Below are positions 1 through 42,385 of a stretch of DNA of 42,385 bases, piece after piece (position 1 is the first letter of the stretch; every line of letters begins with the position of its first letter). The stretch spans positions 1 to 42,385 of the forward strand of contig JACSRR010000163.1 of the NCBI GenBank assembly GCA_014879635.1, given 5' to 3'. Origin of the DNA: Ignavibacteriaceae bacterium. Its GTDB lineage: Bacteria; Bacteroidota; Ignavibacteria; Ignavibacteriales; Ignavibacteriaceae. The position numbers and the translations under genes are program-made. A model generated the notes under the pieces. The model saw only the letters and a list, made by a program, of their open reading frames with translations. It searched no databases and was not told the DNA's origin.

Positions 1-15
1 TGCTCGGCGGTTAAA

Positions 16-125
16 ACCTTTTTTATCATGCGACCGCCTCCGGGGTCGAACAAATCTGAAATTCTTTTTTATTACAAATATGTGACATCTCCGGCGTCAA
101 AAACCATTTTGTTATTTCTAACTAT
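16..125. repeat. Degenerate intergenic repeat: two diverged copies of a GAC..CTCCGG.GTC imperfect palindrome
   Basis: GACCGCCTCCGGGGTC and GACATCTCCGGCGTC, each an imperfect palindrome (GAC...GTC), followed by similar T-rich tracts (caaatctgaaattctttttta / aaaaaccattttgttattt). On the minus strand they read 'GACgCCGGAGatGTC' and 'GACCCCGGAGGcGGTC', resembling the dispersed CCCCGGAGGGGT-type intergenic elements I recall from this group. Confidence 0.4.
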
Positions 126-193
126 TATTTTATTAACTAAAGAGTAATCAGAGATAAAAGTTCACTCCCAACCTCGTGTCAGGATAACTGATT

Positions 194-236
194 ACTGTCA
201 ACTGTCAGCGCTAGCGAACTGTCAACTGCGTTTCGC
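194..236. repeat. Short intergenic direct repeat ACTGTCAACTG x2 around a CGCTAGCG palindrome
   Basis: ACTGTCAACTG at about 194-204 and 218-228; CGCTAGCG between them; GCGAA...TTCGC inverted pair overlapping the second copy. Confidence 0.4.
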
Positions 237-263
237 TAAACTCTTCACTCTTTTTAAAACAAA

Positions 264-291
264 AAAGCCGTCCTTTTTCAAGGACGGCTTT
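264..291 (-). terminator. Rho-independent terminator for the 313-9177 minus-strand cassette
   Basis: AAAGCCGTCCTT-TTTC-AAGGACGGCTTT perfect 12-bp stem, preceded on + by an A run (T run on the minus transcript), just downstream of the stop at 313. Confidence 0.85.
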
Positions 292-312
292 CTTATAAAA
301 GTCAGTTAAATA

Positions 313-1623
313 TTACTTTAAGAGCAACATTTTGTTAACTAATCTCTGACCGCCTGAAACGAGTTCATAGATGTAAGTACCTGAAGCTAACTCTTTTGCA
401 TCAAAAGTGAAAGCATAAGGACCTGCTGCTAATTCTCTGTTAACTAAAACGGCAACTTCTCTACCTAAAACATCGTACACTCTCAAGGTTGTTAAACCTG
501 ATTGAGCAATGTTAAATTTAATTTCGGTAGATGGGTTAAAAGGATTAGGATAGTTCTGATATAATGAATAGTCAGTAACCACGCCTTCAACTTCTCTTAA
601 GCTGCTTGGATTAGGGTTAACAAATTTTTGAACTGCGTTAAATGTGCTAGCACTGAAGCAACCAACATAAGCTGTGTCGCCTGAAGGAGTGAAAGCAATA
701 CCTCTTGGTCTTTGAGCTGCAGAATCTGCACCGGCTTGGAATACCCATTTTAATGAATCTGTTAACTCATCATTTTCAGTATCGTAAGCATACCAGGTAG
801 CAACATCATAATAAGTTGTAACATCAGGATATCTGTTAGGTCTGTCATTTAAGGAACCTGAGGCAACCCAAAGTCTGTTGTACTTAAAATTCCATCCAAA
901 TGATTCACTGTCAAAACCTTTTAAGATAGTATCAGTTAAAACAAATGGTGAAAATTCGTCAGCTCTGGTATATTTATAAATAGCGTGGTTTGTGTAACCT
1001 GCCCAGAAAATTGTATTACCGTCTCTTGATACTTGGAAAGATCTTGAGAAACCTTCGGTAGCATCTAAAGCATTACCTAATGCAGAGAAAGTGTTATCAA
1101 ACATTTTTAATGGACCTGCACCCGCAACAACATGTGCCGTGAATAGATTACCGTTCTCATCAATTGCTGAAGAAGTTAAAGCTGCATTAGCAGTAGGGAT
1201 AACTTTGCCTAAAACTGCTCCTGTTTTATAGTCAATTCTATAAACTCTGTCAAAAAAGGAGGCGATAATATTACCGTCATTGTCTGTGGTTAAACCTCTA
1301 CCTGACATATCAAATAGATTGTCATTAACTCCTGCACCAACTAATCTTTTAAGAGGTGAAAACGGAGCTTCTGTTCCGTCAGGATTATAAATATAAAGTA
1401 CTCTAACATTAAGAATACTGTCCGGTGTTACATGAAGAGTGTCAGTAGCGCCAAACAATTGTACCCATACTCTGCCGTAAGGATCAACTGCTATACCATG
1501 AAGGCCTGAGCCTTTTTTCAAAATTGTATCATTAGGGAAATTGCCTAATGCCGACCAACCTTGAGCGAGTGCCGGAACAGAAAGTAGTACTAAAAGTACT
1601 AATGTCGTTAAGATTTTTTTCAT
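313..1623 (-). CDS. Secreted protein with T9SS type A C-terminal sorting domain (propeller-like body)
   Basis: Signal peptide MKKILTTLVLLVLLSVPALAQ; C-terminus LYQNYPNPFNPSTEIKFNI...GTYIYELVSGGQRLVNKMLLLK; repeated 'GIAVDPYGRVW', 'LTTDNDGNIIASF', 'SSAIDENGNLFTA' blade-like motifs. Confidence 0.85.
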   Translation of the reverse strand: MKKILTTLVLLVLLSVPALAQGWSALGNFPNDTILKKGSGLHGIAVDPYGRVWVQLFGATDTLHVTPDSILNVRVLYIYNPDGTEAPFSPLKRLVGAGVNDNLFDMSGRGLTTDNDGNIIASFFDRVYRIDYKTGAVLGKVIPTANAALTSSAIDENGNLFTAHVVAGAGPLKMFDNTFSALGNALDATEGFSRSFQVSRDGNTIFWAGYTNHAIYKYTRADEFSPFVLTDTILKGFDSESFGWNFKYNRLWVASGSLNDRPNRYPDVTTYYDVATWYAYDTENDELTDSLKWVFQAGADSAAQRPRGIAFTPSGDTAYVGCFSASTFNAVQKFVNPNPSSLREVEGVVTDYSLYQNYPNPFNPSTEIKFNIAQSGLTTLRVYDVLGREVAVLVNRELAAGPYAFTFDAKELASGTYIYELVSGGQRLVNKMLLLK

Positions 1624-1706
1624 TTGATTACTCCAATAATTTATTGTTAAGTCGAAAATTAATGATTTTTTGAATCATATACAATAATTCAATACTTTAC
1701 AATCGT

Positions 1707-2975
1707 TTATCTACCGTAATATGGAGCACCTGATTTCATAACCCTAATGGCAAATGCATTTTGAGGAATGATTGTGGTACCCTGTACAACAGTTGACCGA
1801 ACATAGTAAAGATTCTGCCCGTTATCCCAAGAGAAAAATAGAGCCGGATATGGCTCAAATACGCCTGGATACAAAGCTTCTGCCTGACCCGATTGCGTAA
1901 TTTTTATTATTGGGTCAGGTAAATTTGTTGCAGCGTACAAAACACCGTCTGCATCAAAAGTTATGTTGTTTATTTGTACATTAAAACCGTATGTAGCGGT
2001 AAAATCGAAGAATAATTCTTCGGTTCCTAAATTGTTAGACGCATCAATTGCCATTTTGTATATTCTTGCCGAAGAATCTACGGAAACACCAATGTAGAGA
2101 TTATTATTATAAACTCTCATTGCTCTAACGCTGTACGGAAAAGGAAATGTGGCAACTGCTTTGTTGCTCATTTCAACTCTATAAATAAAGTTTGCACCTG
2201 TACCGTTATTACCGGCTGCATACATAAATCCGTTTTGATTGAAATCCATGTCAATTATACGGGTAGAACCGGTACCGAGTGCTAAAAAGTTAGCTGCAGC
2301 AACACCTTCGGTAATTTCCCATATAGCTCTTTGTTGATTTCTGAAACCGTACAATTTACCGTTAAAAAATCTCAAAACAGAATATCTAAGACCACCGCCA
2401 ATATCGGGAGTATATTTTGTCATAACTCCTTGAGGGGTGAGTTTCATAATATTATTTGTAGCCTGATTTGCTAACAATGAGATATACAAGTTGCCTTGAT
2501 TATCAAATTCCATTGCAGATGGCTCTTCAAAATCTTTAAAAGGGAAAACGGGTAAATATGCTTGTTGAAGTATATATTTAGCCGTATCGCTGAATTCTAA
2601 AGCACCAAGAACACGAACTTTTATATTAGCGGTATCACTACCCGGTGCAATATTAGCCGCTTTTACAACCAATCTGGTAGGCGAGGCTTCTAAAATTGTG
2701 CCGGGATTAGAATTAAACAATACTGTGTTCTCTTCTAATACGGATGAAAAATTCTGACCGTTTATTGTAATAACGGTAACTCCGCTAATTCCGCCGGCTG
2801 CCGGTTCAATTGCACTTATCACCGGTTTTGGTTTACCTGTGGCGTTCGGATCAAATAAACTCGGGATTTCCTTTTCGGCACAACCCGTAGTTAATACAAT
2901 CTGAACGGAAAAAATTAAAAGTAGAAGCTTAATAAAGCCTCTACTTTTAGTGTATTTTGATATTAATTCTTTCAT
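1707..2975 (-). CDS. IPT/TIG domain lipoprotein with NHL/propeller-like C-terminal region
   Basis: Lipobox LTTGC|AEKE; IPT/TIG-like 'PVISAIEPAAGGISGVTVITINGQNFSS...'; repeated 'EFDNQGNLYIS', 'DFNQNGFMYAAG', 'TFDADGVLYAAT' motifs. Confidence 0.75.
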   Translation of the reverse strand: MKELISKYTKSRGFIKLLLLIFSVQIVLTTGCAEKEIPSLFDPNATGKPKPVISAIEPAAGGISGVTVITINGQNFSSVLEENTVLFNSNPGTILEASPTRLVVKAANIAPGSDTANIKVRVLGALEFSDTAKYILQQAYLPVFPFKDFEEPSAMEFDNQGNLYISLLANQATNNIMKLTPQGVMTKYTPDIGGGLRYSVLRFFNGKLYGFRNQQRAIWEITEGVAAANFLALGTGSTRIIDMDFNQNGFMYAAGNNGTGANFIYRVEMSNKAVATFPFPYSVRAMRVYNNNLYIGVSVDSSARIYKMAIDASNNLGTEELFFDFTATYGFNVQINNITFDADGVLYAATNLPDPIIKITQSGQAEALYPGVFEPYPALFFSWDNGQNLYYVRSTVVQGTTIIPQNAFAIRVMKSGAPYYGR

Positions 2976-3004
2976 TTCTAACCTGCTTTAATTTAAGGTT
3001 TATC

Positions 3005-4024
3005 TTAGTAAATGAATTTTACTGAAAAATTGTGAACATCACTAAATATGCCGAACGGCGTATAAGCGTAGTCAATACCCAAAGTTACTCCTGACAAAGA
3101 TTGTTTCAATCCAACACCTGCACTGAAATTTCTCTCATCATTAGGGAAAGAATAACCGGCTCTAAGTGACAAAGTGTTATAGAAGGTGTATTCGCCGCCT
3201 ATAAAAATTTGTTCAGGAAAATCTCTCGGGTGAGCTGCGTCAACAGAAATCAATAATGAGTGAATTGAACGGTCAACATCAAAGAAATCCATTGCATCGG
3301 CAGATAACCCTAACTTGAAAGTAAGTGGTAGTTGAAATCCGTCATTCTTATATTTTAATTCGGTAGAGAAGTTACGAACTGACATACCAAATTTCAAGCT
3401 TTTAAAGCCTGTGTAATAAAGAATTCCAAAATCAAATGCAATAGCGTCAAGTTTGTTTTCTTCATACATAAAAGCACCGGCATCATCTATATTAAAAGGA
3501 GCCGAACCTAAATCTTGACGAACATACTTAACATTACCGCCAACTGAGAATTTATCCGAAAGTGCGTTTGCATATCCGATACCTATTGAAAAGGCTTTGG
3601 GCGAGTAGGTACCCCACTCACGATAACCTTTATCAACGCTACCATCAACAACTGTTCCGATAAATTCACCGTAATCTACAGAAACAAAAGTGAAACCAAT
3701 TTTGCCGTATCTACCGTCTGCAGGGCTGTAAGCAGCACTTGCATACATATAATTAATATCGGCAATCCATTTATTCACCCCAAAACTTGCGTCAGCCGTT
3801 CTATCCATAAACCCTAAATTTGCAGGGTTATAAAAGAGGGATGAAGAAAAGGATGAAATAGAAGTATAAGATTCTCCCATAGCAGTAGCACGGGCATCTG
3901 TAGGAGCACTTAAAAACTTGAAGCCTGTTTGAGCTAATTTAACTCTGTTCTGAGCAAAAGAAAGGTCTTGCGAGAACACAAACAGCAAGTTTAAGACAAT
4001 AAAGATTTTAAATATTTTATTCAT
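3005..4024 (-). CDS. PorV/PorQ (UPF0164)-like outer membrane protein
   Basis: Signal peptide; 'GFKFLSAPTDARATAMGESYTSISSFSSSLFYNPANLGFMD' motif typical of the PorV family; beta-barrel-like alternation to an aromatic C-terminus. Confidence 0.75.
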   Translation of the reverse strand: MNKIFKIFIVLNLLFVFSQDLSFAQNRVKLAQTGFKFLSAPTDARATAMGESYTSISSFSSSLFYNPANLGFMDRTADASFGVNKWIADINYMYASAAYSPADGRYGKIGFTFVSVDYGEFIGTVVDGSVDKGYREWGTYSPKAFSIGIGYANALSDKFSVGGNVKYVRQDLGSAPFNIDDAGAFMYEENKLDAIAFDFGILYYTGFKSLKFGMSVRNFSTELKYKNDGFQLPLTFKLGLSADAMDFFDVDRSIHSLLISVDAAHPRDFPEQIFIGGEYTFYNTLSLRAGYSFPNDERNFSAGVGLKQSLSGVTLGIDYAYTPFGIFSDVHNFSVKFIY

Positions 4025-4039
4025 TTTACACCTGCCGTT

Positions 4040-6109
4040 CTATCTTATTATTGTAAACTTAGCAATTTGTTTTTCACCGGTATTATTATCGGTGACAACA
4101 GCGATATAAATACCGCTTACAACAATCTGCCCTGAAGATGTAACTTGATTCCAGAAAGCGTCACCGCTTCCGTCTCTATGCTGAATTTCATAAATGAGTT
4201 CGCCCATTTCTGTAAATATTTTAATATCACAGTTTCCGGGAATATCATAAAATGCAATTCTATCACCTGCTGCACCTCCGGGGAATCTAATTTTATCCGG
4301 AGCGGATGTAGAAATGTACGGATTTGGTACAATTCTAATTTGATTGATAGCAGTACCTGCAGGTCTTTTTAAGCTTGCGGGGTCATAAGTTTGAGTGTAA
4401 TACCTGCTACTTTGAAGCCTGCCTGCCGGTGTTCCTGCTCCACCTGCTTGATTTGGGCCTAATGCAGTAATATAATAATAGTAGTCAAAACCACGGGAAA
4501 GAGTAACATCATCATAAGAACGGGCACTTCCCGGGAGATCTGCAATTTTATGATAAGTACTGTCAATGTTACCTAAAGCTCTGTATATTTCAAAGCCTTC
4601 GGGGCTTTCGCCGTCAAAAAGTGACCAACTTAAAGCAACTCTATCACCGCCGCTATTTACATCAAATGTTTTTGGTGGTTTAGGGGGTTGAGGTATATTC
4701 CAACCGGAATTGAAGTTATCGGTGATTCTTTGAAAAGTTGCCATCAAAGTATCTTTACTTTTCATAACTTCACGGTTTTTAGCTACATCGTTAAGAACAC
4801 CTTCTTTAAAAAGTTTACCGACTCTTAAGCCTTCTTCATATCCAATACCTGCAGCTGCTTCTGCCATAACAATTCTAATGCTGTCACCGGGTGCAAGTGT
4901 ATATGGTCCGTACGCAATATTATGGGAATAACCACCGGTACCGCTTAATGCAGGAGCAGCGCGTTGGAGAGCAAAATCACCGCTCGGCTCAATTAGGTCA
5001 GCATGTCTTGGTGCTTTGTGTCCTGCTTCAATAAAAGTGAATAATTCTTGCATTTGGCTGACATTAAAAGCACTTTTACCTGCACCAAAATTAGTAGCGT
5101 CACTATCTTCATAAGAAGTTGTTGCCGGTTGTGAAGGATCATCCGATTTATCAGTATTTGATTTATCTGCATGAAGGGTAATATTACCAACAAATTGCCA
5201 TGCTGCTAATCTACCAACTGTATCACCTCTATCTACAAAGGCTGCAGCGGTTGAATTAACCGAAAAGATAGGTCCACCTATGTTATCATAAGGAACAGCT
5301 TTATCGGGGAAATAACCGTGCCAAGAAAATCTGGCTCTGAATTGTTCACCCGGAGGGTCAGCTTTTACACCGTCACCGCGAGTGTCATTCATTGTATTTT
5401 TACCCCAACCGGTAGCGTTTTCTATAACATACCTTGCTTGTTTATTAACAGAGTACCTGTAAGTAAAGAAAAACCAAACATCTGTTAGCGTGGTGTTAGG
5501 TAATTCAATTGTGGGGTCTGCGTTAGTGTTGCCTGTGTTTTTATAAATATATTCGTAAACAATATAGTTATCATGGAACTGTTGACTAAACTGTAAAATT
5601 CTTCTCGTCATTGTGATTCCGAGTTGGGTATTTACAACATTGTCTAACATTCTATCCCATTTCATAGTTGGGTCAACGCTGTTAATTTCGACATCTTTTT
5701 CGTAAGAAAGGTTTCCGTCAACGCTCACAAGAGGAGCTTCAAATTGCGAAACCATATCAAACTTCTGTGGATAAGCAGCCCAAAATTGTGGGGCTCTCGG
5801 ACCAAAATTGATAACTTTTACAGGGTAAAAATCACCTCTTTCATCCGTAAAGTTTTTTGCTCCAATCCACATACCTTTTGCCGCTTGCATATCCTGATAT
5901 CTGTAAATAGCGGGGTATGCTAAGCCGAACTGTTGCGTTCTGATAAAACCGGCTTCTTCTAACTCGCATCCTATTTCGGAATACCAGCTATGTAAAGAGC
6001 CTACCGACATCCATTTGTTGATGAACTGCGCATTTGCTTCAAATGAGAAGAACACAGCCATCATCAACAAGGAGACTTTAAAAGCATTTATTTTATAAAT
6101 CTGTTTCAT
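4040..6109 (-). CDS. Secreted FN3-domain protein with T9SS-type C-terminal region
   Basis: Signal peptide 'KINAFKVSLLMMAVFFSFEANAQ'; FN3-like 'ALSWSLFDGESPEGFEIYRAL...YYYYITALGPNQ'; C-terminal 'IRIVPNPY...GIYIAVVTDNNTGEKQIAKFTIIR'. Confidence 0.7.
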   Translation of the reverse strand: MKQIYKINAFKVSLLMMAVFFSFEANAQFINKWMSVGSLHSWYSEIGCELEEAGFIRTQQFGLAYPAIYRYQDMQAAKGMWIGAKNFTDERGDFYPVKVINFGPRAPQFWAAYPQKFDMVSQFEAPLVSVDGNLSYEKDVEINSVDPTMKWDRMLDNVVNTQLGITMTRRILQFSQQFHDNYIVYEYIYKNTGNTNADPTIELPNTTLTDVWFFFTYRYSVNKQARYVIENATGWGKNTMNDTRGDGVKADPPGEQFRARFSWHGYFPDKAVPYDNIGGPIFSVNSTAAAFVDRGDTVGRLAAWQFVGNITLHADKSNTDKSDDPSQPATTSYEDSDATNFGAGKSAFNVSQMQELFTFIEAGHKAPRHADLIEPSGDFALQRAAPALSGTGGYSHNIAYGPYTLAPGDSIRIVMAEAAAGIGYEEGLRVGKLFKEGVLNDVAKNREVMKSKDTLMATFQRITDNFNSGWNIPQPPKPPKTFDVNSGGDRVALSWSLFDGESPEGFEIYRALGNIDSTYHKIADLPGSARSYDDVTLSRGFDYYYYITALGPNQAGGAGTPAGRLQSSRYYTQTYDPASLKRPAGTAINQIRIVPNPYISTSAPDKIRFPGGAAGDRIAFYDIPGNCDIKIFTEMGELIYEIQHRDGSGDAFWNQVTSSGQIVVSGIYIAVVTDNNTGEKQIAKFTIIR

Positions 6110-6123
6110 TAATTCCTCGTCAA

Positions 6124-9100
6124 TTACTTCAATTCAAGAGTTAATCTTAAACCCCAATGAACATCACGGGCATTTAGGAAAGCTGTGTATGGGAGATTAG
6201 GCATATCAATATATGATTTATTTTTTCTCCACTCTTCTTTTTGAGCTTCACTGGCATTATCATCCCAAGGAATATAGGGACCTGTTCTGATATCACCCGG
6301 CTTATCGTTCCCAACTTTATTTCCGTAGTTGAACTCGTTATAGGCATCGGGTAAATGAAGTGAAGCCATGTAAGCATCATAATCTTTTCCGTCAACAAAA
6401 CCGGCTCTGTATCCAAGATATTTGAAATTAAATACATTAAAAATATCAGCAAATACTTCAAGGTTTACGGGTCCGTATTTGAATGCTTTAGAAATTCTCA
6501 TGTCAACATTCCAAAAGTCTGACCATTGAATATTGTTAGAGAACCCCGGTCTTGTTCCGCCGGGTCCTGTCCAGCTAAAATACGTGCCTGAACTCCAACT
6601 GCCAAGGAAATTGATTCTAATATCTTCGAGAATTCTGTAACCACCTATTTCCGGTCCAAATCCGTCAGGTGTAAAGATATCTAAATTTAATCTTGCGTAA
6701 GGCTGAGGAACCGGTTTTGTTTGGTCAAAAAGGGCTGTATTTCTTTCTTGTTCTCTTTGCAGAGCGGGGTTTTCGTAATAAGTAGGTAATCCAAAGAAAC
6801 CGAAAGAAGTAACCATATAAGTATAATTTACAAAGCCTGAAACCCAATCGCCTCTCATTTTACTGACAGTAATTTCAAAACCTCTTATATCTCTATATCT
6901 GTTTGGCTCCGGAATTAAATAAGAAACTGCGTTATTACGGTTTGTATATCTTACTAATCTTTGTTCTAAGGTAACATCTTTGTAATATCCAGCAACTCTT
7001 AATAAGAACATATCAACTATATTGTGTTCGTAACCTAATTCATAAGCAACCGTTTTAGGAAGCGGATTATTAGGATTAGCAATTCTCGAAATTTGATTGC
7101 TAACCTGATTTCTTTGAACCAAGAATAAATCTTCAGGTACCGGCATTGAATAGAAATGACCGTAGTTAAAATAGAGTTTACTATCAACAGTTATCGGGAA
7201 AGCAATACCTAATCTTGGTGATAAATTTAATATTTGATCTGTTGCCTTTTTAGTGAGCAATTCGTCTATTTTGTCAGAGTTTGCACCTGATAAAGCGGTA
7301 TTAAACGGGTCGAATTCATAAAAATCACCGCCTGCGTGCGAATAATCAAGTCTTAAACCTAAGTTTGCAACCATACCTTCAAATTCTAATTTAGATTGAC
7401 CGTAAATTGCACCTCTAACGGGGAAAGTATGCCATACAGAACGGCTGTTGTTTGTTGGCAAGAATGGTTCAATTAAAGCGTAATTTACATTATTATCAGT
7501 GTAAATGAACTCGGCACCTGTTTTTACATTGAGGTACTTGTTCATTTGGCTGTTATAATCAAAACGCATTGAATATGTGTAAACTTTAGAAGAATCTCTT
7601 GAGTTACTGAATCCTAAACCCATATTCATTGAAGAACCGATACCGCTCGAAAATCCGCTTAAAACACCGTAAGGTGATTCGTCAAAGTAAGAATTTCCGA
7701 ATTTGTAAACAGGTGCGGTATTTCTTGGTGTTCCGGGGTTAGTGCTATACTCTGAACCAACCATATTGAGAGCAAATTCATAAAATGTAGAGGGTGAAAG
7801 TACATGAATGAACTTACCGCCAAACATATATCTGTCAATTTTGCTCGGTGCCCAATAATCAGTCGCAAAAACTCTTGCGTCAAGATAACTTGCTCCGGCT
7901 CTAACATCCATCTCATTAACAATTCCTGAAGAACCTCTAAAAATTCCGGGACCGCCGCTTCTGCTACTTCCGGTACCTGATTGTTCACCAAGTAATCCTT
8001 CAACGGTAACTTTCATACCTTGAGCTACATCAGCTGTAATTTTTAAGTGAGTACTCCATTCTTTATAAGAATCTCTTGAGAGAGGGAAAATGTACATTTC
8101 TCTCAAATTTCTATAAGAGAATAAAAACCTTAAATCGCCTAATTGTTTGCTAATTACAGGCACAGGACCACTAATACTAAAATCCATTGTATAGTCACCG
8201 AGTGAAATACCGGTCGGTCTTCTGTGTTGCCATAAGAATAATTGTTGAGCAGCTTCCGGCGTTAAATCATTAGAAGGGTCATTATCAGAAAGTAATTCTT
8301 CCGAAACTTTGTTCCAGCCTCTAAACTCTTGATACTGGTTGCGCGTATAAAGATCCCAGGCGCCGTTACTTGTACCGGTCCATGCAACTGCATCATCCAA
8401 ATAAGGTCTTATCCAATAAGAATTGGGGTCATTAGGACTATCGCCAAAGTTTTTAGGACCTGCATCTCTGTATCTACCCAAGAAAACAACATTGTATTTA
8501 TCTCTTCTACCTTCGGTTGTTACCACATTAACAATACCGGAACGGATATTTCCGTATTCAGCATTAAAACCGCCGGTCTGAACTTGAATTTCTTCAACAG
8601 AAGTGATACTAACACCGGTATAGGGAGTATTATCTCTCTCATCTCTAAGGGTGATACCGTTTATCATAAAAGCAGTTTGGTCTGTTGTTCCGCCTCTAAC
8701 GGAAAGCCCTTGAATACCGGCTTGTAATCCAACGGCTGCAGTTACGCTTACAACAGGCAAATTTTGAATTTCCTCAAAACCGATGTTCACCGTTGAAGCG
8801 GCAACATCTTTTTGAACTATTGCTTGAGTGGCAATAACAACAACTTCTTGTGTTTGAAATGCCTCGTCCTGAAGTTGAAATTCAACATCAGTAGTTTGAT
8901 TAATATTTACCCTAACCTCAGTAACCGTTTTACTACCATAACCAATCATAGACGCTCTAACGGCATAAGTACCGGGAGAAACATTAAGAATAACAAAATA
9001 ACCTTCGATATCCGTAGCTGCGCCCATTGTTGATCCTTCGATAACAATGTTTGCGCCTATAAGAGCATCGCCGGTTTTTGAATCTTTAACGAATCCGGTA

Positions 9101-9177
9101 ATTTTACCCGTCTGTGAAAAGACTGATTGTGTGAGGAGGAGGGAAAATAAAAGAATCACATAGTATCTTAATCTCAT
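6124..9177 (-). CDS. TonB-dependent receptor with N-terminal carboxypeptidase-regulatory-like domain
   Basis: GKITGFVKDSKTGDALIGANIVIEGSTMGAATDIEGYF; plug 'LPVVSVTAAVGLQAGIQGLSVRGGTTDQTAFMINGITLRDERDN...VEEIQVQTGGFNAEYGNIRSGIVNVVT'; long beta-barrel. Confidence 0.93.
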   Translation of the reverse strand: MRLRYYVILLFSLLLTQSVFSQTGKITGFVKDSKTGDALIGANIVIEGSTMGAATDIEGYFVILNVSPGTYAVRASMIGYGSKTVTEVRVNINQTTDVEFQLQDEAFQTQEVVVIATQAIVQKDVAASTVNIGFEEIQNLPVVSVTAAVGLQAGIQGLSVRGGTTDQTAFMINGITLRDERDNTPYTGVSITSVEEIQVQTGGFNAEYGNIRSGIVNVVTTEGRRDKYNVVFLGRYRDAGPKNFGDSPNDPNSYWIRPYLDDAVAWTGTSNGAWDLYTRNQYQEFRGWNKVSEELLSDNDPSNDLTPEAAQQLFLWQHRRPTGISLGDYTMDFSISGPVPVISKQLGDLRFLFSYRNLREMYIFPLSRDSYKEWSTHLKITADVAQGMKVTVEGLLGEQSGTGSSRSGGPGIFRGSSGIVNEMDVRAGASYLDARVFATDYWAPSKIDRYMFGGKFIHVLSPSTFYEFALNMVGSEYSTNPGTPRNTAPVYKFGNSYFDESPYGVLSGFSSGIGSSMNMGLGFSNSRDSSKVYTYSMRFDYNSQMNKYLNVKTGAEFIYTDNNVNYALIEPFLPTNNSRSVWHTFPVRGAIYGQSKLEFEGMVANLGLRLDYSHAGGDFYEFDPFNTALSGANSDKIDELLTKKATDQILNLSPRLGIAFPITVDSKLYFNYGHFYSMPVPEDLFLVQRNQVSNQISRIANPNNPLPKTVAYELGYEHNIVDMFLLRVAGYYKDVTLEQRLVRYTNRNNAVSYLIPEPNRYRDIRGFEITVSKMRGDWVSGFVNYTYMVTSFGFFGLPTYYENPALQREQERNTALFDQTKPVPQPYARLNLDIFTPDGFGPEIGGYRILEDIRINFLGSWSSGTYFSWTGPGGTRPGFSNNIQWSDFWNVDMRISKAFKYGPVNLEVFADIFNVFNFKYLGYRAGFVDGKDYDAYMASLHLPDAYNEFNYGNKVGNDKPGDIRTGPYIPWDDNASEAQKEEWRKNKSYIDMPNLPYTAFLNARDVHWGLRLTLELK

Positions 9178-9255
9178 ATTGAGACTCCTCGTTTGTTCAG
9201 ATAAGATTGTAACATTTTAACTAATTTGATTTTTCATAATTTTTGAATCAACTAT

Positions 9256-9286
9256 CAAAACTATTAACTTTTTCTATTAAAAACAA
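9256..9286 (-). promoter_or_regulatory. Predicted Bacteroidetes-type promoter for the 9177-to-313 cassette
   Basis: Minus strand reads TTG-N20-TAGTTTTG (consensus TTTG-N19/21-TAnnTTTG), about 80 nt upstream of the TonB receptor start. Confidence 0.45.
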
Positions 9287-9370
9287 CCAAAATCGTAATC
9301 CATCAAAATTTTTTCGGTAAAATTTCGAAATCTTTTTAAAATTTTATATCAAAATATAAACTCAATTAAT

Positions 9371-11605
9371 TTAATCTAGCAGTTTTTTTTCAATATAATT
9401 GGTCAATGTATAAAATAAATGTTTGTATGTGCCTTTGCCTTCTCCTAAGGAGTGGCTTCTATTGGGATAAATCATTAAGTCAAACACTTTATTATTGGCA
9501 ACTAACTCATTAATCAAAACTTCAGCGTTTTGATAATGAACATTGTCATCGCCCGTTCCGTGAATTAACAATAACGAACCGGCAAGGTCTTTTGCATAAG
9601 TAACCGGCGAACATCTTTTATAAGCTTTAGGGTCATCTTGCGGTAAACCCATGTATCTTTCCATATATATTGTATCATAAAATTTTAGATCGCTAATTGA
9701 AGCAATGGCAATACCTGCTTTCAATAAACCCGGATATCTAAAAAGTGACATAAGCGTAGTTGCACCGCCGCCACTCCAACCCCACATTGCCACCTTTGTT
9801 GCATCAATGTAGCTGTTTTGTTCAATTAATGCCGTAATTGCCCCTGCCTGGTCATCAGAAGGAACAACGCCCGAGTTTTTGTAAAATGCTTTTCGCCATT
9901 CTTTACCTTTTGGTGCGGGCGTACCTCTATTGTCAAGGCTGTAAACAATTACCCCTTTTTGAGCCAACATTCTATGCCAAAAACCAAAAAAGCCGTCGTA
10001 AGAATCTAAAGCTGTTTGAGCTGCAGGTTCACCGTAAACATAGAGTAATGCGGGATATTTTTTTGTAGGGTCAAAGTTTGGAGGGAGTATTCTGTAGCCA
10101 TCCATTTTTACTCCCGATGCAGCTTCAATCTCGAAAAACTCAACTTTTGTTTCTTCAAGTTTAGAAATTCTCTCTTCTAATGCATCATTGCCAACTAAAT
10201 TTTTAATTACTGTATGCGACGGGAGTTCAATTAAATTTGTTGTTGCGGGTTTGTTTGCATTGTTAAAAGTGTGCACTGCATAACTTGCATCTGAAGAGAT
10301 ATTGTAATTATTTGTCCCTTTTAAATCTAACGGAGTTATTCTATTTGCTTTTGACTCACCGCTAACAGGTACCGAATACAAATATTTTTGAGTGGCATTA
10401 CCCGGTGAAGCAATAAAGTATAGCAGGTTGTTCTTTTTGTCATACCTTGAAACTGAAATAACATCCATATTTTCAGAGTAGAGTTGCGTCATTTTTCCGG
10501 AATTTCCGTCAGCTAAATACGGTTTTTTCCAACCGTCTTTTTCGCTCAACCAAATAAAATTGTCACTACCCGAAAGCCAAATTATTTCGTCGTTAATTTC
10601 AATCCAAACCGTATCTGCCTCTTTATATAAAACAGAAATATCGCCCGAAGAAGCGTTCATTTTTCTGAGTTCTAAAACATCTTGATTTCTGTTCAAATAT
10701 TGGAATAAAACTGAATTTCCTGACGGAAACCAGTCAACTCTGGCAATATAGCTGTTTTTAGGGTCTTCGGTGTTTTTTGCCCAAATAGTTTTACCCGTTT
10801 CAATATCTACTACTCCAAGCGAGCAAGCTGAATTTTCCTGCCCGGCTTTTGGGTACTCTACAGGAATAGTGAACGGATAGAGACTGTCTGTATTGTTGAT
10901 CATCAAAAAGTTTTTAATGTTTGTTGCGTCAAGTCGCCAAAAAGCGATTTTCTTCCCGTCTGGGCTCCATCTAAAACCGTCTTGAATTGAAAATTCTTCT
11001 TCATACACCCAATCAAAAGTACCGTTAATAATTCTATCTGTTCCGTCTGAAGTAAGTTGGGTAATTTTTCCGGTTTGCAAGTCTTCAACATAAATATTGT
11101 GTTTTTTAACAAAAGCAACTTTGTCTGAATTTGGTGAAATTTTGGCAAACATCAAAGTTGAGGGCTCTGCATCTCCGCCTAATTTTTTTACTTCACCCGA
11201 ATTTAAATCTACAAAGTAGTAGTCTCCCCTTGTATTATAACGCCAAACTTTTTTTGAATTGTTGTAAATAAGCAACTTAGAGCAGTCATCTGACCAATAA
11301 TAGCTCTCAATCGGCAAAGGAGTATCGGTTCCGGGTAACTTTAAAAGTGAAGCATCAACTAAAATGGTTTCTTCTGAATTTTTGGGGTTAACATATACAA
11401 TATCACTTCCGGATTGAACAGATTTCGAAGGTTTGATAACTGTATATCCGCTTTCGCAAGGATACCATTTATATCCTCCGAACGGTCTGGCAAAATAACT
11501 ACCCTGCAAAATTTTATCTATTGTAATTAATTCTTTTACTGCTTCCTGAGAGAGAATCTGAAAGCTGAAAATAATTACAAATAAAAGTGATAGCCTCTTT
11601 AACAT
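9371..11605 (-). CDS. Dipeptidyl peptidase IV / prolyl oligopeptidase family S9 peptidase
   Basis: N-terminal DPPIV beta-propeller, 'TFDWVYEEEF' Glu motif, nucleophile GWSGGG, Asp 'HGTGDDNVHYQN', His 'YPNRSHSLGEGKG'. The track starts at TTG 11611; ATG at 11605 follows AAAGGAG lying inside the end of pyrE. Confidence 0.93.
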   Translation of the reverse strand: MLKRLSLLFVIIFSFQILSQEAVKELITIDKILQGSYFARPFGGYKWYPCESGYTVIKPSKSVQSGSDIVYVNPKNSEETILVDASLLKLPGTDTPLPIESYYWSDDCSKLLIYNNSKKVWRYNTRGDYYFVDLNSGEVKKLGGDAEPSTLMFAKISPNSDKVAFVKKHNIYVEDLQTGKITQLTSDGTDRIINGTFDWVYEEEFSIQDGFRWSPDGKKIAFWRLDATNIKNFLMINNTDSLYPFTIPVEYPKAGQENSACSLGVVDIETGKTIWAKNTEDPKNSYIARVDWFPSGNSVLFQYLNRNQDVLELRKMNASSGDISVLYKEADTVWIEINDEIIWLSGSDNFIWLSEKDGWKKPYLADGNSGKMTQLYSENMDVISVSRYDKKNNLLYFIASPGNATQKYLYSVPVSGESKANRITPLDLKGTNNYNISSDASYAVHTFNNANKPATTNLIELPSHTVIKNLVGNDALEERISKLEETKVEFFEIEAASGVKMDGYRILPPNFDPTKKYPALLYVYGEPAAQTALDSYDGFFGFWHRMLAQKGVIVYSLDNRGTPAPKGKEWRKAFYKNSGVVPSDDQAGAITALIEQNSYIDATKVAMWGWSGGGATTLMSLFRYPGLLKAGIAIASISDLKFYDTIYMERYMGLPQDDPKAYKRCSPVTYAKDLAGSLLLIHGTGDDNVHYQNAEVLINELVANNKVFDLMIYPNRSHSLGEGKGTYKHLFYTLTNYIEKKLLD

Positions 11606-11607
11606 TA

Positions 11608-12138
11608 TCAAACTCCTTTAATTTCTTTAATTTCTTTCATTGTGAAAAGTGGGTGTAATTTTAATCCCACATTAGCAAGATAATCAAAAGCTGAATCTTC
11701 TCTAACAATAACACAAATTACATGTTCAACAATTGCCCCTTCTTTTCTCAGGTCTTCGGCACTCCAAATTATTTGCCCACCGGTTGTAACAACATCTTCA
11801 ACAATACATACTTTTTGTCCGGCAAACGCAGTACCTTCTGCAATTTTTCTTGTTCCGTAATCTTTAGCCTTCTTTCTTACAAAAATGGAATGTAATCCGG
11901 TTTTTAAAGAGATTGCCGCGGCAAGAGGAATACCTCCCATTTCTAAACCGGCAAGTTTTTCGGTTCCTTCGGGAATAAGCGACTGCATTGCCCCTGATAT
12001 GCTATCTAATAAAACCGGGTCTGCTTCAAACCTGTACTTATCAAAATATTCGTTCGAGGTTTTACCTGAACGCAGTGTAAATTCACCCGTAATGTGGGCT
12101 GTATCATAAATTTTTATTGCTAAATCATTTCTGTTCAT
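11608..12138 (-). CDS. pyrE: Orotate phosphoribosyltransferase
   Basis: PRPP-binding motif VCIVEDVVTTGGQ; 'FTLRSGKTSNEYFDKYRFEADP', 'AGLEMGGIPLAAAISLKTG', 'FVRKKAKDYGTRKIAEG'. Confidence 0.95.
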   Translation of the reverse strand: MNRNDLAIKIYDTAHITGEFTLRSGKTSNEYFDKYRFEADPVLLDSISGAMQSLIPEGTEKLAGLEMGGIPLAAAISLKTGLHSIFVRKKAKDYGTRKIAEGTAFAGQKVCIVEDVVTTGGQIIWSAEDLRKEGAIVEHVICVIVREDSAFDYLANVGLKLHPLFTMKEIKEIKGV

Positions 12139-12149
12139 ATATTTCCTTT

Positions 12150-12380
12150 TTATGGTACCGGGTCATATCCGCTGCCGCCCCACGGATGACACCTTGAAAT
12201 TCTTTTTACAGATAGCCAAAATCCTTTAAATAGACCATATTTTTTAAACGCTTCAAGAGAGTAATGAGAGCAAGTAGGCATGTATCTGCATGAGGGCGGA
12301 AACAAAGGAGAAATCAATAGTTGGTATATTCTAATTATTAGAATAAACGGGTAAGACAATATCACTAAAAACTTTTTCAC
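12150..12380 (-). CDS. yidD: Membrane protein insertion efficiency factor YidD
   Basis: '[59 protein letters not shown]' is diagnostic of YidD. Confidence 0.96.
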
Positions 12381-12437
12381 TGTAGATTATTTTATTACTA
12401 TCCCAAAAATAGTACTTCTATTTAAAATAAAAAAAGA

Positions 12438-12459
12438 GACCCGCATTTTAGTGCGGGTC
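12438..12459 (-). terminator. Rho-independent terminator downstream of the 12490-14118 gene
   Basis: GACCCGCA-TTTTAG-TGCGGGTC hairpin preceded on + by an A-rich run (U tract on the minus transcript). Confidence 0.8.
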
Positions 12460-12489
12460 CCCGTCGAAGTACGAGTATGAGGAGGAAAC

Positions 12490-14118
12490 TTATTTAAGTA
12501 AACTCATCTTTTTCGTAATATTTAAAGAACCTGAGGTAAGTTTATAAACATAAACACCGCTCGGTAAATTAGAAGCGTCAAAAGCAACTTCAAAAGTACC
12601 TGCGTTAACAAATTCATTAACTAAAGTTTCAATTTCTTCGCCTAAAGTGTTAAAAACTGCTAATCTAACATTTCCGGCTTCCGGAATCGAAAATCTAATT
12701 GTTGTTGACGGGTTAAAAGGATTCGGATAATTTTGTAATAAAGCAAAATTTGAAGGAGTATTAGAATCTAATTCTCTAACAGAAGTGGTATAATCTGTAT
12801 TTTGCGGATTGTAATTTGCCCAGCCGGCATCCCATCTTGGTCCGTTAGGGTCAAAAGCACCTACATAAGTTGTTTGCATGAAAAAGTTATCTAAAAGTCT
12901 TCCTGCAAACGAAGCACCGGATGCAGCAGGTGAACCAGCCATAGGTACTAAATTAGGATTGTCAAAATTAAAAGGATCGGTTAACATTACTTGTGAAGGT
13001 TGAACATAAGTTCTGTTACCATACGCAGGAGTATTCAACCAAGTATTGATATTAAAACCTGAAGCATTTGTGGTTATTCCGTTAAATTTGAGACCTGCAT
13101 AAATAGTATTTCTAATTTGAAGAGTATCGCCTGAAGCTGAATTACCTGAACCTGAGCCGTCAATAAATAAAGCGGTTGGCCAGCCCATGATAATTGAATT
13201 ATATGTTGAAGTTTGTGTTGATCTTCTTAAATGTTGACCTCTTCTGAATAGAGGATTGAAATCTGTGGCTGAAGTATCGGGCATAGGTCCTACAACAGTA
13301 ACATTAGAAAACCAAGGCTGAGTTCTGGGCGCATTAAACGAACCGCCACCGTCATTATCAGACTCAAAGCCGTTTGAAGAAGAAATATCTGCAATGTTTT
13401 TATTTCTAATTATTGCACCAAACTGAACTTTACCGTTGAAACCTAAGTCGGTATCAAAATCATCATCAACTGTACCGAACGAAATTAAGTACTTACCGTT
13501 AACATTACCGCCGAACCATTCAAAAGAATCATCACCGTTAAAACTTACCTGAATATATTCTAATGTGGTACCTCTACCTACACCGCCCATTGTTAATCCG
13601 TTAATTTCATTATCCGGAGATAAAGCAATACCTGAAAATTCGAGTCTTAAATAACGGATAACACCGCTATTGTCATCATCGTTAGGAGTAGCACCGCCGC
13701 CATAAATGGTTCCTGTGCCACCTTCAATTACTGCAGTACCTGCGGGTACATTAATTCTTGCATTACCGGCAATGATTATTCCACCCCAGTCGCCTGCTTG
13801 TCTTTGACCGGCAGGTTGCTGACTTGTGAAAACTATAGGTGCATTAGCAGTACCGTTAGCATTAATTTTAGCACCTCTATTAATGATAAGTGTTCCTTTA
13901 GAATCTTTTTCACCATAAATTACTGTACCGGCTTCAATATGTAAAGTAGCAGGGGCATTTACATTAACGAAACCTCTAAGTAAGTATCTTTTACTTTTGC
14001 TTAAGAATGCGTCTGAATTAATATTTCCTTCAATAACGCTATCCGCCGGAGATAATTGAGCTAATCCGGGTATAGCAAATATTACAAGAAATAAAAGAGT
14101 AATTAAGGATTTTTTCAT
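12490..14118 (-). CDS. Secreted protein with T9SS type A sorting domain, beta-helix-like body
   Basis: Signal peptide; 'APATLHIEAGTVIYGEKDSKGTLIINRGAKINANGTANAPIVFTSQQ'; 'NGDDSFEWFGGNVNGKYLISFGTVDDDFDTDLGFNGKVQFG'; C-terminal 'LLQNYPNPFNPSTTIRFSIPEAG...SGVYVYKLTSGSLNITKKMSLLK'. Confidence 0.85.
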   Translation of the reverse strand: MKKSLITLLFLVIFAIPGLAQLSPADSVIEGNINSDAFLSKSKRYLLRGFVNVNAPATLHIEAGTVIYGEKDSKGTLIINRGAKINANGTANAPIVFTSQQPAGQRQAGDWGGIIIAGNARINVPAGTAVIEGGTGTIYGGGATPNDDDNSGVIRYLRLEFSGIALSPDNEINGLTMGGVGRGTTLEYIQVSFNGDDSFEWFGGNVNGKYLISFGTVDDDFDTDLGFNGKVQFGAIIRNKNIADISSSNGFESDNDGGGSFNAPRTQPWFSNVTVVGPMPDTSATDFNPLFRRGQHLRRSTQTSTYNSIIMGWPTALFIDGSGSGNSASGDTLQIRNTIYAGLKFNGITTNASGFNINTWLNTPAYGNRTYVQPSQVMLTDPFNFDNPNLVPMAGSPAASGASFAGRLLDNFFMQTTYVGAFDPNGPRWDAGWANYNPQNTDYTTSVRELDSNTPSNFALLQNYPNPFNPSTTIRFSIPEAGNVRLAVFNTLGEEIETLVNEFVNAGTFEVAFDASNLPSGVYVYKLTSGSLNITKKMSLLK

Positions 14119-14148
14119 TTTTTCCTCTATTTAAGTTATTAGTTTTGT

Positions 14149-16896
14149 TTAAAACCTGTATCCAAAACTTAGTGAGTAGCTTGTACCCTTTTGATTTACT
14201 CTCGAACGGTTATCACCCTGCGTAAAAACTTGTTCTTGATTGAGTAAATCTCTAATTGTAAACTTTAATTCGAAATTTTGATAGAACATCTGAGTAATTG
14301 CGAAATCAATCAGATCTCTAGATTGTTCAATAATATCATCTTCGTACAATGTAGCCACATCCATAATTCTTTTTCCGAATGTGTTATAGAGTAAGTTAAC
14401 TTCTGTACCGGTATTGAAGTTAGAATAACCAAGACTGAAGTTAAATGTATAAGGAGATTGCCCCTGAAGAGCTCTATCTGATCTACCAATTGTAGTTTCT
14501 GTTTCTTTAATATCAACACTTGATTTGATAAGCGTGTAATTTCCTGTTACAAAAAAGTTGTCAATTGCTTCAGATATAAAACCGAGTGATTTTCTGGCTT
14601 CAATTTCAAAACCGTAGTTAACAGCTCTTTCAGAATTCATAAATGTTCTTTCTGCATTGAGTGCCACACCGGGAACAACCACTTTTTCTATAGCATTTGA
14701 AATTTGTTTGTAAAAAGCGCTAACTGAAAAGAGTTCACCTGGTGCAGGATAAAGTTCGTACCTTAAATCAAAATTGTTTACTAATGCTCTGTCTAAATTA
14801 GGATTACCGGATACTGTAGTTTGTGTCTGGAAATCATAATATGAAAACGGAGCTAATTCTCTTAATTCAGGTCTATTTATAGTTTGACTGAAAGCAAATC
14901 TGAGGTTTGATAGTTCGTCAAGTGAGTAAATAAAATTTAACGACGGGAAGAAATCAGTTCTATCCAATTTAATTTGGAGTTCGTTCTGTCTTGATAAGTC
15001 CATAGAATTAACTTCTTGGAGGGCACTTTCAACTCTAACTCCGGCAATCATTCTTAATCTATTGCTTATAAAATCGAGCTGGGAATCAAACATAGCGTAA
15101 GCTGAAGCTGTTCTTTGAGCTGCGGTGTAATTATTAGTACCGTTAATATATTCACCGATTGAAAATCCGTTTCTTCTAAAGTTTGAAGAATCAAATATTT
15201 CTTCAAGAGGCAGGTATAATAAACTAAAATCAGTAAATCCATTTCCTGCGGCGTTAGTAATAACACTAATTAGTCTTGAGTTAAAGCCACGCTTTTTGTC
15301 ATCGTAAAGAAGTCCGGTTTTAATCTTAACTTCACCTAAGTTAAATGACAAATCAGTACCGAAACCTTTTGTATCTTCGTTCAAATCAGAGAAAAATCTA
15401 CCGCCGTTCTTTAAATTTGGTTGAAAACCTAAAGTTGCAGAGAATCTTTCGGCATCAAAAGCCTTTTGATATATAATTCTTCTATAATCAGGCTCATTTC
15501 TCTTTGATGATGAGTAATAAGCTCTCCAACCTAATAGGAGTTTTGATTCGGGAGAGAGGCTATGCTCACCGGTTAACTGACCGGTGTAAACATTTCTTGA
15601 AACAAACCTTAATGCGGTTTGCTGTTGATATGCGGCGGCGTCAGAATAATTTGCACCGTCAAGTAAAAATACATCATCATCAGCTGAATTTGTGTAAGTA
15701 TTTTTGAAACTGATTTTGTGCAAGTTTGAAAGTTTGTATGTTAGGTTAACCAAACCGCCCCATAAAACATTGTAGTTTGATTGAGTTCCCGTAAATTCAA
15801 ATCTTGGGTCACCGGATGCTTCATACTCGTTTCTTTCTAATTTTTCGGTTGAAAACGAATTTTTATAGGTTAAAGCAACTATATATCCTAAATCACTTCC
15901 GAATAACTCTGAAACATCACCGTAAGAAAGCCCGAGGCTTAAACCGGGGGCAGCTGTTTTAGTTGAGGATGCCCATGTATTATTTAAAGTTTTAGCGAGT
16001 TCTGTGATTTCGCCCGGTTTAAATAATTGAGAAGATATTTCAGACGGGAAATTATCGGGTAGTTTTCTGCTATTGTCAATACCTAAAAAATCGAGATTTC
16101 CGCCCTTGTAAGTCTGAAAATCTTTGAATGTTGAAAATGAATTGTAAGAAGTACCGATATTTAACCTGAGTGTTTGTGTGGCGGGAAAATCAACAGTGTT
16201 TAATTCAACTAATCCGCCGGAAAAATCACCGGGTAAATCAGGAGTAAAAGTTTTTCTGATTATTGTATTTTCAAGAAGGTTAGCAGGAAAGATATCGAAA
16301 GCGAAAGACTTTCTATCAGGTTCGGTGGATGACATTGAAGTATTATTTATCATCGCATTACTGTATCTTTCTGAAGTACCACGAACATAAACATATTTTC
16401 CTTCAACAATTGTAACTCCAGTTACGCGTTTTAATGCGTCACTTGAAGTAGCATCAGGACTCTTTTTAATTTGTTCGCCGCTTACGCCGTCACTAACTTG
16501 TGCGGCCTTTTTTTGTTGATTTAAAACTGCTGCAGTATATGAATTATCAGCCTTTGCGGTTACAACAACCTCTTCGGTTTCAATTACAGCTTCAGATAAA
16601 GCTACATCTATTACAACTGTTTGTCCGGATACAACTACAACTCCGGTTATTTTTTTTGTGTTATGTGTGATATAAGAAACAACTAAAGTGTAGGTACCAG
16701 CAGGAACGGCATTAATTCTAAAATCGCCTTGTAAATCGGTTGCGGCACCTAAATTTGTTCCTTCAATAAGCACATTAGCACCAATTATGGCTTCTGCGTT
16801 TTGTGCGTCAATTATTCTACCCGTAATTTTTCCCGGTTCTTGGGCAAAAAGAGTAGTACTCAAAAGTACCAGAAGGTACATTAAGAATTTGGTCAT
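14149..16896 (-). CDS. TonB-dependent receptor with CarboxypepD_reg-like N-terminus
   Basis: GKITGRIIDAQNAEAIIGANVLIEGTNLGAATDLQGDFRI; plug 'VSDGVSGEQIKKSPDATSSDALKRVTGVTIVEGKYVYVRGTSERYSNAMINN'; C-terminal 'SYSLSFGYRF'. Confidence 0.93.
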   Translation of the reverse strand: MTKFLMYLLVLLSTTLFAQEPGKITGRIIDAQNAEAIIGANVLIEGTNLGAATDLQGDFRINAVPAGTYTLVVSYITHNTKKITGVVVVSGQTVVIDVALSEAVIETEEVVVTAKADNSYTAAVLNQQKKAAQVSDGVSGEQIKKSPDATSSDALKRVTGVTIVEGKYVYVRGTSERYSNAMINNTSMSSTEPDRKSFAFDIFPANLLENTIIRKTFTPDLPGDFSGGLVELNTVDFPATQTLRLNIGTSYNSFSTFKDFQTYKGGNLDFLGIDNSRKLPDNFPSEISSQLFKPGEITELAKTLNNTWASSTKTAAPGLSLGLSYGDVSELFGSDLGYIVALTYKNSFSTEKLERNEYEASGDPRFEFTGTQSNYNVLWGGLVNLTYKLSNLHKISFKNTYTNSADDDVFLLDGANYSDAAAYQQQTALRFVSRNVYTGQLTGEHSLSPESKLLLGWRAYYSSSKRNEPDYRRIIYQKAFDAERFSATLGFQPNLKNGGRFFSDLNEDTKGFGTDLSFNLGEVKIKTGLLYDDKKRGFNSRLISVITNAAGNGFTDFSLLYLPLEEIFDSSNFRRNGFSIGEYINGTNNYTAAQRTASAYAMFDSQLDFISNRLRMIAGVRVESALQEVNSMDLSRQNELQIKLDRTDFFPSLNFIYSLDELSNLRFAFSQTINRPELRELAPFSYYDFQTQTTVSGNPNLDRALVNNFDLRYELYPAPGELFSVSAFYKQISNAIEKVVVPGVALNAERTFMNSERAVNYGFEIEARKSLGFISEAIDNFFVTGNYTLIKSSVDIKETETTIGRSDRALQGQSPYTFNFSLGYSNFNTGTEVNLLYNTFGKRIMDVATLYEDDIIEQSRDLIDFAITQMFYQNFELKFTIRDLLNQEQVFTQGDNRSRVNQKGTSYSLSFGYRF

Positions 16897-16930
16897 AAAA
16901 TTTCCTTTTTATTTTTTAACTTCGACGGTG

Positions 16931-16987
16931 CAAACTTACTCTCCGTATGTTAAGTAAATGTTAAGGCAACATTAACAGTTTGTTAAG
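16931..16987 (-). promoter_or_regulatory. Putative Pho-box-like activator array plus -7 element upstream of the TonB receptor
   Basis: TGTTAAGTAAA/TGTTAAGGCAA/CATTAACAGTT/TGTTAAGGATT: four TTAA-core units at exact 11-bp spacing (16948, 16959, 16970, 16981). On the minus strand a -7-like TAAGTTTG (16931-16938) lies 9 nt away, with no -33 TTTG at the usual spacing. Confidence 0.55.
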
Positions 16988-17052
16988 GATTCTTTTTGCT
17001 GCTTAAATCTGCTGTTAAATAAATGTTTTTTAAACTGCTTAAAATTTTTCGT

Positions 17053-17060
17053 TAATTTTG
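17053..17060 (+). promoter_or_regulatory. Possible -7 element (TAATTTTG) upstream of the inositol monophosphatase gene
   Basis: TAATTTTG matches TAnnTTTG; the -33 position is only TTTA. Confidence 0.3.
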
Positions 17061-17089
17061 ATTTTCGAATAATTAATTTGATTAGGTAT

Positions 17090-17884
17090 ATGATAAAGCA
17101 ACTTGAAGAAGTTTTAAATGGTGCGTCTGAGATAGTAAAAGAGGGATTTTTAAGTAATTTTGAGCTTGAATTTAAATCCGGGAAATCAAATTTAGTAACC
17201 TCAATAGATAAAAAATCGGAGCAGTTTATATTTAACTACATCTCAAAAAATTTTCCTTCACACGGAATTTTAGCGGAAGAGGGTTCAAATAAAGTGAGTT
17301 CATCTGAATATACTTGGGTGGTTGACCCTATAGACGGTACAACAAATTTTGCCCACGGTCTCCCCTTATTTTCTGTTTCTATCGGAATTTTAAGAAATAA
17401 TGAAATTGTTGCAGGAGGTATCTCCGATGTAATGACTAATACCTTATATATTTCTGAAGCCGGTTCAGGGAGTACCGGAAACGGCGTTAAAATCAAAGTG
17501 AGTGAGAGAAAAACTATTGATGAAAGCTTATTAGTTACAGGTTTCCCGTATAATGTGAAAGAAAATCCCGGTAATGCATTTGAAATTTTCTCTCTTATTA
17601 CTAAGAAAGCGAGGGCAGTGAGAAGATTGGGCTCAGCCGCATTAGATTTTTGTTATGTTGCAAACGGCGTATTTGATGCATTTTGGGAAATTAATCTTCA
17701 ACCTTGGGATGTCTGTGCCGGTATTTTGTTAGTCAAAGAAGCAGGAGGCAAAATTTCGGATTATTCAAACAATAACACAACAATTTATGGGAAGCAAGTA
17801 ATAGCCTCAAACGGTTTAATTCACAATGAGCTTCAAAAATTGATATTTCAAAAATTTGAAGAACCTGTAAGCAAAAACTTATGA
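17090..17884 (+). CDS. suhB: Inositol monophosphatase family protein
   Basis: Motifs 'GILAEEGS', 'WVVDPIDGTTNFAHGLPLFSVSIG', 'QPWDVCAGILLVKEAGGKISDY'. The track starts at TTG 17078; ATG 17090 is a plausible alternative. Confidence 0.92.
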   Translation: MIKQLEEVLNGASEIVKEGFLSNFELEFKSGKSNLVTSIDKKSEQFIFNYISKNFPSHGILAEEGSNKVSSSEYTWVVDPIDGTTNFAHGLPLFSVSIGILRNNEIVAGGISDVMTNTLYISEAGSGSTGNGVKIKVSERKTIDESLLVTGFPYNVKENPGNAFEIFSLITKKARAVRRLGSAALDFCYVANGVFDAFWEINLQPWDVCAGILLVKEAGGKISDYSNNNTTIYGKQVIASNGLIHNELQKLIFQKFEEPVSKNL

Positions 17885-17963
17885 ACCACTAATCATTAAA
17901 AATTACCGTTTATAAGAAATTTTTAACGATTATTTAACATTCGACCGCTTAATGGAATTGATA

Positions 17964-17995
17964 TTTGTTTATCTTCCAAAGATTTTCTAATTTTG
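17964..17995 (+). promoter_or_regulatory. Predicted Bacteroidetes-type promoter for the OMP at 18061
   Basis: TTTG-N20-TAATTTTG, an exact match to TTTG-N19/21-TAnnTTTG, about 65 nt upstream of the ATG, which has a strong AAAGGAG RBS. Confidence 0.6.
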
Positions 17996-18060
17996 AACGG
18001 CAAAAATTAAGATTTTAGCCTTTAATTAACATATTAATTAACCGGAAAGGAGTAAACTTT

Positions 18061-19305
18061 ATGAAAAGGTTTTTCGGATTATTTTTATTGGTTGCATTTT
18101 TAACAACTGCAGCTAATGCTCAATTAATGAAAATGGGTGTTAAACCCGATGAAAGATCAGGCGGCATGGCAAGAGTTGAAGCAATGGGCGGCGGTAATAA
18201 CTTTTTAGTAGATCCTACTAACATGTTAACAAACCCTGCTTATGCAGCAGCATACTACAATTTCTTATGGGGTGATGTTGGCAGCCAAGCCGGTAGCCCT
18301 TCAGATGGCAATGGTCAATTCGCCGGTTTTAACTTTTGGATGAGTAAACAACTTACATTAGGTGTTGTTCTTTCAAGAAATGATTATGCAGGTCCCGGAA
18401 TCTCTAATGTTTCTTTAGGCAATACTTTAGTATCAGCTCTTAATAACGCAGGTGCACCATTAAATGCAATTGCTTTAGACAATAACTTTCAAGTTTTAGC
18501 AGCGTTCTCACCTTCATCAACTACTACTCTCGGCTTAGGTTTAGCTTTTGCTTCATCTAAACACGAAAATGTAACAGCTGCAGGTACAGATAAAGCTTCA
18601 GCTTCACAGTTAGGTGTAAATCTTGGTGTGTTACACAATTTCTCAACTGAAATGGCTTTAGATTTAGGTGTTGCTTTTGTTATGGGTAGTGCTACCTCAG
18701 AAAGCGGCGCAACTAAAAATGAAGAAACCGGTACAGCTATTGCTGCAAAAGCAAGAATGTTCTTCGGTTTAAACAATAACTTAACATTTGTTCCTGTTGC
18801 AATGTTTGAAACCGTTAGCGGTACTTCAAAACAAGGTGCAACCAGCAGAGATAGAAATTCACACATGAATTTTGGTGTTGGTGCAGGATTAAATTATTTA
18901 GCAGGAAAATCAATTCTCTTAACCGGTGGTATTGAATTAATGATGACGTCAGAAAAACAAGCTGCCGTTGCCGGTACAAGCCCTGAATTAACTGACTCTA
19001 GATTTATCTTCCCGGCATGGGTATTAGGTGCTGAATGGTATGTTTTAGATTGGTTGAAAGCCAGAATTGGTTATAGAGCCGCTTCATATTCAAACACAAT
19101 GGAATCAGCCGCTACAGCTACTACCAAAAATGAAATGACCATGACAGGTTATGACAGAACCGGTATGACCTTAGGCGTTGGTTTCAAATTTGGAAGCTTT
19201 AACTTAGATGCTACCATCAATGACGAAATCTTAAGAGAAGGTTTCAACCTCATTGGCGGCGGAAAGCAAACTTTTGCTCACATCTCTGCTAGCTACGCTT
19301 TCTAA
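18061..19305 (+). CDS. Outer membrane beta-barrel protein
   Basis: Signal peptide MKRFFGLFLLVAFLTTAANAQ; 'MARVEAMGGGNNFLVDPTNMLTNPA' N-terminus; amphipathic strands ending '...HISASYAF'. Confidence 0.75.
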   Translation: MKRFFGLFLLVAFLTTAANAQLMKMGVKPDERSGGMARVEAMGGGNNFLVDPTNMLTNPAYAAAYYNFLWGDVGSQAGSPSDGNGQFAGFNFWMSKQLTLGVVLSRNDYAGPGISNVSLGNTLVSALNNAGAPLNAIALDNNFQVLAAFSPSSTTTLGLGLAFASSKHENVTAAGTDKASASQLGVNLGVLHNFSTEMALDLGVAFVMGSATSESGATKNEETGTAIAAKARMFFGLNNNLTFVPVAMFETVSGTSKQGATSRDRNSHMNFGVGAGLNYLAGKSILLTGGIELMMTSEKQAAVAGTSPELTDSRFIFPAWVLGAEWYVLDWLKARIGYRAASYSNTMESAATATTKNEMTMTGYDRTGMTLGVGFKFGSFNLDATINDEILREGFNLIGGGKQTFAHISASYAF

Positions 19306-19322
19306 TTTGTAGTTTTCTACAT

Positions 19323-19354
19323 AAAAAAGCGTTCCCGAAACGGAACGCTTTTTT
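19323..19354 (+). terminator. Rho-independent terminator downstream of the OMP gene
   Basis: AAAAAAGCGTTCC-CGAAAC-GGAACGCTTTTTT stem followed by T run. Confidence 0.88.
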
Positions 19355-19372
19355 TATTTTAAATTTGTTATT

Positions 19373-20113
19373 ATGATTAATTATAGATTGAAACTTCAAT
19401 ATGACGGTACCCGGTATAACGGGTGGCAAATTCAAAAAAACGGAACTACCGTTCAAGGAGTAGTTACAAATGCAATTAATACTATTTTACGGGTTGAGAA
19501 TGTTAAACTGACCGGCTCGGGCAGAACTGATACAGGTGTACATGCTCTTGATCAACCTGCTAATTTCTATTCTTCCAAAATAGATGACTTAGATAAGTTT
19601 CTCTTTTCGTTAAACGCCGTGCTTCCAATAGATATTTCCTGTAATGCTATTGATGAAGTATCACCTTCCTTTCATGCCAGATTTGACGCTGTTAGTAGAA
19701 CTTACTTATTTTTATTTCATCACTCTAAAAATCCTTTTTGGAATAATTATTCTCATTTGCTCTTTAAAATTCCTGAAATTAAGGAACTTAATAAAATCTC
19801 AGAAGCATTTATCAGAAAAGAAGATTTTTCTTCCTTCGCTAAAAAAATTGACCCTAAGATTAATCCTGTTTGTGATGTAAAATATGCCCGTTGGATGAGA
19901 ATTTCCGGTAAAACGCTTTTTATAATTGAAGCCGACAGGTTTTTACACAGTATGGTTAGAACTATAACAGGCACTATTTTAGATTTTTATTTTCAAAATA
20001 AAAACTTGAACGAACTTGAAGAAATTTTTAAATTAAAAGATAGAAGTTTGGCTGCAAAGGCATTACCAGCTAAGGCACTCTTTTTATATAAGGTTAAATA
20101 TCCCGGTGAATAA
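19373..20113 (+). CDS. truA: tRNA pseudouridine(38-40) synthase
   Basis: 'LQYDGTRYNGWQIQKNGTTVQGVV', 'GSGRTDTGVHALDQPANF', 'FHARFDAVSRTYLF', 'ADRFLHSMVRTITG'. Confidence 0.95.
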   Translation: MINYRLKLQYDGTRYNGWQIQKNGTTVQGVVTNAINTILRVENVKLTGSGRTDTGVHALDQPANFYSSKIDDLDKFLFSLNAVLPIDISCNAIDEVSPSFHARFDAVSRTYLFLFHHSKNPFWNNYSHLLFKIPEIKELNKISEAFIRKEDFSSFAKKIDPKINPVCDVKYARWMRISGKTLFIIEADRFLHSMVRTITGTILDFYFQNKNLNELEEIFKLKDRSLAAKALPAKALFLYKVKYPGE

Positions 20114-20564
20114 AACTTTCAAATTCAAAAAATCAGTTCTTATAAATTGTAATATCTACGAGATTTTTAATTTCCACCTCAATACAAACAATCTACCCAT
20201 AGTTTCTCCGCCTTTCCCGATTGTTGAGAATATTGAAATCAGTGATATTCCGTTAAAATTGGACTCAAAAGTTAAATTGACTTTGAATTTTTTCCTTTTC
20301 AAATCTGATTGGCAGTTAAAAGTTGAAGAGTTAGTAACTCCAAGTTTAATTGCCGATTTACAATTAAAGGGTCTCTTTAAATACTACATTCACCGTCACA
20401 AATTTTCAGGAGTAAAAGAGGGAGTAATAATGACAGATGAAATTGAATTCACTCCCCCTTTCGGATTTGCAGGTTTGATTGGTTTACCTTTTATTTATAT
20501 TCAATTTTTATTTATGTTTCTAATTAGACACCGAAAAACAAAGAGATATTTCGAGAAAAACTGA
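20106..20564 (+). CDS. SRPBCC-like (ligand-binding START/cyclase-fold) protein
   Basis: 'FKKSVLINCNIYEIFNFHLNTNNLPIVSPPFPIVENIEIS...DEIEFTPPFGFAGLIGLPFIYIQFLFMFLIRHRKTKRYFEKN' resembles SRPBCC proteins; GTG start overlaps the end of truA by 8 nt. Confidence 0.65.
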   Translation: MNKTFKFKKSVLINCNIYEIFNFHLNTNNLPIVSPPFPIVENIEISDIPLKLDSKVKLTLNFFLFKSDWQLKVEELVTPSLIADLQLKGLFKYYIHRHKFSGVKEGVIMTDEIEFTPPFGFAGLIGLPFIYIQFLFMFLIRHRKTKRYFEKN

Positions 20565-21052
20565 TGGAATTTTTAGCCTCAATCCACCCTAAAGTGATTC
20601 ATTTCCCCATCGCACTTTTAGTACTATATTCTTTTCTTGAACTAACCGGCGTTTTAGGTAGAAAAGAATTTTTTACTAAGGCAGCTTTTTTAATATTTGT
20701 TATAGCCTTTGCCTCAACTTTGCTCTCTCTTTTAACAGGTAATATGGCACTTCAACAATATATTGAAATGAATAAAAATTTAATCAATGTTGATTTGATA
20801 CAAAATTCAATTGATAATATTAAAAGACACGAGGAATATGCTACTTGGTGTATCTGGTATTTTGGATTACTATTAGTTTGGAGAATAAACCTCCATATCA
20901 AAATTTACATTAAAAAATTAGAGGCTTACAGGAAACAGCTGTTATTTTTAGCAATTCTCACACTTCCCGGATTATTATTAGTGTATTATGTAGCACAATC
21001 AGGCGGATATTTAGTATATGAATTAGGAATAGGTACCATTTTTAATCGCTAA
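20564..21052 (+). CDS. DUF2231-like integral membrane protein
   Basis: N-terminal 'IHPKVIHFPIALLVLYSFLELTG', four hydrophobic helices, 'YYVAQSGGYLVYELG'; TGATG overlap with the previous gene. Confidence 0.75.
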   Translation: MEFLASIHPKVIHFPIALLVLYSFLELTGVLGRKEFFTKAAFLIFVIAFASTLLSLLTGNMALQQYIEMNKNLINVDLIQNSIDNIKRHEEYATWCIWYFGLLLVWRINLHIKIYIKKLEAYRKQLLFLAILTLPGLLLVYYVAQSGGYLVYELGIGTIFNR

Positions 21053-21095
21053 TTCGGTAAAGTTTTTTATCTTTTAACTTTCAATATTTCAGATT

Positions 21096-21686
21096 ATGAA
21101 AAGTCTTCTTCTATTTTCGATAATACTATTAAACACTTTTGTTTTGGCGAAAGACCCTCCTAGTTCAAGGGCAATCGGTTATTTTTTCGCTATTAGCGTT
21201 GGTCCAAGAATGCCTATTTTCGATTTTTCAAACCGCTCTATGCTCGGCTACGGAGTTTCGGCAGAAATTTCGTACACAGATAATAAATTAATCCCTTTCT
21301 TTGTTTTTGCGAAACTCGGATTTGAACAATTTCCCGGAAGTCAAGAATTTTACCGTAATAGTGATTACACTAACTTCTCTGTAAACTATCTCCCGATGAG
21401 CCTGGGTATAAGGGATTATTTACCGCCGGTTCTAAAAAATATTGTTACAATTATACCTGTCATAGAAGTTTCGGCAAGTATGTTGATTTATCAGGAAGTA
21501 CATGACTTTAAATCAGGTACCGGAAAGTCTGACTTTCTTCAAGACGGAGTATCTTTTGGCGGAAGTGTAGGGGCAGGGGTATCGATGTTCTTGCTCGAAT
21601 TTATGGTTTATTACAATTATTTCAGAGATTCACAATTTCTCTCGGCTGATCTGAGGCTTCGATTACCGCTTTATGTAAGTTTATAA
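21096..21686 (+). CDS. Putative small outer membrane beta-barrel protein, uncharacterised
   Basis: Signal peptide MKSLLLFSIILLNTFVLAK and alternating strand pattern; no recognisable family. Confidence 0.5.
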   Translation: MKSLLLFSIILLNTFVLAKDPPSSRAIGYFFAISVGPRMPIFDFSNRSMLGYGVSAEISYTDNKLIPFFVFAKLGFEQFPGSQEFYRNSDYTNFSVNYLPMSLGIRDYLPPVLKNIVTIIPVIEVSASMLIYQEVHDFKSGTGKSDFLQDGVSFGGSVGAGVSMFLLEFMVYYNYFRDSQFLSADLRLRLPLYVSL

Positions 21687-21711
21687 ATTTGTAAAATTAA
21701 AGGAATTATTT

Positions 21712-22494
21712 ATGGAATTCACCTCTTTACTACTAAACATTGAAAATTCTGTGGCTACTCTAACTATTAATCGCCCCGATAAATTAAATGCACTAAATTC
21801 GGTAATATTCTCAGAGTTAGACTCGGTATTCAAATTCTTTAAGAATAGTGATGAGGTTAAAGTAATTATTATAACCGGAGCGGGTGAAAAAGCATTTGTT
21901 GCAGGTGCCGATATTAAAGAACTCAACACTTTAAATGCTGTACAGGCAAAAACACTTAGCGAAAACGGACAAAGAGTTTTCGATTTAATTGAAGGATCAG
22001 AAAAACCGGTTATTGCAGCCGTAAACGGTTTTGCTTTAGGTGGCGGTTGTGAGCTTGCACTTGCTTGTCATATAAGATATTGTTCCTCAAATGCAAAGTT
22101 TGGTCAGCCTGAGATTAATCTCGGCTTAATTCCCGGTTATGGCGGAACTCAAAGACTTCCTAGATTGATCAACACGGGCAGAGCTTTAGAGTTTATTTTG
22201 AGCGGCGACATTTTTGATGCAAACGAAGCTTTTAGATTAGGTGTAGTGAGTAGAGTTTTCGAGCCTTCTGAATTGATGACAAAAACAAAAGAGTTTGCAT
22301 TAAAACTTGCTTCTAAACCACTCCATGCACTCCGTTTTAATGTTAAAACAGCTAACTCTATCAATAATTTACATCTGACCCAAGGGCTACAATACGAAGC
22401 AGTTACTTTTGGGATGTGCTTTGAAACCGAAGACTTTAAGGAGGGTACAACAGCCTTTCTTGAAAAAAGAAAACCGGTGTTTAAAGATAAATAG
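21712..22494 (+). CDS. Enoyl-CoA hydratase/isomerase (crotonase) family protein
   Basis: 'TLTINRPDKLNALN', 'AFVAGADIKEL', 'AAVNGFALGGGCELALACHIRY', 'FGQPEINLGLIPGYGGTQRLPRLINTGRALEFILSG', with both crotonase Glu positions present (PEINLG and ALEFIL). Confidence 0.93.
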   Translation: MEFTSLLLNIENSVATLTINRPDKLNALNSVIFSELDSVFKFFKNSDEVKVIIITGAGEKAFVAGADIKELNTLNAVQAKTLSENGQRVFDLIEGSEKPVIAAVNGFALGGGCELALACHIRYCSSNAKFGQPEINLGLIPGYGGTQRLPRLINTGRALEFILSGDIFDANEAFRLGVVSRVFEPSELMTKTKEFALKLASKPLHALRFNVKTANSINNLHLTQGLQYEAVTFGMCFETEDFKEGTTAFLEKRKPVFKDK

Positions 22495-22503
22495 GAGCCT
22501 ACT

Positions 22504-23511
22504 ATTAATACGGTTAAACTTAAATTTTACTTTGAAGTAGCAGTTATTGTTGCAACCGTTTTACTGTTAATTAATGTTTTTTTAGGCAACTTTGATAGTA
22601 AAAGCTTTATTAGCGAGAGAAGTTCTTTATCATCCATTAAACAAAATCTAAATTCAAACCATTCTGCTAATTTATTAAAATCTATTCTTGGGGCTTATAA
22701 TATTCCCGACACCCTTCCAAAAGTTAGAGTGAATAAAATCACTCAACGATTTAATTTTAACATTCCCCCTGAAACACCCATTCATTCTATCGTTAAAGAC
22801 CTCTCAGATTCTCTACTTCACTATTCGGGGATTCTTAGCATTAAAGAGGTATCCGGTAATAATTCATTTACCCTGTCATTTGAGAGTAACGATTCATTCT
22901 ATGTTTTTGTTGTTTCACCGTCTGACAAAATTAAAAGAAATCTTCCCGGTATTTCTATCTGTATAATAGATGCTTTTTCAGAGAAGAACGGTTTTGAAAG
23001 AAACTTGGTTGAAAGTCCGGATAAATTAACTTTTATAACTCAGCCTTCACAATCAATCAGCCTTTACTCAAGCTCACTGCCGGTTGGCGAAAAAGAATAT
23101 GCGATGTTAATTTCAGATAAAACAGGCGAAATAAATTATAAGATTGAACCGGCAATTTCAGAACTTAGACTCAGAACAGTTGTTAGAGATTTAATTAATA
23201 TAGACCCGAAAAAAGAATATTTTTTAATTGACAGCGAAAGTAATGTTTATTTGTCAAATGCGTTTAGAAATCTTAAAGATGCTTTGATTAACAATAATAA
23301 GAAACTCTTCTCAACTTCCGAATTTATCAACTACTCAAAATCTGATATAGTTAACTTTGAAAGAGAAATTACAAGCATTTTGAAAAACAGTTCGAGAAAG
23401 ACTGATTTGGTCATCTTTTTGACTTCTAACCAATATAAAGCCATATTTAACACTCTAACAAGCCTCCGAAAACAAGGATACTCGTTTAAATTGCTTTCTG
23501 AGGTTATCTGA
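22504..23511 (+). CDS. Membrane-anchored protein, possibly a degenerate divergent polysaccharide deacetylase-like pseudoenzyme; probable ATT start
   Basis: The track starts at GTG 22729, but the frame is open back to 22495 and encodes a TM anchor 'NTVKLKFYFEVAVIVATVLLLINVFLG' directly behind AGGAG-N6-ATT. C-terminal '..YFLIDSES...LRKQGYSFKLLSEVI' and 'ISICIIDAF' recall divergent polysaccharide deacetylases. Confidence 0.6.
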   Translation: MNTVKLKFYFEVAVIVATVLLLINVFLGNFDSKSFISERSSLSSIKQNLNSNHSANLLKSILGAYNIPDTLPKVRVNKITQRFNFNIPPETPIHSIVKDLSDSLLHYSGILSIKEVSGNNSFTLSFESNDSFYVFVVSPSDKIKRNLPGISICIIDAFSEKNGFERNLVESPDKLTFITQPSQSISLYSSSLPVGEKEYAMLISDKTGEINYKIEPAISELRLRTVVRDLINIDPKKEYFLIDSESNVYLSNAFRNLKDALINNNKKLFSTSEFINYSKSDIVNFEREITSILKNSSRKTDLVIFLTSNQYKAIFNTLTSLRKQGYSFKLLSEVI

Positions 23512-23543
23512 GGATTAATTAAAATTTTCACAATCGTTATAAG

Positions 23544-25538
23544 ATGCTTAAAAAACTCTTTTACTTCTTTTTATTTACTCCAATTATCTTTGGGCAAAAT
23601 TACGAACTTCAAATTGCCATTGATAACTATAACAACGGGAAATTTTCGGAAGCAGTCTCTGTTTTCCAAAAATATATTGATTCAGGCTCTAAAGAGAAAG
23701 ACATTTTTTTAGCAGCTTCTGACTGCTATATTAAGCTTAATAATTATCCTAAAGCTATTTCAATTCTAGAAAAATATAGAACAGTTTTCGGTGATGAGTT
23801 CAACATTAATTTTCTACTTGCACAACTTTACGCGCAAACAGGAAATTATTTACCCGCAACTAATATTTTATCGGTACTGATAAGAAACTATCCTGATTCT
23901 AATTCTGCTAAAATCTACCTATCTGATGTGTTCTTAACTGTTGGCGTAACTCAATATGGGAGTAAAGACACTATAAATGCCGAAATTAATTTTAAAAATT
24001 CGCTAATTTACAATCCTTTTAATAAACAGGCACGGGTAAACTTATTAATTTTATTCCTTGAGTCAAAACGGTATAATGATGCACTCAAATTTGCCGAAGA
24101 AGGTTACAGGTTCTTTAACAACGATAATAATATCGCCTTAATATATTTTGAAGTTTTAATAGGGTTAGAAAATTTTACGGACGCACTGCCCGTATTAGAG
24201 GTTATTGCTAAAAGATTGCCGGATGATATTCAAATTCAGCTAAACCTTGCTATGCTTTACAGGTATAATAATTCTCCCGAAAAAGCTGTGCAGGTTTATG
24301 AAAATTTACGGAAGAATTTTCCGGGTAATAAAGATGTTTTTGAAGCCGAAATTAAATATTATGAGCTTTTTTCCGACGATGAAAAAATTATATCTTTATA
24401 TTTAGAATACTTGATTTATAAACCCGATGATAAAGAAATGAAGCTCAGACTTGCAAAGAAGTATGAATATACCGGAAATTTTGACAAAGCTCGAGAAATT
24501 TATTTGACATTAAACCCAAATCAAGAAGACCAATCAATAAATGTGTTAATTGCCGAAAACTACTCGGCTGCGGGTGATTTGGAGTCAGCTATTAGTCAAC
24601 TTCTAAGTATAATTGAAGATAAAAAAGCGGATCCATTTATTTATTCTAAATTATTCGAATTATTTCAAAAGTCAGGAAAGATAGAGAATGCTAAAGGTAT
24701 CTTACTTGCCGGATTAAAAAACTTCCCGTTTTCACTTGAATTAAATCTCGAATTGGTAAAAGTATATTATAACGAGCAAAAATTTGATAGTGCATTTATT
24801 GTATTAGAAACAATTTCCGGATATTCAAGAGAAGTACCCGAAATCCCCTATTATTTTGCTTTGATTTACAAAATCAATAATGAAAAAACTGCAGCAATTA
24901 GAAATTATTCAAGAGCAATAAGAGTTTCGCTTAAAGAAACAGGCAGAATTCAGACCTCTATTTCCGGTTCATTTAATAATGAGGCTATTACAAATCCCGA
25001 TAGTGCAAAAATTATTCAAGATGAAGCAGAAAAATTAAGAGTTTTTATATATATCATTAATTCAAGTTTTGCAGATTTGTCAACAATCTGTAATAATGAG
25101 GAATTTCTTGAAGTAATAGATAATTTATTAAGTGAACTACCTCAAGCAGCACTTATTTATGTTGAAAAAGGCAAGTTTTTACTTAAAACAGGTAAAACTG
25201 CTGAGGCAAGACAGGAGCTTGAAAAAGCTCAAATACTTTCTCCTTCAACAGTTGAGGTTCAAGAGGCTCTCGGTGAGTATTACGAGAAAACCGGTGATTT
25301 TGAAAATGCACTACTCTCTTTTAGAAGGGCTAACTCGCTTGACAAAGAAAATCAAAAATATTATAGAAAAATTATTGACTTAGCGGTAAAGTCAAACAAA
25401 TTAGACGAAATTTGCGATTATTGGCTTCAAGTGTACAAAACTTCAAAAAGCAATATTTTATTAAAAGAATTTCTTATTGAAGCCTTACACAAAGCAAACA
25501 GAACTAAAGAAGCAATTGAAATCATAAAAAGCAATTGA
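23544..25538 (+). CDS. TPR-repeat protein, secreted or periplasmic
   Basis: Signal peptide MLKKLFYFFLFTPIIFGQ; repeated TPR signatures, e.g. 'AIDNYNNGKFSEAVSVFQKYID', 'LAQLYAQTGNYLPATNILSVLI', 'LGEYYEKTGDFENALLSFRRANSLD'. Confidence 0.88.
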   Translation: MLKKLFYFFLFTPIIFGQNYELQIAIDNYNNGKFSEAVSVFQKYIDSGSKEKDIFLAASDCYIKLNNYPKAISILEKYRTVFGDEFNINFLLAQLYAQTGNYLPATNILSVLIRNYPDSNSAKIYLSDVFLTVGVTQYGSKDTINAEINFKNSLIYNPFNKQARVNLLILFLESKRYNDALKFAEEGYRFFNNDNNIALIYFEVLIGLENFTDALPVLEVIAKRLPDDIQIQLNLAMLYRYNNSPEKAVQVYENLRKNFPGNKDVFEAEIKYYELFSDDEKIISLYLEYLIYKPDDKEMKLRLAKKYEYTGNFDKAREIYLTLNPNQEDQSINVLIAENYSAAGDLESAISQLLSIIEDKKADPFIYSKLFELFQKSGKIENAKGILLAGLKNFPFSLELNLELVKVYYNEQKFDSAFIVLETISGYSREVPEIPYYFALIYKINNEKTAAIRNYSRAIRVSLKETGRIQTSISGSFNNEAITNPDSAKIIQDEAEKLRVFIYIINSSFADLSTICNNEEFLEVIDNLLSELPQAALIYVEKGKFLLKTGKTAEARQELEKAQILSPSTVEVQEALGEYYEKTGDFENALLSFRRANSLDKENQKYYRKIIDLAVKSNKLDEICDYWLQVYKTSKSNILLKEFLIEALHKANRTKEAIEIIKSN

Positions 25539-25552
25539 CGATCACAAATTAC

Positions 25553-27322
25553 TTAAAACCTGTAGCTCCAAGTTAAACTGCCGGTAAACTCGTTAAAACT
25601 GATTGTATTCTTGTCTTTACCCGAAAAAAACGAACCTCTAAACATCACTCCTATATTACTACCATCAAAAACGGGATAATTTGATTGAATTACTAACACG
25701 CTTGTGCCGCTTACATCCGAATTTGTGAAAGAATATGAAAGAGAATTGTTTAATTTATCGTCTAACATTTTATAATTCACTCTAGCGTTTACTGTCTCAG
25801 AATTGTTGTTTCCCCTCGGTCCCAGATCTACAACATTAAAACTTACCGTTAAATTTGTACTTAATTGCTTATTAAAGTTTGAAGTAATTCCAAAATTATA
25901 CCCCTGCGAATTAACTTCATTATCGCCCCTGATTTTGTTCTTTGTGGCAAAATTTTGAGTCGTAAAATTTGTACTTAATGTGTGCGCATATCCGAATGCT
26001 TCCATTTGATAATTGATATTTGCCCCTATGTTATAGCCACCGTTATCTACTTTAATTGTATCATTTTTTGCGTTATTAGCCATTGAATTGAAATTTGTAT
26101 TTAATGTTACGCTCAGCTCATTTAAAGGTCTTATAGCTAATACAACTCCGTAATTATCTCTAAATGTAGTATATAGCTTCTGATCTATTACATTATCGTT
26201 CTGCCTTTGATAGTTTGTTTGAATTGCAATCATTCCCCCCAATAAATTGAAACTTACAGCTCCGTTTATTATTTGACGGTCATTGATTATTGAAGCAATG
26301 CCTAACGACGCATAACCCGGACCAACTAAAGTATATGCAAATCTCGCATTCCCCAATGTAGAATTATATCCTAACTCTGAATGGAGTGCATAATCCGCAT
26401 TTGTCGTAATTCTTGGTGTATAATAATCACGCATAAACTCCGGTACATCTTTTGAGTCTATTTCATCACTGTAAGTATCTTTCGTAAAAAGACTAACGGA
26501 GAACTCGCTTTTTATTTTTAAGGAGTTCTCAAATAGATTTAATCCCCAATTTACCCCAACTATCATATTTTCTTCAGGCGTTACGCCTACATAAGAGGTA
26601 TCTGCTTGAAGCAAACCTCCTCCTGATGGTATAGAGTCAATTTGTTGAAATATATTTCTACTTAGCGAGTTTAAGTCGTCTTTGCTTCTAAGGAAATTTA
26701 TGTCAAAATGGTCTCCGCTACCATCTCCTATTCCTAACTTGGCTGCTATAACATATCTTGAATAAGTTGAATTAAAAGCTCCTTGTTCGGTAGCTCTTTG
26801 AGTTTGACCGCCTACAATTTGAAAACGGAGTAAACCGGGATATAATTCTAACCCCGCACCCCTTACCATTACATCGGCTAATGTAAAACGCGACATTTGA
26901 TGGCTAAAATCTCCTAAGTGGGCTACGCCCCATCCCCAATCGGGGTGAAGAGCAATCGTATTAATATTTTGCCTTGCAGCACTCCCTTCGGTTGATAGAA
27001 ATAGATCAAAATTTACACTGAAATTGTCAAAAAGCGAGATAGTTGGTCTGAAGTAAATTCTTCCCGATTCTCCGGGTCTTCTGCTATCTCTTCCCGTAAT
27101 TCCGTACAACTCACCAAATAAACCAAACTCTCCGGATATCCTTACTTGTTTTAACGCTTCATCCCAAAATGTGCTCTCTTCAGTAACTTCACCTCCAAAC
27201 ATCTTCATAAATTGAACAGAATCAATCTTCGGAATTGCAGGCGGAAGATCTAAATCTTGTGATTTCATAAAAAATGAAGGGAAAAAAGATAATACTAAAA
27301 AATAAAGTAAAAATTTATTCAA
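25553..27322 (-). CDS. Outer membrane beta-barrel protein, third gene of the giant-protein operon
   Basis: Signal peptide 'NKFLLYFLVLSFFPSFFMKSQ'; long amphipathic-strand pattern; C-terminal '..FTGSLTWSYRF' OMP-like beta-signal; apparent TTG start immediately after the upstream stop. Confidence 0.65.
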   Translation of the reverse strand: MNKFLLYFLVLSFFPSFFMKSQDLDLPPAIPKIDSVQFMKMFGGEVTEESTFWDEALKQVRISGEFGLFGELYGITGRDSRRPGESGRIYFRPTISLFDNFSVNFDLFLSTEGSAARQNINTIALHPDWGWGVAHLGDFSHQMSRFTLADVMVRGAGLELYPGLLRFQIVGGQTQRATEQGAFNSTYSRYVIAAKLGIGDGSGDHFDINFLRSKDDLNSLSRNIFQQIDSIPSGGGLLQADTSYVGVTPEENMIVGVNWGLNLFENSLKIKSEFSVSLFTKDTYSDEIDSKDVPEFMRDYYTPRITTNADYALHSELGYNSTLGNARFAYTLVGPGYASLGIASIINDRQIINGAVSFNLLGGMIAIQTNYQRQNDNVIDQKLYTTFRDNYGVVLAIRPLNELSVTLNTNFNSMANNAKNDTIKVDNGGYNIGANINYQMEAFGYAHTLSTNFTTQNFATKNKIRGDNEVNSQGYNFGITSNFNKQLSTNLTVSFNVVDLGPRGNNNSETVNARVNYKMLDDKLNNSLSYSFTNSDVSGTSVLVIQSNYPVFDGSNIGVMFRGSFFSGKDKNTISFNEFTGSLTWSYRF

Positions 27323-27323
27323 T

Positions 27324-29282
27324 TTAAATGCCCCCCGTTACATTTGCATATTTACTCCATTCACTCTCATTTCCGGATGTATCAACTGCCCTAACCTTGT
27401 AGAAATTCTTAACGGTGCCTTGTGTATCTGTATAAGAAGTCTCGGTAACAAGGTTTGAGTTCAATTTAACATAAACGCCGTTTGGAATTTCAGATCTATA
27501 CAGATTATAGCCGGCTAAGTCATTATCGCCTACTCTTACCCAGGTTATTTTAACAGAGTTATCCTCTAATGACGCAGTTACATAACGCACTTGAGAAGGA
27601 GGCGTCTTGTCTAAAATTTTTACCGGCTCGGTTGCTGAAAAATCACTTTTATTTCCTGCAGTATCAATAGCTTGTACTAAATAGATGTAACTTTCTAACA
27701 ACTTGACTGTATTGTCTATATAAACTGCAGGGAATTTAGTAACCGTGGTTAAAAGAGCCGGAGTTTCATTTTCTCTCTGTCTAAAAATTTTAATTTCCTT
27801 TACATCACCCGAGGAAGATGAACCCGTAATAATTTCAACTCCTCTGCCTTGTTTAAATGTGGCAGAAACCGGAGAAGGGGGAGCAGGCGCTTCATTATCG
27901 GGCACAATTATTTCAAAAATAGGGCTAACGGTGCTTTCATTTTCCGCTCTATCAAGTACGCTAACCGAATAGTATATTTTTCTACCCGCAGGCAACCCGG
28001 TGCCTCCGTAACCGCTATCAATAAATATCGTTGAAGATGTAACCCCTGCGGCTGCCAAAACATCTCTTCTTTCGCCCCTAAATATTTTATATAGATAAGC
28101 ATCATCTGATTTTGATTTTTCAATTTCTAATCTAACAAAACGATTTTCTACGCTTCCTGTTTTTATTACCACCGGTTCCGGAGCAATCAAATCTTCTAAA
28201 TAAACGCTAGCAACTTGACTTAAAATACTTTCAAGGTTCTCTGAAGAAACGGATGTTACAAAATAAAAATATCTTTTGCCGTAAGATGCGGTACTATCTG
28301 TAAAAACGGGTTTCGAATATTCAATTAATTTTGAGTTTAATTTTAAGGAATCAGAGCCTAAACTTTCTTTTCTGTAAATATTGTAACCGGTGATATTACT
28401 CTCAGAGGCAACATTCCAAGAAAGAAAAATAAAATAATCCGAACCGGCAGCCGTAAGCCCTGAAGGAGCGGAAGGGGGCATTTTCTGGTCACTCTCTACT
28501 CTAACTATTTCTGAACTTCCGCTTTCTCTGCCTGAAGGGTCAACTGCGGTGATATAATATTCGTAAACTGACCTTGAATCAGGTTTAATATCGGTAAATA
28601 TATTTTCCGAATCATCATCTCTTAAATTAAATCCGTTATTTACAACCCTAAATTCACCACTATTCTCTTTTCTATAAATATTAAAGCGAACTGCAAGATT
28701 ATTCCTGTCCTCTGCCCACTTTGGATAATCCCAGCTTAGGGTTACAATTCCTTTAACCGATTTTGCCTTCAAATTAACAGGCTTTGATGGTTTTACTACC
28801 GATGCATTTACAGTTTTTGTAAATTGAGATGTACTTGAACCGGTTCTCCCAAAATATTCAATTTTATACTCATAGCTGTTACCTTCACTCACTTCTAAAT
28901 CGTAATAGACTCTTCCGGCAACTTCGGCTGCTGAAAGAAACATCAAAGATAGCAAAGCGGATTTAAAGCTATTTCCTTTTACCCGCCTTATAACTTCAAT
29001 TTCACTATCGGCGTCCAAAATTCTGCTTAACTGTTTATAATCATTAGCAAGAATATTCATTGCATCCGTAAATTCGGATATAGATTTAACAGGGTTATCA
29101 GAATTCAGTTTGACAAACTCACCGCCTGCCGATCTTCTTGAAACTAAAACATATTCATCAACAGCGGGTGCTTTTGTTAAAAATATTACTGCTTTTTCTC
29201 CGTTATACATATAAAGAAGGTCGGCGTCTTGAGGTAAAACCACCGTATAAATCAACAAAACAAATAATAATATCTTTACCAT
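27324..29282 (-). CDS. Multi-FN3 domain exported protein, second gene of the giant-protein operon
   Basis: Several FN3 units ('VTLSWDYPKWAEDRNNLAVRFNIYRKE', 'IFLSWNVASESNITGYNIYRKESLG', 'VKITWVRVGDNDLAGYNLYRSEIPNG'). The track starts at TTG 29297; ATG 29282 (ATGGTAA overlap with the giant gene's stop) with upstream GGAGAG is more likely. Confidence 0.8.
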   Translation of the reverse strand: MVKILLFVLLIYTVVLPQDADLLYMYNGEKAVIFLTKAPAVDEYVLVSRRSAGGEFVKLNSDNPVKSISEFTDAMNILANDYKQLSRILDADSEIEVIRRVKGNSFKSALLSLMFLSAAEVAGRVYYDLEVSEGNSYEYKIEYFGRTGSSTSQFTKTVNASVVKPSKPVNLKAKSVKGIVTLSWDYPKWAEDRNNLAVRFNIYRKENSGEFRVVNNGFNLRDDDSENIFTDIKPDSRSVYEYYITAVDPSGRESGSSEIVRVESDQKMPPSAPSGLTAAGSDYFIFLSWNVASESNITGYNIYRKESLGSDSLKLNSKLIEYSKPVFTDSTASYGKRYFYFVTSVSSENLESILSQVASVYLEDLIAPEPVVIKTGSVENRFVRLEIEKSKSDDAYLYKIFRGERRDVLAAAGVTSSTIFIDSGYGGTGLPAGRKIYYSVSVLDRAENESTVSPIFEIIVPDNEAPAPPSPVSATFKQGRGVEIITGSSSSGDVKEIKIFRQRENETPALLTTVTKFPAVYIDNTVKLLESYIYLVQAIDTAGNKSDFSATEPVKILDKTPPSQVRYVTASLEDNSVKITWVRVGDNDLAGYNLYRSEIPNGVYVKLNSNLVTETSYTDTQGTVKNFYKVRAVDTSGNESEWSKYANVTGGI

Positions 29283-32200
29283 GTAAACTCTCTCCAAATT
29301 ACGGGGCTTCCATAGTTACCAAATTCAGCGTAAGTCCCTATAAAAAACCGCCGCCCGGGCCACATTTGAAGCCCTGTTGAAGTATCCAAAAAAATGTTAC
29401 CTTGTCCTGTTGTCCATTGCAAAATATCTGTATTACCCTCGCCGGATCCTATAGCGTACCACCAAGTGGCATCATAAGGCAAATAGGTTGCCGAATATAA
29501 ATTTAGGACATATTTTCGCATTGCCCACCCAAGATGCGTAAGTGAAATTATTGGTTGCGGCTCAGGTAGTGTAAATGTAAACGGGAAATACTCTCTATCT
29601 ATTTGTTTTACTTCATAAACATTACTTACGGTTCCCTGTGATGATACACTCCTAACACCTACATAGTAATTAGTACCGATGTTAAGATTGTTAAAGTCAT
29701 AATTAAAAGGTATTTCTTGATTTTCAGGAAATCCCGGCGGAATATTTAAATCTACCCAACCGGTCAAACTTGTATCTGTATATGAACTTCTACCTATGTT
29801 ATATTGATATTTTGCTATTGCCGGTGAGTGTGTATATTCTTGAGTGTCAAACTTTAAAGTTCTAAAAGCTGCATAATCATAATACTTTGCCACCGGAACC
29901 GGGGGGATAAAAGGAGCTGAAACCGGACCAACAGAAATAAAATTACCTGCTTTATTACCTCCGTTTATTGCTCTAATATTTAAGTATTTACCGTCTAAAA
30001 GAGTCAAGATATCTGCCGGTATAGCAACAATTCTATCTTGAGGGATATTCCTAAACGAGTCATGAACAGTCCAACCTAAATTACCGGTTGCGCCCGGTGA
30101 TGCGCCTATTGAAATCTGATAATACTTTACTCCTGATTCTTGATCTGAACTTAACTTCTCAAAGAATAGTTTGCTTCCGTTATTAAAGAACCATTTAACC
30201 ACAGGTTCGGAGGGTTTAGTATTGTCATTTATATTAAATTCTCTCATATAAAGTATATCACTTTTTGAACCGGTATTCTTAATGCTTCTAATTTCACCAA
30301 TCAGATTATCAGGCGAATAACTACCTGTCAAAGATATATTTGCGGATAACCCGTTTGTAAAGACCCAGCCCGGTGTTAAATCTGTATTTGTATCAAAAGT
30401 TCTTAATTTGTATTCATATCCAATTACGCCGGTAGTGTCTGTCATCAACCAGTTAAGATTTATTTGATTAATTAATGAGGGATCGTCATTTATTATTTCA
30501 GGTAATGGTTGAGGTGCCTCCCCATAAGTTGCTCCCTGTGTTGATTGTGAAGCATCAATTTGTGCCGGTAAACCGGAGGGAGTTGGCGGCTTAGAAAAAT
30601 CAAAGTTTATGATAATTGACTTTGAGGAATGTCCAAAAATACCCGAACCGTTATAAGTATTTAAAGTTAGTGTTAACGGAGCATCATAAATATAATTAAT
30701 GGAGTTTTGTAAACCCGTTTCAAGTGTGGCGGTATAGTCAATGCCCGAACTACTAAATAAATAATCGCCGAAAGAAAAATAACCGGCATTTAAACTCACC
30801 GAAGTAATACCTGAATTAGGATCTGATGTTCTCACTTTTATAGAAAATTGATCAGCCCCAATTGTATATACGGTATTATTACCCGAAACGGAAACTAATG
30901 CTCCCGGAATACTAAATTCTTCTATAACCGGAGGTGTATCGTCAACTAAAAGAAATTGCTCGCTACTAACAATATCACCCGCAATACCTGCGTTATTTAC
31001 GGCTCTTACATGCATATAATAGTACCCGTAGTCCAAGTTTTGGATCAAATCTGCCGGTACTCTAACTATTCCGTTAGGCGGAATATTTTTAAATGCAGGG
31101 TGTTCAACCCACTGAATAGCTTGATAATTCCACGGGAAATCTTGAGTGATCGCAAATTGATACCTGTCTATGCCTGATTCAGGATCGGCAGCCTGTTTTA
31201 AGAAAAACAGATTTAGATTAGACTTTGGCATATTTCCTGATGCACCTTGAGGAACTCCAAAGAAATACCTTAGAGTTGGGTTACCCGGTTTGCTATTATC
31301 TGCTAAGCTATAATATGTTGAAGTTTGAACATCACTTTTTACACCGGTGTATCTTACGCTTCTAAGTTCAATCTTTACGCTTGAAAAATTGGATGTAACA
31401 GGGAAAGTAAAATTAACAACATTAGATTTACCCGTACTATCCCATCCGTTTGTTCTTACGGAGTCACCGGGAAGAGTAATTACTCTATATTCATAGTGAG
31501 TAATATCATCATCATTTTCTATTGTCCAGTTAAATTTAATTGAAACAGTACCTTGAACAACAACCGGTTCAGGCGCCGGAAGTGGTTGAAAGATATTTCC
31601 GAAACGCCCTTGAGCCGGAACTGAAAAAGAAGTGTTAAATGTAACAGGTTGTTGTTGAGTCATTACCGGTTGCGCCGGCTTTTTTCTATCAATAAAAATT
31701 CTTGCAGATGAACCGACGGCACTGAATAAACCGTCTTGATTTTTTGCCCTCACATTTACGAAATAATTATTGTCACCTTCTAAATTGAGCCCCTGTATTT
31801 GCATATTTGAAATTGTACCTACACTTTCCCAGTTTCTAATATTTGTTGAACCGGGTGCGGTACCAATTGAATATTCGTAACCGGTAACCCCTGATTGAGG
31901 ATCAGATGCTAACCACTTAGCAGTAATTGAATTTGTTAATGCCGTAACATAATGAAAGTTTGTACCTTGACCACGCTCTAACATATTTAATATTGTTACT
32001 ACAGGTGTAGTAGGCGGAGTATTATCAGGCGGGGCACTTGTTGAAACAGGATCTGAATTTGCAAAAACACCTACGGGACCTGTAACAATATTTGAAGTTA
32101 GTGTTCTATAACTAACAAAACCGGCTTTATTTCTTGCTCTCAACTGAAATTTACTAACTACCGTATTTTCTTCTACTGAAACCGGGAAATGATGTACATC

Positions 32201-35200
32201 TATAGAGTTTAATAAACCTATACTCATAAATCCCGTATCAGAAGGTGAAGAAATACCCTCGTTAAACTTTATTGCATATTCAATAACATTATTGCTTGAA
32301 GTTGACCAGTAAATATTTTGGTTATTAATATACCTTAGATTCTGGTTAGTTTGGCTTAAATTACTAATAACAGGTAAAGTTAAATCATTTACAACCGCAT
32401 CTCTTTTTGCCGTTAGTGTTGTTAAAGATGGTACCGCATTTTTTACTGTATCGTGCTGTTCGGCTTTCCAGTAAACATATCTATCAAGTACCTCAAATAA
32501 ATTTTGCGCCATCATTTGCCTTTTGACAAAAACAGAGTCAAGTAGCTTTGTATATAATACTTGGTTAGGATAGAAAGCATCTAACCGCTGTTGGGCAAGA
32601 TTCTTTAATCCTACTATTTTGGTTATTGCATCATTACTTACTTTAAATAAAGCTTCTCTGGGTATCTCATTGTAAAGTTGCTTAAGTACAGAATAAGCAG
32701 ATTCTCTCTTCTGATCAAGTGTATAACCTGAAAATATACTATTGAAGGTACCTAAAGAATTGTCTTCTCCCGCTAAACTTTTAATTCTCTGCCATCTGTT
32801 GAGTGCTCTTCTTGTGATTTCCAATTCACCAAAATACATTGGGATATTAAATGCATTTTTTAACTCTATATCTTGATAAAAGAATGCGGTTGAAACTTGC
32901 GGATTGAAAATCAAACTAGGCAACGAAGTATTAATAAAATACTGCCTTTCACGGTATTTGAACATTCCCATCATCATATAAAGAGACTCAACCGAAAATC
33001 TTATATTATTAAACCTATTTCCAAAATTTAGAAACTCACTATTTGTTGAAAATAGATTATCAAAATTTGAGATCATCTCCTCAATACCGGAAAGATTTGC
33101 TTTCATCAAATTATCATATTCAATTGTTTTAGCTTGATAAAGATTTATATTCTCAAGATTGTTTAAAACCAAACTTTCATTTAGATTAAATGAAGGTCCT
33201 GCAATAACTGTAGCAATAGTATTTTCGCCTTGCATACTATATGATACTTGTGGTGAGATAAAGGAAACGGATTGAAGCGGGTTAGAAATATTTATTTCGG
33301 GCGTTTCACCGGGTAGCACAATATTTGAAGTTATCGAATTTAAACTCGCACTTAAATTACTAAATGTGGCGTTAAAGTTAGTTATTTCCTCATTAACAGT
33401 CTGTATTGCTTGAATAATAGATTGCCTTAAATTTTCATTTGACACATTCAATAATGCAGCTCTTAGCGATTCCAAATACCAAGCCATACTTTGCCTGAAA
33501 TAACTTACACTCGGGTTAGGATTCCAAGTTACATTATTTTCTTCAATAATCATCATTGAATCTAACCAGTTTCTCCAGCTGTTTGCTACATTAGGGTCAA
33601 AAGCTCTTGCCCGGGTAATTGTTTGATACATTCCGTCAATAGCAGCGAAAATCGTTTCTTGAGTAATACCTAAAGTAGCGGGAATGTTAGCCATTTGAGT
33701 TCTGGCATTTTCAGCTGCAGTGTTAAAAGCATCTCCGATATTTTTAGCTTCTTCAATCAATGCATCCATTGACCGGTCTCTTCCAAAACCGGCACTAAAA
33801 CCACCGGGTGCAACTTTCAACCAAATATCACCGTCCCAGCTTACAAAAAGTAGAGTAATTGAAAGTGAGGCACCACCGTAAAAATAAAAATTTGGTGAAC
33901 CGATTAGAACACCTTTCACACTACCTCTTGCCGAAGCAATTCCTCCTAAAACCGAAGCATTTATATATACTTCAAGATAAGCACCCCAATCTATATTTGG
34001 CCTGTACCATACTCTTAGCTCTAAACCGCTCTCAACACTTACAATCCAGACATTAAATCCTTGACTCATTGATGCGGAGGCATAAAAACCAAGATTACCG
34101 ACATAAAATTCTCCGCTTCCGGAAATAACACTGATAATATTAAAATTTGTGTTACCAATGATACCCCAAGTATTGTTGTCATAAATATAAAAAGTAAGAT
34201 TAGCATCTGCAGTAATCAAAGATTTCATATTAAGAATGACATTTAGTGTACCTTCTGCGTATGCATTAGTAAACCCAACAGTTAAATTAAATGTACCATA
34301 AATACTTTGAGTTTGATTTAACAAAACGGCTTTACCGGTTAGATTAAATGATTGGTCAGATAAAGTTAACAATACTTTTGCATTTATTGCATCGCTTGTA
34401 CCAAAAACAAAAGAACCATAAACTAAAACCGCAAAAGAACCTGCGGGGGCGCTAATACTCCCTTTTGTTTCATCATCAAGACCGCAATTAGCTTTAACTA
34501 AATTAATATCTTCAGTTCTTGGGTTAAGAAAGAACCCCCCTCCTATTCCGGTTAAGAAAATGCCGGGACCAATTGCTACCGGTGGCATATTTAACGCCGC
34601 TAAAAATATTCCCGCCCTTGTAGTACCGCCGTCTCTCTCAAATTTTCCTATAACTGCTATATCATAAGCCCTGTTAAGTTTCCCTCTTCCGGCAAATAAC
34701 AAAAAGAAATTCTCCCCTTCAGAACGGTAAGAGATATCAACGGCAAATCTAACCATCCCGCTCTTTAAGCTGAAATTGGCGTTTTTAATTGTTAAACTAA
34801 CGCTATTATCGGTTTTAGTATAAAGAAGAAATTCATCAATGCCTCCTCCTCCAAAATTCTGAATATTAATAGTACCGCCAAATTTTATGAAATTTTTAAC
34901 GGTTATTTCGGTTGAATCAATTGCACCGTTGCTACCTCCTGTTACCATGATTTGTGTTTCATCAAAACTCATGGCAAACTCACTCACACTCAAACTTATA
35001 ATATTTTGTAAATCGAGTGAGCCTCCCGTTATCATTCCGTTTACATTTTCTAATGTTCCGTTAGAATGAATTTTTAGGTTGCTAAAATCTAAAGAACCGC
35101 TAATTTTACTAAAATTGGCAGCCGCGGCACCGCTTACCGTAAGTTTAAAGTTACCGTTACTCAAAGATTCAATATTATGGCTAGTGATGTTTAATTTGAG

Positions 35201-38200
35201 GTTTCCGAACTCTATATCGGTAAGTCCGTTTGCAGTAATCGGTCCCCAAGTATAATCTCCGTTAAAGGAAACCTGTAACCCCGGTGAAATCGTATTACCC
35301 GATCTGCTTCCAAATCTTATATACTTCTCAGTGCTGTTTCTGAAATAAAAACTTGAAACAATTTCTAAATTTGAGTTAAGGTAATCATCTAAATCAATGT
35401 TTAATGCTATATATTCAGGATCAAATTTACCCACCCACAAATTAAATTCTGTTTGGTCATTGCCTCCTAAACCGGGTTCTTCATTAAGTATTACAACTCT
35501 TGCCCCGCCGGATATTGTTCCGTCTGTACCAACCTTCAAGTTAAACATTTGCCTACCGGTATCTGCCGGTTGAGGTAGTTTTACAAATCCGTGTACATCA
35601 AAAAAGTAAACATTGTTTTCAGATGTTACCGCAAGTTTTGAAAGTGCAATCCTGTCTTGTACTACATAAGTCTCTTGAGTTAATAGATTAGCGCCCGACA
35701 TACTAATGCTACCGTCAGTTCCAACTTTAAATCCATAAAATTGGCTCGTTTTATCCATAAATGTAATTTCGCCGCTCATTGACATATAAAAAACATCGTT
35801 ATTGTAACTAAACGAGATAGCTTTGTAAGAATCAATGTTTTTGAGACTAAACTCTGCTTTAAATAACTTGAACGACTGTATTGAAGAAGGGAGTGTTATA
35901 TCAACCTCGGGCACAGAAACCGAGTTTTTGGAGATTCTTAAACCCGCAAAAGATACTTCAAATTCGGGAGACAGTGTGGGCGCACTTAGAGTACCGCTCA
36001 ATAGTAATTCAAAGTCATCTTGGCTAAAAGTAATAGAAATTGCCGGTTGTTCGCCAATACTTTCAGGTTTGAATCTCGCAATAGCGATAGGAATTTCAGC
36101 TCCGGGTATATGAGAGAAATCGAATGTGAAGTTGAAAATTCCGTTTTGATACAATGCAGTGAAATGTAGATCCGTTGTATCTTGGCCTGATTTAAAGAAC
36201 TTTGATGCAATATCGCCGGAGAGTTTAAAGCTTTTTTCCGCACCAAAGTTGAAACTTAACCCTTGAAGTTTAAACTCGGCAAATGAGCCCATTCTAAAAG
36301 TTTTAATGTAATTTGAATTTTGAATGTAAGTTTGCGAATAATTACCGAGAGTAACAGTGCCTGACAATCCTTCGTTATTTATGATCACAGGATCAACAAC
36401 AACCTCTAAACCGCCTAAAGATTGGGGTAGAGTAATAGAACCTCCCGTAGTTAGTTCATAATTTGAGCCTGAAGCTGCAAAACCTAAACGGGTTAACCTG
36501 AGCAGAATACCCTTAGAACTTAAATCTATAAGCGGGGCATTTGCACCTTCTAATAAAATGGATCCGCTTACAGGTTCAAATGTTGTTGCATTAACTGTTA
36601 AGTCAAATGAAATATTAAAAACGGGGGCTTCCGTATCACCATATTTTAATGCCGGAACAACTAATTGAATCATTTGGCCTTCACGGCTACCGATTCTCAA
36701 ACCGTTCTCTGTGTTTTCGGTCTTTATTAATACATCACCGTTCTCATTTTTTAATACTAAATATGCTCTCTCTAAAGAACCGAGAGGCATTTTTTCCGGA
36801 ATATCAATTGCTGCTAAAATATTATCGAGAACAAATCCCGTAGTATCTATAAACGCTAATCTTTCGGCGCCTCTATAAAAAGACATTCTTCCGTTTGATA
36901 CTCTAAAATCAACGAATGAAATTTCACAGTTATCTTCAAATGAAAGCCTTAGAGCATTATACACCTGATTGTTATAAACAAAAGAAACGGCGCTTTCACC
37001 CGATAGAGCCAACTTATTGTTCGAAATTGTTATCCCTGAAGGCATCGTTAAAAGCATTGAATTATTCTGGGTTAATTCATAATCCCCTCTAACCGCCTTC
37101 CATTTTAACCCGCCGGTTTCAATAGATACCAATAATCCGAATGAACTATTAATCGATACCGACCCCCCTTGATAAGATAAATCTTCTAAGGATAAAAGAA
37201 AATCATCAAAATTAACTTCAATATTAGCCCCTCCGTCAAAACTTAGAGCACTTGAACCTGCAAATTTTAAACCCTCTTTGCTAACAGAAGCTTGATTTAT
37301 GGTAAAGTTAAAAACCGGATTATTTTTGGGAAGTGAAATAGTGAAAGGTTCATTAATACCAATTGCACCGTCAAGTATTCTACCGCTTATAAGATCAAGC
37401 GAAATATTACCGGAACCTGATGCCGTATTATTTTCATCAATTGGAACGGTAAGATTTGCTGCTAAATCTAGCTTTACATATTGAGTATCTTCTAAATTTG
37501 AGAAAAACAAATCTGAAGTAGTTACATTTAGGGTGGCGCTGCCTATTTTGAAGTCACAATCAGGTACAAAACCGGTTATGCTTCCGGATATTTTACCCAA
37601 ACTGTTAATTCTTAACTCATTATTACCTAAAGCTGTTGTACCGTTACTATTTTCACACCTTAGATTTTCGGGAAGAACAAAATTTCCTTTAATTTTTACA
37701 TCGATAATCTGTTCACCGTCATCTCCCTCAGATAAAGAACCTCCTAATCCTTTAATTACATATCCCGCACCGTTAGAACCGAAAGGAATAAAGAAATTAT
37801 CCCCCGAATAAGTAATATCTTCAATGCTGCCGGTTATTCTGCTTCCGTTAAATCCCGCATCAACTACATAAATAGTAATATTCTTTAGTTGTTGAGGTAT
37901 TTTAGGAAGATCCGGAAATTTTAACTCAAAATCAGTTGAGAATGCTAAATCATCTAAACTAATAGAAAACGGATCAAAAATATTTATTGTGAAGTTTGGC
38001 ATGCTGAATCTTAGCGGCAGGAACGAAAATCCTTTTATGTCAAATGCAGGAATGTTGAGATTTGGTATTGATAGCTCGGGTAGCGTTAAACCTAATTTAC
38101 TTATTCTTATATCGCTAAGATTTGGAATAGAAAAATTTAATTCGGGGAAATTGAGATTAATATCCAAATCAATATCAAAATCCCACCCAAATTCAGGTGA

Positions 38201-41200
38201 AAATGATAAACGAGGCAGTCTAAAATCGAGTAAATCTAAGTTAATTTTACCAAATGCAAGTTTTGGAAGAGAATCAGGCAAGTCAACGCTAAAATTAAGA
38301 ATTTCAAATAAACTATTTGTTACTCTAATTGTAGTAGAAGCACCGTAAGATTTTGATTCCGTAAGTTTAAGCCTAATTCCGCCGGTTAAAGCAATGTCAA
38401 AATCAGGAACGCTAAAATTAACCAGATCGGTATTTATAGAGCCTGCAACATTAGTGAGTTCTAAAGCGAGACGGTCAGAATCCTCAATTAAAAATATTTT
38501 GTTATTAGTATTAAAATCAAACTGTGCAGCCAGATAACCGGATTGATCAATCTGAAGTACCAAGTTATCGTTTCCGATTTCTGTTTCAAATAATGTAAGT
38601 ACTCCGCCAAATTTGAGCTTGGTGATACCGTTTTCGTTTTTGTACTCAAACCGTTTTAATTTGTAAGGTATTCCTGCTTTTGTTAAATCAAACAAACTTA
38701 ATTTTTCATCAGGTATTGCTACCTCAATTCTACCTAACTGCAATGAAAAATCAGTTTTATCAACGGTTATGTCAAATTCAATCAGAAAACCGGGATCTGC
38801 GGGGTTATTAAATTTTAACCCGGGGAAAGAGGCAAGAACGGGTACTCCTTCCTTAGTTCTAATTCTAACATTCTCACCCGCCTCTTCAAAATTTACTAAT
38901 AATGAATCATTTTGGTCTCTTAATTGAATAAAGGCTATATCACTTCTCGGCAGGGGTAATTTAGCCGGTAAAACAGTTGTCAACAAATTAATGGCATATA
39001 AAGTAAAGCCTGATTGTGATAATGATGCAACTATAACATCATTTAATAGTAAATCAACCTTACCCGCCGTAATCTCTTTATTGTTCAGCCCAATCTTAAA
39101 GCCGTTCGTAAAATTTGCGGCCAAATCATAGGTTCTACCCTCGTATCTAAGATGGGCACTACCAAAACCTGCAATACCTAAACCATCTTTTGTTATTTCT
39201 AATGTATCGGGCATATTTATCATAACGCCCGTACTCTGAGGTGCAGTATTATTTTTTTCCGTAAAGGTTAACACTGGACTTCCGCTTTCTAATGCGGCAT
39301 TTATTCCGAAGCCGTTATCAAAGATTATTCTACCGCCCTGTATTTCGTTATTTGAATAGTCAAACGCTAATTCGTCAAATGTTACGCCGATATTTGCGCC
39401 TGAGCCTATATTAGCACTACTTCTTCCGTTAATTTTAATACCGCTTTTAGTTATGTTCATTGAGCTCAGATTAAAACTCAATACGGGATTCTCTAAAGGA
39501 TAGCTGAGCGTATAAGGTGTTGAAATATCTCCGGTAAATTCAGTGAGAGAATTGTTTAGAACATCGTAAACAAAAGCTACATCCGCCTCAAGCTCGCCTC
39601 CTGCAATATTGCTTAAGTTTAGCCTTGCTTGACCACCTAGAATAACTTTTTGACCATCGTTTCCGGCACTAAATTGAAGACTTGAATTAACTATATTTAA
39701 TCCGTAATTTCCTACTTTCAAACTGCATGCAGGAACAATATTTTGCACTTCTCCCGAAATATTGCCGTTACCGCTTAGTAAAAGATATGACGACATTAAT
39801 TCTAACTCGGGAACTGCGCCCTCACATCCAAATGCCCCTTCGGGTAACTTCAAGCCTCCTTTTAGCCTTAACTCCGGATTAAATGAAAATCCTCCCGAAC
39901 TAAACGGTGCATCTATTAATCCTGAGAACTCTTTAACATTAAATTTCACCCCTCCCGCTATCGGAATTTCTAATCCTTGAAATGTAACCGGAGGTATTGT
40001 TATACTTAATCCGTTAAAACTCAAATTTGCATTTAAGTTAATATCGGGGTTTATCAGCTCTATCGGGGTACCTACAGGCAAGTTAGGAAGGCTTATCTTT
40101 GCACCAAAATTTAAGTTAAGATTTCCGCCTATTAGATTGTTAACTATATCTGTCAGGGAAATTGAAGATCCGGTTGAATTTCCGTTGAAGAACTCTAATT
40201 TTATTCCTTGAAACTCGAAGAATCTGCTTCCGCCACCTGTACCTGTGCCTAAATTCAATCCGCTAAAAGAAGGAAGGTTAAATCCCGATGAAGTTAGTGT
40301 TAATCCGTCAAATGGTCCAAGAGTAAAACCGCCTAAATCGGGGAAAATATAAGACATATTAAAATCTATACCGAAATCCCACTGACCGTTCTGATAACTG
40401 AGATTGTTAAAATTTAAACCGCTTAGGTCTATTTTCATAAATCCCAAATTTATGTTTGGCGAACTTCCCGTGTTCATTGAAGAGAAATTTTGCACGCTAA
40501 ACATACCGTTCCCAATAGCTGCCGAAAGATTAACCTTATAATTGATAAAATCAGGAAGATTAACTCCAAATTCGGAGTTTATACTCAGGTCAATACTTGA
40601 TGCTCCCGAGAGAGGGCTATAGCTAAAATTACCGGAAACATTTCTAAGTTTAAGAGAAATGTAATCTGTGGCTGAAGGAAAAGGGAAAATATCTACCGGA
40701 ACATTACAGCTTATCAATCCGGAAATATCTCCGTTTGACGAAAGACTCACTCCGTTTATCTCACAAAGCGTGTAATTGTTAAAGACTACTAATTCTCCGT
40801 TGAGTCTTAAAGAAGCGTTAGGATATGAAAGGGTAAACCTTGTTAAGTTCAGCTTTGCAGTTTCATTACCGAAAGAGTAAACGGGAAGAGCGGAAGATCC
40901 TTCAAACTCTAGATTGCCCGTTATTGCTCCCGTTGAGCTTACGGTTAACTCGCCTATAGGATTTATGGGCGTAGATAAGCCCGGTAGCTCTATTCTTCCT
41001 CTAATCGATAATCCGTTAAACGGAGTAAACTCTATGTACTCAGGCTTTAAGTATTCTGATACTATACTCGAGGGAATTATATCCGGTTGAATGTTTGCAT
41101 ATACTCTACCCGCAGTAAAAGTAAAATTTGTGTAGCTTCCTTTTACAAATGTTAGATTTTCAACTGTTACATTTATTATCCTTTGTTGACCGTCTGCTAA

Positions 41201-42148
41201 GCGAAGTTTTAAATCAGTTACCCCGCTCATAATAAAGTTTTCGGTATCTTGCGAAATTTGAAGTAAATCATAACTATCAAACCACGCTGTATTTCTAATT
41301 AAATTTACAGCTAAAAATGGAAGAAGGTTCGGGTTTTGTTCGCCGTAATCATAGATAAAGCTCCACAGCTCGCTACTGCCGTTGTTTGCCGTTAGAGGAT
41401 TTCCCAAATCGTCGGTTACTCTTATTCTCCATGCATACTCTTTTCCTTTTTCTAAGGTAAGAGCATCTTGAGGATATTGATAAAATGTTGTACCCGTTAG
41501 GTTTACTTGATGATGAGGAGGATTTGCCGAAAGTGCCTGGTTAAGAGTTTGCCCCTGCAACCTTTCTACTATTAATAAATTATAATTTGCGTTTATCGTT
41601 GTAGGTAGATTTACGGGTGCCCATTGAAATATCGGGAATTGCTGATTAAATGCCGATGCGTTTGAAGGTGCAAATAATACCGGTGCATCCGGATATATTA
41701 TATTAATCATCCCGCTCGATTCTGTTAAAATTTGATTATTACTTCCTAATACTTTAATAATAACATCAAAAGTACCCTCGGGAAACCGGTTCGTTCTTAA
41801 TACTTGCTGATAGGTAGTATTATCAAAATTAACATCACGCCAATCTATTACTTTAGTGCCCGCATATACATTGCTAGTTGGGCCTGAAGGAAAACTCTCT
41901 ACGCTGCTTCTTGCTCTTACAAGTTCCCTGTTTTGTGAGTCCTTAATTATCAATTGAAGACGGAAATCTACCGCTGCTGTACCTAAGTAGTTAACTGTTA
42001 AAAGAGATGACTCGGGGTTTCTTGTCCACTCAGATAAAAAGGATGTTGGTGAAGGATCTAATACTAAAAATGAATTCCACAAATTCGATTGTGAATATGT
42101 ATTGGATATTATAAATACAAATAAAAAAAGTGTAAAAACTCTTCTCAT
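29276..42148 (-). CDS. Giant exported protein (4290 aa): N-terminal Ig/TANFOR-like region, duplicated beta modules, alpha-helical insert, tandem C-terminal FN3 domains
   Basis: Single uninterrupted ORF; signal peptide MRRVFTLFLFVFIISNTYSQ; N-terminal '...RTNRFPEGTFDVIIKVLGSNNQIL...PDAPVLFAPSNASAFNQQFPIFQWAPVN...LEKGKEYAWRIRVTDDLGNPL'; FN3 units such as 'KWLASDPQSGVTGYEYSIGTAPG' at the C-terminus. No PNPF-type T9SS C-terminal domain. Confidence 0.88.
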   Translation of the reverse strand: MRRVFTLFLFVFIISNTYSQSNLWNSFLVLDPSPTSFLSEWTRNPESSLLTVNYLGTAAVDFRLQLIIKDSQNRELVRARSSVESFPSGPTSNVYAGTKVIDWRDVNFDNTTYQQVLRTNRFPEGTFDVIIKVLGSNNQILTESSGMINIIYPDAPVLFAPSNASAFNQQFPIFQWAPVNLPTTINANYNLLIVERLQGQTLNQALSANPPHHQVNLTGTTFYQYPQDALTLEKGKEYAWRIRVTDDLGNPLTANNGSSELWSFIYDYGEQNPNLLPFLAVNLIRNTAWFDSYDLLQISQDTENFIMSGVTDLKLRLADGQQRIINVTVENLTFVKGSYTNFTFTAGRVYANIQPDIIPSSIVSEYLKPEYIEFTPFNGLSIRGRIELPGLSTPINPIGELTVSSTGAITGNLEFEGSSALPVYSFGNETAKLNLTRFTLSYPNASLRLNGELVVFNNYTLCEINGVSLSSNGDISGLISCNVPVDIFPFPSATDYISLKLRNVSGNFSYSPLSGASSIDLSINSEFGVNLPDFINYKVNLSAAIGNGMFSVQNFSSMNTGSSPNINLGFMKIDLSGLNFNNLSYQNGQWDFGIDFNMSYIFPDLGGFTLGPFDGLTLTSSGFNLPSFSGLNLGTGTGGGSRFFEFQGIKLEFFNGNSTGSSISLTDIVNNLIGGNLNLNFGAKISLPNLPVGTPIELINPDINLNANLSFNGLSITIPPVTFQGLEIPIAGGVKFNVKEFSGLIDAPFSSGGFSFNPELRLKGGLKLPEGAFGCEGAVPELELMSSYLLLSGNGNISGEVQNIVPACSLKVGNYGLNIVNSSLQFSAGNDGQKVILGGQARLNLSNIAGGELEADVAFVYDVLNNSLTEFTGDISTPYTLSYPLENPVLSFNLSSMNITKSGIKINGRSSANIGSGANIGVTFDELAFDYSNNEIQGGRIIFDNGFGINAALESGSPVLTFTEKNNTAPQSTGVMINMPDTLEITKDGLGIAGFGSAHLRYEGRTYDLAANFTNGFKIGLNNKEITAGKVDLLLNDVIVASLSQSGFTLYAINLLTTVLPAKLPLPRSDIAFIQLRDQNDSLLVNFEEAGENVRIRTKEGVPVLASFPGLKFNNPADPGFLIEFDITVDKTDFSLQLGRIEVAIPDEKLSLFDLTKAGIPYKLKRFEYKNENGITKLKFGGVLTLFETEIGNDNLVLQIDQSGYLAAQFDFNTNNKIFLIEDSDRLALELTNVAGSINTDLVNFSVPDFDIALTGGIRLKLTESKSYGASTTIRVTNSLFEILNFSVDLPDSLPKLAFGKINLDLLDFRLPRLSFSPEFGWDFDIDLDINLNFPELNFSIPNLSDIRISKLGLTLPELSIPNLNIPAFDIKGFSFLPLRFSMPNFTINIFDPFSISLDDLAFSTDFELKFPDLPKIPQQLKNITIYVVDAGFNGSRITGSIEDITYSGDNFFIPFGSNGAGYVIKGLGGSLSEGDDGEQIIDVKIKGNFVLPENLRCENSNGTTALGNNELRINSLGKISGSITGFVPDCDFKIGSATLNVTTSDLFFSNLEDTQYVKLDLAANLTVPIDENNTASGSGNISLDLISGRILDGAIGINEPFTISLPKNNPVFNFTINQASVSKEGLKFAGSSALSFDGGANIEVNFDDFLLSLEDLSYQGGSVSINSSFGLLVSIETGGLKWKAVRGDYELTQNNSMLLTMPSGITISNNKLALSGESAVSFVYNNQVYNALRLSFEDNCEISFVDFRVSNGRMSFYRGAERLAFIDTTGFVLDNILAAIDIPEKMPLGSLERAYLVLKNENGDVLIKTENTENGLRIGSREGQMIQLVVPALKYGDTEAPVFNISFDLTVNATTFEPVSGSILLEGANAPLIDLSSKGILLRLTRLGFAASGSNYELTTGGSITLPQSLGGLEVVVDPVIINNEGLSGTVTLGNYSQTYIQNSNYIKTFRMGSFAEFKLQGLSFNFGAEKSFKLSGDIASKFFKSGQDTTDLHFTALYQNGIFNFTFDFSHIPGAEIPIAIARFKPESIGEQPAISITFSQDDFELLLSGTLSAPTLSPEFEVSFAGLRISKNSVSVPEVDITLPSSIQSFKLFKAEFSLKNIDSYKAISFSYNNDVFYMSMSGEITFMDKTSQFYGFKVGTDGSISMSGANLLTQETYVVQDRIALSKLAVTSENNVYFFDVHGFVKLPQPADTGRQMFNLKVGTDGTISGGARVVILNEEPGLGGNDQTEFNLWVGKFDPEYIALNIDLDDYLNSNLEIVSSFYFRNSTEKYIRFGSRSGNTISPGLQVSFNGDYTWGPITANGLTDIEFGNLKLNITSHNIESLSNGNFKLTVSGAAAANFSKISGSLDFSNLKIHSNGTLENVNGMITGGSLDLQNIISLSVSEFAMSFDETQIMVTGGSNGAIDSTEITVKNFIKFGGTINIQNFGGGGIDEFLLYTKTDNSVSLTIKNANFSLKSGMVRFAVDISYRSEGENFFLLFAGRGKLNRAYDIAVIGKFERDGGTTRAGIFLAALNMPPVAIGPGIFLTGIGGGFFLNPRTEDINLVKANCGLDDETKGSISAPAGSFAVLVYGSFVFGTSDAINAKVLLTLSDQSFNLTGKAVLLNQTQSIYGTFNLTVGFTNAYAEGTLNVILNMKSLITADANLTFYIYDNNTWGIIGNTNFNIISVISGSGEFYVGNLGFYASASMSQGFNVWIVSVESGLELRVWYRPNIDWGAYLEVYINASVLGGIASARGSVKGVLIGSPNFYFYGGASLSITLLFVSWDGDIWLKVAPGGFSAGFGRDRSMDALIEEAKNIGDAFNTAAENARTQMANIPATLGITQETIFAAIDGMYQTITRARAFDPNVANSWRNWLDSMMIIEENNVTWNPNPSVSYFRQSMAWYLESLRAALLNVSNENLRQSIIQAIQTVNEEITNFNATFSNLSASLNSITSNIVLPGETPEINISNPLQSVSFISPQVSYSMQGENTIATVIAGPSFNLNESLVLNNLENINLYQAKTIEYDNLMKANLSGIEEMISNFDNLFSTNSEFLNFGNRFNNIRFSVESLYMMMGMFKYRERQYFINTSLPSLIFNPQVSTAFFYQDIELKNAFNIPMYFGELEITRRALNRWQRIKSLAGEDNSLGTFNSIFSGYTLDQKRESAYSVLKQLYNEIPREALFKVSNDAITKIVGLKNLAQQRLDAFYPNQVLYTKLLDSVFVKRQMMAQNLFEVLDRYVYWKAEQHDTVKNAVPSLTTLTAKRDAVVNDLTLPVISNLSQTNQNLRYINNQNIYWSTSSNNVIEYAIKFNEGISSPSDTGFMSIGLLNSIDVHHFPVSVEENTVVSKFQLRARNKAGFVSYRTLTSNIVTGPVGVFANSDPVSTSAPPDNTPPTTPVVTILNMLERGQGTNFHYVTALTNSITAKWLASDPQSGVTGYEYSIGTAPGSTNIRNWESVGTISNMQIQGLNLEGDNNYFVNVRAKNQDGLFSAVGSSARIFIDRKKPAQPVMTQQQPVTFNTSFSVPAQGRFGNIFQPLPAPEPVVVQGTVSIKFNWTIENDDDITHYEYRVITLPGDSVRTNGWDSTGKSNVVNFTFPVTSNFSSVKIELRSVRYTGVKSDVQTSTYYSLADNSKPGNPTLRYFFGVPQGASGNMPKSNLNLFFLKQAADPESGIDRYQFAITQDFPWNYQAIQWVEHPAFKNIPPNGIVRVPADLIQNLDYGYYYMHVRAVNNAGIAGDIVSSEQFLLVDDTPPVIEEFSIPGALVSVSGNNTVYTIGADQFSIKVRTSDPNSGITSVSLNAGYFSFGDYLFSSSGIDYTATLETGLQNSINYIYDAPLTLTLNTYNGSGIFGHSSKSIIINFDFSKPPTPSGLPAQIDASQSTQGATYGEAPQPLPEIINDDPSLINQINLNWLMTDTTGVIGYEYKLRTFDTNTDLTPGWVFTNGLSANISLTGSYSPDNLIGEIRSIKNTGSKSDILYMREFNINDNTKPSEPVVKWFFNNGSKLFFEKLSSDQESGVKYYQISIGASPGATGNLGWTVHDSFRNIPQDRIVAIPADILTLLDGKYLNIRAINGGNKAGNFISVGPVSAPFIPPVPVAKYYDYAAFRTLKFDTQEYTHSPAIAKYQYNIGRSSYTDTSLTGWVDLNIPPGFPENQEIPFNYDFNNLNIGTNYYVGVRSVSSQGTVSNVYEVKQIDREYFPFTFTLPEPQPIISLTHLGWAMRKYVLNLYSATYLPYDATWWYAIGSGEGNTDILQWTTGQGNIFLDTSTGLQMWPGRRFFIGTYAEFGNYGSPVIWREFTW

Positions 42149-42194
42149 GGCTCTCGTAATTTTGTTGCAGCGTGTTAAAAAAAATGTGGGTAGT

Positions 42195-42224
42195 CAAAAA
42201 TAATAATTTTTGCTTCTTTGTCAA
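42195..42224 (-). promoter_or_regulatory. Predicted Bacteroidetes-type promoter for the giant-protein operon
   Basis: Minus strand TTG-N19-TATTTTTG about 46 nt upstream of the start codon at 42148. Confidence 0.42.
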
Positions 42225-42385
42225 GAGGGAGAATACAAAAAAAACAAAAAAAATGCATTTTTTATTAACTTAATCGTTATTAAACAATCAGTTAGAAAAA
42301 ATATTTTAGTTTGACAATGTTGGGTAGAGGGAGAAACCGTGTTACAGAAACTTACCGGCAATAAAATTAAATGAATATTTTATCT

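What the first reader, a model, noticed from the sequence alone, without database searches (positions are those of the whole stretch)
25553..42148. Three-gene operon: 4290-aa multi-module exported protein, FN3-chain protein and outer-membrane barrel
SEEN: three minus-strand genes in series. The giant gene's stop overlaps the FN3 gene's start (ATGGTAA), and the barrel gene starts within a few nt of the FN3 gene's stop. The giant has a Sec signal peptide, a long beta-rich body, an alpha-helical block and C-terminal FN3 domains. KNOWN: large FN3/TANFOR-type proteins occur in Bacteroidetes but I know of no established function. INFERENCE: the conserved triplet could be a surface fibre, adhesin or envelope-spanning apparatus in which the barrel anchors or exports the giant. 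Neither the giant nor the FN3 protein carries a recognisable PNPF-type T9SS C-terminal domain, although this genome uses such domains nearby, so the export route is open.
Basis: partly seen in the sequence, partly recalled or inferred. Interest (0 to 1): 0.75.

Follow-up and report, generated by a model that had tools for sequence, protein, structure and literature searches.

The report
Giant-protein outer-membrane export gene cluster
Four bacterial genes that are inherited together make a giant rod-shaped exported protein, two helper proteins and a very wide outer-membrane channel; this is probably an uncharacterised way of displaying a giant protein at the cell surface, and it occurs in several bacterial phyla.

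Summary
Three co-directional genes encode a 4290-aa Sec-exported giant, a 652-aa FN3 protein and an outer-membrane barrel. A fourth partner was missed: a secreted TPR protein (23544-25538, +), convergent here but lying between the FN3 and barrel genes in most relatives.

The set is a real unit. Of 44 giants with downstream sequence, 40 have both partners alongside and all have the FN3 partner. The four proteins co-evolve (r 0.89-0.95), and paralogous operons segregate as blocks. The set spans Ignavibacteria-type Bacteroidota, Kryptoniota, Zixibacteria, WOR-3 and Gemmatimonadota.

The giant begins with a divergent TANFOR-type domain but has no detectable toxin domain. Its ~2150-aa body is an indel-poor, amphipathic beta-structure with a ~735-aa tandem duplication. 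The barrel matches no Pfam family and models as about 26 strands; in a sister branch it is fused to a TANFOR-like N-domain. Three Gemmatimonadota genomes carry the cluster with no detectable SprA or T9SS tails.

Most likely this is a dedicated, T9SS-independent export and display apparatus. Architecture, linkage and homology are shown; the mechanism is inferred. It is a new variant of the TANFOR class.

The parts
29276..42148 (-). Giant exported protein, 4290 aa, with Sec signal peptide
   Evidence: Intact ORF; homologues in 45 of 147 relatives matched at least by the N-domain
41309..42091 (-). Giant residues 20-280: TANFOR-type core plus Ig-like domain (N-domain)
   Evidence: Profile matches to TIGR02542-positive proteins; hhalign E 1.7e-32 over 239 columns
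34859..41308 (-). Giant residues 281-2430: long amphipathic beta-body, nearly free of indels among homologues
   Evidence: Alignment of 13 giants; amphipathicity; model of residues 1700-2829
38504..40696 (-). First copy of the ~735-aa tandem duplication (residues 485-1215)
   Evidence: hhalign E 1.5e-83 and 1.1e-37 for its two halves against the second copy
36269..38503 (-). Second copy of the duplication (residues 1216-1960)
33674..34858 (-). Giant residues 2431-2825: best-conserved C-terminal segment of the rod, regular antiparallel strands
   Evidence: Identity up to 0.51 per block; present in long-body giants of Zixibacteria and Gemmatimonadota; model
32369..33658 (-). Giant residues 2831-3260: helical block, weakly conserved
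   Evidence: helix at its start in the model
29279..32161 (-). Giant residues 3330-4290: FN3-like tail, variable and missing in some homologues
27324..29282 (-). FN3 partner protein, 652 aa, signal peptide, start ATG overlapping the giant's end
   Evidence: family found beside every giant tested
25553..27322 (-). Outer-membrane beta-barrel, 589 aa, about 26 strands, TTG start
23544..25538 (+). Secreted TPR partner protein, 664 aa, convergent with the barrel gene
   Evidence: Pfam TPR; full-length homologue of the TPR gene between FN3 and barrel genes in relatives
42195..42224 (-). Promoter-like element TTG-N19-TATTTTTG about 50 nt upstream of the giant (low information)
   Evidence: Read; promoter-like sites are not enriched in the region

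Best explanation
The cluster is a dedicated four-component outer-membrane export and display apparatus for one giant protein. All four proteins carry signal peptides and are expected to cross the inner membrane by Sec. In the periplasm the TPR protein would act as adaptor or chaperone; the giant's TANFOR-type N-domain would dock at the ~26-strand barrel; the barrel would pass or hold the amphipathic beta-rod so that it is displayed at the cell surface; the FN3 protein would be the rod's structural partner; the helical and FN3 tail would be an optional, variable tip. Shown: gene content, linkage, co-inheritance, homology of the N-domain to TANFOR, a predicted large barrel, and presence in genomes with no detectable T9SS. 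Inferred: periplasmic roles, docking, direction of export, surface location.
For: Overlapping or abutting genes. Genome-level co-occurrence 42 genomes with both giant and barrel matches, of 45 and 49, among 147. 40 of 44 giants have FN3 and barrel genes on the same strand. Distance matrices of the four proteins correlate at 0.89-0.95, and in G006, G031 and G140 the parts follow their operon, not their genome. TPR partner found in 19 of 24 long-body loci. Barrel fused behind a TANFOR-like N-domain in about a dozen loci, which argues that the N-domain works at the barrel. Barrel of about 26 strands, nearest folds MtrB and the FimD/PapC ushers, which hold or export proteins. Three Gemmatimonadota genomes with the cluster show neither SprA nor any Por_Secre_tail, and no CTD is on the components.
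Against: No experiment and no interface model. Most host genomes do have T9SS. True TANFOR loci L153, L154 and L155 lack the barrel, so the barrel is not universal for this class of cargo. The TPR gene was not found in the Gemmatimonadota loci or beside short-body giants. Co-inheritance shows common function, not export. The model of the rod has pTM 0.44.
Confidence: 0.5

Rival explanations
1. The giant leaves the cell by the type IX secretion system, as proposed for TANFOR toxins, and the barrel is an accessory anchor comparable in role to PorP/SprF.
For: The window genome has SprA and about 147 T9SS tails. TANFOR genes neighbour T9SS substrates and more than 95% of their genomes have T9SS (PMC7073777). 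L154 and L155 carry FN3 partner, SprB/CTD protein and TANFOR protein together.
Against: No CTD on giant or FN3 protein. Three Gemmatimonadota genomes with the cluster have no detectable SprA or tails, a fourth has no tails, though these are MAGs.
Confidence: 0.2
2. The amphipathic beta-rod is a lipid or hydrophobic-molecule carrier (like a TamB/VPS13-type groove or the ApoB belt) that works with the wide barrel to move lipids or other hydrophobic material through the envelope.
For: Strand faces strongly amphipathic, beyond shuffles and above the soluble beta-proteins of the window. Best fold matches of the rod are ApoB100, ushers and LptD. Rod length strongly conserved: 2133-2259 aa between N-domain and end segment in 12 giants.
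Against: TM-scores are only 0.10-0.14. No profile similarity to TamB of relatives. TamB coexists with the cluster in four genomes. Two-layer fibre rods are amphipathic too. No membrane anchor apart from the signal peptide.
Confidence: 0.15
3. It is a polymorphic toxin system: the giant delivers a C-terminal toxin into competitors.
For: The N-domain is TANFOR-related, and true TANFOR loci found here do carry nuclease domains (Col-Pyo_DNase 1e-41, LHH).
Against: No toxin domain in the window giant; among the other C-termini of this family scanned only Ig, FN3 and similar domains were found. Some giants end soon after the rod. No immunity-like small gene follows the giant; the next gene is always the FN3 partner or another system gene in complete loci.
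Confidence: 0.07
4. Barrel plus TPR form a porin-cytochrome conduit or a polysaccharide exporter, and the giant is only a surface neighbour.
For: Top fold hit of the barrel is MtrB. TPR plus barrel recalls BcsC, PgaA and AlgK/AlgE (own knowledge).
Against: Genes with several CxxCH motifs occur near only 3 loci of the set (L075, L127, L132) and none in the window. Pfam finds no MtrB, YjbH/GfcD or other exporter family in 44 barrels. Giant and barrel co-evolve at r 0.89.
Confidence: 0.05

Closest known systems
TANFOR-domain polymorphic toxins (TIGR02542; Jana, Salomon and Bosis 2020, PMC7073777)
   Same: Signal peptide, homologous N-terminal TANFOR plus Ig-like module, large size, and a homologous FN3 partner gene in the same cluster.
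   Different: Below the TIGR02542 cut-off; no toxin or immunity gene; a ~2150-aa rod; a barrel and a TPR partner instead of a T9SS-attached SprB-type protein.
Two-partner secretion (TpsA/TpsB)
   Same: A large beta-rich exported protein with a conserved ~250-aa N-terminal module, encoded beside its own outer-membrane barrel (analogy; features of TPS from own knowledge).
   Different: Barrel models as ~26 strands with no detectable POTRA or TpsB family match; FN3 and TPR partners are extra.
Slam (type XI) and other TPR-plus-barrel exporters
   Same: A TPR protein and an outer-membrane barrel encoded together; a TPR_Slam match at E 1e-15 in one TPR homologue.
   Different: TPR matches are promiscuous; the barrel has no DUF560/Slam match and is about twice the size of the Slam barrel (own knowledge); the cargo is not an obvious lipoprotein.
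MtrB and FimD/PapC usher barrels
   Same: Nearest solved folds for the barrel: MtrB E 2.9e-10, TM 0.53; ushers E about 5e-9.
   Different: No sequence family match; no cytochrome; no usher plug, chaperone or pilin genes.
ApoB100 beta-belt, LptD and TamB-like grooves
   Same: A long run of amphipathic antiparallel strands.
   Different: No global similarity (TM 0.10-0.14) and no profile similarity to TamB.

Membership tests
TANFOR polymorphic toxins | TIGR02542 match above its curated cut-off | tested here: not met
   0 of 147 relatives over cut-off; window genome no match at E 0.01
TANFOR polymorphic toxins | N-terminal domain homologous to TANFOR | tested here: met
   Profile hits to the same segment of TIGR02542-positive proteins; hhalign E 1.7e-32
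TANFOR polymorphic toxins | C-terminal or adjacent toxin domain with immunity gene | tested here: not met
   Pfam and NCBIfam scans; next genes are FN3 partner and barrel
Type IX secretion substrate | C-terminal sorting domain (Por_Secre_tail or similar) | tested here: not met
Type IX secretion substrate | Host genome has T9SS | tested here: inconclusive
   Window genome yes; three Gemmatimonadota genomes with the cluster show neither SprA nor tails
Two-partner secretion | TpsB-type barrel with POTRA domains and a TPS domain in the cargo | tested here: not met
   No Pfam match to either in giant, barrel or 44 barrel homologues
Slam / type XI secretion | Slam barrel (DUF560) with TPR domain | tested here: not met
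   TPR partner present but no Slam barrel match in 44 barrels
TamB / AsmA-like lipid transporters | TamB/AsmA sequence family | tested here: not met
   No Pfam match in 26 rod homologues; hhalign against TamB of relatives insignificant
Dedicated outer-membrane export of the giant (functional claim) | Barrel needed for surface display of the giant | not testable with these tools
   Needs a gene deletion and fractionation

The most novel reading that the evidence does not exclude
A previously undescribed, T9SS-independent protein-export system of the FCB superphylum, in which a ~26-strand barrel with an FN3 partner and a TPR adaptor exports or assembles giant TANFOR-type beta-rods; the TANFOR toxins of Flavobacteria-like hosts would be a branch that uses a T9SS-attached protein instead of the barrel.
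Probability: 0.35. Interest if true: 0.85.

Novelty: new variant of a known kind. Interest (0 to 1): 0.62.

Why it matters
How TANFOR-class giants leave the cell is an open question; the published idea is T9SS. A barrel encoded beside the giant, sometimes fused to a TANFOR-like domain and present in genomes without detectable T9SS, gives a concrete alternative that a single gene deletion can test. The barrel and the ~2150-aa rod have no Pfam family and the cluster spans several phyla, so it is a sizeable unannotated piece of bacterial envelope biology.

Tried and rejected
Viral-contig scan with the barrel: nothing. DUF6603 for the conserved rod end: one match at genome-wide E 0.06 falling in the G007 giant, and one member at E 0.01, too weak to claim. 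TamB replacement: TamB is undetected in the window genome but coexists with the cluster in G002, G081, G117 and G140 and is undetected in many genomes without the cluster, so there is no pattern. Cytochrome conduit suggested by the MtrB fold: CxxCH-rich genes near only 3 loci. The 522-aa gene after L153's FN3 gene is not a barrel homologue. Homology between the rod and the barrel: none. An inverse-autotransporter reading of the giant (rod end as its own barrel, FN3 tail as passenger) was considered; it cannot be decided without atomic coordinates and is weakened by giants that end soon after the rod. Paper searches for TANFOR found one relevant study; searches for giant FN3 proteins of Ignavibacteria and for Melioribacter surface proteins found nothing on this locus.

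Full report
OBSERVATION. The window is contig C400 (42,385 bases) of a 3.75-Mb assembly whose named close relative is an Ignavibacteriaceae MAG (MAG_44, JABWCA010000009.1). The giant (4290 aa), the FN3 protein and the barrel are intact, in series on the minus strand and tightly coupled: the FN3 gene's ATG lies inside the giant's end (ATGGTAA) and the barrel's TTG follows the FN3 stop by one base. A Bacteroidota-style promoter-like element (TTG-N19-TATTTTTG) sits about 50 nt before the giant; it is weak evidence, since promoter-like sites are not enriched in the region. Co-transcription is likely from the spacing but was not tested.

A FOURTH PARTNER. The gene convergent with the barrel (23544-25538, +) encodes a TPR protein with a signal peptide. 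Its homologues lie between the FN3 and barrel genes in most long-body loci (for example L062, L066-L073) and are convergent with the barrel in the window's closer relatives (L061, L063-L065, L094). Similarity runs over the full length (22-58% identity with the window protein). Of 24 long-body giants 19 have the TPR gene on the fetched stretch; four of the five without it are Gemmatimonadota loci and the fifth (L093) has a second giant after the FN3 gene.

LINKAGE. Among 147 relatives 45 genomes match the giant, 49 the barrel and 42 both (hypergeometric 9e-26, which ignores shared ancestry). Of 44 giants with at least 4.5 kb downstream, 40 have FN3 and barrel genes on the same strand and all have the FN3 gene. 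The four without a barrel within reach are a tandem second giant (L079), L093, and two loci found through TIGR02542 (L153, L154). Loci were partly chosen by barrel hits, so the genome-level count is the fairer figure. A few barrels stand alone (L097, L098, L132, L133). Distances of the four proteins correlate at 0.89-0.95 over 19 loci. In G006, G031 and G140, which have two operons each, every component follows its operon and not its genome.

DISTRIBUTION. Named hosts of barrel homologues are Ignavibacteriaceae, Melioribacteraceae, Kryptonium and another Kryptoniota MAG, Chlorobiota MAGs, Zixibacteria, Gemmatimonadota and WOR-3.

THE GIANT. Residues 20-280 are a TANFOR-type core plus an Ig-like domain. 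TIGR02542 does not reach its cut-off in any of the 147 relatives, but three of its five weak hits fall in N-domain proteins of this family (L078, L091, L099). TIGR02542-positive proteins from other groups (L153-L156) are hit by the N-domain profile, in L153 over the same segment, and hhalign gives E 1.7e-32 over 239 columns. Residues 281-2825 align across 13 homologues with few gaps at roughly 33% identity, and the distance between N-domain and end segment is 2133-2259 aa in 12 proteins. The body contains a tandem duplication (485-1215 and 1216-1960; E 1.5e-83 and 1.1e-37). The model of 1700-2829 (pLDDT 82, pTM 0.44) is a near-continuous run of strands joined by short turns. The strands are amphipathic well above shuffles, and windowed amphipathicity is higher than in the FN3 protein and DPPIV of the window. 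The closest solved topologies are the ApoB100 belt, ushers and LptD, all with very low TM-scores. The helical block and FN3-like tail are weakly conserved, and the L062 and L110 giants lack the tail. No toxin domain was found; nuclease domains appeared only among the scanned C-termini that include the true TANFOR proteins.

THE BARREL. The model (589 aa, 44 sequences) has pLDDT 85, pTM 0.72 and 28 strand segments, which I read as about 26 membrane strands plus a short hairpin. The best fold match is MtrB (6r2q chain B), with FimD/PapC ushers among the next. Pfam gives nothing for the window member and no reproducible family among 44 homologues. In about a dozen loci of a sister branch the barrel is preceded in the same ORF by a TANFOR-like N-domain. 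With an even strand number both barrel ends should be periplasmic, so the fused N-domain would sit at the periplasmic mouth; by analogy the giant's N-domain would work there too. This step is inference.

LINK TO TANFOR TOXINS. In L154 and L155 the order is FN3 partner, SprB-repeat/T9SS-CTD-type protein, TANFOR protein, matching the published enrichment of FN3 (COG3401), SprB and CTD domains near TANFOR genes (PMC7073777). The FN3 partner there is homologous to the window's, including part of its N-terminal region. So giant plus FN3 partner looks like the common core, and the outer-membrane side differs: barrel, often with TPR, here; a T9SS-attached protein there.

T9SS. Sixteen genomes with the cluster were searched for SprA and Por_Secre_tail. 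Three Gemmatimonadota genomes have neither, a fourth has SprA without detectable tails, and the other twelve have both. Together with the absence of CTDs on the components this makes T9SS unlikely to be obligatory for export; the caveat is that these are metagenome assemblies of unstated completeness.

VERDICT. A real, co-inherited four-gene envelope system whose giant body and barrel are absent from Pfam. Dedicated barrel-mediated export and display of the giant is the best-supported mechanism (confidence 0.5). Direction of export, contacts and surface location are unproven.

Noticed in passing
L076, L081-L089, L095, L096: A sister branch has ORFs of roughly 700-1030 aa in which a TANFOR-like N-domain is fused in front of the barrel.
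   Followed up: partly
L116 and L113: The Zixibacteria Gpa_9 locus is 51% identical in its giant to another FCB locus, suggesting whole-operon transfer between lineages.
   Followed up: partly
L127:14222-17567: Two adjacent genes with 20 and 18 CxxCH motifs lie near a Zixibacteria copy of the cluster; interesting beside the MtrB-like barrel fold, but such genes are near only 3 loci overall.
   Followed up: partly
L132, L133, L097, L098: Barrel homologues without a detected giant or FN3 partner on the fetched stretch.
   Followed up: no
G007:C1:1441888-1442043: A weak DUF6603 match (genome-wide E 0.06) falls in the conserved GG-motif segment of a giant; possible remote relation.
   Followed up: partly
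window 6124-9177, 12490-14118, 14149-16896: Two TonB-dependent-receptor-type barrels with CarboxypepD_reg domains and a T9SS-CTD protein lie close together on the minus strand.
   Followed up: no
L079:5284-18115: Two N-domain giants in tandem upstream of one FN3 and one barrel gene, with the Ig-like half of the N-domain repeated several times.
   Followed up: no
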